Assembly (NCBI GenBank): GCA_003342895.1
Contig: PTFA01000272.1
Coordinates: 1,237,491-1,301,490, forward strand
Origin: Casuarius casuarius
Lineage: Eukaryota > Chordata > Aves > Casuariiformes > Casuariidae
Direction of reading: 5' to 3'
Length of the DNA stretch: 64,000 nt
Below are positions 1 through 64,000 of the stretch, piece by piece. The notes under the pieces were generated by a model. It worked only from the letters and a program-made list of their open reading frames with translations. It was not told the origin of the DNA and did no database searches. Every line of letters begins with the position of its first letter. The first letter of the stretch is position 1. A program made the translations under genes and the position numbers.

Positions 1-2953
1 CCACACCGGCCTGGTGCCGGCCCGGCCTGGTGGAGGACGAGCTAGAAGCCAGCTCTCTTGCGTGAGAGCTACGTAGCACTTCCCCAGAGCTGCATTAGAG
101 GCAACAGAGCCAGACTGTTCCAATGAGAGAATGTGCAGAAGCTTTTGCCTTTGTGGGAAGAATATATGCTGTATAAAATAGATCCTACGCACTGAAAGAG
201 GCACAACTAATAATTTCATAAGTGAGGGTGCAGCAATGTGGGAAGCAGCCTGGTTCCCCCTCTTATGAAGTCAGCCTGAACCCAAACTTGGAAGATTGGC
301 TCTTAATTCGGGCAGCAGGCTCCCCTCTCCCTTTTTCTGCAGCAGGCACTGGCCACTGGGCTCTATTTCTGCACTGATTTTTCGAGAGGCCCAGCAGACG
401 CATCCCCGTTAGCAGTACGGCACCAGGCAGGGCGCTCAGCCTGCGCTCGTGTGACTGGGTTTTTTATAGGAAAGGCAGCAGCTTCAGGTGTCAGTGCGGA
501 GAGCCCCCACCTAAGAACATGAAGACTAGACTTTGACTCAAGACTTGGATTTTAGCAGTGTTGTATCACTGTTCACATGAACTGCACAGTCCCTCTCAGT
601 TATATGCTGTGGGAGACAGTATAACACGTAGTGTCTTCTATAAATTCAGTGGAGCAGGACTTAAAAACTTTGCCATTTACCTTTCGAGAAAGTGCCTTAG
701 CTACCACGCTATGTTGCCTTGGAGTTTGTGCTTTTACCTATTACTGTGTGCTAACGAGGGGTTCCTTGGATGCCCCCCCCCACACACACACATTTCTTTG
801 ACTGCATCCCCTCATTTTGATTGATTTGAATCCAGCAGCGTGGTACCCAGAATCATGGCTCCCATATCTCTGGTATGTTTTAAGCTGTTTTATGTCTTCT
901 CAAGCTTTTAATGAATGTCAGGTACAGTACTCAATCTAATGAGTAGTAGAATTTATGCAAAATGCTCATTTTTAACTGTTTTTATCTTCTTTTCAGCACT
1001 CGCTTTTACCAGCTTTCCTGAATATAAAGCACTTGGCATTACCGGTTTGATTATTTTTACCCTTTTTGTACTGTAAATATGCACCCACAAAGTTAGCACT
1101 GTGGGATTGTGCAGGCAATACCCTGGTTACCGAGTTGGATGAGGAGAACTGCAGGGCATTGCTAATGCGAACAGCACTAGCTGGACGAGTAAGGCAAAAC
1201 CCAGCACTGATGGAGACTGCTCTCTCAGCTCTAGTTGGGACTTTGTTGAAGTTCCCACCAAGGATTTGCTAGCAATCAAGGGCAGTGAGAAAGGAGCTGC
1301 AAAAAAAGACTTTACAGTAATCTCACCATTGCTCCCTCCTGTTTGAATTTACAAGGTGTCAATTAGTGCTACTAACTGCTGCATTTGCCTAAGCCTGTAT
1401 GTAAAGGAAAATCAAGCCCCTTGGCTTTCTCTCAGATCGTGCATCCAAAATGCATGATCTAAGAACGGCCAGCCAATTTGTTACAAAATCCTGAGCTAGC
1501 ACATTTAGCCGAAGAGCCAAGTGATGTGTAATAGTGTCTTCTCCTCTTCTGCACATTGTTGCCAACTGCAGGCGCTCTCTCTGTCTCTTTGTTCGCAAAA
1601 TATGGTGGAGTTTCAAGCAGACTCTGAGCGTCAGTGTTTTCCTTCCATAGGTCTGTTACATTTATTAGTATCAAAGCAGTGATACATTGGAGGGGCTACC
1701 CAGCTCTCCTGTGCTCTGCTCCCGGTATAGCCCAAAACCGATGGGGATTTTGGGATGGCTTTATTGCCTTGGTGACCTTCTGCAGAATCTTTTTTATTGG
1801 AGCTACGCTGATCCCTCAGCCTCATAAAAAAAATTTCCAAGGAAATATTTTGCTATTGGCGTATACAATCTTGTGCTGGATGTCAAAATGTTAAAATTTC
1901 CAGGGAGAGAGTGTCTCTGGCCTCTGCAATGTTTCCCTGTCCGGACTTTTACATCCTCCCCCTCCAACCCAATGTGGTGCTCAGGGCTGTGCCTAGTTCA
2001 GGAAAAAAAGACATGTTTAAACATTTCTGGGAAATATCACCTTAATTTCTTTGCCAAGTTCTGGAGTATCAGCCCTTCCTTGGTTACAAGAAGTTGATTT
2101 TATTTTAAAGAATAGCAAAATTGTTCCTGGTAACCTTCTAGGCATTAGCAGATGGATTATTGAGGCAAATAGGACATAACCATGCTCACACTGCAGGGGA
2201 CTCCGTGCTTGCTGTATGCTGAGGATTTCAGCAAAAGCTTGCTGAATTTGGTGGAAAGCTGTCCTGGAGAAACACTTGCTCAAATAGACAGCTTTGCTCT
2301 GCCCTTCCTGACAGGTTTGCTCTTTCTCCTGTCTGGCTGGAACTATTTATACTCTTAAAGGGCTCCTGGATTTGAAGAAGTACTTAAGTGTAAATAGAGG
2401 TGTCATTGAGACTGGGCTTGACTTTACTTAAGTAAAAGGGGGAGCTGAGACAGTCCAGATCAAGGAAGTTCTGCTATGTCGTGTCTGAACTTCTTCCCCT
2501 TTAGCAGTTAGGAAAAAAAAAAAAAAAGAATTTTACAGAAATAAATCACAGCAGGATAAACCTTTCTGGTGAGATTTCACGGAAGTCTGTGCCCTGTCAT
2601 TTCTTCCTAAGCCTGCATTTTCACCTGCATTTTCTGCAGCCAACTCCAAGCTGAATTGGACGATGTCTTATAAACTGGTGGCCAAGGAGCTGGTGAGGTG
2701 GGGAGAGGGGAAAGATAACACTTGCACAAGGTGGTTGTTGTGGTCTGTTTTATTTTCATAGCGTAAAGGAAGAGGGCAAGTGGGGTGCAATGGGGAGACA
2801 GTGAACACCAGCAGACAGCTACGGTGGACAGTGTTGGGTTTTTTTCTTCCTCATTCCTACAGGAACTGTATGAAGCATAATTTTATTGGTGGGAGACAAT
2901 AGGAGAGCGAGCGGTGGAAATGTTCTAAGACCTTTTACACGTTTCTTTCACAG
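1..2953 (+). other. SLC4A4 intron (3' part), noncoding
   Basis: This stretch precedes the first recognised SLC4A4 exon and ends in a pyrimidine-rich acceptor with CAG at 2951-2953. I searched it for the preceding NBCe1 exon, which encodes the lysine-rich part of the cytoplasmic tail, and did not find it, so that exon lies to the left of the window. The open frames here are short and have no recognisable protein. It holds short A and CA runs, for example near 780 and 2513. Confidence 0.7.
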
Positions 2954-3050
2954 TCTGACTGCCCCTACTCAGAAAAAGTCCCAAGTATTAAAATACCAAT
3001 GGACATCATGGAGCAGGAACCTTTCCTAAGTGATAGCAAACCTGCCGACA
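2954..3050 (+). CDS. SLC4A4: SLC4A4 97-bp alternative cassette exon
   Basis: The exon is preceded by TTTCACAG and followed by GTGAGT. It holds 32 codons plus one base, so skipping it shifts the frame. The translation matches the mammalian NBCe1-A/B exon with only two differences that I can see (MEQE for MEQQ, KPAD for KPSD). Its 97-bp length equals the segment known to be absent from the mammalian NBCe1-C mRNA. Confidence 0.95.
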
Positions 3051-6000
3051 GTGAGTAGAACTAACCTCTTGCATGCCTGCTTGGCTCTGACTTGCAGTAC
3101 CAAAAAAATATATATATATCTATTGAGAATGATTTTTTTTCCTAAACCTTGCCTATTACTTTAAATTTTTTTTTTCTTTTTTAGTTTCCAGGCCTCTCTG
3201 TCGATTTTGGTTTTGTGTTTTTTTTCTTTGTTCTTTACAAAGCTTATGTTATTCCTTCTGGTGCCTCCAGCTTACATGCTTTTATCCAGCTATTAACAGG
3301 TCTCATGGTAACTCTTTCTCTCCTTCTCTCTTTAACCCCCAATGCGCTCAGCCCATGTCTGGCCTTTGCCATTTCTTGTTTTAACTCTGCTGATTGCTTC
3401 AGTCTTTCCTGTGACCCTCATGTTCTGGATTTGCAGCATGTCTGAACTGCATCACTGTCCGTTACTGTTTGTTTCCTTAGGTTCCAAGCAATTGCAAAAA
3501 TCAGCACTTTAAAAGAATAATTAAGTGTGTCATTGATCTCCGTCACGCATTAAACTGACAAGGCAGTGATCATTTGACCATTAACATGTTTCCCTTCTTA
3601 GGTGATTTGCTTTTGTGCTATTCTGTTTCTTTTTACTTCCTTGTGTTATTACCCACAACTGATTATTATAATCTTCATTTTCAGCCACTTTCACTTTCTG
3701 TTGTTATTCTCTGTTAAGTGAGGAATCAGGAAAAGCAGCTGACAAGCTTTCATACATTAGCACTGATTTTTCAAAATACTATGAGCAACAGGTTGAATCC
3801 TGAAATATATATGCTGCCTTTTCATAAGATGGGAAGGGAGAAGTAGGAACGACAGCATTAAAACAGCACTGCCGTGATGCCGGCAATAAGATTTCTAGGA
3901 GTAAGGCTTAAAAATGCACATCTTTAGATCCATAAAGTATCATTTGTGATTAAGAGTTGGTACCAAAGTCCCTTGGCTTTCAGCAGCACTGAGGTATATT
4001 TGGCAATCATAAACGTGGTGCTGTGTTTTTAGATAAAAGAACACCTAGAGATTCCCATTATAAAACAAAGCCAAAAAGAAAGAGCCGGTTCCTTTACTAT
4101 GTATATATTCTCTGTGTTTTGCTGAAAATACAGGAAATAGCAGTGTTGTGCTGATGAGTGAAAAGAAAGGAAGTGAAATCCACCTTGAACAACCAAACAG
4201 ATCCTCCCTCTGTGAAAATGCCTTGATATGCTAAAAATCAATCACATCTTAAAAGCTGTTGCACAGGATTTTGTGATCAGATGCACTGATTTCAGTATCA
4301 TTAAGGATGAAATAATTGAGGAAAAATTAATACTTCTGCCACAAATCTGGGTAAATCAGTGATTGATGTGTCAAACAGTAGTCTTTTTGTGTGTTTGTAC
4401 ATTTTTACAATTCAGAAATTGATTTGCTCTCCTTTATTTAGAAACAAGGCAAAAAAAAAAGTTTCAGGTCCTTGTAGCTAGAAAGAGTAGCTGGAATCCA
4501 TCAACCCTGTGGCATTAGCCTAGGCAGATAACTATGCTCTGAAATGCAAAGTATATTACTAATAATATTCACAGCATTTAGTACCTGAGCACATTTTGCA
4601 TGATCAGAGGGCTTTGCAAACGCTTAATGCACCCTTCAGCCCCTAAGGCAGTGAAGTGGATTCCAACCTTTTCTCAAGCCAAATACAAAACTCATTTTTT
4701 GCTCCGTAGCTTTCCTTCCGCAATAGCAGGAATAGGATTAGTACGAGCAAAGAGCGTGCTTCACCACGCGGGGTCAGGAAAGGAAAGTGATTTCAGGCAG
4801 CAAGCCCCCTATTTTCTCGCGAGGTGCTAGGATGCCACGGTGAGGAGCACAGGGTCACTAAGGAGGTAGATGAAAGGTAAGTTCCCCGGTTCTCAAGGTG
4901 CTGAAACGAGGCCAAGAAAGGGAGTAATTTGCCTGGGAAGGAATTTGGGAGTTTCCTGACTCCGGGTTGTGCGCCCAAACCCCCGACGAGGGATTCCCAA
5001 GCCCTTTTTGGCAGGGAGCTCTGAGCACTGCCAGGGGGCACGGAAACTCTCAGGCTCACCTGGGCTGTGGCCGGCTTAGAGGTGGCTTGTGGCTTCCCGC
5101 GCCCCAGGCGGAGACCCTTGGGCAAGCTCTGACGCCTGTGTTTAGCCTGTCTGCTAAATACAAAGGGGATTTTCAGGCTGTCTGGTTTCTCGTGCCCCGT
5201 TTGCGCCAGCCAGGTAACAGCAGCAGTAGATGAGCCACCGCTTGGTGTTGTTTATCCACGCATATAGTTATATATCTGCACGTGCAAAGGCCCACTTCTG
5301 AGTGCAGCTCGCCAGGCGCTCTCTGGAAATGAGTCTTTTGGTCATATTGGCAGTTCAAGGCTTTTTATCTCGGAGGTCGGATTTAAACTTAGTATTTTTA
5401 TTTGCAAGCTGTGAGATTCACGCGGCAGGAAGTCAGCCCTGAAAGGAGCTGCCAGATACACAGGGGTTTGCGGGGCGAGCTGAGGCTGTGCTTTGGAAGC
5501 CATGCATGCCGCGTGCAATGACCAAAAAGGCTTTCTTCCCTCCTCCCAACAGGAGAAAAATCACCAACATTCCTTGAACGCCATACGTCATGCTGAAAAA
5601 ATTCCTTTTCTTCAGTCACACACCATGCCAAGGTAAGAACCTGCAAACCGCTACCTNAAAAAAAAAAAAAAAACCAGAGGGAGAAAATTGCTGTTTTCCT
5701 GTCCTTCAACCACGTAACAGAAGACAACGGAAATAACCTGTTTTCCCCCCGTCTGTGGGGGATAATGGAGGAAATAATGAGCTTAAATTGCAGCAAGGAA
5801 GATGCAAGCCAGCATTGCCAAGAGCAGCGAGAGCACGGCTGTGGCTCAGACGCTTAGGAGCGCCTTGGGCCTCCCAGCGCCGCGGGTCGCATCCTAGGCC
5901 GAGAGGGCAGTAGTCTTCTGCAGTGTTAAAGAAATAGCTACAGCTCCAGGTGTCAGAAAGTGTGTCAAATTAAGCTTCAGGGATATAAGCAAATTATTTC

Positions 6001-6690
6001 AAGGGCAGCTTGTGAGTTTTGTCACAGCTGGATGTGAAGCACAATTCCTAGATATTCAGAGGTCCCATATCAATGAAATCAGTGGTTTTCCTGCTGACAT
6101 AAGTAGTGTTTGGGTCAACTCTTTAATATAACCTTATGTGAGATACAGGCTTCATGATAAGTAAAGGTATCTAAGAGCTGTATATCACCACTGTCTATGT
6201 GGGTCGTGTATTTGGTATCTGTAGGCTGCCGGTTTCTGAACATTGTATTGTACTTGCATGTGCTAATGCAAAGAATTGATCTGGGATGCTGGGAATGGAG
6301 CATTTGCTCCATTTCTAGAGGCAACGTTGTCTGTTGGATGACCCAGTAAGTACTGGTATCTGCAGTTTTCCCTGTGTAAGCCAACTGCCACTCTGTTGTA
6401 TGTATATATATAATGCCATTATTCATATGTGAATTGTAGATTTTTTCAGGGATTGATTGCTCAGCAGTTGTAGTGTATAGAGAGGAGCTAGGAGAAATGA
6501 GCCGAGCGTTTCAGAACGCATTACGCCTTAACAAAAAGCATCAAGCCGGCCCGTGCATTTACCTTTCTCTCTTTTTCTGCACAGCCCTCCACGAACTCCA
6601 GTAAAAGTTGTGCCTCAAATTAGAATAGAACTTGAGCCCGAAGACGGCGGTTATTTCTGGAGGAGCAAGGGAACAGAAACTACTTTGTAA
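2954..6690 (+). CDS. SLC4A4: SLC4A4 (NBCe1) 3' end, partial: last three coding exons
   Basis: SLC4A4 is the electrogenic sodium/bicarbonate cotransporter NBCe1, a plasma-membrane protein active in kidney, pancreas and brain. Only the end of its cytoplasmic C-terminal tail is in the window. The exons are 2954-3050 (97 bp), 5553-5632 (80 bp) and 6585-6690 (coding part), all with GT..AG borders. The first reads [20 protein letters not shown], near-identical to mammalian NBCe1. If it is included, the next exon reads [14 protein letters not shown] and stops at 5594-5596, giving the A/B-type tail. If the 97-bp exon is skipped, the frame shifts: the 80-bp exon reads [20 protein letters not shown] and onward, and the last exon ends [12 protein letters not shown], the NBCe1-C tail with a PDZ ligand. 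The rest of the gene lies to the left. Family identity is certain; which form is used in which tissue is inferred from mammals. Confidence 0.95.
3051..5552 (+). other. SLC4A4 intron between cassette exon and penultimate exon
   Basis: This is a 2.5-kb intron from GTGAGT to a CCTCCCAACAG acceptor. It contains a short TA run near 3108-3120 and several T-rich tracts. I see no further exon in it. Confidence 0.85.
5553..5632 (+). CDS. SLC4A4: SLC4A4 penultimate exon, read in two frames
   Basis: The acceptor is CAACAG and the donor is AG|GTAAGA. With the 97-bp exon included, it completes an Arg codon and encodes [14 protein letters not shown] with TGA at 5594-5596. With that exon skipped, all 80 bp are coding in a different frame, ending in the first two bases of a Ser codon completed by the last exon. 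The A/B stop lies 36 nt before the final exon junction, too close to be expected to trigger nonsense-mediated decay. Confidence 0.94.
5633..6584 (+). other. SLC4A4 last intron
   Basis: This 952-bp intron runs from GTAAGA to a CTTTTTCTGCACAG acceptor. An N followed by an A18 run lies at 5657-5675. No gene-like feature is visible inside it. Confidence 0.85.
6585..6690 (+). CDS. SLC4A4: SLC4A4 last coding exon (NBCe1-C tail, ETTL end)
   Basis: The exon starts after TTCTGCACAG. It completes a Ser codon and reads [20 protein letters not shown], then [14 protein letters not shown], with TAA at 6688-6690. This is the known NBCe1-C carboxyl end, and ETTL is a class I PDZ-binding motif. In the A/B mRNA the same sequence is 3'UTR. 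Confidence 0.94.
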
Positions 6691-9600
6691 TCTGTCTGTC
6701 TGTTAAATCTTATGTGGATTTTTTTTTTTTTTTTTTTTTGTCACTAGCCAAATATTACAAAATGCTCCCGGCTTCCCACCTGCGTAGGTAAATGAGATAT
6801 TCTGCACTTCTTCCTCGCCCTGTGCCCCTTGCAGATCTCTTTCTCTTCTTCCTCGCCCCGTTTCTCCACTCTGACCAAGACTTGTGTTTGCCTTCTCTGT
6901 CGCTCAGACTTGCACGCCTCTCTCTCATTTTCAAGCAGAGGGAAGAAGTATTAAGGATATAATATAATACCTGTGTGAAATGTCAGAGGAACTGGCATGA
7001 CTTTAGTTGTGAATCAGTGTTTGTTTGTTTGTTTTTTGTCTGGCAGAACAAACTGACCTCCAGGCTAATTCAATGTCTTTATTACACTGCTCTGAGATGC
7101 TGGAAAGTGCTGCTAATACTAACTTGCTCTTAAAGCCTGTACTTGTAGTAACACAAGAAGGAAAACTAAAAGGTACTTCACTCCCAGCACAGACAAACTA
7201 TTGCCATCGTTGTAGCATGTGTTTTGAAATGTCCCTTTCCTATGCAATTTTTTTTAAAAGAACACTTTAATGGACTTAATCTGTCAGGTACATTGAAGAG
7301 TGTTATTTTCCTAGATTATTTTGTTTAAATTATGGGGGCCTAACCTACAACTTTTTTTTTGTCAATTTTTTTAACCTTTTTTTAATTACTGTAAAGAAAA
7401 ATGAATTTTTCCTGCAGCAGGAAACGTATAGTTTTGAGTAGTTCTACCTCTTATTTCTAGATGCCAGGCTTTCTGTAAAAATGTATTGTACCATATATAA
7501 TGTGATTTTTACAACAGAAAAAACACACAATCTCCAGGATATGGCATAGGGCTGGATCAGTTTTATTAACACCTTCTACTCTAAAGCATCTGTTTTACCC
7601 CCCTTTCTTTTTTTTTAATAAATAGTCTAACTTTACTATGAAGGAGACAGGACAGGACTTAACTCTCTTGTGGTCTGGAAAGAGTCTTAATCGAACGGCG
7701 ATGGCTGAAGCGGTGAGCGGTTAGCGGTGTCAGGGGACAGATGCTGATTGTATTCGTTCTGTTGAGTTCCTATGCAGTATCGTTAGAGCTGTGTCACTTA
7801 AAACATCCGTGTGTGCGCGTGTGTCTATGTGTAGCAGTCCAAACACCCTCTGTGCAGTTCGGACCCAAACAACGGAGCAATTAAGGAAAAGATATTTTAA
7901 GATTACTTACTGGGAAATTTTTCCCTAAGTCCCTATTAGCCAGGGCCCTAAAGATCGACATCCTGTGTCAATCCTTATGGATCCATGCTGTCCCAGATCT
8001 GTTTCCCATCACGTACAGAATTGACGCTAAATTTTTACTGCTCAGCACTCCGCTGGATGGACCGCTCCATCAATCCAAATTGATAACATCAACAGCAAAC
8101 TGGCGCAGATGTGGTCACGCGCAGGCTTTTTCTTTTAAACCAAGCAAGCAGATAGCTAGCAGCACCACCATCAAGCACCGGGCATGGGACAGGTGCCCTG
8201 CGAAGCCACTGCCACCCGGGGTGAGAGATGTTCCAAAATGGCACTCGCAGAAACTACTCGCTCTTGCCTAACACGTGGTTTAGCTTCCTTTTTGCTAACG
8301 TAGCAAAATGACGAAGGGTAAAAGCATAGCTTGGTTGCCTTCAAGCCTGTCCTTAAGAGACTAAAGTCCCTTTTGCATTAAAGCAGCAGAATTTCATGAT
8401 GGTGTTGAGACCTGATATACCAAATTTTAGCATCTCCTCGCTAATAGTCGCCATATCAACAACCAGAGGTGCAGGGCAGTGGTGTTTTCTTTTCCAGATG
8501 TGCCGTAGGAGCACCTGGTGATCAGGCTTTCATTAGAGCGTTTCGCTTGAAGGAGGAGTTGGTATGGCCCCCAGCAGTTCCCGCTTGATCTCGCGCAAAC
8601 GGCCATTGCTCCTTGAAGGCGATGGCGGTGCAGTGGCGTCCGCGCAGCTGCCCGTACGTTCCCCAGCGTACTGTCGAGGCAGCTAAACGTCTGCGCGCTC
8701 ACGAGTGGCGTTTGGTGTCCGTGAGAAAGCAGCGGTTGCCTTTCCTCTTGGCTACCCGCGGAGATCAGCATCCCCCCAGCACAGTCCAAACCTGCTCCCC
8801 AAAGGTTAAGGAGCCATCGGGGGCATCCCGAAAAGCAGCTGGCGTGTCACCCCTCCGCTGCCGGTGGGACAGGTAACCTGGGAAGTGCAATGCTGACTTG
8901 AATACGTAGAAAGCCGTTTTCATTCCTCGGTGAACATAAATCACCAGCTACCAAAGGGGGAAACAGGCTCAGGTGTCCTGTGCAGAGTACCTGGGAGCCA
9001 TCAGGCTTTGCCTGTACTTCTTCCTTTTAGAAGTCCAAATAACTGACTCGAGAAAGATCAGAATAGATTAATATAGTGAAAAAACTTCCTCCGAGAGCAC
9101 GGACAAAAGAAGCCCCTGCCGACGGTGTCCTGCGAAAGCAGCGTGCTGCACACACGCATACGCGCACACACGCAAGGCCTGTCTTTTCATCTGCTATTAC
9201 CTGGTGATTCGTCTCCACAAAAATGAGGTCTTCCACTTTTGAACCATGTTAAATGTACTTGAAATGTATTGACTGCTGATCTATTTCTTTCTCTCTCTAT
9301 TTTATTTTATTTTTTTAAAACGGACTGAGCTGGGGCACAGAGGGGAGCATTGTTCAAGGGACGGGACAAAGGTTTCTGCAGTTTTCCGTGTAAAACGCGC
9401 AACTGTGGTGACAGGAGCTGGAAATTTTTCGTTTCCTGCTTCATGACAATAGCACTTCATTGAAAGTTGTGTTCTTTGTTGTTGTTTTTTTAAAAAAAAG
9501 CAAACAAACCACAAAGCAACAAAGAGCGCTGCTGGCACCGCAAGACAGCGAGAAATGGCCATCTAAAACCACGCGATAGGCTGAAGTCACCACAGGGAGA

Positions 9601-10295
9601 GTTTTATTGCACTTCTTAGCCCTTGTGACAGCAACGCAAGAATTTATTTTGATTGGGAATTGGGTGTTTTGTGGGCTCTGGGGGTATGCTCGGAGCGCCA
9701 GACCCAAATTCCTTTACAATTAAAGGAGTCCGTAAAGAGATGAACTGCTCAAAGCAATTTCTTACGAGCGTGCTCCAAAAAAACAGACGCCTGCTCAGGG
9801 CCGCTGTCGCCCGGCGGAGGCAGACGAGCCGCAGGGGGCTTGGTCCCAGCCCTGCGCAGCAGCGAGCCTCTGCCTCTGCAGCTGAGGCTCCTTTGTCATC
9901 GTGGCCGATGCATATTTGTGCTCATTACTTTTTTTCTTTCTTTTTTTTTTTTTTTGAATCAACACGCACTTTCAGATACCTTTATTATTATTTTTAATTC
10001 TCTTAAGTCTGTATTTGCTTTGGAGGAAAGAATAAGAACTTAGTATAAAATGAAGTGGATCAAGATGGTGGAACAAAACAGAAAAAAGCAGAAAACATTT
10101 CAATATATTAAAATGATTTTTTTTTCCAGTAATATAAAACATGAAATTCCTTATAACATTATAGTATTTTACAGTTTTATGAAGCTTTCTATTGTGACTT
10201 TTATGGAATCAAAAGATGAAGATGATGAGATATTTTAGCATTTATATTTTTCAAAATTAAATGTATACTGAAAATAAAGTAACTTTATGCATTTA
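6691..10295 (+). other. SLC4A4: Probable SLC4A4 3'UTR
   Basis: The stretch after the TAA has no further exon. It contains T-rich runs (22 T at about 6719-6740) and a very AT-rich final segment (10040-10290) typical of a vertebrate distal 3'UTR. Candidate polyadenylation signals are AATAAA at 7617-7622 and 10273-10278. The mammalian SLC4A4 mRNA has a 3'UTR of several kilobases, so the distal site is plausible, but the true end cannot be fixed from sequence alone. Confidence 0.55.
10273..10278 (+). promoter_or_regulatory. SLC4A4: Candidate distal polyadenylation signal of SLC4A4
   Basis: AATAAA sits at the end of an AT-rich block, and composition becomes GC-richer soon after. A proximal alternative is AATAAA at 7617-7622. 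Confidence 0.5.
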
Positions 10296-13200
10296 CTGGA
10301 GAGGGTTTTCTTTTTTTCCCCTTGTTAACTCGGCCTCGCTTTATTGAATGAAGAGTCCCGTAGCGCTGTTGACCTGCTGGCTGTGGCCATCAGGTGTGCG
10401 TGTGGCCACACACAGGCCCTAAGGTAAAAAGGTAAAAATACAGTGCTTGGAAAAAAAGGCCGAGCGCAGTTTCCGTGCTCAGGGCCGAGGACCAAGGGCT
10501 GCCGCTGCCCAGGGGACGATTCGCGGGGGCGCTACACGGCCCGAATCCCTTAATCCTTTCAACGCTCGCTGCTGCGGGTGCGGGAGCTGGAGCTACTGGT
10601 AAAGGAGAAGGGGCCGTCACAGGGGGGGCTTTGGCAGCTGCGGGGCCCCGCCGTTAGCTCCCCAGCTGGGCTGAGTTGGACGTCTGCATCAAGGCTGTGA
10701 AAGCCTCCTCCAGGCTCACCTGGGTGCGGTCGCGCTCGTCTCTGCTGGTGCCTGTTTCCTAGTCCCGTCGGTGCCGCGCAGGGCAAGGAAGGTCCGTGGA
10801 GATGCTTCTGCGAAGATCGGTGCTGCAAAGTTACCCCGTCGGGCTCAGGGGTGAGAGCTCGGCGCGGGGGGGGGCCGCACCGCGTGTTCGTTTAGCTGGG
10901 CCCAGGGACCCCTGAGCTTGGGGCGATGCCCTCTCGCAGAAGTGGGGCAGGACTTGGAGGGTGTGGGGAAGCGCCGAGGGGCGGTGCTGGGAAGCGTCTC
11001 CTGACCACCCCGCGCGGACCCGCTGCCGGGTTTGCAGATCCAAAATTCTCCCAGCTGCTACGTAAATCCCACACATTGCAGCTGCAGGAGAGGAGGTGGT
11101 CTTTAAAACATGTTTATGTTTTAAATTGAGTCCTTGGTAAGGAATATAGGTCATATCTTCATGTAATGATGGTGCCTGGACAAGCTGCAGGTCTCCAAAT
11201 CGTTTTCTGCTTAGCCGCTGTTGTCGTGTATCATATCCAGTAATCTTGGATTATGCAAACATGAGTTCTCCATTCTAAAGCGGCAACAAAAATCATTTAT
11301 TGTCCAGTATCTTTCTAGCTTTAACAGTGTGAGAAGGGTCTCGGGACTGTAGTTCATTTCTGTGTGGTAGCTACTGAACATGGGGTAACGATTACCGTGG
11401 TGGGAAAGGGTTCGTTCCTTACAGCTGCCGAAAACCTGGGACAGAAGCCACATCCTGAATGTCACCTGCGCTCCGATTTGCTCCGTTACATACTGCTATC
11501 CACCTTCCAGCAATAATCCAGAGAAATTTCAGTGAAGGCTTTCTTTCGGTGGATTTCACAGCAAGCTGCACGCGAAACGAAGAGCAAAATGTGTGTTGCT
11601 GTTTTCGTACGGTCTGCACGGCGTACGGTCCCCAAAGGTACGAGCTAGAAGCCAAGCTGCTTGCTGGCTTCACTTAACTGAAGTCCATAGCGCTGCAGCG
11701 GGGAGGCAGTTGGCCCTACAAGAGCAAACTCTGGCCTTGCTTGCGGGGGAAATCGGTCATTAGGAGAGCAAACAGCGGAGCGGTTCGTACAGGCAGTAGC
11801 ACAGGGAGCCGATAAAACTGATATCTTTTTTTCTAAACATCCATAAAACTACTTAATGCTTTTATGGAACTAATCTTGGTAATTGATTTTAAAAACAAAC
11901 CAAAGGTTTCCTGGCTTGAGCCTGACCCACTAAGCCTGGCCTACGAGCCAACGCTGATGACTAAGTTTAATCCAGTAAAACAGGAGCGTGTGCACGAAGG
12001 GACGGACCTTCAGCTGGGCAGCGGGAATGGTGCCACCAGCCGCTCCGATGACCAATACGCAGCAGCAAACTGGGCAAGGCCTATTTATTTATTTATTTAT
12101 TTTTGAGGAAAAACCCACCATGTTGCGTGTCGATTAACCTACAGTTGCACACTCTCTTCTCCGCAGGAGCCTGCGCTTTGCTCGGATGGGCTGCGCTCTT
12201 CCAAAAGGTAAATTGTGAGTATTCGTCCGTTTTGTGCTGCTGGCGGGTGTGCAGTCCCGAGCCAGCCTTGCCCACCCGCAGGTGTCCCGGGGCTGCCCAG
12301 CGCTATCGCGCTTAGGGGAAGCCGATGCCCCATCAGAAAACTCCGACCAGCGTGTCTGGTGGTTTTGTGCAGCTTGTGCACCAAGCCTGATCGCTCACCG
12401 GGGTTGTTAGGGGACTTGACTCTGGTTAAACTTGCTTTTTTTTCTTTAACCTTTTTTTTTTTCAATGACGTTGATGGAGCAGGGTTGTGTCAAGGCTGGC
12501 TGGCAGGAAATGCCAACGTCGCGCGGGCAGTCACGTGTCGCTAGACTCACCGTTTCTTGTCGCTCTCCCCTTTCACGGGTTCAAAACTATTGGTAAGATT
12601 ATTCCTACCACGATAGTGTCCTTTGAATGAGCTACTGTTTAATTATTTCTGCAACAGCCCTGCAATTAGNGTGGATTGCCCTTTTACAGCTTCAGATTGC
12701 TTATCAAGCAAGGGAACAACTTGAAATTCTGCATAATTCGCCACCTGTATTCCTTCCACCTGTTCTCTTCTCCTTGTTTATTTTGTCATTAAGAAGTTTT
12801 ATGACTACAGTCACGATGATGCAAATAAATCCACGCGTGCTGGGCGGCTCCCTGCTGGGCAGACGGGTGCGTGAGAAAACCCCCATATAGAAATCAGGTC
12901 CATCACGATTATCGTTGGCCTGTCTGGGTTTTGCAGTATTTCTTACCGGTGCATTTCTGGCCTTATTTAAAGATGTCCCTGCTGTGCTGAGATATGTATC
13001 AGTGATAAATCGATCCCTTTGTAAGGAACGAGCTCGGTATGAAACCGTGGGAGGTAGTGTGGGTCGCCGGAGACGTGGGGAGCAGCATCTCTCTGTGTCT
13101 GCACCAGCCTCGATTAAAAAAAAACAAACCAAAACAGTCGAGAGTAGAAAATGAAAGTGTTTGCTGCCTCCTTTGGCAGCGAGGAGAACGCAAATATCTC

Positions 13201-14513
13201 CGGGGTATTTCGCTCGCCAAGTAAATAGTCCTGGGTTGCATAAACTCCGAACAGTGATTTTTTTGAGGAAGGCGAAGCTGCCAGCAGTCCCTGTGCTGTT
13301 ACTGAATGTCCTGGCCATCCTCTAGTTTCTCAGAAGTCAACCGGTTTTAATAAAGACGTTTTGGGGGCTTTTTTATTTTTTTTTCTTTTCCTTTTCCCGT
13401 AAAAGAACAAACCAGCGTCAGCCCTGTTTGCTTGCGTACCGGCAGCCAGACTTGCCCAAGCCCCCGGCAGCCAGGCGTAGCCGCGGTGGGGGAGGCTATG
13501 GGGAGCAATATGTAATATCTAATAATCTTGGGTAAACCAGCAAGTAACACGGTCCGTGAGTGACTAAGCAGGACTGGCAGCTCGTTGGGAAGAGGGATGC
13601 AGGGTCCGGTCCCCTCCCGAGGCTGCACCTCTCCGTGCAACACGGCTTGGGTCTCCTGATCGCGTGTTGGGGTTACTCCTTTCGGAGGAAGTTACTTGAG
13701 CTTTCTTCTACCAGGTGGGAGAAATGACGATGCCCCTTAATTAAAAAAGTTTCCAGCTATCAGCTGGATGTAGCGGCTGTGCAGGGCGTACCTCTCGCTT
13801 TAGACGAGCTACTGGAATTTGTGTTGAGGCAGGGCCAGGCCTTTGCTCAGGTCTGTGCTCGGGCAGCAGCAGTCGTGCTGCTGAGAGTGATGCCAAAAGG
13901 GGCAGTTCAGGGACTTGGAAACGCCAGTCCTCAGAAGTGCCTCGTGATGCATAAATCACTCTCAATTTTCTTTCCCCCACAAAAAAAAAAGTGGGGTCTG
14001 AAGCAGTGGGGAAAGCAGGCTGCTCAAGTGTGGTCCTTATCAGCAGGCGTGCAGCTCGGAAATGACGGATGGGCCCGATAAGGGTGTTTCTGATTGCCCT
14101 GGCTGCTGGCTGCTTACACGTGCACGTTGGGTGCACGCCACGCGTGCCAGAAAACACACGCCGTGTCCCTGAAGGTGCACGGGTATGTGCATATAGTCCA
14201 CACGCAACTGAAGATCTACCTATACGTTTAGCATGGAAATCAGGGGACACCCCTGGTCAGGGCGTGATGCCACGGGATCTAGCTGGCTTTTGCTGTCCTG
14301 CAAAAAGGTGCTTGATGTTGGCCTCAGCTGCTGCCAAGGGTCCGCAGGCCTTGCCTGGCTTGCTGCTGGTTTTGTGCAGGTTAAGAAACTTTTTTCCTCT
14401 TTGCTTTACTCATCGGAGAAGACTGTTAGCAGCCCTGGCAAGATACTGTTTGGCTCCGGGACGGGCGCGCGGGGACGGTCCTGAGGTGTTCCAGAGAAGT
14501 GGTCCATTTCTGA

Positions 14514-14690
14514 AATGAAATGCTTAATAATGGATGCAATCTCTTTAATGGCTTTACTCAATCACTTGCCTAATTAGTCCGCAGGGAGGACGATGCAGCA
14601 GAATTAGGCTTTTTCATACATAATTAAAGCTAATGGAAGCCCAAGCACCAATGCAAATAAACACGCTCTGTAAATAAATACGGGACGGGA
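14514..14690. other. Candidate conserved noncoding element (AT-rich, homeodomain/octamer motifs)
   Basis: This AT-rich block has two TAATTA cores (14571-14576 and 14621-14626), a perfect octamer ATGCAAAT (14651-14658) and repeated TTAAT words. It has no open frame of note and stands out from GC-richer sequence on the left. I infer a possible enhancer from the motif mix only. Confidence 0.25.
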
Positions 14691-17600
14691 GAGTACACAT
14701 GTGACTGCCCAAAGCCTCACACTGAGGTAGGCGGTATCTTCTCGCATGCTTTTTAGTGGCAAAAGGTAGTGGCTTTGGAGGCTGAGGCAGATGGGTGCAG
14801 CAAGTAAGTGTAGATATAGAAATTATCCCCCATGCCTCCTGCTCCCGTTACCTCCCCAAGTGTTTTATCCCTCACCTGGATGGAGCAGATCCCAGCAGGT
14901 AATTTTGATCCTCTTGGCACCTAACCCCAAAAGCAACTAAAGAGTCTTCCCGGCGCTCAACTGGATAGAAAGACCATAGGAATGAGGTGAGTCAGGCAAC
15001 AGTGGATCGTGTCAGACTCACGTGTCCTGGACAGTGTAAACTCTGCCTTGGCTTGTCCTATGACGTCCTGAGTTTGGCAATACTCAAATCCCTACTTCAT
15101 CCAGCCCCAGAGTGGCAAGCTGTTCTCTAGAAATGCTCCAGTTCGGGCTTGTCTTCTGTCTTTTTTCATTTATTTATCCCCATCTCTTTTGTGAGTTAAT
15201 TTTACATTAAAGAGGAACTGGCGGCATTTGGCCTACTCTTCCTCAGCAGGATGGATGCGATGGAGGGAGCAGGTCGTCCCCTTGCTCCAGCAACCTTCAC
15301 CCTGCCGGCTGGGGACCCCCTGTGCCCACTCATTTCTGCTGTCGAGGCCATCGAGGGACAGGAGCTCTCCTAGGAATCGCCATTCCCGAGGGAGGAGATG
15401 GCCAGATCCTGGCTGTGGCCCGAGCGGAGGGAGAGAGGTCTCTGTAACAACGTCAGCAGCTCTTTTCTGAACAGCGGCGTTGTGGGCACCTGGCAGACAG
15501 AAGCGACGAGAGGTCCCCGCACCCAGCCCTGCGCCCTCCCGCTGCCATCGTGGTTCCTCTGGGCAGGCCCGGCTGCTGGCAGCACATTCGGGCTCAGACT
15601 CGGTGTCCGGCTCTGACATTAAACCTTAGCCTCTGTGAGCTGCTGAAATATCATCCCAGGAGAGGAATATCAGCTTCCTTCCCGAGGGCACAAGCGCTGC
15701 CTGGAAGCGAGGTGACCCATCTCAGGGGAATTGCACCCAGGTCTCTTCTGCAGGGGTCTAGTTGGCTCCAAAGAGAGCCGAAGGGCAAGGTAACATCTAT
15801 CAAGCTGAGCAATTATGGGACTGGGGAGAACATGAGGGAGCAAAGCTCGTGGACAACTGCAGCTGTCTCTAGGAGTCTGGTTTTGTGTGTTTTCCAGGTA
15901 GAAATTTGCATGTGAGTCTGAATCCTGATCCAGGACTGGTGACTCAAATTCTGCTCTGCTGTCAAGTTGCTGCTTAGGCTGCTTCGTTTCTTTCTGCCGG
16001 TGAATATTTCATGACTATTGCTATCTCAAAGGACCGGCCTTTACTGCCGTCTCATTTCTGGGGTATCTGCAGGAATATTGCAGGAGCAGAGTGTACTTGA
16101 CCACTGCTCCACATAAGCAGCGTGTCATCACGGGTAGTGAACAGCAGAGCAGTTTCGTTGCAGGGCACCTAACTCCGAGGCCTGCCGAGGTCTTCAGCGA
16201 TCCTTGCTTTTCGGTGTGCCTAGGCAGTGCCAGTGGCTCTAAGGGAGGTTTCACCTGAGGGGGGCCAAAACATGTGGAGCCCTGGCATTGCAATAAAACG
16301 TGTGCTTGTAGTGAGCTATCCCCCTGGGGCTCACTCGTTGCAGGTTTGAGGTTGAAGGCCAGGAGGTGTCCTGGCCTCATGTGTAACAACAAATCTTTTA
16401 TCCTTGTTCTTGGTGTCGCATCAGTCACTGTGGCAAGGTGCACGTTGGCATAGTTAAGCCGTAGGAGGTCAGACTTCACCTCCGTGTTTCCTCCATGCCA
16501 GCAGAGAGGTGATACATGGAGGTTTGTTGGGACGCCGTTCCCACGTGTGCTGCGTGGCATCCGCCGCCCCACTTCGCAGCGCTGGGTGGGGAGGTCTCAC
16601 GTGCCAGGCGGTGCGTCTGGGGCTTGTTTTCAGCATCTCGACGCAGTTGTCTTCCCAGGGCTTTGTGGGCTCGGGCGGCCGGTGAGGCTGTCCGCGATGC
16701 TCTGGTCACCAGTGAAGGACCAGCAGCGTTTCAAGGTGCAACGCTTTGAGCCAGGTGCTGGTCTTTCAAATGGATATTGTTTGCCTGACGCTTACTCCAA
16801 AAAATGTTCTGTCCTCTCAAGTGTGTAGTAAATCCCCTGCCAGTGTGTGAAGTTTTGTGACGTGGATGTAAAAGGATTAGTGACATAACATCATCTGAAG
16901 AGAGTTTGGGGTTGGTTTTGTTGCTCTCTGCAGGTTCGTTGAGGCTTAGGTAATTCTCCGGGGGTATTTCAGGGCACGCTTCTCACCCTGAAAGTCAAAA
17001 AGACGGGCCCGCACGAATAACAGCCAACTTTTTTTTTTTAATCTATCGACACATTTTCTAGGAACAGGCGTGTGGCAGAGGAGACTATTTGCTTATGTTG
17101 CTGCATTTCTCCTATTTTTCTCAGAAACACCAAAGGTCGCTCCAAGCTTTAACAGTTACCATGCGCCTGGGGAACTTGACAGACACAAATATGAATCTGA
17201 AAGCACCAAAGGCTGCGATGAAGGGTGGTTTTGGTCGCAGGGCTGTGTCAGTGGCGTCTGCCCAGGCTTACGGGGCGCCGGACTCCAGAGCTCGCCTGCG
17301 AGCCCGCTCTCATCTCCCCCTCCTTGTGAGGGCCTCCGCCAAATTTAAAGCACGGGGGACAGAAAAAGGGAGTGAATACTCGCACTGTTTTCCCGCACTT
17401 CGTGGCTCAGAGAAAGCGAACTCCCTTTAGGGGAGCATTAAGATACAGATGCCTGAGTGTAGCCAGGACCAAAGTGTGTAGTAGCTGCCGTAACTGGTCA
17501 AGTACCTTACGACAAGAGATGCTATCTTGGATACTACTAGGACCAGTAAGCTGGACTAGAAGGGGGAAAAAATGTATGTATATAAACTACATGTATCTAT

Positions 17601-17714
17601 ATATACATATATATATTTTTATAAATATGTGCAATAGAAGGCGAGAGAATTTGCCAGCATAAGAACTGTATAATGAGGACTGAGTTTCCCAACTGGAGTA
17701 GATTTATTGATTGA

Positions 17715-17785
17715 TTGTTTATTGATTAAATCAAATGATTTAACCATTTTAATCATTTTAATCATTTGATTTAATCAATAAACAA
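17715..17785. repeat. Perfect AT-rich inverted repeat (26-bp arms, 19-nt loop)
   Basis: The left arm 17715-17740 and right arm 17760-17785 are exact reverse complements, beginning TTGTTTATTG and ending CAATAAACAA. The 19-base spacer is 17741-17759. The hairpin could be a small palindromic transposon remnant, a cruciform-prone site or a hairpin RNA source. No target-site duplication is obvious. Confidence 0.8.
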
Positions 17786-18014
17786 AGCACTATAAAACAT
17801 GGTGACATATAGATTGAACTGACATGACTGTGCCTGGGTTTTTGCTGCTATGCTGCTACACATGAAATCCCAGGTTAGTGATTTCTTTGCTTTATGCTGT
17901 CGCACTTCAGCTCGCTCTTGGCGTATGCCATTGCCAAGAGGTGGGGAAGGGAGCGTCCGTGCTCCTTCCCATTCCAGCTAATGTCCCAGTGGTGCCAAAG
18001 GGAATTGAGCTTGA

Positions 18015-18033
18015 GGAAGGAAGGAAGGAATGC
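18015..18033. repeat. GGAA microsatellite
   Basis: A run of four to five GAAG/GGAA units. Confidence 0.7.
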
Positions 18034-21000
18034 AACATTCAAAGTAGTTTGCGTCGAGGAATGCGTTTTGTACTTCAGCATCCTGAATTAAGTGCAATGA
18101 CTTCACCAGAGCCAGCAATTAAATATCCCGAAGCCAACAATTAATTATGCTCAGCAGAAGCGCGGTGGGATGCAGCGTGCGTAAACAGCAACCCCGTGAT
18201 CGTGCAAGGCCTTACCTGCAGGTCAGCAGGAGTTCAGATATCCAGCGCGTAGGAAGACCGAACGCTTACACTGCAAAGTCCTTAGATAAAATTGCTGGCC
18301 AAGATAATCGTGGTCAAAGGTGGGGCCAAGATTATTTTTTTGCTTGGAAATCACTTGAGCGATGATGTCAGCTCGAGGGTATCTTCAGTGCTCTCTATCG
18401 GCTCTAAAGCAGGGAGGGGTGCCGCAGTGAGCACCGCACTCTAAAATAAATTATATGGATTAAAGGGATCGTCGGTTTGTTGCAAAGGCACTGTTCCTAG
18501 TATCTTTAATCTGGCACCATGAGATTACGGGTAATTAAAATGCACGTAAACAGAAAAACTACTGTTAAAACTGCTGAGTACAATAAACCAGCTGTTTTAA
18601 GACTGGGTCAGCCTTGTGCCATCACCCGGCACGGGGCTCCCACCTGATCCGAAACCACCCCAGGGCCGCCGGGGTGGGGAGAAATATATGACCCAGTTGG
18701 ATGTTCCAGGCATGACCTGTCTGTTCCCCGTGATGGGGAATATTTAGCCCTTTGCCAGAGCTTTGGTGTCCTGTTCCTGCGCTCCAGCAGCCCTATGGGG
18801 AGTGAAAGGAGGGAGGTCTTGGTTGATCCACGTATCTCGGATAAACGCCCTCAGAGACGTGTGGAGTGAATGAGAGAGAGAGCGTGCACTCTATATTTAG
18901 TAATATTAAGGATTTCTGCCATTTCATTCTCCTTGTAAGAGACGGCGTTGGGCAGCGTTGCGGCCGGTCAGAGGGAGTCCGGCCGGGGATGGGCAGCGTC
19001 GGAGCTGCCTGGAGCACCTGGGCCAAACATCCCCTGCGGCTCCCTCGGTTCCTTACCCAGAAAACCAAGCAAACGCCAGGCAAAACCCCTCTTACTTCTT
19101 AGATCATGAGGAAAGCAAGCTAAGGCTTGGGGGCTGCTCCTACCCTTCAGCCCCAAAAATAACTGGAATGAATGAGGAGGCGTTTGTTTGTTTGCTTGTT
19201 TTCAGTTTGTGTCTCCGTTCAAGCTTAGACTGATTTTCTTAGTTGAAAAAATATGTCTGCACAGATATCAAATAGGGGAATTTTTAGGCCACAGACAGCT
19301 TGCAGAGAGGAGTGTCTCCACGGAGCTCAAATGTTTGATTCCCCCTGCAAATGCTATAGGAAAAGCTCTGCTGCACAGGAAAGTGCTCTGGCTTTTACCC
19401 GCTGCCTACCGATGCCCCGGAGTCAGCCCAGCTTGGTACCACTGCACTAGCGGGTAAAACCAAGATCACGTCACAGCTTTCCTCCCGGGCGGTGTGCTTT
19501 ACTCTTGGTCCACAGCAGGAAACGTGGCAGAGAAACCGGCATCTCCAGTCTGAGGCCTCTAATGCGAAGAAGTAAGTTCAACTCTACTGAGCCAAACATG
19601 TCAATGCTTATTTCTTTGGAAATGGTGTATCTCAAGTATTTCCGAGAAATTCCTGATGCCACAGTGGAAAAACTGGGTAATAATATTTAAAGAGCATCTG
19701 ATCATTTTCTCTGAATAATCTCCGGAGTCCTCTCTTTGTCTTACAAAGACCTGAGCTACTTATCGTGGTTCCTCTGAGTTTCATGAAGAAGCTGCTGTGA
19801 CTTGCACCAGCCGAGAGACTCCGATTCTCACTGCAAACTTCAGTAGCTGAATTCCAACAAATTGTATATATATATTTTTTCTTTTTCCTCGTGCACAGTT
19901 TGGTGTAACCATTTCTAGGGGTGACAGTAACCTCCAAGTGCACACATGGGGGGTTTTCATCAGCGTAGCTCTGGCGATGTCCGAAAACCTAGACCAAGAA
20001 GAGCATTGCTTGGATGACTTTTTGCTTACGTAATTGCCGCATTTCCATGTGCAGCTCTGGCAGCTTGGAGAGGAACACTTGTTTCGCAAGAACCACAAAC
20101 TGTGTGCACAGGCAGGTTTACACGTATTACTAAACACACATAAGTAACAAAGATCCCTTGACAAATCTTGGCCTTGTAAATAAACTGGTTCCTCTGAGAA
20201 CATATTACACTTAAAAGGACACAGACCGTACACACGCTCATCACTGACAAGTGATACTCTGCGTAACCAGAAGTCTGGCTCCTGCAAAAGGGACTTCAGG
20301 GCTACGAACTTACCACAGTGAGTTTTTTTAACTGATCTTACAGGATTTTCCTCATCCGTGAACAGCACTTAATGACCAGGGGTTAAGCAAATGACGTAGA
20401 CTTGATGACATTTTAATTTTTTCCTAGGGGTTTAAGGCCTCTCTTTGACTGCAAATAAATAAGGCGTGTTGCATTGCAACATCCCCTCCAGCGCGTGCAA
20501 GCCAGCGGGAGCAGCGTTTGCTCCGTGATTTCGCAGCTCCCAAATCAGGAGCGAAGGCAGGAGCTGCAGGAGCTCTGGAAACTGCGTGCTGGTGCACGTT
20601 GCCTGCTGTGTTTCTGGGTGTTGGTCATTTGGTCGTAGATGTGTGTCTGCAAACCAAGTCAAGTTTCTTCCAAGCAAGAGCGAATGTTCTCGCAGAGTTT
20701 TAATGCAGTGCCATTAACCTCTTCTAAAGGATGGTGGTAATTAATTCAGACTAGTTACTCGGAGTCACCACGTGTAGACAAGCCCTTCAGAGAACGAGGC
20801 TCAACTCAGGATATCCCTACATACACCTGCCCTTAGTGCCACCCGTGTATCACCGGGCAGCCCGAGGCCAGCTGAGGCAGAGGACACTGCTGCTGGAACG
20901 GGTCATGCGGCTGCGTCACTAACGCAACCTCCTGGTTTCCCTATTGCCCGGGGGGAGGGCAGAAAGGGTATTTCAGCCCTCTCGGCTGTTTCCATGAATT

Positions 21001-24000
21001 TGCTTATTATTTATATTGCAGTCAGTCTCAGGAATGGTTATTATGATGGACGTGGAACTGTTCATACGAATGAAACGTACTTGGCCCCGTGACTTTCTCG
21101 ATGCGAGAGCAAGAGGTGTCAGCGTTACCCACAGGACTCGACGTGGCCGAGCTCCGACTCTGTAAGCATTTTAAATATCAAGGGGACGTGCAGGGGGGAT
21201 TACAGAACGCACGCTAATGGCCTGCGTGTGATTTTTGGGTTTTCAGGCCTCTGCACAAACCCACGAGGCGAGAACTCCGTCAGACAAATCCTCGGCGCTG
21301 ACATTAAGAAACTTGGCCCTAGGGAAAAAATGAGTAAGTGCAGCATTTATGCTTTTCTAATTAGTCTTTACCCACTGACCCAGCTTTCTCGGGGAAAGGT
21401 AAACACAGTTACAGACAAATGGTTCGTTCAGGAAACAAGCCCGAGGGGGTGGGACACTGACTTACTAGGTGTTTGCAGGAGTACGAGCGTATCCATCCAT
21501 TTTTCTTCTGCTGACATAGAGGGTAACAATGGCAAGTGTAGAAGGGCAGAAAAACCCAGAGGATTTAAAATGAAAAAACACGCTCCACGAAATATTACAT
21601 CTGTCACCTTACAGATAAGGGTCTGAAGTGATTTGCAGGCTGGCTTAACCGTTCAGCATCTCTGATCATCCTGGGCTGCCTATGTACGCCTAACATGGTG
21701 AACAACGATTTTGTACACCCTGATTTTGCCTGCCTGACCATCGTTGTGCTTTAAAGCAAAACTCATCCGAGCGGGACCATGAGGTCTCTGTGCAAGTGTT
21801 GCAAGAAAATGGATTTGTTTCAGAGAAGGAGGGTGTTGTCTTGATGCTGTGGTGCCTATCTCCTTTTTTACCAGCGAAAGAGCAACTCTTTACTCCAGGG
21901 AAAACTGAAATGTGAGGAAAAGGGGCAACTGGAGGCACATAACCCTGCTATCAGCTCATGGAAAATCAGAATACTGCAAAAAGTGCTTCCCTCTCTCACT
22001 TTTGCATGCCCGGAAACTTGGGAAAAAGCACTAAGGAAAAAAAGGAAGGCCCTGGGGTGAAGCGACACGACAGAAAGAGGGGCAGAAGTCGAATGCAGTA
22101 AGTTTGGAAAAAAGAGACAGACTGGAGAAGTTAAGGAGCTGGCAGAGTAAAACCTTGTATGAATTTCTATCTGAGGGCTGATACGTGCGGTTTCTTAGGC
22201 CAATAAACGCCTTGGATGTGTACTCATCCCCCAGTGTCATCACAGCCAACTCTTAAGCATATCTCAAAGAAGTTGAGCAACTAGGTGGATTAAAGGATTA
22301 ATTTGGGGAAATGGACTTTTTAGGCTGAGCTGAATCCTCCTCTTTGCAAAGGACTGGGGCCGCGCAAGCAGGCGGGGGCTGGCGGCGACCTGCCCTTTGG
22401 GAGCACCCCAAGCGCTCAAATTCGCTTCCCGGCGTGGGCTGGAAATAGCGTGAATTTGGGGGTCTTCCAAGCAAGCTGCAAAGGCAGCTGCTGGGCTGGG
22501 AGCCGAGGCTGTGCTTCCCATAACGGCCGAGGAAATAACGGGACTTTCTGCCGGTGGCCGGCCAGCTAAACGCTGGGCGACGGGGCTGTTTTCCCGTTTG
22601 TGTGCTTTTACGGTATTTCTTAGGGCTCGTGGTGGCACTGGAAACCTTGTGTGGGCATCACTGACTTGTGTTAATTACTCCAGCTTCGGGAAGCTCTTCT
22701 TGTGTTTTACAGGGAATTCAGAGGATTCAAAATGTGTTTGGCTCAGAAAGTGAAAATTCGCTTTGCAAGACTGTCTGGTGCTTTGTGACGGCTCGTGATG
22801 GCGGCACCGCTGTGTGGGCACGTTTTTCTGAAGGAAACAACAGCAACGGCAGCAAAGCTAGGAAGCCTAATACTTAGCAGTGAGGGGGACTCGTTCTCCT
22901 CTTTCTTCATGCATCCCTTCGCCCTACGCTGTTTTGCTTGCTCCTGGCTGGTCACAGCACCTGCCTCCACTGTTTCTCCCCGTGGCAAGCGGCTGCAGTA
23001 AGCTGAAGGCTCAGTAGATTTCTCACCACTATTTAAAGTGAGTAACACCCTACAGTGTATCTAAGCGAAATCATGGCTCTTATGCTGTTTTTTTCTAGTG
23101 AAATTAGTCCAATGAGCTTTTTGCCTTACCAAAATAAGACCAGAGCTTTGTTAAAGGCTAACCTCTGTTGCAACAAGTGGCCGAAAAGCGCTGCAGAAAA
23201 TGCACCATCCGGTTGCGTGTGCCCTACGAGAAAACCCTCCTGTCTACTCCAGCAGGGCAGCTGTTGTCCTCCTTTAGGAACGACAAAGCGATGGCTCCCT
23301 TCGGGTTTTGCAGAGTTCAGGGAAGCTTGGCGACATCTCCGCTCCTGCCAGGAGCTGTCATGCCTGAACTTATAGCTTGCCTGGATCTAGTCGTGGCCCC
23401 TGTTCATAAATATACCCAAGACACCAGCCATCCCTGCTAGAGTCTGGCAGCCCGCTCAGGGGCTTATTTGCTGCTAGGAGCTTATGGTGACGTTGCAGTA
23501 ACCTGAGCAGAGGGTTGCAGCAGCTTTCAGCCTGAAGTAGCTTGCCATGACCCTGGTGTTTTTGTTTTCGTTGCCACCCTGGCTCCGTGAACAGGGGCCT
23601 CGTGTCCTGGACGATGCCCAGGGATATATTGAACACACGTGAATAAAGGTCATGAGCAGATGAAGATACAGGTGACAGGCAGGTTGCAAGCAAGTGCGTA
23701 TCTTGGCATGAGGAGGGTCTGGGGTTGTTCAAGGGGCTCGCTATTTTCCAGGAGGTTCAGGTCTCTATTTTAGGACCTGCTCGCGCTCTGTCAGGCCTTC
23801 TCCATACTTGTGAATCAAAATATGCAATGTTTTGCTGCTTAACTTCATGATAGCATCTTATAGGGTTGGGATGGTCAATTCCCAAAGAATTTATAATCCT
23901 TGAAATTTAATAGTTTGTAAAACCGTCTGTTTTAAAGTCTTATGGGATATGCTAGTAACCCTGCTATCTTCGGTCTTCAGCTGGATTTCTTCCAAGTGGT

Positions 24001-27000
24001 CTCTGTCTGTCACAAAAGCACTTTTCTCATAGGTAATTTTTCAGGCCTGTGATCTATGTCCCACAGCTGAAAACCTGGCACCAGACTGGTAGCAGAGCTA
24101 TCCAATGCATGCGGCAGATGATCCACGTCAGCTCCGTTCAGGTTTCTGCTGTGTTTATAAACACTTAGCTGATGGCCAGCTGAAAGCGATAGCTTCCAAA
24201 TTTGCTCAAATGGTTCCTAGCAACGCGAGAGAGAGGAGCTGAGGTTTGGCCAAGCCTGACGAGAAAAACGAGGCTTCGCAGGCGACCTCCTCAAACTACA
24301 GCACAAAGGAAAGGAGCTGCTATACGTGTCGGCGAAATTAGGAAGATGACACCTGACTGTGAGTTTGATCGATGGACCCAAGAACGGTTTCCGAGTAGGG
24401 TATGTCCTTTCCAGGTAGGGTACGTTACAGCTAGCGTGCACAAGGCCGTCACAAATCACCGTCTGGCACGTGACAAGCTTGTCGGGAGGTCAAATGTTCT
24501 GCGCGCGAGGGAATTGGTTACACGAGTGGTTTAGCAGTGGCTGAACATTGGACCCTCCGTTGCTCTCCTGCTCTAGTCCCCGTCTCCAAAGCATTACATG
24601 GGGGATAGCAGGAAGCTGTTAGACTGTCACAACTGACTGCAAGGAAAAGCCAAAAACCTGCCTTCTCTGGCAAACACGGGACAACAGGTATAATGTGTTA
24701 TGCAAATCCAGTCCATCCTTGCATATGGTCCTCTTCTAGTCCAGGGGTAAGAGACCAAACATGTGGGACTGTAATCTGTAAAATATGCTGGATGTTTTCC
24801 AAAGTGACAAGAGCCAGTCACATGCACAGCACCAAAACTTATACGCTGTCTCCTGTTAGAGACGTTCATGGTGGATTCACTTTGTTCTTCTTTGAATATT
24901 GCTGAGTTTTGCATTGCTCCGTTCGTCATGCTGCAGATTGGTTGTTCTTCAAGCACGTTATAGGGTGGATAGGACCAGCATGCTCGCTTGCTTGCTTGTT
25001 TTTCAGTCCAATTGCGCCTCAGATCTTGCCTGCTTAATCAAAAGGCCTTTGGTACTTGGTTGCATACTTGTGGCAACCTCTTTCCGTAAAGGTCAGTTTT
25101 AGAATTTCTTTACTACTTGTGTTAAATTAATTTCAGAATGAAATACCAGGGAAAAGCAGAAAAATTCAGCGATAATATTCTTAGTCAGTGTTGTTTGTGT
25201 CCTTTTCTGCATTTTTTATGTGAAGAACAGAAACAGGAATGGTGACAATATGTTTTTCCCTCTTGGAGACATTGTGGTAGAAGTTAAAAATATTATAGGT
25301 TATTTTGATAAAGCTCTCTGAAATTTGATTGAAAACTTCTGATTAGAGCAAGCGCACTTTTCTATCACGTTGCCAAATCAGTCCGTTTTCACTCCTGAAG
25401 AGGGGCAAAGGATAGGACATGCGATGCCGCTGTTTTGCATTGAACCGCGGCATCCACTGAGGATGGAGATGAGACCCCAAGTCCTGCGAAACAAAACAAA
25501 TCCTTGAATTCTTTGGTATATGGTACCAAAGTGAACTAGCATTTCTTACACCCCGTAAATCAAACTGCCTGTTTGTTGTCTGATATAGGCATCTTATACC
25601 ATATAATCGTTTCTCTCTCTGACTGGATTAGAAATGCCCCGCGTCTCACTTGGATGCTGTGGAGATCTCTTGATGCCGGAGAGGTCACCTCTACATGCTT
25701 TGCTTTATTATCGCCTTCAGGGGGTCACTGTAACCTTTCTAGACCCAGCGCAGAATGAAGGACAACAGCTTAATCTTGTCATGTTTGGGAACGTCACCTT
25801 CTGCACCCCGAGCTGCCCAGTGCCTGCCTGTTAGGCCGACCTGCTTTTTTTAATTTTTCTTTTTCCCATTGGTAATGTCATGCTGACCTGGGACATCTAA
25901 TTTTCTGCCTGTTCGAGTATTTTATAATTATGACACATTAGCATGGTCTTTGATCTAGCACTGAATCCGTCGCCTTCCCACGCTGCTCACCATTGGCATT
26001 TCCCTGCAACTTTTATCTTGGTGCTTAAAATATACATATATACGTATATAAATCACAGGAGCCCGACAGGCAGGCACACACACGAAGAGATATGGCATGG
26101 AGGGGGGCCCCTTTACTTTTCCCAGTCCTCACTAGGCTGTGACAGGCTGACAGCCCCTGAAAAACGGCTGTCCGAAATAACCATTTTTCGTCTCTCGTCT
26201 GCCCCAGCAGGGGCTGTGTACACACATTAGCGTGACTTACTGGAGGCCACTTGGCAGTAGCCGCTGTCGTTTTGGCGTGTGCCTTCCAGGCCACCCTTGA
26301 ACTTTTCCCCTTGCTGGAAACCGGGAGGAGAAACGCGGCGCTCGCTATAGGATAGGTCCTAGGATGGGGACGCAAAGCTTTCAAAATTTTTTCTTAAGTC
26401 GTTGGGTCAGGTATATCTTTGTGCAGCTGTAGCGATGTCTCCGGCTAGAGTTGACTGTAGGATTTGAGGTCACGTGTTTGAAAGAAAAAGCCATGACTTG
26501 GGGATGCTGTTATGCGTGGCAGCAGCATGTTTTTGTGTGGTTAGGGCATTCCTGACTTTACTTCTTTATTGTATGGCTGAGTTAGCTAGCTGGCGTGTTC
26601 GGAAGAAAAAAAAAGAAAAAAGGAAATTTCGTCTGCTTGGCTTTGCCCTGGGGACGAGCAGGCAGTGGCACCCCCCAGGATGAGCCTGTCACTTTGCATC
26701 TCCAGCCCTTCCTTTGGCTTTTAGGTGGAAAAGGCCAAAGGGGCGATTCCCACGCGTCAGCGCGACCCGGCAGAAGTCATGGCATCGCTTCAAGGTCGCG
26801 GCGGCGCCGCCGTCTGCAGCTTTGGGCAGAAAGACACCGTCCAAGCGCTCTGGTGCAGCCCAGCCTGTCCAGCAATGCTGTGGGGCAGGAGGCACCTTGG
26901 CCGCCTGGGAAGGGGCCAAAATTCGGGGCAAGGGAGGCAGAAAAAGCTACTTAGGGCCACTTTCCATTGCACCACCCCCTGCTGCTGGTGCATCCAGCCA

Positions 27001-27019
27001 GCCACGGCCTCCAGGTGGC

Positions 27020-27280
27020 TGTGGGTCTCTGTGGGGCTTTGGTGGGGCTGTGGGGCCACGACAGGTCTATGGGTCTCTATGGGGCCACATGAGGTCCATT
27101 GGTCTCTGTGGGGCCCTGATGGGGCTGTGGCATCATGTCAGGTCTCTGTGGGGCCCTGACAGGGCTGTGGGACCATGTCAGGTCTATGGGTCTCTGTGGG
27201 GCCCTGACAGGGCTGTGGGACCATGTCAGGTCTATGGGTCTCTGTGGGGCCCTGACAGGGCTGTGGCGAGGCTGCAGGCT
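27020..27280. repeat. Minisatellite with 48-bp period
   Basis: A unit of the form GGTCTATGGG TCTCTGTGGG and onward (48 bp) is repeated exactly at 27181-27228 and largely again from 27229. It is preceded by degenerate or shortened copies from about 27020. The period is a multiple of three, so plus-strand frames stay open across it with a 16-residue repeat. I see no evidence that this is translated. Confidence 0.75.
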
Positions 27281-30200
27281 TGTGAGAGGGCTGTGGGGCC
27301 ATGGCGGGGCTGTGAAGAGCCACGGCCCGATGGGCCAGGGGGGTGATCCCTGGTTTCAGCTCCCACGGTGCCCTTAGCCGTGCCCCGAGAGGTGACGGCC
27401 CGCCGAGTGCCACGTGCCTCGCTCCAAGCCGCGTGTGCACCTTTTAGCACCGGCAAAGGGAAGGCAGTTTGCATTAAGTGCGGCATCTCCGGCCCACAGA
27501 CCGGTCTCGGGTGGGGAGAGGAGGAGGCACCGGCCGCCCAAGGCACTTTTTTATGAGCGCGTTCCTTCGATAATCCACCAGGCGCAAGCGGGCCGGCTCC
27601 CGCACGGCATTTTTTTGCAGGGACGAGCTACCATGGGACGGCCCAGGCCTCCCCATTGCAAGGCAGCTCTTCTCATCTTGCCTTAATCGAGGTTTTGACT
27701 CCCCGTCCCACCCCACCCCATCCAAGGCTTATGAGGACGGCGCTGCGCCATCATCCCTCCCTTGGATTGCTGCAGCCCGTCTGCGCTCTTGGACGCCTCG
27801 GGAGCGCCCAGCACGCTTCCCCGCGCGGCATTTCACGGCAAGGCCCCCCTCCATCCTGCAAAACGGCCCCGATCTTAACAAAGAGAGGCGTTTGCCAGAT
27901 AATTTAAATTCCTGTGATATGAAGTAGAAATGAAACACTTTTTTTTTTTCTCCCAGAGCTGTAATCAGCTGCCTTTAGCATGTTATTGCTTTTTCAAATG
28001 CAGGATGGGATAAAATGTTAGGTATGTCAGCCATGAATTACAGGACTATGAGACCGCCTTGAGGCATATGAATATATACATGAGACAGAATTACGTGCAG
28101 TAGGAGTTATTGCAGAAGTCCTGCTCTCTTTGCAAGCAAATACAGCTCTTTGGCTAGCAGCTAATGCTGTAAAGGGGCCAACTGAACTCATGTTATGTTG
28201 AAACAACAAGAAATCCGTGCGCTAAGCATTACAGTTGCATTTAGTTTACAACATAAAGTATTTCTTGAGATGAAATTAGGCTTTCTTTGTTTTGGGCTTT
28301 CTAAAAAAACTTTTTTTGTTTGTTTATTATTTTGAAGGTCAAGCTCAAAGTAAGCGTTATGAGCCAAGGCCAAGCAAACGGGAGAGGTATGCAATATCTA
28401 AAGCGTGCGACTCGCTGCTCTCTCTCGCACATGCACAGCCAGGCTGCAGTCACATCAGCACGGTCTTGCCCTGGTTTTGACACCACTCTCGCTGCAAGCG
28501 TCTCTTCTGCAAGTCTAACTCGCGTCACAGGCCAGGCCGGAATGGAAGAGTTTAGGAGTTGTTAATTTTTTCCCTGTGAGAGGTAAATAGTCTGCTGAGG
28601 GAAAGCAAACATACCACGTGACACATGTGGACTTTCAAGCAGATACGGCTTGTCACTCCGAGGCTTCACGCGCCCAATAAGCCGCTCCAAACGAGCAGAC
28701 CAAAAAAATAAGCAGTCAAAATTACCCAACTTCCAACATGTTCTGTAGGTTTTGAGGAGATTGTGTTGGCTTGACTGTGGACAGCTTAAAGGCAGGAAAA
28801 AACAACAGGCAGGAAGGGAGAATAAAACATTAGAATAAAGCTGCCGTAATCCCTTCTTCTCTAGTCCTAGTTAGAACTAATAGTTAATGGACTGATACTT
28901 TTCATGGAAACTATTTGGAAAATCATTTTGAGATAGCAGCACTCATTGAGGGAATCTTTATCTGCTTGTGGACTGTTTGCCAGCAGAAAAAGACCCAAAA
29001 TATGTCAAGCAAATCTTTCACCAGTCTTCATTTCCCCACCGATAACAAGAGACACTGAAAGAAGTAACCCGAGGTCTGGATTTATCGTCTGTTCACAGTG
29101 CAACTGCAAAGCTGCTCTCTCGGGAAGGTTGGTTACTCTTCTCATTTTAAAGCGATTTTGCATGTTAAACAACGAGCTCCGATGCACTGGTACACAGGCA
29201 CCGCCCCAGGGCAATGGATTGGGTTGTGTGCAGTCAGCCGATGTATTTTGGTAGGAAAATCGCCAGCGTGGCTTAGGGGCTCTGGGGTTCCCGATTCAAC
29301 GGGTAAATTGGTTATAGCGACGGATGCGGATGTTGCGCCTGTGTTGGCCGGCCAAGGTTGAGGACCTCCAACGTCTTGGTCCTGTGAGACTTTTTTTTGG
29401 TTTGCTGTGCGTTTCCGTGGTTGTGGATCTGCCAGGTTTCTGAGACCCTTTTGGGGTGAGCGCCCTTGTGCTCGTGCCGGTCACAGTTAGTCCTGGAGTT
29501 TTTTGTCGTGTCTCTGGATGGATGATGGCTTTCTGAGCACTGAACAGAGTCAGCAAATTGAGGCAAATAGCTGTAAGGAGCGGTCCAAATCCATAAGCTA
29601 AACCTTAGGACAGAAAGTTGTCAGCCGCCTGTTCTGTAGAGCAATGTCTGCTACCCGAGTAGGCCTGTGAGGACTCCATCACCTCTTTGTGCCCTCCAAA
29701 GTGTGCGGGAGCATTTAAGAATAATAAGTGTGGGGGGGGTTCAGTTTAATGTCTCACTCGAGGAGGAAGGGCCGTGACCCACCCCATGGAGACACGCCGC
29801 CACCTGTGAGCCGAGCATCTGTCGCATAGTTTCTAACAAAGGAAAACACACCTTCTCTTGCTAAAGTTCGTGGCTAAAACCTGACTGCATTCCTTCTGCG
29901 GGAGGAGGAGCGTGATTTCCTTAGAGGAAGATTTGCCTCGTTTTTGCGGGGCCGGTTCCCGGGGTGGCACTGCGCTCAAGCGCTTCCCTCAGGAGCGAGT
30001 CTCTGCAGGGGCTGCACACGCGTTTTCATTTTATGCTCCGTGCAGGCTCTGCGAATGCTCGCCCTGTGCCAGAGCTCGAGGATGGGCGTATTTACAGCCC
30101 TGATGAGTTACTGTTCATTTACGTGCAGATCTAGTGAGTTTTACAATTCTGGAGGCCTAACACTGTCCATAAAGTAATTACTCAGGGTCCTTAGTTTTAA

Positions 30201-32428
30201 ACTGATTCCCTCCAATTCTGCCCATTATTCCTGCGCCTCTTTCAGAGCTTTCCCTGTGCGGATTGAATGTTGTTTCCTGTGCCTTGGCGGTAAGGCAGTT
30301 GCTTCTTTTGAACCGATTTACTTTATTTATCGCTTTCCAGAGCAGATCGGAGTTGTGGTGCTGCAATTCCCTCTGTCCGTCACTTCGGCTCTTCTGCATT
30401 TAGTCACTAGAGTGCAGACTGTTATAATTTGCAGTTTGTCATCGTGTCTGTGTAATTACAGGCTGGGATTGCACATCTTCAGGGAAGTCTTTTGGGGAGA
30501 TACCGCCTTGAATTACTCCAAGTGAGTGAAAGCAAAACCGCTATGTGATAGCTGCTGAATTGTTATGAATTATTTGTTCCGTTTCCCCAAATCCTCAGGA
30601 AATCTGTAAGCACCGAGTCATGTCAAAGGAAATATTTGTTTCTACAAGTAATCTAAGCTCCATAATGCTCAGATACAATATCCTATAAGGCGCTAAGTCT
30701 GGAAATGATGCAGTGTGGCAAAGTTCGGCACTTAGAGCTTTCTGCGTGTCTCTGTTTTCACTGGTATATTTAGGTTTCATTCTTCTCCCCAGCCCCTCTC
30801 CTTCCCCCCTTTGAAAAAGAAAAGAGAAAAGTCTGTAAAATTCATTCCGTTTTCTCAGCGTTAAGTCCAATGAGTGTACAAGGATGCACACTCCTGGCCA
30901 CAGCAAGAGCCGATTGCCCAAGACTTGTTGAGGTCCACACGTGTTTGTGCCCTCAGCACATCTCCCCTAAGCAGTTTAGCTGTTGGGGCGCTGTAAAGTG
31001 TGCGGATTAGAAAGAGCAGAAGTGGCAGATTGGGTGGGAAATTGCAAAAGTCACGAATACAGGCTTCTGCGTGACCCCTTGGGCTCCCCTGCCTCCCCCG
31101 CAGAGTGACTGCGGCAGACAGGTCTCCGGTATTGCGCGGCCTTGCAGGGGAAGATCCGGGCTGCTAGATAGTACGAGGAATGCTGAGCACGGTCTCGATT
31201 ATTTTGTCAAAGCGCTAAACTTGCCGTTTCCAAAACAGAAGCCATGTCAACGAGAAAAACAAAACCAGCTCAAGATGGGAGACGTCAAAAGGAGAGAGGG
31301 TAGCAAGGCCTCTGAAATACACGCCCTGCACCGCTGCGGTCTCATCTCGTGGAGCCATTGGCTCCTGCCGGACACACGGGGAGCGGGGCTGCGCTGTCGC
31401 ACCTGGGCTGCTTTTAATTTGGAGCAGGATTTCACGTGGTGCCGAGACACCGGACGACGAGCTCCGCCCTAAGTCTGGGAATTGCCTGTAACTGGTTTTC
31501 GCTTATTTGCTGCGTGCAAGGACCAAAGGGAGGGATGTTTGCTTCCGGGTTGACCGGGCACGCTACGGCCTTTGCTTCGCGAAGTAGCTCGAGGTGGGCT
31601 CATACTTCGAAACCTACCTGCTTTTAGGGGGTGCCAGCAGGGCCAGAGCCCAGCTCGTGAGCTGGGAGCAGCTGCTTGTGTCGACCCAGGACAACCCCCA
31701 GTTTTGGGGAGCAGCTGGCCGGGGGGCATATCGTGGTCCCAGTGCCGTCCCCCGCTTTCCTGGGTGACAAGCGCCATCTCTTGGAGCTCCGTTGAACGTT
31801 TACATTTTCCGGGTTAGATGGCAGCTTGGTTTGCGATGCTCCTGCCTGCTTGTCCGTATTGCACGCGCACCCCGAAAGCTGAGCCGGTGCTTTGCAGGGC
31901 CTAGCTTTTCACTTGTTCTGGGGCACGAGCAAGATGCCTGGGGGGGTTTTAATAACAGCAGAGAGCCGGGGGGGGCTTGGGGTACAAATCGGTGAAGCTT
32001 AGGCTCCTCTGCCACCACGCAGAGGGGCCCGTCTCTGCTGAAGGGCTGGGCCGTGCAACCCTGCGGGCACGTGGGGCGGGCGCATGCTTTTGTCGCTTAA
32101 GTGCTCGGGGTTGGGCAAGTTTGTGTGAGGGGAAAAAAACGCCCGTGCGCGGGGCGGTAGGAGTTGGGGCTCCCCTCGCACCACGCTACGAGCCCGCGCC
32201 TGCCTCCAGCGCGCCAGCGGAAACCCCCCGGTCTTTTCGGCTTCGCCCGCCTCCCGGCCGGGGTTGCAGTACCCAGGACCTCCTCTTCTTCCTCCTCCTC
32301 TTCCTCCGGCGAGAGGCCCAGCCTCCACCCAGGAGCCCCCCGCCGTGCCTCCCCGCGCCCTGCCCCAGCGCCGCTACACAGAAAGCGTTTCCACGTCCAG
32401 GCTTCGGGCCCGGGGCGCTGCCGAGGTC

Positions 32429-32434
32429 TTTATT
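32429..32434 (-). promoter_or_regulatory. GC: GC polyadenylation signal
   Basis: AATAAA on the minus strand, about 86 bases downstream of the GC stop codon. Confidence 0.75.
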
Positions 32435-32519
32435 GCCGCCGCGCGTGCCGGGTCGCGCCACGCTCCTGCTGGCCCACTCCCCAGCGCCGGGCGCCCCTCG
32501 GCTTCCAGCGTAGCCGCCC

Positions 32520-32573
32520 CTAGAGCAGCAGGCAGGAGCCGCGCTCGCACGCCTGCCCCATCTCGGCGCTGAC
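32520..32573 (-). CDS. GC: GC exon 12 (coding part) with stop
   Basis: 54 bp encoding VSAEMGQACERGSCLLL and TAG, after a CTTCCAG acceptor. VSAEMG aligns with human IDAELK. The remaining tail, containing two cysteines, extends beyond the human end. If splicing used a different last exon the tail would change, but the in-phase acceptor and nearby AATAAA support this one. Confidence 0.8.
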   Translation of the reverse strand, partial: VSAEMGQACERGSCLLL

Positions 32574-35500
32574 CTGGAAGAGAGGCAGAGGGCCCGGGCG
32601 CCATCTTAGGGCCTGGGGAGGCCGGCCGCAGCCCGCGTTGTCGCCGCCCCGCGCACGGTGCCACCCGCCCAGGAGATTGGGCACCGCCGGGTGGCTGTTT
32701 GGGGGCCCCGTGGGGGGTTTTGCGTTACCTGCCGGTCGCAGTAGAGGGGCGGCGCGTTGGCGGGGCAGCAGGTGGAGGCGAAGGCGGCCTTCCGCTCCGC
32801 CAGCTCCGCCAGGTGCTGGGGGCCGGCGCCACGCGCGCTCTGCGCCACGGTCTCCTTCAGCCTGCGTGTCGGGGGCCGGGCGTCAGGGCGGCGGAGGGGC
32901 TTTGGTCGCCCGTCGTGCCCCCGCGCCTCGCTTCTCCCTCGGCCCTTACCTCTTCTTGAAGTCGAGGAAATCCAGCTCGGCGTACCGGCCGCACAGCTCG
33001 CCGGCCTTCGCCAGGAAGGGGAAGAGCTCGCCTCTCATCTGCTGTTTCTGCGGGGCGAAAAGCGCACAGAAATCAGGGGAGCGTGCCGGTGCTCGGCGCC
33101 CGGCTGCCCCAGCCCGCTGCCCCGCGCGCCCACCTTGCCGTCGAGGCAGGCGGAGGAGTCCCCGGCGGCGCAGCACTCCCCCATGACCTTTCTGGAGGCG
33201 TCGTACAGCTTGCTGAGGAAGACGTCGGGGACGCTGGGGTGCCGCCGCGCCAGCTCGAACATGTACCTGGAGCAGAGCGGGCGAAGAGGGTCGCCAGCCG
33301 CCTTTCCCCCAAACCCCGGCGCTGCCACGCGTGAAACCCTGCGGGTTGCCGCCGTGCCCCCGAGAGGCAGGAAACCGGCGGGCGACGTTGCCTTTCCCGG
33401 GACGGGAGCGCCGGGGCCGCTCACCTGTAGGAGTGGAGGCCCCCGTCCTCGCCGCACAAGTGCTCGTTGGCCGGCTGCTGGACCTCCGGCAGCTGGGGCG
33501 ACTTGGCCGGTTTCAGGGAGGAGATGCAGAAGTAGTTTTGCATCACGTTCTTGCCCTGGCAGCAGCCGGCAAACCTCTCGTCTTTGGCCGAGAGCGCGCC
33601 GCAGACTTTGGCGGTGTGCTCCGACAGCTGGGGGAGAGGAGCCGAGAGCGCGCGCTGTAGGTGCGCGAGGGAAACGCCAGCGGCGCTGGGCATCTCCCCA
33701 GGGACTGGAAAGGTTGCAAACCCTGGGCTGCGTGGGGCTGCCCCACTGCTGTGCTGGGGGGACCGGGGGTGCTGCCACCTCCTCGCCTGGAAAAGGTGCT
33801 CCAGGAGGTGGTTTTGGCCAGAGCACCCTGCGCGCGGCAGCCCCGGGGCCTCCCTACCTTCTTCTGCATGCAGTCTTCAGCCATCGAGCCGCAGCACTGG
33901 GCAAACACCTCGGCGGCGTCTTCTGCTAGAGGGAAAATTTCCTCAAATGAAGCACTTGGTATCTTCTGAGCAAACATTGTTAGGTAGCTAGACGGACACA
34001 AAGCGTAAAAGGGACTTAGGCGTTGCAGCTCTTCGTTCTCCTGACTTACCCATGAAGACCTGCTGGGGACTTAAAGCCTCAATGTCTCCTTACAAGATCT
34101 GCTTAGTTTGTGGTATGGGTGCAGCCCTGGCCAGAAACCAAGAATCCTCTCTCATTGCAACTTTGAGGGTTCACGTTTATTTTTGTCAAACTGCGGAAGG
34201 AAACTCAAGCTTTTCGTTATTTTCTGGGGAGGAGAAAGCAGGCAGAAGAGGGAGGTGCTTGCCCATCCAGGCCCACTGCAGGCGGACGACAGGGAGCACG
34301 CGACTCGCTGTGCGCCTCTGCTAAGCACAGTGCCTCTCCGCAGGACAGCACAGCGGGCTTATTTTTACACCTTAGGTGAAATGCTTCTTCCTGAAGCCCC
34401 CCGCAGCCAGGAACCACGCTTTCAAGCTGGAAAGCGGGTGCCGGTCTGACCCGCACTAAAGCGTAGCAAGTACCGTTTCCCCCTTGTACCTGAACTTTAT
34501 TTTGTCCTTGCCGTATGCCGCGAAGCGGGAGCAAACCCTGTTTGACAGGAGGGTGAGCAGGGAGAGGGTTTTTCTTTCCAGCTTCTGGAACAGAAAGGAG
34601 AAGACGTGCGTCAGACGCCGGCAGATGCCGGTGCTGGCAGCCTGCAGTGGTGTTGCAAGTAGCTGGGGGTATCGCCGGGATTTTGACTGACTGCGTTCAA
34701 AACCGTTTACATCTCCCAAAGCTGGCGGAGGGGAGCGGAGGGGGCTCACCTCTTTCAAGAAGCAGACGGTGGGTGCTGGGGAGATGCAGCAGGTGGAGAC
34801 CATGGAGAGGAAGCTCCTGGCAGAGCCCAGGAGCACGGGCAGCGGCGCCTGGCCGTAGTTGCTGGCGTACTCATAGAGAAACCTGCGGGAGAGGTGGGCT
34901 GGCCTGGGGACCTCGCCAACGCGGCGGGCCGCCAGATGCTCCGTTCCCAGCGATGCGGGGGTTTGGGGCGTCGCACCCGCATCGGGCATGCACGACGGGA
35001 CGTCACCCTTCTGCAGGGACCTCCGTGGGCTTCAGTAAGTCTTTGGCTGATTGCATCAAGCAATCGAGTGACTTGCTCCTGCCCGGAGCGGTTTGTTGTT
35101 AAGGCTGGGCCTTGCAAAGTAGCACAGTGACTTCCAGGAGAGACCAAGGGGTGTTTTGAGCCCATGACCGTGCTCACGGTGGTTTGGTGCTCACCTGTCG
35201 GCGAAGCCCTTGGGGTCCCTGGCGAAGTCGGCGCAGACCTCGTCGCCGGCCGGCTCCGCGTAGCGGGGAATCTCGCGGGGCGGGTGCTGCAGGGCGGCCA
35301 GGCAGAGCTTGCGCTCGAGGCCCGTGTGGACGCAGCAGGCGCCCGCATCGGCGTGGTGCGGGAAAGGCGAGCTGGCGTCGCAGGACTTGGCCGACAGCGC
35401 CGACGACTGCGGGGGCAGAGCGAAGGGCAGTGAAAGGGAGGCTCACGGGTTCACCAAAGCCCTCGTGGTTTGGGGGTTTTTTTTACCTAAACCACTGACA

Positions 35501-38500
35501 TTCTCTGCAGGGGGGACTCGGCTGTGCTACCTCTGGCTCAGAAAGGAGATGGGGCCAAAAATCTAATACACGGGGAGGATAAAGCCCCTAGACCTGCAAT
35601 TTTATTTTGGGGCACATCTTCCTACAGCCAGTTCAGGCACTAGAGACCTCATAGCACGTGGCTGAAAAAACAGGCAGAAAAGGCTGAAACGAGCTCCGTA
35701 GGAAGTTCTCTCTCCAAGGCTGGGAGCTCTTTCCCCAAATTAAGTGTTTCCTGCTGGCTGCCCCGTACTTCTGCAGACCGCCACCGCGTTTTCCTCGACC
35801 TACCCCGTCGTCGTAGCACGAGGGGTCGGCGTCCTCGGTGCAGCAGGTTTCGGCCAGGGAGACTATTTCACGCACCAGGTGGCTGATCTCCTCGAAGGTG
35901 GCGTTGGAGAACTTCATGCTGTTCATGACGATTGTGCTGGGAGCAAAGAGAAGAGGAGGAACCCGTGGGGTTTTGGGGGGAGAAAGCATTTCTGTTTCTT
36001 AAAAAATCGTATCAACATCGATCTACCGGAAGACGATTTAAAAACATGACCCGGACGGTGGCAGCTTTGGCCCAACCCCTTCATTTTTCTGTGCCAACAG
36101 TTACGGCAGCCGCTTGTGCTGCTCGAGGTGAGGACTTGTACCTACAGGATTGTGGTGCTAAAGCGGATACCAGCTTTCAAAAGCTCATCCCGGCTCCTGC
36201 CTGATTTCAGGCTGGAGGCCGAGGTTTTCAAAGGAAGTTAAGGGCATTAGGTGCCACCTCTGTTATACTTCTTAATCATTTAGGCACCTAAAAGGGCTCG
36301 AATAGGCCCAGTGAGAAGCAAACTTTTCTCCTGCAAGTCGGCCCATCAAAAGCAATAGGAGCCCTCATATGCAGAGAGTGCATAAATCTTCCTGTTTCTA
36401 TGTTTTATGTTTTTTTTTCCTTGGCCATGGCTTATGTGCTGAGCTTCCCGGGAGGGTGAACGTCGCAGGAAATACATACAGGGTTCGGAAGTTGTCTTTC
36501 CCCATGGTCTTGTACTCTTGACACACTTTGTCCCGGACGTAGGCTTTACCTGCAGGCCCAGAGAAAGGAGGGTTCACCATTGAGCCCCGCGACGGCGCGG
36601 GTGTAGCGGGGCCGTGGTTCGGGCCGCCCCACGCCTCCCCGGGGCGCTGCCGTCGCTGCGCTTGCCTTGCAGCCCCGGTTCTCAGCCAACGAGCCAGCAA
36701 GCGCTTGCACCTTGCCAGGGTTGCGAGTGCACAGCCGGCGGCTCGCTGCACGCCTGGGGCTCCGTATGCACGCGGCGCCGGAGCCGAAAAGGGCCCCGCC
36801 GCCGTTTTGCATGGCTTTCACCTACGTTACCGCCCCATGTTCCCTGCACTTTGGGTGGCTGGGAGGACGCTCAGCAACGCTCGTTTTCGGTTGCCTTTTT
36901 CCTTGCAGAAAAAAGCCCGGCGTGGCTCGGCTTGATTGGGTCTATTATTGAAAACACCGCGGTCGGTTTTTTTCCCTTTTTGCAAGCGGAAACGGTCCCC
37001 ACTGCATGGAGCAGCCTGTTTGCACGCGGGGAGAACAGAGCAAGCGACCGGGTGCTCTGCAGGAGGGAGCGCGATGGATGCAACGAGTTTGCTCGTTAAA
37101 CTCTCCTAAGTGATACGATAAGCAGGGCTGTGGGGCAGCTCGGGGAAGCCGGGGGAGAAGAGTGACGGAGCTGGGAAGCTGCTGCGGTGGCCAGGTGCCC
37201 AAAGCACTGGAAATATTTCATGAAGTCTCGGGATGCCTTAGGCTACTGAGGTGCCCAAACCATTCCTCACAGGAGGATTCGAGCTGCTGAACAGCTCAGC
37301 CCTTCTCTGGAAGTGTCACTCGCGGTTTCTGGGCGTTAGCTTTGTTTTAGTTTACGGCTTCTCTTCTCATTTCAGTTTCAAACCTCGTCGCGGTCCCTGA
37401 GACGTGGAAACTAGCTGCTAGCGTGCTGCAGACCAGCAGAGGCTGCTCTCGTGGCGTGGATTTTTGGGAAGCAGCTGTGGTACCGCAACCCTCCTGGTCT
37501 AATTCGATATTCGTACGCAAGGGGGAGAGAGAAAACCCGGGAGAGAGACCAGGCAAACTGTCGAGGAGATTAGCCCCTCGGCCAAACTACTCTCATTTTT
37601 TTTATGTCTGAAGCAGAGACGTGCTGCGCCCCTGTTAAAATAAGACCCGATCGTGGCGGTCAGGGGCATGCAAACAGCAAAGATACTGCTGATGACTATT
37701 TTGTCCCTTGAAAATGCTATCGATTTTGCTCCAAACTGCATTGGGTAGACTTTGGTCTAGCAGGTCTTTGGTACCAGCAGGGTAAATACAGATATCATTC
37801 TGGCATCTCTCCTGTAACTCCGACGTGATCTTTCCAGGGAGTTTCGCACTGGGAAAGATATTTGCCGGGAAACTATGATGGCATTTCTGAGAAGAGGCTG
37901 GGGGAGGGGGGAGGCGGGCGAAGCTTTCCAAAGGCCCTTTGGTCCTGATTTTTGAAACCTTTCGGAAGTTGGGTTTGTTGAGCTCTTGTTCCCGCTGCTG
38001 TCGATGTCGTTGCAGGACCACGGCGAAGCCCCCCCAGAGCTCGCCCAGCCCGTGCAAACGCATTGGGGGGCTCCGAAGGAGCGCAGGGTATCCAAAAATA
38101 TTCGAAGGGCAGAGCCGGAGCCAGGGTAAGGCGGGATGGCTTCCTCGGCATTGGTTTGGCTGTACCCGGCAGCTGCAAAGCCGCTCTGCAGAGTTAAACG
38201 TTGGAGCAAAAAACCTCTCTGGAGCAAAGGAGAGGCACCGGCACAGCCAAGGCGCGTTGGTGCACTGTTGCTTGGGGCTGGCTTGGGGTTTTTTTCTTTT
38301 TTTTTTTTGGTATTTGCAAGCTGGTCGCTGGAAGAAAGGGGAACCCACGCTCGTTCCTAGCAGGAGCAGCGCCTGCCGGTCCCTGGCAAGCGAAAACTCA
38401 CTCAGTTTATTTCCATTTTCAGAAATTGGTACCCAAGAGATGGACTTTGACGGGGCTTTGGGGGAAGGTTTACGACTGCCTGCTGAGCTGTGAAGGAGGC

Positions 38501-38631
38501 AAGGCTTTGCCCGCTGCACAGTTTCTATCTGAGGGCTTTTTTCAGCGTAACGGCGCTCGCGAAAGGCTCTTACCTCGGTGCTCGGCATGACCCCAAGCCA
38601 CCAGCAGCAGCAGGACCAGGGCTGCCTTCAT
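32520..38631 (-). CDS. GC: Vitamin D-binding protein (group-specific component), complete
   Basis: GC is a secreted albumin-family plasma protein that carries vitamin D metabolites and scavenges G-actin. Twelve coding exons (listed separately) join in phase to give 483 residues plus stop, against 474 in human. Residues 1-16 (MKAALVLLLLVAWGHA) are a signal peptide. Three albumin-like domains follow, with the CC pairs and spacing of the family, for example C74-C75, C83, C96, C111-C112 and C122, numbered as in the human precursor. SALSAKSC, EYASNYGQAPLPVLLGS, SLLTLLSNRVCS and LAQK-like segments match the family strongly. An N-A-T sequon is at residue 54. The C-terminus is longer than in human and has two extra cysteines. 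The gene spans only about 6 kb and its introns are short. Identity is certain. Confidence 0.97.
32729..32861 (-). CDS. GC: GC exon 11
   Basis: 133 bp encoding (R)LKETVAQSARGAGPQHLAE through PPLYCDRQ, with ACGCAG acceptor and CAG|GTAACG donor. Confidence 0.93.
32950..33047 (-). CDS. GC: GC exon 10
   Basis: 98 bp encoding KQQMRGELFPFLAKAGELCG through DFLDFKK, with CCCGCAG acceptor and AGAG|GTAAGG donor. Confidence 0.93.
33134..33266 (-). CDS. GC: GC exon 9
   Basis: 133 bp encoding RYMFELARRHPSVPDVFLSK through ACLDGK, with CTCCAG acceptor and AAG|GTGGGC donor. Confidence 0.95.
33425..33627 (-). CDS. GC: GC exon 8
   Basis: 203 bp encoding LSEHTAKVCGALSAKDERFA through GGLHSY, with CTCCCCAG acceptor and ACAG|GTGAGC donor. 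Confidence 0.95.
33858..33987 (-). CDS. GC: GC exon 7
   Basis: 130 bp encoding (S)YLTMFAQKIPSASFEEIFP through EDCMQKK, with CGTCTAG acceptor and AAG|GTAGGG donor. Confidence 0.95.
34490..34584 (-). CDS. GC: GC exon 6
   Basis: 95 bp encoding KLERKTLSLLTLLSNRVCSR through DKIKF, with GTTCCAG acceptor and TCAG|GTACAA donor. Confidence 0.95.
34750..34882 (-). CDS. GC: GC exon 5
   Basis: 133 bp encoding RFLYEYASNYGQAPLPVLLG through PTVCFLKE, with CCCGCAG acceptor and GAG|GTGAGC donor. Confidence 0.95.
35195..35406 (-). CDS. GC: GC exon 4
   Basis: 212 bp encoding SSALSAKSCDASSPFPHHAD through DPKGFAD, with CCCCCGCAG acceptor and ACAG|GTGAGC donor. Confidence 0.95.
35804..35936 (-). CDS. GC: GC exon 3
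   Basis: 133 bp encoding TIVMNSMKFSNATFEEISHL through DPSCYDDG. The acceptor is CTCCCAG and the donor is GGG|GTAGGT. It holds the first CC pair. Confidence 0.95.
36247..36291. repeat. Possible ancient interspersed-repeat fragment in GC intron 2
   Basis: TTAGGTGCC at 36247-36255 and GGCACCTAA at 36283-36291 form an inverted pair, flanked on the left by TTTTCAAAGGAAGTTAAG. This wording resembles an old palindromic amniote repeat family. A similar phrase, TTTCAAAAGGCATTTAGATGCC, lies near 59018. The assignment is by memory of the wording only. Confidence 0.25.
36480..36549 (-). CDS. GC: GC exon 2
   Basis: 70 bp encoding KAYVRDKVCQEYKTMGKDNF and RT, with CTGCAG acceptor and CCCT|GTATGT donor. 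Confidence 0.93.
36550..38573 (-). other. GC: GC intron 1
   Basis: About 2 kb from GTAAGA to CTGCAG on the minus strand. Overlapping open frames here on both strands show no family resemblance, so I treat it as intron. Confidence 0.85.
38574..38631 (-). CDS. GC: GC exon 1 (coding part)
   Basis: Encodes the signal peptide and EHR plus the first base of a Gly codon. The start ATG is at 38631-38629 and the donor is GAG|GTAAGA. Confidence 0.95.
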
Positions 38632-38729
38632 GCTGCCGTCGGGCCCGGCCGGGGGAGCAGCTCTCGCACCCGCCTTGGCCCTTGCAGGCTGCTTCGTGCA
38701 AAGCGGCGCTGGAAGCGCAAAGCCCGGCG

Positions 38730-38735
38730 TTTATA
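38730..38735 (-). promoter_or_regulatory. GC: GC TATA box
   Basis: TATAAA on the minus strand, about 100 bp upstream of the GC start codon. It predicts a transcription start near 38700 and a 5'UTR of about 70 nt. Confidence 0.75.
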
Positions 38736-38757
38736 TCGAGTTGCTGCGAATTGCCTG

Positions 38758-38770
38758 GTGAATGATTAAT
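38758..38770. promoter_or_regulatory. GC: HNF1-type site, proximal GC promoter
   Basis: GTGAATGATTAAT matches the palindromic consensus GTTAATNATTAAC at all but two defined positions and lies about 23 bp upstream of the TATA box. HNF1 drives albumin-family genes, including mammalian GC, in hepatocytes. Confidence 0.7.
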
Positions 38771-38882
38771 GCTGCCGAAGGGGCAGAGGGTGAGCATCCT
38801 TGGCCTGCCGGAGATAGCGTGGGCTGACCGGCAAAGGCAAACACACATCGCGGGCTGCCGGCGCCCCTGAAACCCAGACGGT

Positions 38883-38895
38883 TTTAATAATTAAC
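38883..38895. promoter_or_regulatory. GC: Second HNF1-type site upstream of GC
   Basis: TTTAATAATTAAC differs from the HNF1 consensus at one defined position. It lies about 150 bp upstream of the TATA box. Confidence 0.65.
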
Positions 38896-38905
38896 TGTGG
38901 GAAAT

Positions 38906-38996
38906 AGGCACTTTGGGAAAAAAATAAATGCATTGGGAAAAAATGGATGCATTGGGAAAAAAATAGATGCGCTGGGCAAAATAGATGCTGTGGGAT
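38906..38996. repeat. Short tandem repeat (about 18-20 bp unit) upstream of GC
   Basis: Four to five imperfect copies of a unit like GCATTGGGAAAAAAATAGAT lie immediately upstream of the distal HNF1-type site. Confidence 0.7.
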
Positions 38997-41900
38997 CTTA
39001 GATGGCTTTTCTCTACCTGTGATTGAATTATCGGTGTCATAGGAATGACAAAGAAGGATGGGCAGAGGGAAGCGTACGGCATGCATCATACGAGTGCAAA
39101 GCAAGGTGCTGCAAGGCCAACAAACGGTCCTCCCAAGCCCGCGCGAGGGGGAAGCTGGCACTTTTGGGCGTCAAGGCCGCAATTAAAGCGCAGGGCACCG
39201 GGGAGGAGGAAAACCCTCCTTCGAGTCAGGCAACCCCTCCTGGCCGTCTTCGGCTTTGGGAGGCCGCCAGGTGAGGAGCTGCCCGGCTCCTCGCTGGAGT
39301 CCCAGGGAGGAGAAAACAGCCGACCTCGCCGGCGGCCGGGGTGCTGGGTCCGGGTGACCGAAACGCCGGCACGTGCCAGCAGTGCAGGGTCGCCGGCACA
39401 CTTTCCTGCGCCAGGGCTCCCGCTGAGATGGGGGCGGCAGCTGAAATGCTGCCCAATACACAGAACGGGGTTTTTTTTGGTTAGACCTGCAGTTCTTCAA
39501 GAGTAACGGCATGGCAAAATATGATGTATCTTTGACGGCTGGAAGACTTCGCAGCTGACTACTTGATTACTAGGTACTTGTGGTATAAACCCAGACAATA
39601 GGTTGATTTGGTGTAAACACGGCTTTTTTTTGGTTTTTTTCCTCTCGTCTGACTATCATCCGCAATTTAAGCTGTAATTTCACAGCCGCGGCGCTGCAGA
39701 ATCACCACCCGTTCGCGATATTTTTAGCAGAAATGCAGGTATCTGTTAAAACACTTTTAAGGTAATTGCTCATAAAATCCTTGCAAATCAAGGGGAGGCT
39801 GAACAGCTTATCAAGCAGTGAAACGGGATGTGAAAAACTGCCTGCTAACTCAGCCCCCGCGTGCTCGCTCCCCTCTTTCCCGTTTTGGCTCTGTAGCCGG
39901 GGCGTAAATCCCGTTTGCCGGCGGTGATTTTCCTTCCCCGCGGTTTTGCTGGGCCGGCGTAGCTCTCCCCAGACGTCCCGCGTGCCCCGGGCGCGCTCCC
40001 CGCTCTGCAAACAGGTCAATGCGCCCCTGCCTGCCCTCCGTCCCTTTGAACCGCTTGCCCAATACCCTGCGGTGCGGCTAATCATTAACGACACCCCGGA
40101 TTTGTCGCCCTGCCGCTGGCCTGGGTTCTCATCCCGCCTCCCCTCGGGTCCGGGCTGCCCTCGCTTTGGTGCCCGCTGCCCGGTTATTGGTACAGCTCCC
40201 TAACGAAGGGGCCGGATTAGAGGCAGGCTGTGAGCTCTTCTCGGGGTGCGGGTGTTCGGTCCGCTTCGTACCCAGCCTACGGGCCCTAGGGCACTTTTCT
40301 GGGGGTGCTTCATTTTTGCAGATTCCCGTTGCAGTGCGTTATTTCAACTTGTGGAAGAAAACTGCACCCGACCTTGCAGCNGGGAGATGCAGGCTGCAGG
40401 GATGCTAGGAACCTCCCTTTTATTTGNAAGAGTTTATTTGCACACCTGCATGTTACAGCTTTTAAACANAGGGAAAACAGTAAGAAAGTGCTTCCCCTGC
40501 GCGCGCGGGGATTTGAGAGGGGCGGTGAATGGCTCTGAGGAGTGAGGATTTACAGCGGGTGATCCGAGGTGCATGCCAGCAAATAATCCCCGATGAAAGA
40601 GAAGGGGATTCTTGCTCTTATGATAAGCAACAGGACAGAGGGAGAAGTGAAGCTGGAGAATGACAGAGGAAATGAGACTTGTTACCTCCAAATTAATAAA
40701 TATCTTGGCATTTTCAAGTCTTTTGTGGTGCAGTGGTGCTTGCTGGGGCCGGGGCATCCTCGCAGCTCCCTTTCACAGAGCCGGAGGGGAGCCACCGAGT
40801 TTTGCTTGGCCNGAGTCTGGCTGGGGAAGCAAATGGTTTAAATCTGATTTTTTTGTTTCTGTCAGGACCCCTTGGGGTGCCCCCAGAATTACATGACCTC
40901 CCTGTACATTTTTTTCTGTTAGAGGGGGCAGGAAGACGACACACGTTTGCTGCGTGAGCGCAAGGCTGTTGAAGAGCAGCAGCCTCTCTGTGTCGGTTCA
41001 TTTTTAATGCGTCTCTTAGCNCGGTCCTCTCTGTAGCTGCACAAACACACCAGATAGCTGTGCACAGCGAAAACTGCTCCTAACTGCTGCATGCACGTTC
41101 TGATCAACTGTGACAGCAATACTAGCAAAAAGAGAGTTGTTTTAACGGTAAGGACTTAAGCAGCAAAGTGCAACACATTTGGTAATACAGAACAATTCGG
41201 GCTAACAACCGCCAGCACTTACGCTGCAGGTCAAGGACTCNTCATCAGGAAGCACCTGTGAGATGGAGATTGGGAAGAAAGAAGTCTGACTGTCTCCTCC
41301 CCTCCTGCAGCTAAAAAAACCGCTGGAGCCGATAACTCAGGTAACGTGGGTTTGTGCCCTGGCTCCGCCAGGCACTCGCTGAGCGACCTGCGGCAGCTCG
41401 TGCGAAGCGCTCTGCCCTCTTTCCCCATTGAGAAAGCGGGAAAATAATTCATTCCCCTTTCCTTTCTTTTTTTAAGATACAGCTCTGTTTGCAGCCCGAC
41501 CACGGACGAACCTGGGCAGGGGATAAATGGCCCTAACAGACAATTTCTTCCCTCTCGTCTTGCGAGCGGAGGTGCAGGTCCAGCCGCGTCGCCTCCATTC
41601 CCCTCAAAATGTCCAGACCAGATATCCTGGCACTGGGGGAGAAATGTTTGCAAAGACATGAAATGGGAACAAGGTGCCCAAGGTCCCCCGACTCTCAGTG
41701 NCACCCGGATAACCAGCTGCCACCTNTTCGCCCCCAAAACACCCGGTATCTCTAGAAATAAAAATGAAGTTGGCCAATTAGGCTGACTAAAGTCAAAGCA
41801 CGATAGGTCTCAGTTCCACAAATCACCTTTCACAGGTGCGTTTTAAGAAGAAGCGGGTGATTTTTAGCACTATGGTTTGTTGGCCAGCGTATGTTGTGAG

Positions 41901-43190
41901 TCGTCCTTAACTTACATCCTTTCTTCTGGGTGGTCCTCTGATCACGAAGCAGCTTCTCCAAAAGCCCCTGTGAACATTTGGCGGCGGGGTGCAGAGAAAG
42001 AGACACCTGCAGAGGAATTGAACTAAGTATGGTTCTCCTCAAAACATCTGTATTGGCCAGCCGGCTTTCTGACTGCCCTTCGTTTCGCTGCCTTTTTAGA
42101 ATCAACTTTTAATTTTTAATTTAGACTCCTGAAAAGCTGATTTGAAGTTAGGTAACTGGCTCCTGAGCTGTCACGGAAAGGAGAGTTAGGACAAAATGCT
42201 GTGAAAGTAGTTATGTAGTCAACAAGAAGCTGTCTTGGACGTGTGTGTGAAATTGTGAAGAACGGTAGAAATTTCCTGAATTTATTATTCTAGATAAAAA
42301 GTGTGATTAAAGAAAAAGTGTGTTCAGAGGGCCAGGTCGCTGCTGAGCACAGATGCAAACGTGGAGCGGTTCGTGCTCCAGCCCACATCTGCCAGCACAC
42401 ATCTGGCAGCAGCCGGGCGGCATTTCCGGACGTTTTTTGCTCACTTTCTTACGTGATCACCCGTTGCAGACATCACGTTGCGCTGTGCTGTTACTCAGCA
42501 CAGCAGCGTGAAGGCGGCTGGCCGGAGACNAGTATTAGCGAGAGATGCAACGCACACTGATGCTTTTGTATCGGATATCGGAGCTTTAGAGGGTCTTATC
42601 GCTACATTTCTACAGTGCGAGAAGCGCTAGCTCTGTGCAGTCCTTTAACTTTGGCTTTTTTAATACAAGACTTAAGCATGCTGCGGCTTTTGCTGTGATT
42701 TGCAACTTAAAAGTCAGAGTTTTTAATATCATGTCTTTCCTTAAGAAATAGAAACGAAAGCAGAAAGGGGAGCGCTAGGCATCCCGGAGCCTAGCGTTAT
42801 GTACAAAACGTGGCCAGGGTAGCTCGGACAGCTTTCCACGGATGAGGCGTTAATTAATCCCTTTTGAGTAACTACAGCAGAAGTCACCCCTTCAAAAGCC
42901 TCAAGGATGCTTTGCCTTTCTCAAGCTTTCGGGGGGGGGAGCAGACACATGGTGCCGGGCTCTGGTCCGGTGATGAGTCCTCAGTGAATTTAGGACAACA
43001 GGGAGCCGGACAGGTTGGTTTGAGGGAAACGCAATGAAACCGCGAGCAAACNTTAGGGACGATTTAGGAAAACAGTAATCATCAGGCTGGGTTAAACCAC
43101 CCTTTCGCCCGGCGCCCTGCTTCTCGAGAGGCACCTCACCGGGCGCGGGCTGCCCGCGAGAGCTCTGCAGCCGCTGGGGGGGGGGGACCC
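38997..43190. other. Intergenic region between GC promoter and protamine-like gene
   Basis: I see no gene with support in these 4 kb. The left half is GC-rich, with chance open frames on both strands. The right half is more AT-rich. A G-run (43176-43187) and CpG-rich sequence mark the approach to the small gene at 43316. Confidence 0.55.
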
Positions 43191-43194
43191 GCTG

Positions 43195-43247
43195 TGACGT
43201 AATGCATTGCATCACAGCGCGGCGCTCTGACGTCACCGGGCGCGTCA
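43195..43247. promoter_or_regulatory. ATF/CREB site cluster upstream of protamine-like gene
   Basis: Within 53 bp there are TGACGTAA (43195-43202), ATTGCATCA (43206-43214, reverse complement TGATGCAAT, a C/EBP-ATF composite), the perfect CRE TGACGTCA (43228-43235) and a half-site CGTCA (43243-43247). The start codon is about 80 bp downstream. In mammals CREM acting on CRE sites switches on protamine and transition-protein genes in spermatids, so the layout suits a sperm gene. A weak TATA-like TTAGAAA lies at 43261. Confidence 0.65.
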
Positions 43248-43315
43248 CAACCCGCCCCCCTTAGAAAGCGGCGGCGGGCAGCGAGGAGGCACCGCCGTCC
43301 CACGCGCCCGGGGCC

Positions 43316-43460
43316 ATGGCGCAGCGCCAGCGCAGCCGCAGCACCAGCAGGAACTGCCGCTGGAGGGGCCGGCGGCACAACCGCGCCGGGCGCTACAGGC
43401 GGCGGCGGCGGCACCACCGGCGGCACCACCACGGCAGCAAGGGGCGGGATAAGCTGTCGG
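43316..43460 (+). CDS. Protamine-like gene, exon 1
   Basis: Encodes residues 1-48 and the first base of Gly49. It ends at a strong GTGAGG donor. Confidence 0.7.
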
Positions 43461-43652
43461 GTGAGGGGAAAGGAGCCGCGAAGCCTCGTCAGCCCGACGG
43501 CTGTGGGGTGGAGAGGCTGGAGGGTCCCGCCAGGGGTGACGTCCCGGTTGAGGCCGGGGTGCCGGCACTCATGGGAGGCTCCGTTTCCCACAGGTCACCG
43601 GTCCCGGTCCCGCCGGATGAGGAGGAGGAGAAGGAGGCGGCAGAGCTATTAG
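43316..43652 (+). CDS. Protamine-like sperm nuclear basic protein (Arg/His-rich), two exons
   Basis: The exons are 43316-43460 and 43594-43652. The donor is CGG|GTGAGG, the acceptor is TTTCCCACAG, and the 133-bp intron splits a Gly codon in phase 1. The product has 67 residues, of which 29 are Arg and 7 His. It starts MAQRQRSRSTSR, has an R5-HH-RR-HHH core (residues 28-39), and ends in a run of seven Arg then QSY. Protamines replace histones and pack DNA in the sperm nucleus. The SR dipeptides at the start and the Arg run with terminal Tyr resemble the avian protamine galline, while the His content recalls mammalian protamine 2. The start has a strong Kozak context (GGCCATGG). ATF/CREB sites lie upstream and AATAAA follows at 43750. 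Chicken galline genes are reported intronless, so an intron here is unusual. It could be a divergent ortholog or an independent basic protein. Confidence 0.72.
43594..43652 (+). CDS. Protamine-like gene, exon 2
   Basis: Completes Gly49, then encodes HRSRSRRM, seven Arg and QSY, with TAG at 43650-43652. Confidence 0.7.
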
Positions 43653-43749
43653 ACGCCGACGCCGCCNTCTCTGCCTGAAGGTCTCGGCCACCGCAGGCCA
43701 GCGACGACGGCCCCGGGCACCGGCTACCCCTTGAGCAACCCAACCCAGC

Positions 43750-43755
43750 AATAAA
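43750..43755 (+). promoter_or_regulatory. Polyadenylation signal of protamine-like gene
   Basis: AATAAA about 98 nt after the stop codon, followed by a TG/T-rich stretch. The short 3'UTR suits a protamine mRNA. Confidence 0.7.
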
Positions 43756-44750
43756 ATCCTGCCAGTGACTTCTTTTGTGCTTTATCGCCTTGTAGCAGCT
43801 TGGAAAGGGGCGGCGGGGGTGGGGGGGGGGGGCTCGGGTCCTTCCCCGGCGGCTGCGCCGGGGTCACGCGCCGGCCCCTTGCCAGTGCAGCGCCCCAGCG
43901 AGCCACCGCTGCCGGACCCACCGGGACCTGGCGCCCGTATTTAGGAAAAGNGCGGCGGCCGGCACGGCTCTAGCTCCGCCGAGCTGAGGCTGTGCTCCGC
44001 AGCGAGGGGTTTTAAGCCGCGTGCTCATCCTCGCCCCGCGGCGGTCTTCAGTTTTCAAGTGCGAGCTGTCACGGCGGACAGACGGAGAGCGATATTTCCA
44101 CCGGTTTTCCATGAGCCGGCAATAAATGCAGCAAGAAAGAACCTATANCCGAGTTTTCTTTGTCGTGTCTTTATATATATACACATATATTGCAAATACG
44201 CCAGTGTTAAAGATAGTTTATTGATCAGCTTTGACACTGGGCGTATCACAGGGGCTTCCAGCGAGGAGCCGGCCCAGCGGCCAAGGTGCGGCGTGTGGCT
44301 TCGGGTGAGACCCCGGCGGGACAGGGGAAAGCGGGTGGGAACGGGTCCCTCGCAAGAAANAGTGGCTTTCACACCACCATCCTGTAAGGAATACCTCAGC
44401 GGACTGGAACTGCAGTGGGTTTTTTGTTTTTTTCTTTTTCTGAGGAGAAAGGCTGGGCCTTCCTCACCGCTCGGAGGCCCTTTCCAGCCGGCGGCAAAGC
44501 CCCCGTCGTCCCTGGGGCCGCGGCCTCTCCCGTAAAACGCGGCAGCGAAGCCTCCCAGGCGTCTCCGGAGCTGAGGGCATCCCCGCGGCCGGCGGGAAAG
44601 CGGAGCGGCCCGCGAAGCCGGCGCCGGGGCGGCAGGGTTTGGCCCCCGACGCCCCCGCGGGGCGGCTTCACAATGCCGGCGGCTTGAAAAGGCGCCGGGC
44701 GGCCCCGCGGCGCTCACACGCTCGGCAGCGCCGGCCCGGCCCGGCGAGGC

Positions 44751-44786
44751 ATGGTGTCCGGCCCTCGGGGCCCGCACGGCGACTGA
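44751..44786 (+). promoter_or_regulatory. Upstream ORF before second small basic gene
   Basis: An 11-codon ORF (MVSGPRGPHGD, stop TGA at 44784-44786) ends 12 bases before the ATG at 44799. It would be in the leader only if transcription starts further upstream, which is not known. Confidence 0.35.
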
Positions 44787-44798
44787 GCTCCCGCCGGC

Positions 44799-44913
44799 AT
44801 GGCGCGGCACAGGGGCCAGNGGCGGGCGGCCGGCGGCCCCCGCCGGGTCCCCCCCAGCCGGAGGAACCGGGGGAACAGGAAATTCTACGACAAGCCGCTG
44901 GGCAAGAAGAAAG
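44799..44913 (+). CDS. Second small basic gene, exon 1
   Basis: Encodes residues 1-38 and the first base of Gly39. The N at 44820 falls in codon 8. Confidence 0.58.
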
Positions 44914-45219
44914 GTGACGGCGGAGCCACGCGGGGTTTTTTTGCTGGGTTTTCCCTCCGTGGAGCCGGCCCCGCGCGGGGCTGGGGCGGGAGGCACCGGG
45001 GGCTATGTAGAAAGCAAAACTCTTGGTTTCACCCCATACGGGCAGACAGGTTGGGTGATGCCTCCTCGGAGGGCCGCAGGGAGGAACCGCCTGCGCGGGA
45101 GAGGCTCCCCATCCCCACCACCCGTCCTCCCTCCCTCCCGGCTTAANTCGCGCCCGTGTGTTTCCCGGGCAGGGTACGTACGCGTCTGCGCAAGCTACTA
45201 CTACTGGAAAAAGAGATGA
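44799..45219 (+). CDS. Transition-protein/protamine-like small basic protein, two exons
   Basis: The exons are 44799-44913 and 45173-45219. The donor is AAAG|GTGACG, the acceptor is TTCCCGGGCAG, and the 259-bp intron splits a Gly codon in phase 1, as in the neighbouring gene. The product has 53 residues. It begins MARHRGQ, similar to the MARYR start of type 1 protamines. A basic stretch, SRRNRGNRKFYDKPLGKKKG, follows, and exon 2 encodes YVRVCASYYYWKKR. Size, basic content and a late intron leaving a short last exon recall transition proteins TNP1 and TNP2, which act between histone removal and protamine loading. Sequence similarity is weak, so homology is not proven. The start has a good Kozak context and AATAAA lies at 45419. 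An N at 44820 (codon 8) leaves one residue unknown. If that N is a spurious extra base, the frame from the ATG would change. Confidence 0.6.
45173..45219 (+). CDS. Second small basic gene, exon 2
   Basis: Completes Gly39 and encodes YVRVCASYYYWKKR, with TGA at 45217-45219. Confidence 0.58.
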
Positions 45220-45418
45220 ACCCCCCACCACCACCACCCCGTGAGCCAGGTCCCACGTGCGTCCTCGCCATCCAGCCTGTGGGAAACGCCACCACCGCCG
45301 GCCCCGGAGCAAGCCAAGCAAGCAGAGATTTCGACCACCTGAGACACCAAGAGGAGCTCCACCAGCAGCCTGGCGGGTCCCCAGCATGTGTCATTAACAG
45401 CAGCGGTGAAAACCTGTC

Positions 45419-45424
45419 AATAAA
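45419..45424 (+). promoter_or_regulatory. Polyadenylation signal of second small basic gene
   Basis: AATAAA about 200 nt after the stop codon, followed by a GT-rich stretch (GGCGTGGTGTGTG) near 45448 that fits a downstream element. Confidence 0.65.
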
Positions 45425-47429
45425 GTCCTAGAGCGCAACCGTGGCCTGGCGTGGTGTGTGCTACCTGCCATAGGCATGCGCGAGGCTCGCCAGCAAAAAT
45501 GGGCTCTGGCTGCAATAAAATGTGTTGTTTCATGCTATAACGGGGGGTCTAGAAGGGAACTTGCCCAGGGGAAGCCCTTGTTTTTGGTTAAATCCTATTT
45601 CCTGCTGTGCAAAAGACTGCATAGGCAGCAACAACCGGGCCCACTGCAACCACCACCNCGGGGTCGCTCGTACTCTGGCTGACATCTGGGCTAATTGCAA
45701 CGGGGTAGCAGAGATATTAAAAAAAGTCCACATATATTAAGGAAGAACGTAAGGCCCGAAATGTAATGAAAACATGTTTTGTTTTGGTTTTTTTCCTTAC
45801 TTCCAAACTATTTTGCAACACACTAAAAGCAGATCAGCTAATATGACTATGGCAACACTTTCAGCTGGTCTGTATTTATGTGCCACGAGATCAGGCCAAA
45901 TGTGTTTACCGAAGCACATTTGATTTCTTTTTAATTCTTTCTTCAAAATCCTAAAGGCCGGTCTCGTGCTGCCCACATGTAGAGGTATAACCAGCATAAA
46001 ACTGTCACTGAAAGAGGAGGAAAGCAAAGCCGATGCACCCGTGTGCCCCCCCCCCCGCCCCTGGCGTCTGCACAGCGTCTCCCGGCAGCAGCCCGGCTTT
46101 GTCCCGCAGCCTTGGCGCTGCGCTCGAGCACATTCGGGGCTGCTCAGATGTTAACAGATAAAAAATAAATCAATAAAGCACAGCAGCTATGTCTTTCAGG
46201 GGCATGCAGATGCATGAGCAACTTGGGTGATTTAGGGCCATTGACGCTTCAGCGCTGGCTGCAGTTTCCGTAACAACATAATGATGTTTTAAAATTGAAT
46301 TTTAACCTGGCAGGGGAGCATAATAATCAGCTTGGGAAAAACGAGACACGGAACGAGGGACAGAGTCTGCCACTCTCCAAGTGAGCAGTAAGAGAGTGAT
46401 GTTGCTCGACCAATTACTGTGAACGATGAAAACCGGTTAATTCAAGACAGAAGCGACACCATTTGGGTCAGAACAGCAATATCGGGTTCGAATGCAGGGT
46501 GGCAGCCAGAAGCTTCATGATAAGTCTGTCCCCCTCCCGCGTTTCCGGGAAATGNCCGGCGACTGTATTTCAGCAGAGTGCTTCAGGGCTGCCTCGAAGC
46601 AGTAACCGGGTCGCTATCCAGTTCTTAAGGTCAGTTGTATTGCAGAGGCACAGCACACATTTCAAGCACCCTGCCTATCTGGATAATCATTTTCACTGAT
46701 TTTGCTTCGTAAGAGTAGGTATTCAGGGCAATATATGTGTGTAACATATCATACATAACGTGTAAAATATATACGATACAACCAGTATGTGGAATGCATT
46801 TTATACAGTANATAAATCTATACATGCATATCCTGTGTCTGTTGAATATTTAATACGAATGTAGAATTGACTCTACTAAATAGAGTCTCTGTATTGCATG
46901 TTGACTCTTTGCACTGAAAGATGCTCAAAGAGCCCAACAGCAGCTACCTGAGCTGCTAACAGCACAGGCCCTTGGCCTGGGACCCGGCACGCTGCTTTTT
47001 TGGCAAGGGAGCTTTTAGCACACCCTGACTTTCTTATCCGTCGAGACCTCTCTTCTGGCTGCTGAACACGCAGGTCTCGTTGGCTGGTAGCCGGCTGCCC
47101 CGCGGGGTAGCNGCAAACGCCACGGCGAGAGGAGCCTGGCCCGGGAGCAGGGGCCGCCGGGCCGGACACTGGCTCCCCGAGGGGGGACTGCTGGATGCTG
47201 GAAATGTGCCCTCGGGAGAGCTGGGGAAAAGCTGCTTTAAGTGCATTAATGAAAAGAAGAAGCAAGGAAACAAGGAAACGAGGAAACAAAAAAAAAGGTG
47301 GAAAAACCACTCGGCCCACTCACATCGCCGAGATGCCCCACGCGTCCTCGTTTTGAGCACAAAAGCAGCAGTGTCTCGCACTAGCCTGCTAGTTACACTT
47401 AAATGTTCACTCCAGCATTTTGGAGTTTT

Positions 47430-47472
47430 CTTTTCCTTTTTCTTTTCTTTTTTCTTTTTTTTTTTTTTTTTG
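47430..47472. repeat. Pyrimidine (T/C) tract
   Basis: A T-rich run with interspersed C, ending in about 18 T. Confidence 0.8.
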
Positions 47473-50400
47473 CACGGTTTTGTCTGTGGGTTTTTCAATT
47501 ATTTATTTTTTGAGGTAGGAGCCGCTGTGGGGTTATCTTTATTCGCTTCACCAGCCTTTTTCCCCCCCCTAGCAGTTGCCTGTGCGGTACATTTCTTGTT
47601 TGTTTGCTTTTGTAACCTTCTGGTTTTTATTTTTGGGGTTTTGGGGGGGGGTTTTTTTGCTGCTTTTGGGCCCAGATGCCAGCCCCTGCTCACCTGTGGC
47701 CGGGGGCAGCCCCGCAGGTGGTGGCACTTCCCAGCTGAGCAGGGAGTGATGAGAAAAGATCGGCACCTGGGGCCAGTCCCCATTGGGGGACCAGGGCTTT
47801 GGTGCTCTCCTGCTCNTCAGTGACCCTTCCAAATTTGGGCTTTTTTTCCCCCAACGTGTGGGGTTGGTGTTTCTGTTGATCCCTAGGGCAGGCAGTCTCC
47901 ACCAAAAGCTTTGGGGCTTCATGTTCCTGTTAAATAGGAGGAGATTTTTCTTTCTTTCTCTGAGTGTGGGTGCTTTGGGGGGTTGCAATGACATCTGATC
48001 CATGTATTTCTGTTATATGTGATATAATGTTTTTATTAAGTGTGTTCTGTCTCTGTGGCTCACTGTAGGAGCTTGCTTGGGGATAGGAAACCATCAGCTG
48101 AGCTGTGGACCTCTCTGCTGCATCTGGGGGATGTAACAAAATCCCTGTCACCTTCCTCCAAGCGTGAAACCAGGATGAGGTGCAGGAAAGTGTGGGCTTC
48201 CCCTCTCCACCNTGCCGAAACACCGGAGGATGGATCTAAGGTGAAATCCCCGAGGCTTAGCCAGCACCTCGTTGTGGCATTCGTCACGAGGAGCATCACC
48301 CTGCGTCCATCAAAGCCTTGCAAATAACACAACCGCTCCAACAGGGAGCGAGTCGGATACTTACTGGATTTATGGGTCTGGTTCTGTAGCCTGATTAAAA
48401 TCTGCCCAAAGGGAAGAGCTTTGGAGCAAAAGTGACCATACGCCTTTTAAATTTAAGTTTGCTTTGCCTTGCTCAGTAGTTGCACGTCCCTCTCTCCCTG
48501 TCAGCGCGGGGAGCCCGTATCGTGCTCCAGGGCACTGCTCAGCCCTGCGCCGAGGAGCCGCGGCATCGCACAGAGGCAGGAAACCGCCAGGCAAGTAAAA
48601 AATGGTGTAATGGGAATTCAAAGCAATAATCGTAGTTTGGCCACAGTTTGCTGGGGGGCCCGGACCAAAGTTGCCCCATGCGCTGCTTTTGCACCCTGTC
48701 AGTGACCCTTCTCTTGGAGCAGATAATTTTCCCAGGGGCTAGTTTATCCCTTCTGAGCACTTCTCAGTGCCTGCAGGCAAGGGAAGTAAAAGGGAAAGAT
48801 GGGGAGAATCACATCTATTATTTATCGGGGTGAAAATTTTTGCTATTCCTTGTTTAGAGAATTCACTTCAGTTTTGTACAGAGTTGATTCCCTCCAAAGC
48901 CTGAGGCAAACGTTTGCACGCTGTGCTCTGAGGGTGCTTACCGGGCTGGAGTAACTGCTCTGGGCATAAGGTCTTAATGTACAAGACTGCCAACAGCGTG
49001 TCTCTTCTGTTCTTTCAGTTTTCTGAAGACGTGCTGAAGCAAGTGAGGACTGAAAGCTCCGTTTTATAGTATTATGGGTGTTTAAAATGCATCAGCGACA
49101 ACCCAGCCAAGGCACCTCTGCCCTGCCCAGCTGCAGGGCTTCGGACCTTGGGAAGCGCTGGCGGCTCCCTGACTTTCTTAGAAACGCGGAGACGCTCGTC
49201 CCTCGGAAGCCTGTGAAGAGCTTGGAGAATCTGCGTAATGGACAAGGAGGCATCAAAATTCTCCGTACTTCCAGCTGCTTCAGCACTTTGCNGGAAGCTG
49301 TAGGACTGCGCGTTCCCTGCCCAAACAGGAGTTTGGGTTTTTTCCCTGTTATAGTACTAGTGTGGCTTTAACTGTTTGGGATGGAGTGCAGGCAGCACTG
49401 AAAAAGCAGCGGTGGCACTTGGGATGTTGCTGGGGGCTCGGTAACGCAGAGCCCAGCTCGCTGGTGCAGGGGTTTTGGGGAGGGCGGCGTCCTGGCCAGC
49501 CCCCNTGCTGTGAGCGTCCCACGCTCCAGCCGGGCCCCAGCAGTCCTCTACCCCGCGCAGGGAGCCAAGGAGAGAAACTCTTCCTCTTCGCGGCGCATCG
49601 CGCCTCTGCTCGGGAGCCTGGTAAGGACGTGGCGAGCGCTGACNCGTGTTGCCTCATGCCGGTGCTTTGGAAAGTTCACTGCGATACGCGTGGGATAACC
49701 GAGCTGCTGTTTAAGGGAATGCTTTGCCTTGATTGCCTGCTGTCCCGTTTTGTTCAAGTATTTACTTCACATATCAGGAGCACGTAAAAACTAACAAATG
49801 TCAAATCTAGGCATAGGCAAGTAACCAGAAGTGAGTTAGTGTTGTTCAAAGGTTACTGAAGTTCTTAGAAATACTGGGGAAGATAGCTGGGGGGTTTGTT
49901 TCAATCTAACCAGTGAAGATTCAGAACCTATTTTCCTATTTTCTGTGAAAGGAGGAGGGTGTTTTCATGCTTGAAATACAAAAACAGGTAAATACATTAA
50001 CTATATGAATGCAGTTCATAAAGAAAATGATTAACACCCTCCTAGCGACTTGANAAATTGCTGAAATCAGTGAATTGGAGAATGGTGCCTATCAATTGAA
50101 CTATGTCCTGGCAGGCCGATAACCAGCCGAGTAGCAGACNTCATGCACTGGGATGTATCCTGCCAACCTGGAACGTCACAAGGGTCACNTTTTTAGCTTT
50201 CTCTTGTATCACCTCTGAAAATGTAAGTGCCAACTTGGATGAATGGGCTTAACTCATTTGAATCTGTGATAGGCTTAAAGGCAGAAGTCTGTGCCTTAGG
50301 AAGTTACTGCTAGATTTCTTCCTTGGAAAAATGAAATAAAAAATTGATGGACTTGTCTTTGCTAATGGCCAGTTGCATTTACATCGATCCAGAGCTATTT

Positions 50401-53400
50401 ATAAGACAGGTTTTGAAAAATGGCTGAATGGCTGCATTTCTTTCTTCACTGATGCCAGTTACCTTACTTTGTGCTGTTCCAATTACTTACTATGCTGTTT
50501 AAATTTGTATAAGCTTTTGCTGCATTAGGCTTGCTTTAATAATGACTATTGAATAAACATTGAATAGTGGTCTTGATGTGTTTCAATTATGATGCAGTAT
50601 TAAATGAATTAAGTAACTGTGGCCTTGGAAAACAGCTAGATGCATTTTCCTGACAGCTGAAGTGCCTCAAAGCAGCATTCAGGCTCTAAGAGAGGCTTAA
50701 GGAATTGCGTTGGGTTATTGTGAGTAACAGTTTGAGTAATGCAGTGCATCTGAAGGGAAGTAAGAATGATGCCCACTTTATTTGTGTTCAGGCCACTGGG
50801 ACATGGGATTTCTCTCAAAATTTCAGGGAGCTGCAGAGCACTGCTTTGGGAAGCAAGCTAGTTCCTGGCTGTGCTTTTAGTATAAAGTGATAAAAGGGTG
50901 GCAAAAAGCCCCCTTTGTTTTTGTCCCATCACTTCAGTCTGGGCAGTTTGGAGAACCTGGGATTACATATGTCCTGTCCCCCCTCTTCTTCCCCCCACTC
51001 CCCCATCCTTTTCAGTGTCAGACACTGTAATCTCTGCCCTTGGCTGCAATACTGATAGGGTATAATCAGCTATTACCCTTGTCTCCAGTAATAGACTGGT
51101 TTTGCAACCACCTGAGCTAGTCAAAATACTGATTTGAAGATAACTCCAGCTGCTCTGAGAGGCCTTGATGCATAATGAAGGAATTTAGCAGAGCAACAGG
51201 TGATTTATCTCTGCTTGATGCTGCACTCTAGGTACTGAAAAAGCAGGATGACTGTGTACAGGAAAGAAGAGAGTTAGGGTACCTACCAAACCTGAAATTG
51301 AGAAATACATGCTGTGTGAATATATAATATAAGCCAGAAGCAGAGCTATTGAAATACTGCCTGAAAAGGTTTTGAATAAGTGCCTGTATATTAGAGTGTA
51401 AGGAAGAGAGAGGAGTGCTATGAAATGCTGCTCGTTTTCTGTAATTTCATCTGCAACAAAGCGCACNGTAAATTGCTTCTCGCGAATGGCTCTGCGCCCA
51501 TCCCATGCGCTTGTGGCCATTCAAACCCTCTGCTCGCTGATTGCTTCCAGGGATGATTTATTAGCAGCCATCAAAGGATAAATTGCCTGTCCTCTGTCAG
51601 CCCAGTGGNAGCAAAATGCACCCCGGTGTTGCTTTCTCCAGCAATCAGCTCAAAGGATGGCTACCAGCAGGTTGGTGGTTGCAAGAGCTGGGCCCCTGAG
51701 GATGGGATTTTCGGAGGGTGCCCGTAATCCTAATTCTGGACAAATTCGTCATGAGAAGGCAGCTAGCATTTGAGTGTTGGTGCTTTTGGTCAGTATGGTT
51801 TTTCAGGGTGTTTTGCCCTGGCTACAAATCTTTCTCTCTCTCTGTCTCCCTCCACTTGATTTCCCTTTCCCAGGAAAACCTGGTGTCCTATTTGATTTTC
51901 CCCTGCAGCCTCCTTTAGGCAGTGATTTCAAACTCTAATTGCCATGTAATCAATAGCCACCTTTACCAAATCTTTGAGAGCAATGGCTGGCAAGCACGGT
52001 GCCTGTTCAAAGCCTTGTAAGTATATTAGTCATCTATAATGCTGGCTTTGCAATAGCTCTGACGTACAAAANCGACATTAATCCAAACACATTTCAGGCA
52101 GGTTATCCACCCTCCTCCATGCACTTATGGATTAGAAGTGGTCTGTAGTTACTGCAGGGAAAATAGCTTGAAAATTTAATAGAACAAACTTTTCATCGAT
52201 GCTCANAAAACAGGCAGCATCACAAAAAATACCAACAGCCACATTAGCTTAGTGGAGAAGCTTTAAGAATTGTGTATTTTTTTGGGGGGGAAGCCCCCAT
52301 TCTCCATGCATTTGTCGATATTTTCCTGCATGTCAGCTCCTATTGACAGGAAGATCATAGTTTAGAATACAGATTGGCAGCTTGCGTGTGTTTTAGGTGA
52401 TTATTTGGCCAGAAAGGACAAGTAGCTCAGTGCTGATACACTTCAGAAAGCTAGGGGGTAAATATACCCTTTTTTCGCAACCCCAGGAGTGACGTGGGCC
52501 GAGTTATGCTGGGCACGTGGCTGAACGGGGCCCTGGCATGGGCCAGCGTGCCGCTGCCTTAGGGTGGGTGTGCTCTGACGGGACCCCATAACATTATATT
52601 CAGTGTGCAATTTTTTTCTAAGTCATTTATTGTGTTTGCTTCTGCGTCCATGGTAGCTGTAGTTCTCGGGCACAAGTGCTGCTCTTTCTCGGTCGTTCCG
52701 GGGAGTTTTAATTTTGTCTGCTCTGCGTTTATTTTCACAAGCCAGTGGGACGGGTGTAGCTTCGCTGACCCCAGGGTTTTGGACTCCTCTACTCCCTCAA
52801 GCCAAGAGAAATTCAAGAGTATTGATTGATTTAGAAGGCATCGTTCTTAGGGCCTTTCACTTTTCCTTTCTGGCTACTGCCACCCTCAAAGAGAGAATAA
52901 ATTATGTTTTGTGCATACAGCTGCATTTCCAAAAAGACCAGGCGTCATAAGTTTTGTGGTTACCTCTTGAGCCAAATCAACGGTAGTGCCCAGGTGAAAC
53001 CTGATCTGCATGTTTTGCTCTTGATCGACCAAGATTTGGTCCTCGTTGCCATCTGCTCATTGAATATCGAAGCTCTATTTCTCTTTTAGCTTCCTGGTTT
53101 TTGTAATTCGAGTTTAAGTGAAGTGGTGCTTGCTGTTCTGTTTGGCTTCCAGTTTGGGTTGTTCCCAGGGTATCAGAGCTGCCTGCTGTCCTAGATGTTG
53201 CCCAGCACCACAACTGTGCACCATTACTGGCGTTGCCTTTTCATTTTCGGCACAGAGAAGAAGAGTATAGGCCTGCCCCATAACCAGTGCGCACCGTGCT
53301 CGCGAGCTGCCTTTTATAGCTGGGCATCTGCAACCCAAAAGAGTTGAATTTAACANGTGCGAGAGGCCGGCGTCAGCAGCGCTGCAAGGCAAAAGGGCCG

Positions 53401-56139
53401 CCGGAGCAGGGAATATTTCCCTAACACAAGGTAGGAATTACTCTTCGTCTGGTCACTGCGTCCTTAGCGTCTTCTCTGTTCATGCTGACTCCAGCGGTGA
53501 GCCACCGGAGGAACCGCAGCAGTCTCGAAATCCGCTGTCAAATAAAAAGCATTGCACAAACCAAGAAAGGGGGTCAACAAGCGCTTAACGTTAGATGACA
53601 AGCATGGCACAAGCCGTGGCACGTGCAAGGAGCTCTCGGCAATACGCGGCCGTGCCTGGTGAGGGGCTGTGATCTGGCAGGGGAGCAAAAACATTTCTCA
53701 GTAATTTGGGCCAGTTTAGATTTGGCTGCTGTGGGCTGGGCCCTTTCAAATGTGCGGACTCGATGCTTTCCAGGGGTCTTTTGGTGTGTATCAGAAGCCA
53801 TTTCTATAGCTCAGTTCATAGAGGAACATGGAGTGTCTTTACACGGCACTGGATCTTCCCTGCATGCTACACAGCACGTTTATTTTGCCATGTGAGTGAA
53901 CGTGAACCCTTAAATGATGAAAAATGAAAAAAAAATCCTGCAAAAAGCTTCTCATTTAATGATATTCTTCCTTAAGGCCTGAGCATTTTTTGCTAAATTC
54001 ATTATTATGTATTTGGGCTAAAACCTGCATGTTCAATGGGAAACATCAGTCTTAGACTTTTTTGGGTGGCATGGTCACATTGTTAAGATCATGTCTGTTC
54101 TTAAGTACACTTGAAAAGTTTCTGAAATGTTAATAAACCTAAAATTTCTGTAGTGACATCCCAGCCAGGAAAATAACACAGTTTTGGGGGAATTTTTCTG
54201 ATAAGAGTTTTGCGGGGGAGAAAGCAAGTAACACCATTACAGACTGACTTCATGAAAGAATGTCTCTTTTCCAACCCGAAGGAAAATGCCAAAGAAAATG
54301 CACAAATCTTCTCTCTTTTTGATAGTTTCCCTAAGCATATCACTGCAGTTTCTCTCAAGGAGAAGTAGCTAGGATGTAACAGATGACTAAAGCTGGCCTG
54401 CCCTTTTTTGGAAACATGAATTTAGGTGGGCATAAACAGAGCAAGCCACACGGCAAAGAGCCTGGTATGGTGTATTTGTTAGCCTTTTCAAGAATTCTGA
54501 TTATTTTTGGACGCGCCTGATGACCAGCTCTTCAGACGCTGCCGTACTCCTCACAAAGAGTATGGGTGATTTGTGATAGTGGCTTGGGGAAATGTTGCGG
54601 GACTTAAATAAATAAAGAGTTACAGGAGTCCTGGACGGCAGAGTGTGTCCCGACATCTTTGAAATCCTTCGGTCTCACTGCTTAGAAAGGAAAACAGCAT
54701 CGGCTTCTCCTCCTTTCTCCCTCTTGGTTCCTCTCTTTCTGATTTCCCGTTGTTTCATGTGCACCTCTCCATGGAGTCCTTTATTTTCACAGCTTTTGCT
54801 ATATGCTAGCAGCGTGTCACTTTTTCAGTGCTTTCCTGCTGCTGTTTGGTTTTGACCTTGTGTGCATCTTTCANGTCTCTTTTTCCACGACATTATTCTC
54901 CCACAGTCATCTTAGAAAAGCTTTCCTTACAGATGTATAATGTCAACAGCTAAAAGCTGTCAAACATTCTCAGGCCGTAAAATGAGACAGAGGAAAAGGT
55001 ATTTTTAAGGTGAAATACAAAACTTCTTTGTATCGCTTCCTTCGTGGGAGTGATTTCTCCCCTAGGGCCGCATGGTGCCTACATTAATCATGTTTAGAAA
55101 GCAATCTTTTTCTGCAGCATGTGGGTTCTTCTGTGTTTCTTAAAGTAAATAGTACTTTTTCCCTAGGAAGTCTGCTCAGAAAACAAAATATGATCCAGTC
55201 TAATTGATGAAGTCACTAGTATAATGCGGTGTTACCCATCTAGAAAGAGTTTTGTAACTACTTTATGTCTTTAAAAAAACACGCCTAAGTCTGGTTATGA
55301 AAATCACATCTCTTCTTTCTGATCAAATGGGCCACGACAGAGTGGTTTATCATTTGTCCAGACTGCACACCCCAGACTTGGACAACGCCAAGAAATGGAA
55401 ATGACCATGGCACAGTAACTGCCATTTGAGTTGTTTTGCTATTTTTTGGTACCGTGTGTGGCCATTATTTGGACAAATCCACTTCCCCTAATCCTAATCT
55501 TCACTCNATGGATGTAAATCAGGAATAACTCCACCGAGCCAGTGGATTTACAAGCCAACGTATTTAGAGAAGAGCAGCCTTCAGAATAGGAAAGATGAAA
55601 TGAAGTTTGGACAGCAATAAGAGTAATGTTCCGTCCCATTCTCATTTTTCATAATAAGGAATTAGCTACACATTTGCCATTTGCTGTTTACATAATGCAT
55701 TAACCTGCGTTTAAAAATGATCTCCCTGTGAGAGCTCTTCTGTGCATGTGGGCTCCCTGAGACAAAGGACTTGCGTAGCACAGACAGCCATAGCCTGGCT
55801 GATTTCTGCAGCTGTGTTACAACAGGGAGCCCAATAAGGTTTCCAGGTGGGAGAAGCAAGATACTACCTCTGTATAAAAGCTACCCTAATGCTACTAGGA
55901 GTTTAGCACTATGGGAAGAAATGGCCTTCAAAAAAAGAAAGAGACCAAAAGTTTGTTAAAGCTGGCAGGCAATGATTAAACTGCAAAGAGAACAGAAAAA
56001 CTTAAATTACCACAAAAGAGAAGCCCAAAGGAAATCTATCCCCATACCTGCAGACCAGTGGTCACAGAGCAACTGAGCGAGCTTCAGTTTCCCTCTGCTT
56101 CCCCACTGCACCAAGGAGACTAGGGATAACGCTAGCTTT

Positions 56140-56185
56140 GTATAGGTATACATACATATCTATATATATGTATATAGATATAAAA
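56140..56185. repeat. TA-rich simple repeat, partly palindromic
   Basis: ATATCTATATATATG is followed closely by GTATATAGATAT, forming an imperfect palindrome. Confidence 0.6.
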
Positions 56186-59100
56186 GTGAGCAAAAACTCA
56201 GTGCTCTAACAGCAAAAAATGTACACTGCATATATAAGCCACAAGATAACTGCGGATAAGAAGCATCTTTTTTCAAGAGGCACCTACTCGGCTGGTACTT
56301 CACTGCTAGAAACATTCGCATCCTCATCAATCACATCAGTTCTCTCAGACCCTCGGGCTGCTGAACAAAAAGCAATCTTGGCTTGTTATGTCCAGGTGCA
56401 GTTTTTTGCTTGTTGATTAGCTGCNTGTAATTTGATAATGGGGAGCAGTGGTGCACTGAGATCCAGTAAACTACATCAGAACTGGCCCTAAAAGTCCAAC
56501 CTTGGCTCATGCTGCTCATTTTGTTAATTGAACTTCTCTCCTGCCATGTGACAAAACGCATCTAGCAGGGATGACTTTTAACTGCTGCGGACGCAGTGAC
56601 NTCACGGGGAGATTTGATCCATTAAGGGCTGCACACAGAGAAGTTCAGCCAAGGCCTAGAAAAGTAGCATGCAGCTTTGCTCGTATCCCTGCCGAAAACA
56701 AGGCCGGCTGAATCAAACAGCTACTAGTTACATGTCTTACCAGTCTCACGCAGTTGAACCCGCTTTAGAAATGTCTCTGAAATAGATGACCTTTGCCTAA
56801 TACATTCACCGGCATTGTCACCNTTTTCTTGGTCACCGTTTTCTCTANTACCTCTATCATTATTGAGATCTGTAAGTCAACAGCCCCTTTTTCTTCTGTA
56901 TTTGTGCTGAGCGCAGCCACGTCGGAGCTCTGCTCCACGAAGAGGGCTTTGCTGCATTCAAAAACAAAGAGCACACAACTGGTAACACCAGCAGTGAAAC
57001 GAGTTACATCCAAGCCTGTGATGCGAGGATGCGAGGGGCTCTGCGCAGCACACGCGCGACGGGCCGATGCCCACGAACTGAGTGCTGAGGACAGCGGTGC
57101 TTCCTCACGCCGCCGCAAGTTGCAGCCAGCTCTTGTCCCCGGGAAGGCTCGGCATCAAAAAACAGTTGTATGGGCCTTGGTCAGGGGGTAAATGTCGTTC
57201 CCCTATACTGTGACTATGTTCGCAGGGGATAGTTTCAGCAATAGTTTTTTCTTCCAGGAAGCAGGGAGAAAATTTGTATAAGCTTCTTTTCCCTTCTCTC
57301 TTTCCATCCTGAGCAATCCACTTATTTTTGTACCTCCCTTCCTTCCCATTTTCCCTATTTTGCCATGATGAACAGCTGTGAATTAGCTGGAAATGTTTTT
57401 TAACACAGTGTTCAGCAGGGGCACCTGCACATCCTGGAGTTTCAAAATAAATCCTGGAAACCATGCAGCAAGTAACCTGTACCCAGGAGGCTCTGGTTGC
57501 TCTGGTGAGGTTAGGACCCCCCCCCAGCTGTTGGACTGGGGCCTGCGCTTGCCGAAACGTCCTCGGCAGGTCGTCAGGGTCTCTCCGGAGTGTCTCTGGC
57601 AGTTTAGCAGCTGGCAATGCTGAGACACCAGGAGAAACTGTAGGCTCAGGTGCAGAAAAAGGCAGCAGAAAACTAGAGGCAGCGAAATTAATAGTATAAG
57701 ATTATAGATTAAAACGGTCATACTGGAGTGTACCTTGTATCTTTGCTTTGTATTTATTGATCCATAAATTAGACTTCCAAGCAAAATCTTGCTTTTTAGC
57801 ATGTGTTCTGTTGTGCTATAGTGATGCCGAGAAAGATCTGTTCAGTTTGGGTAAGGCTTCTTTGGTAGAGGGGAAAATCAGGCTTTACTGCCTTGGGCCA
57901 CCTGCAGAAATGTCTAGACTGTCCAAACAGAAAAAAAAAATCTCATTTTAAGGGCTGAAGTGTTGCTAGCACTAACACACTCCAACCTCCNTGTTAGAGG
58001 CTGTGTTTCTAATCCAGGCCAGGGAGCCGGGTCTGGAGCCTGGATCCCCCATGGCTTCAGCTGCATGAGGCCGGGACATTTCTCCTTTGAGAGCAACGTG
58101 GATTTGGGACCAGGTGATTTATGATCCTCTTCCTGCAAGGAGGTGTCAGAGAGCCTCTCTGACACTAAATTTCTAGGACCTCAGCCCTTGGAAATTATGG
58201 CAATACTATTGCCAAAAACTTTTGCCACAAGCTTTAGGCCAAAAATGGATTATTCNCCCAAGTTGAATGTTGTGCCCTCACATATGCCATTCCCAGCATC
58301 AGAAACAGTTATTCCTTAAATGTGCCAGTTAGCATGAAGTGAAATCCAAGTGGAGCTGCNTGTTTTACCGAAACAAGCATCACCTGAATGGCTGCTTGAT
58401 CCTGATGNAAGGTAGGGACTGCCAACCTCGACGTGCACATGGATTGATTATAACTGCCTCTGGGGGCCAGGGCAGAAGTAGCCCAGACTGCGATCTGTAA
58501 GTAGGGTCTACGAAAGCTGTTTCAGATACTAGGTTCAGATTGATGCTGTTAAGTAATATTGAACACCTAAAGGCCCAGGCTTTCTGCTCAGACATTTTTG
58601 CTGATACAGCCTTAGAGCTGGTCTCTCTTCTCTCTNACATGACTCCACCTGGAGACTGTAATTTCACCTGTTGCTGCTAAGACCTCGAATAAGCAAAAAG
58701 ATGAGCGGTGTTATCTACTTGCGCTGCTGGCATTCCCTCCAGGCCAATTCCACCGCCAGCCTCAGCTGTGCTGACCAGTCCCCTAAAATCCAGCGCTAGT
58801 GTCCTGTACACTTGGAAATTCCTGAAAATTATCCCCAGGTGTGCATGTTTGTGCATTATTTCTGCGAGACAGTTTTTTCTCAGGCCAGGTGTTGCACGCA
58901 TAGAGCANCTTTGAGGGAGATTAGGTATGACTCTCCGGCTGATTTCTGTGTATGTGAGGTTTATTGTAATTAGGACTGTAGCACCTTCTCCTAGCATCAG
59001 TCTGGCTAAGAAGCAAGATTTCAAAAGGCATTTAGATGCCTATCTGCCATTAAGATACAGAGTGGGGACAAATCCAGTTGATGATCCCCAGCTTGAAGAC

Positions 59101-62100
59101 TTTTCTAAGCAAGCAAAAGACAACTCAGGAGAAAATACAGGACAAGGGAAAAAAATCAAGCTGATGAATATGAAAAGGTATGAAATCACTCCCATCATTT
59201 TTTATGGCTGAAAATTAAGCAACCGTCACTTCTTTATTTTGTGTGAAATGCTGCCCAGTGTCTGCCCTTCACTTTACTATTTAAAGACAGCCTGATACCC
59301 TGGGTAAGACCTGGGATGGAAGATAACGGTCAGCNTTGCTTCTGTAGTCCAGTGACTTCAGCAAGGCCCTTATCCTCAATTCGCTGCGTTCCTCTGTGTA
59401 TACTTCAGTATAAGAATATATAAGTGAGCATAAGGTACTTACCTGGATGGGTGAACTAGTAAAGATGCAGGGATGAAAGGTGCAAGTGCTGTGCACAGAA
59501 TTTCTGAGGAGGAGGGATTATTTAGTATCGGCCTAATATAAAAGGTAGGTTTTTAGCAGGGGTGGAAGGAGGAGCAGCAGGAACATGGCAGGCTAGGCCA
59601 NGGGCTGATATCAGACATACGGTTTGTTTATGTGTGGGAACGGGACCTGGGCTACAGGATAGCAGATGAGCATAAGAACAGCTGCTGAGTGGTTTATGGA
59701 GCTTCACTTCCCTGCAGTCATTTCTAGGTAGCTCTTAATTACACCAGGGAAGTCTGCCAGAATTGCTCTCACTAGCAGTGTGATTATCCATATGGGCAGA
59801 AGTCATCAAGAAGTCGTCATTTCATTTGGATGGTTAGTGCTGTGTGGGGGCAGGAAAGCCCTCGCAGGTAAAAATGTGTCAGGAAAGTTGTGTGTTTTCT
59901 TTTCAGAAGTGCTTTAGGCTTTACCCACCTCTGCTAAGCCTGCCTACAGACACTCTGCGAGGTGCCTTNGCCTGCCTTTTCCACAGCCCTTCCCTAGGCA
60001 CCGAGATACACAAGATTTGCGTGGCTTTCCAGGGACACCAATACAATGCAAATTCCTGTGTGGGAAGGAAATTTCGAAGACAGATTTGCCTTTGGATTGG
60101 AAAGCAGTGAAACTCATGGACATCCTTCTGTTCTTATATAATTTTTAGGCCTTTGAACCTGATGCTGGAAGCTCCTCTGCCACATGCACAGGACCTTCAC
60201 CAGCACTGCTTTTCCCTCACAGTACAGCGCTCCAAGATGGTGCACTGCCCCGGCAGGGTGAACTGTCCTTTTGAGTTTCCTGACTGCTGATGGGCTTCAG
60301 AGCTAAGGGTGACGCTCTCAAAATCAACTTTGACCAGACTTCTAAGGTTTGTAGTGTGACTTTAGGGATTTTTTTTTTTCAGATATTCAGTGTTTATGTC
60401 TGCCTTTAACCACAACGATGCTTTCCAAAAAGTTGGTCTTTGAGGTTCAAAAGAAAGTGAAGCGCACACGGTATAGGAGCTGTTGAACTCTACGTAACGC
60501 ATAGAGGTGACGGAGACCAGCGAACACCAGGCCTGTGTGCTCCTTCGTGTCTGGGCAGCAGCAGCCGTCAAGGCACTGTGCCTGTCAGTTCCCAAGCCTT
60601 GTTTCTTTTTAAAAAAGTCAGCACCAGAGGAAACAGGGTGTATTGGCTGGCCCAGTTTCATTCTGGTGAAGAGCAGTCTTGGCCAGCCTCACCATGCAGG
60701 GATGCTGGCAATGTTTTCTTGCAGGACGGCATCTCCAAATGTGAGTGGCTCTGTGAAATCCCTTTCACTTTGCTTTTTGCATGTCTGGCACAGAGAATAC
60801 AGTACAATGGGGAGAAATGCTAGAGGTGGGAAAACACCTGCGAGCCATGTTCAAAACGAAAGACAAGATCTATTAAAATAGCAACAAAAAACCCTTCAAC
60901 TCCAGACACCTGAAGGTCACAGGCCTGACTAAAGGATAAATTCTTCCTTTTTCTCTGGCGTGCAGACTTGCACACAATCTGCCATGCTGCCAGTTGCTTT
61001 TGCAGGTTCCTTCGGTGATGATCAGCCTTTTCCTGCAGGTGGTGCTTAGGAAAACTACAAGTTGGGAACATCTTCGTCTTCCTCCCTTTGCAATTGTGCT
61101 CTCCAGCACTTGGTGGCAAAGGCAGTGAGTCAGCTCCAGGAATAGCAAAGATGCAACTCTTCTCCTGGTCTGAAATGCCTAAAAAAAGTGGATGAGCCAG
61201 TGAGTTTCTTCTTTAGGATGGAAAGTAAAGTCTGGAGAAACTGTCTGGGAGAAGGGCAGTCAGCTGCACTTGGATATTTTGCTTACTATTGGAATCTTAC
61301 TATTGCAAATGACTTAAAGTTGTTGCACGGGGTTTAAGAACAGCTTAATGTGGGGTGAAAAATGAAAATAATCTCCTGCACTTAAAATGATNTCGTTCGA
61401 TTATAGGGAAGTTAGCAGAGCATATGAGAAAATCTGAAGCCCTCTGGTTTGCATGAAGAAACTGCATCAATTTACACCTGATAGCCTGTCTTTAGCAGTA
61501 TTAAATTCTAGTGCCAGTGGTGGTAGAAAGGATGGACTTACATAAAAGACTTATTTCTTAAACTCTAATTGTAGAGTGCATTATTAGTAAGAAAAAATAC
61601 TTCCTGATCAACCTGCAACAAGGTGATGAGCCACAAGAGCTGTGGAACTGACACAAAACTAGATAAGTGTTTTTTAATACAATACTGCTCTTCTTTCTGA
61701 AGTCTACTGACTGCCAATATATAAATCTGCCTCCCAGCAGTCTTGATCGTCCTGTGCAATTCTTTCATTTTCCATCCATGGGGGCCTTCTGAGCACTGAC
61801 TATGTTGTTTACTTGATTTGTTTTAGCTCCTGCAGTGGTAATAGATTGTTCCCTCCAATCTTACGCTGGAAAAAACAGCTTTTGAAATTATAATTCATTA
61901 TAAAAAATAAGTATAAGAACTGTTCATTGTTTATCTTGGCCTAGCAGCTGCTTTAATGTGGTGTGTAATCGATCTTTTCCTTGCTCTTGGGTCTTAGGTG
62001 GTGTCACACCCCAGCTGTAAGCTGCCACACAGGCATTGCCATCTACCACCCTGGAGTCATCACTGCATAACAGGCCATGAAACACCCCAAACTACCATGG

Positions 62101-63399
62101 ACAGTATTAAAAGGCGCCTTTCCAGCAAAAGCAGGACACAGAGCGGTTCTTCCTGAACCTTCACATAGGGGTGTGAACTACATGTCATCAGTGTGAGGAG
62201 TACTTGCACCCACTTTGTCTTCCCCTAAAAGAAATTATTTTAGTCATATACAGCTCTTGTGCAACTCCTTTTACTTTATGGAAAATGACAGTTTGCAGTC
62301 TGGTTACTGCTAAAGGAAAACGTCACAAATAGACCACAGCTATCCTCGTGCTGACAATGATGGCATGAATGTAATTTAGTATCTAAATACTGTCCCTTAT
62401 ATATACCCACTGATTTGAAGTCAAGATAACTGTTCAACAGAAAAATAACAGCACATCAAACATTTATGATGCTTTTCTTTAGATGAGAGAAAACGAGAGC
62501 GATTGGNTGCTCATGTTTTGTAAGTGAGCTTTAACAAAGCAGTGGGTGGGCTGACTTCAATCAGGGCACTGGGCTATCCATCCTACAGAGCAGCCTCTTC
62601 TGGATTTGTGTTTATAGGCATTATTATGGGGTGCCCATTACAATGGTCCATTGTGTTGTTAATAATAAACCTCTGCTCTGCACCTTTTGCTGTCTTTTTT
62701 GATTTTCTTTTCTTGACATTATTTGGTCTTTGATGTTACTTCTTCCCCAACAAAACCACCACTTCACACCCTTAGTTATCACTGCTCTTTATCTTTGCTT
62801 AGTGCCTCCAATTTTGTGGCAAGCACTCCACTGTAAAATATCAAGTAAGATTCAGGGTTTTTNTGGTATATTACCCTTTTTTTGAGAGTTCTCCATCTCA
62901 GTCCTCTTCCTTCTACACTTAAATCGAACTGTCTTACGTTGATAGTTTACTCTATTTTGCATATATATTTTAGCACTGTAATAGCAGTAATGCCAATATC
63001 ACCTCTGAGATGATATNGACATCTTTTGCTGAATAGTGAAGTACACATATAATGCTGCTGTCTGTTCTGTGCCATTCTTGACTGACTGCTTTTCTGTGCT
63101 TTTTCTTGTTCCCCACCCCCGTTGTTTTTGCTTTGCTTTAATCCTATAATGGATATTTTTATACACAAGAGGGAAAGCTTCAGGATATGTGATTATCTGA
63201 CAGCAGCAACAGCGAAGGAGCAGTTCAGTCCATCAGCGTGCATTAGGTTGTGGTATACCTTTAGGTATACAGGTGCCTTTCCCGGGCAGACGCAGGGTTG
63301 ACATTAGCTCCCTCCCAAGCCTAAAATGAAGCGTAGCAAGCCAGGGGCGCGAAATGACGAGCTGAGAGTCACACGTGTGCCTTTTTTGCCAGGGGGCTG

Positions 63400-64000
63400 T
63401 GAAAATTAAGACGGGAAACACGGCCAGCTGCCAGCCCGGCTGCCGCCAAGGCTCGGTTTCTTTCCTAGCAGCCCCGGCCCCCAGACGGGGGCTCACGGCG
63501 AAGCCCAGACAANCCACGGCTCCAGACTGGTGCTGCCTTTGCAGCGCCTTCGCTGCTGAATCCTGTCGCAATTCAAACTAAAAATCTTTTGAGGATCGCG
63601 GCCCTCAGGACACACGCGAAGAACTACTGCCTGCTCTTTATTCATGAACACTCCTGCCTCCTACGCTCTGAGACGGCTGCAAANACTTTCTGTCCGATTT
63701 AAAAGGCAGAAAGCGGGGCTCGGCACGGTGGAGCAGCTCTGCCCTCGCCGCTGAGCCGCTGCCGCCGCCGGGGGCGCTTAGCCCGGCCCGCGCTGAAGAG
63801 ACCGGCGGGGAACGGTGAGGCGGGAGGGCGACAGTCGGGCGGTGGCGGTTGGGCGAGCGGGTAACGGTTGCTCGGACGNGCAGGTAACGGTCGGCCAGGT
63901 AACGGTCGGTCAAGCGGGTAACGGTCAGACGGGTAATGATTGGTTGGGCGGGTAACGCTCAGGCGAGTAACCATTGGTCGGGGGTGGGGGGACGGCCGGC
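63400..64000. other. CpG-rich segment at right edge (possible promoter island)
   Basis: After AT-rich sequence, the last 600 bases become GC- and CpG-rich, including a CCGCTGAGCCGCTGCCGCCGCCG stretch split by no stop-free gene I recognise. This could be the 5' CpG island of a gene to the right, but no first exon can be identified. Confidence 0.3.
63858..63975. repeat. GGTAACG minisatellite (about 15-23 bp units)
   Basis: At least seven GGTAACG-like cores occur at spacings of roughly 15-23 bp, separated by CGGTCGG or GGGCG words. Confidence 0.75.

Follow-up and report, generated by a model that had tools for sequence, protein, structure and literature searches.

A pair of small basic protein genes next to SLC4A4 and GC in Casuarius casuarius, a candidate sperm-chromatin locus

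In the genome of Casuarius casuarius, two small genes lie side by side on the same strand close to SLC4A4 and the vitamin D-binding protein gene GC, and each encodes a short basic protein. On balance, we favor the reading that both genes are genuine and form a sperm-chromatin pair, in which gene 1 encodes a protamine and gene 2 its transition-like partner. The structures of the genes, the conservation of gene 2 in a lizard, the position of the pair next to SLC4A4 and GC, and two CRE sites upstream of gene 1 were observed directly. From these observations we infer, with good grounds, a role of the pair in sperm. Positions below are those of the window, which is the whole 64-kb stretch of DNA analyzed.

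Structure of the two genes

The coding sequence of gene 1 begins with the ATG at 43316 on the plus strand. Its first coding exon (43316..43460) contains 48 codons and the first base of a Gly codon, and is followed by a GT...AG intron of 133 bp in phase 1 (43461..43593; donor GT at 43461, acceptor AG ending at 43593). The second coding exon (43594..43652) ends with the stop codon TAG at 43650-43652, and a poly(A) signal AATAAA lies at 43750..43755. The encoded protein, MAQRQRSRSTSRNCRWRGRRHNRAGRYRRRRRHHRRHHHGSKGRDKLSG-HRSRSRRMRRRRRRRQSY, has 67 residues, of which 29 are Arg (43%) and 31 are Lys or Arg. A single Asp is its only acidic residue, and Glu is missing.

Gene 2 starts 1146 bp beyond the reading frame of gene 1, with an ATG at 44799. 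Coding exon 1 (44799..44913, plus strand) is supported by protein relatives and is matched by the lizard protein described below. The GT...AG intron of 259 bp (44914..45172) is again in phase 1, and coding exon 2 (45173..45219), which encodes the conserved YVRVCASYYYWKKR end, terminates at TGA, 45217-45219. Its own AATAAA is located at 45419..45424. The product, MARHRGQXRAAGGPRRVPPSRRNRGNRKFYDKPLGKKKG-YVRVCASYYYWKKR, is 53 residues long with 18 Lys or Arg; the X stands for one residue left undetermined by an N at 44820 in the DNA.

In each gene the intron interrupts a Gly codon between the first and second bases, and the start codon has a purine at -3 and is followed by G at +4. The preliminary description had proposed two same-strand, two-exon genes for small basic proteins, with strong Kozak starts, phase-1 introns within Gly codons at the junctions 43460/43594 and 44913/45173, and a poly(A) signal for each gene. 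Our gene-model scan recovered the junctions and signals, and the sizes, the spacing and the start contexts agree with that proposal.

We notice an extra AATAAA at 44121, between the two genes, which in the scan combines with another acceptor to give a 96-aa alternative of gene 1. The window also contains 57 single Ns, two before position 40000 and 55 after it, spanning 40381-63879, towards the contig end. Perhaps they represent ambiguous or heterozygous bases.

Gene 1 resembles a protamine

Vertebrate protamines are small proteins in which clustered Arg residues make up about 40% or more of the chain and acidic residues are almost lacking. The composition of the gene 1 product agrees with this picture, and the earlier proposal that gene 1 is protamine-like is thus borne out in its size and Arg content. 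Among the closest known systems is the avian protamine galline of chicken. The gene 1 product is similar to it in length (67 vs 62 aa) and is likewise built of Arg-rich blocks, with seven consecutive Arg near the end and Tyr as the last residue; gene 1 differs in its intron, its runs of His, a Cys and a Trp. Against galline, the score of gene 1 was reached by 34/2000 shuffles in local alignment and 8/2000 in global alignment; with the chain ends held fixed, the signal was weaker (121/2000). Shuffle tests of gene 1 against human PRM1 and salmine gave no signal. Gene 1 may be a protamine of the galline lineage.

For gene 1, a database of 5.8 billion proteins yielded 19 candidates and none at E 1 or better, so that the frame of gene 1 is unproven by conservation. 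Pfam gave no match at E up to 10, including Protamine_P1 (PF00260). When PF00260 was searched over the whole genome, two candidates were scored and nothing was found; the same search was positive in none of 14 control genomes. Gene 1 itself, used as a query against its own genome, returned two scored candidates, at E 2e-22 and 9.6, which are the exons of the gene itself, and no other copy.

The CRE sites upstream of gene 1 provide a further point of similarity. A CRE-type site, TGACGTAA, is located on the plus strand at 43195..43202, 114 bp before the ATG, and a palindromic CRE, TGACGTCA, at 43228..43235, 81 bp before it. The motif TGACGTMA occurs in the 64-kb window at these two places only, 81-121 bp before the gene 1 ATG. 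Counted on both strands, this amounts to three matches, and at least three occurred in 26/100 shuffles. Because the window count is not above chance, the argument from the CRE sites is one of position alone. CREM drives protamine and transition-protein genes via a CRE close to the start. Gene 1 shares this feature of CREM-driven spermatid genes with its two putative sites, and gene 2 has no CRE before it. Based on its structure, its composition and the two upstream CRE-type sites, gene 1 is probably a real gene.

The main ordinary reading of these data is that gene 1 is simply the galline of this species, and that in chicken the intron was lost or the gene was relocated by retroposition. In that case, the locus would consist of an ordinary protamine gene and an unannotated neighbor, an account which overlaps with the explanation we favor and differs from it in novelty. 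The similar length, the layout of the Arg blocks and the alignment signal, though weak, all speak for it. It also agrees with the genome searches, since the gene 1 query found no separate galline-like gene, and the galline query found none either, with 0 first-look candidates, which is a weak negative. On the other hand, the galline genes of chicken lack introns, unlike gene 1; the alignment signal falls when the chain ends are fixed. In addition, gene 1 was found once, whereas birds are described as having two identical protamine copies (PMC7126135). We regard this reading as somewhat doubtful.

Gene 2 is conserved in a lizard

Gene 2 is firmly supported as a real conserved gene by its protein relatives. 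The search of 5.8 billion proteins returned two of them: P0001, a protein of 56 aa from Podarcis lilfordi that is named only 'hypothetical' (E 5.2e-11), and P0002, a protein of 87 aa (E 1.2e-9). A profile search gave, among 173 candidates, the same two at E up to 10 and no others. In the GTDB contigs 50 pattern matches, and in the IMG/VR contigs 43, were checked for relatives of gene 2, and 0 were confirmed in either set.

The similarity to the lizard protein P0001 is not a matter of composition, as 0/2000 shuffles reached its score. Using P0001 as the query against the whole genome of 1.19 Gb (1.194 Gb), we found three matches, and the best two places were the exons of gene 2, the first at E 0.0044 and the second at E 0.31. 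The third lies on another contig at chance level (E 9.7). The two proteins share the core, are 65% identical in the alignment and differ at their ends, where P0001 has a Ser/Cys-rich N-terminus and terminates in GGKK. P0001 is likely the orthologue of gene 2. The preliminary description had named a frame that is not conserved in related species as evidence against its proposal; for gene 2, the lizard protein has an intact frame and the same core.

Leaving out the extra stretch of P0002, 30/53 positions are invariant in gene 2, P0001 and P0002, and the conserved core reads RVPPSRRN...PLxKKKGYVRVCA[ST]YYYWK. Since this core is specific and rich in aromatic residues, and stands beside a basic stretch, charge alone is inadequate to account for the conservation of gene 2. 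The start of P0001, rich in Ser, Cys and Arg, is unlike that of gene 2; judged from these proteins, it is as if the N-terminal end evolves fast and the core is fixed.

P0002 carries 31 additional residues exactly at the exon junction of gene 2. In the protein sequence alone, the ends of this stretch read like a translated GT donor and AG acceptor. The frame of P0002 thus seems to read through an intron placed where gene 2 has its own.

Gene 2 and the mammalian transition proteins

Gene 2 had been described earlier as transition-protein-like. Its size and its Lys/Arg content (K+R 18/53) agree with the description of these proteins as small and rich in Lys and Arg, but no similarity to TNP1 could be detected, and the conserved core is unlike TNP1. 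Mammalian TNP1 (55 aa) and gene 2 (53 aa) have similar sizes and a mixed Lys/Arg content; they differ in locus and in the protein end, and show no alignment signal. Against human TNP1, 1319/2000 shuffles scored as well as gene 2, and 1798/2000 scored as well as P0001. Human PRM1 showed no similarity to gene 2 in the shuffle test.

The Pfam scan pointed in the same direction, with no match for gene 2 at E up to 10 and none for P0001. P0002 had one weak match, SNaCT12, at E 0.31, far below the cut-off. Given the intron position in TNP1, the Gly-codon intron after the Lys/Arg stretch had raised the suspicion that gene 2 is a TNP1 orthologue. We reject this on the lack of an alignment signal together with the different locus. 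With no similarity to TNP1, the term 'transition protein' can therefore only mean that gene 2 works like one.

AlphaFold, run on the lizard protein as a single sequence, suggests with low confidence a helix and a hairpin, with a mean pLDDT of 68 and a pTM of 0.42 in the best of five models. On this model the lizard protein possibly holds a beta hairpin, and the Tyr/Trp-rich end of gene 2, together with the possible hairpin, appears unlike a protamine. Foldseek with the model of the lizard protein gave one match, at E 8. Among PDB chains, the best match was at E 0.14 for the gene 2 profile and E 3.8 for the lizard protein. Gene 2 alone matched the chain b-iTHR-110 at E 0.0083 with no single stretch passing, which we take as chance. 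Ribosomal proteins are among the weak sequence and fold matches, and none of these is significant.

These observations bear on the idea that gene 2 encodes a conserved small basic protein unconnected with chromatin, in sperm or elsewhere, for example a microtubule inner protein of the flagellum or a protein that binds RNA. A core that is specific and aromatic-rich, not merely basic, would fit such a protein, as would the low-confidence hairpin predicted in the lizard protein and the ribosomal proteins among the weak matches. However, neither the solved chains nor the fold search identified such a relative at the E values given above, the b-iTHR-110 match is attributed to chance, and a protamine-like gene adjoins gene 2. 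We consider this explanation somewhat unlikely.

Chance models and the case for gene 1

Other reading frames of this GC-rich region are also open, and an open frame by itself means little at this locus. For this reason, we scanned for the whole gene model and not for the ORF alone. A model had to have a suitable start context, a donor, an acceptor, a product of 40-110 aa with at least 30% K+R, and an AATAAA within 300 nt; the thresholds were loosened after the two models were known. On both strands of the 64-kb window, the scan found genes 1 and 2 and nothing else. None of 2000 dinucleotide shuffles of 43001-45500 yielded any model, and the same scan gave no further model in 100 kb of upstream flank, 164 kb in total with the window.

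When the start-context rule was dropped and K+R lowered to at least 25%, four models appeared in the 164 kb: genes 1 and 2, an alternative form of gene 1, and a 41-aa model on the minus strand. An initial scan with stricter splice scores gave 0 models in the window, missing genes 1 and 2, and 0/500 in shuffles. Because it recovered neither gene, we rate the splice sites of both as moderate, acceptable rather than strong. The window was also scanned for tRNAs and Rfam families, and nothing was found.

These scans address the idea that only gene 2 is real, and that gene 1 is an accidental frame in the GC-rich DNA upstream of it, belonging perhaps to a promoter or a non-coding transcript. Several frames are open in the region, as noted above, and the idea is in keeping with the failure to find a database relative of gene 1 among the 19 candidates. 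Yet the start context, splice sites, stop codon, AATAAA and two CRE sites of gene 1 all fit together, and neither the 2000 shuffles nor the 100-kb flank gives such a model, which makes a chance frame decidedly improbable. That neither gene is functional, both being artefacts or decayed genes, can be dismissed as most improbable: the single Ns that occur within and near the genes, together with the contig end 18.6 kb away, might raise the thought, but the conservation of gene 2 in a lizard, with an intact frame and the same core, contradicts it for gene 2.

Paralogy of the two genes was also considered and rejected, as they show no signal against each other (1129/2000 shuffles score as well). 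Gene 1 against P0001 was reached by 127/2000 shuffles, at most a faint hint of kinship in the sequences.

Proposed role in sperm chromatin

In the explanation that we favor, each gene is present once in the genome as searched, and the Arg-rich product of gene 1 is most likely a protamine, which would bind DNA in late spermatids and condense it. The upstream CRE sites would allow CREM to turn gene 1 on in haploid spermatids. The product of gene 2 is most likely a small basic protein in the nuclei of the same cells; we place it beside gene 1 in spermatid nuclei because of its protamine-like neighbor and the same two-exon design. It would act beside the protamine in histone replacement, as mammalian transition proteins do, and this comparison does not imply kinship to them. 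Thus we would expect expression of the genes in testis, nuclear location and DNA binding of their products, and a division of labor between the two.

We further propose, tentatively, that gene 2 defines a sauropsid family of sperm nuclear proteins of the transition type, with a structured core kept since the split of birds and lizards, and that it is encoded at the SLC4A4-GC locus beside a protamine gene with an intron. If this is true, birds possess a transition protein that arose independently, though some are described as changing directly from histone to protamine. A 2022 review describes such a direct change for some birds and fish, and raises the question of whether they have analogous transition proteins that are as yet unidentified (PMC9258737). 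Gene 2 is a testable candidate for such a protein, being conserved in a lizard, called 'hypothetical' there, and located beside a protamine-like gene. Gene 1, in turn, could show the form of an intron-bearing avian protamine.

Judged from the sequences, the pair next to SLC4A4 and GC may represent genes for packaging sperm DNA that have been overlooked. No such gene was named in the titles or abstracts met in searches of a full-text library, and the peptides YVRVCAT, YVRVCAS and RVPPSRRN occur in none of the papers in that library.

The SLC4A4-GC locus

The gene order along the contig is SLC4A4 (+), GC (-), gene 1 (+), gene 2 (+) and the contig end, which coincides with the window edge 18.6 kb beyond the pair. 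The last matched coding exons of SLC4A4 lie at 2954..5593 on the plus strand, with a match at 2954-3055 (E 7e-14) and one of 13 residues at 5555-5593 (E 0.017); further SLC4A4 exons lie to the left, in the flank loci L001-L005. GC occupies 32726..38631 on the minus strand. Its exons from 36550 to 32726 were identified by Pfam matches to Serum_albumin and VitD-bind_III and by the human GC protein, and at 38631 there is a candidate exon for the signal peptide, similar to the beginning of human GC. Position 41092, a weaker candidate for this exon, was set aside. The Pfam scans covered the plus strand at 46000-64000 and 1-10000, and the minus strand at 46000-56000 and 31501-40500.

In human, GC lies between SLC4A4 and NPFFR2. 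NPFFR2, which would be expected beyond the pair, was not found in the window or in the ten flank loci.

The mammalian protamine/TNP2 cluster is located at 16p13 on the SOCS1 side, and TNP1 at 2q35 between IGFBP5 and TNS1. In the window, the best match of SOCS1 was no better than E 0.097, and that of IGFBP5 no better than E 0.33. With no credible matches to these neighbors in the window and with SLC4A4 and GC as the flanks instead, we reject the PRM/SOCS1 and TNP1/IGFBP5 loci. The pair has in common with the mammalian PRM1/PRM2/TNP2 cluster the arrangement of small basic two-exon genes side by side; it differs in its SLC4A4 and GC flanks and in the lack of a signal with human PRM1. The flanks support the earlier suggestion that the pair stands at a locus different from that of the mammalian cluster.

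The GC gene is compact and GC-rich here, and its candidate start codon lies 4.7 kb from the start of gene 1, in divergent orientation. We also notice two tandem repeats in the window. One, within 27101-27267, has a 48-bp unit in 2.6 identical copies at 27141-27266. The other, with a 34-bp unit in 2.9 copies, is located at 63883-63979, close to the contig end.
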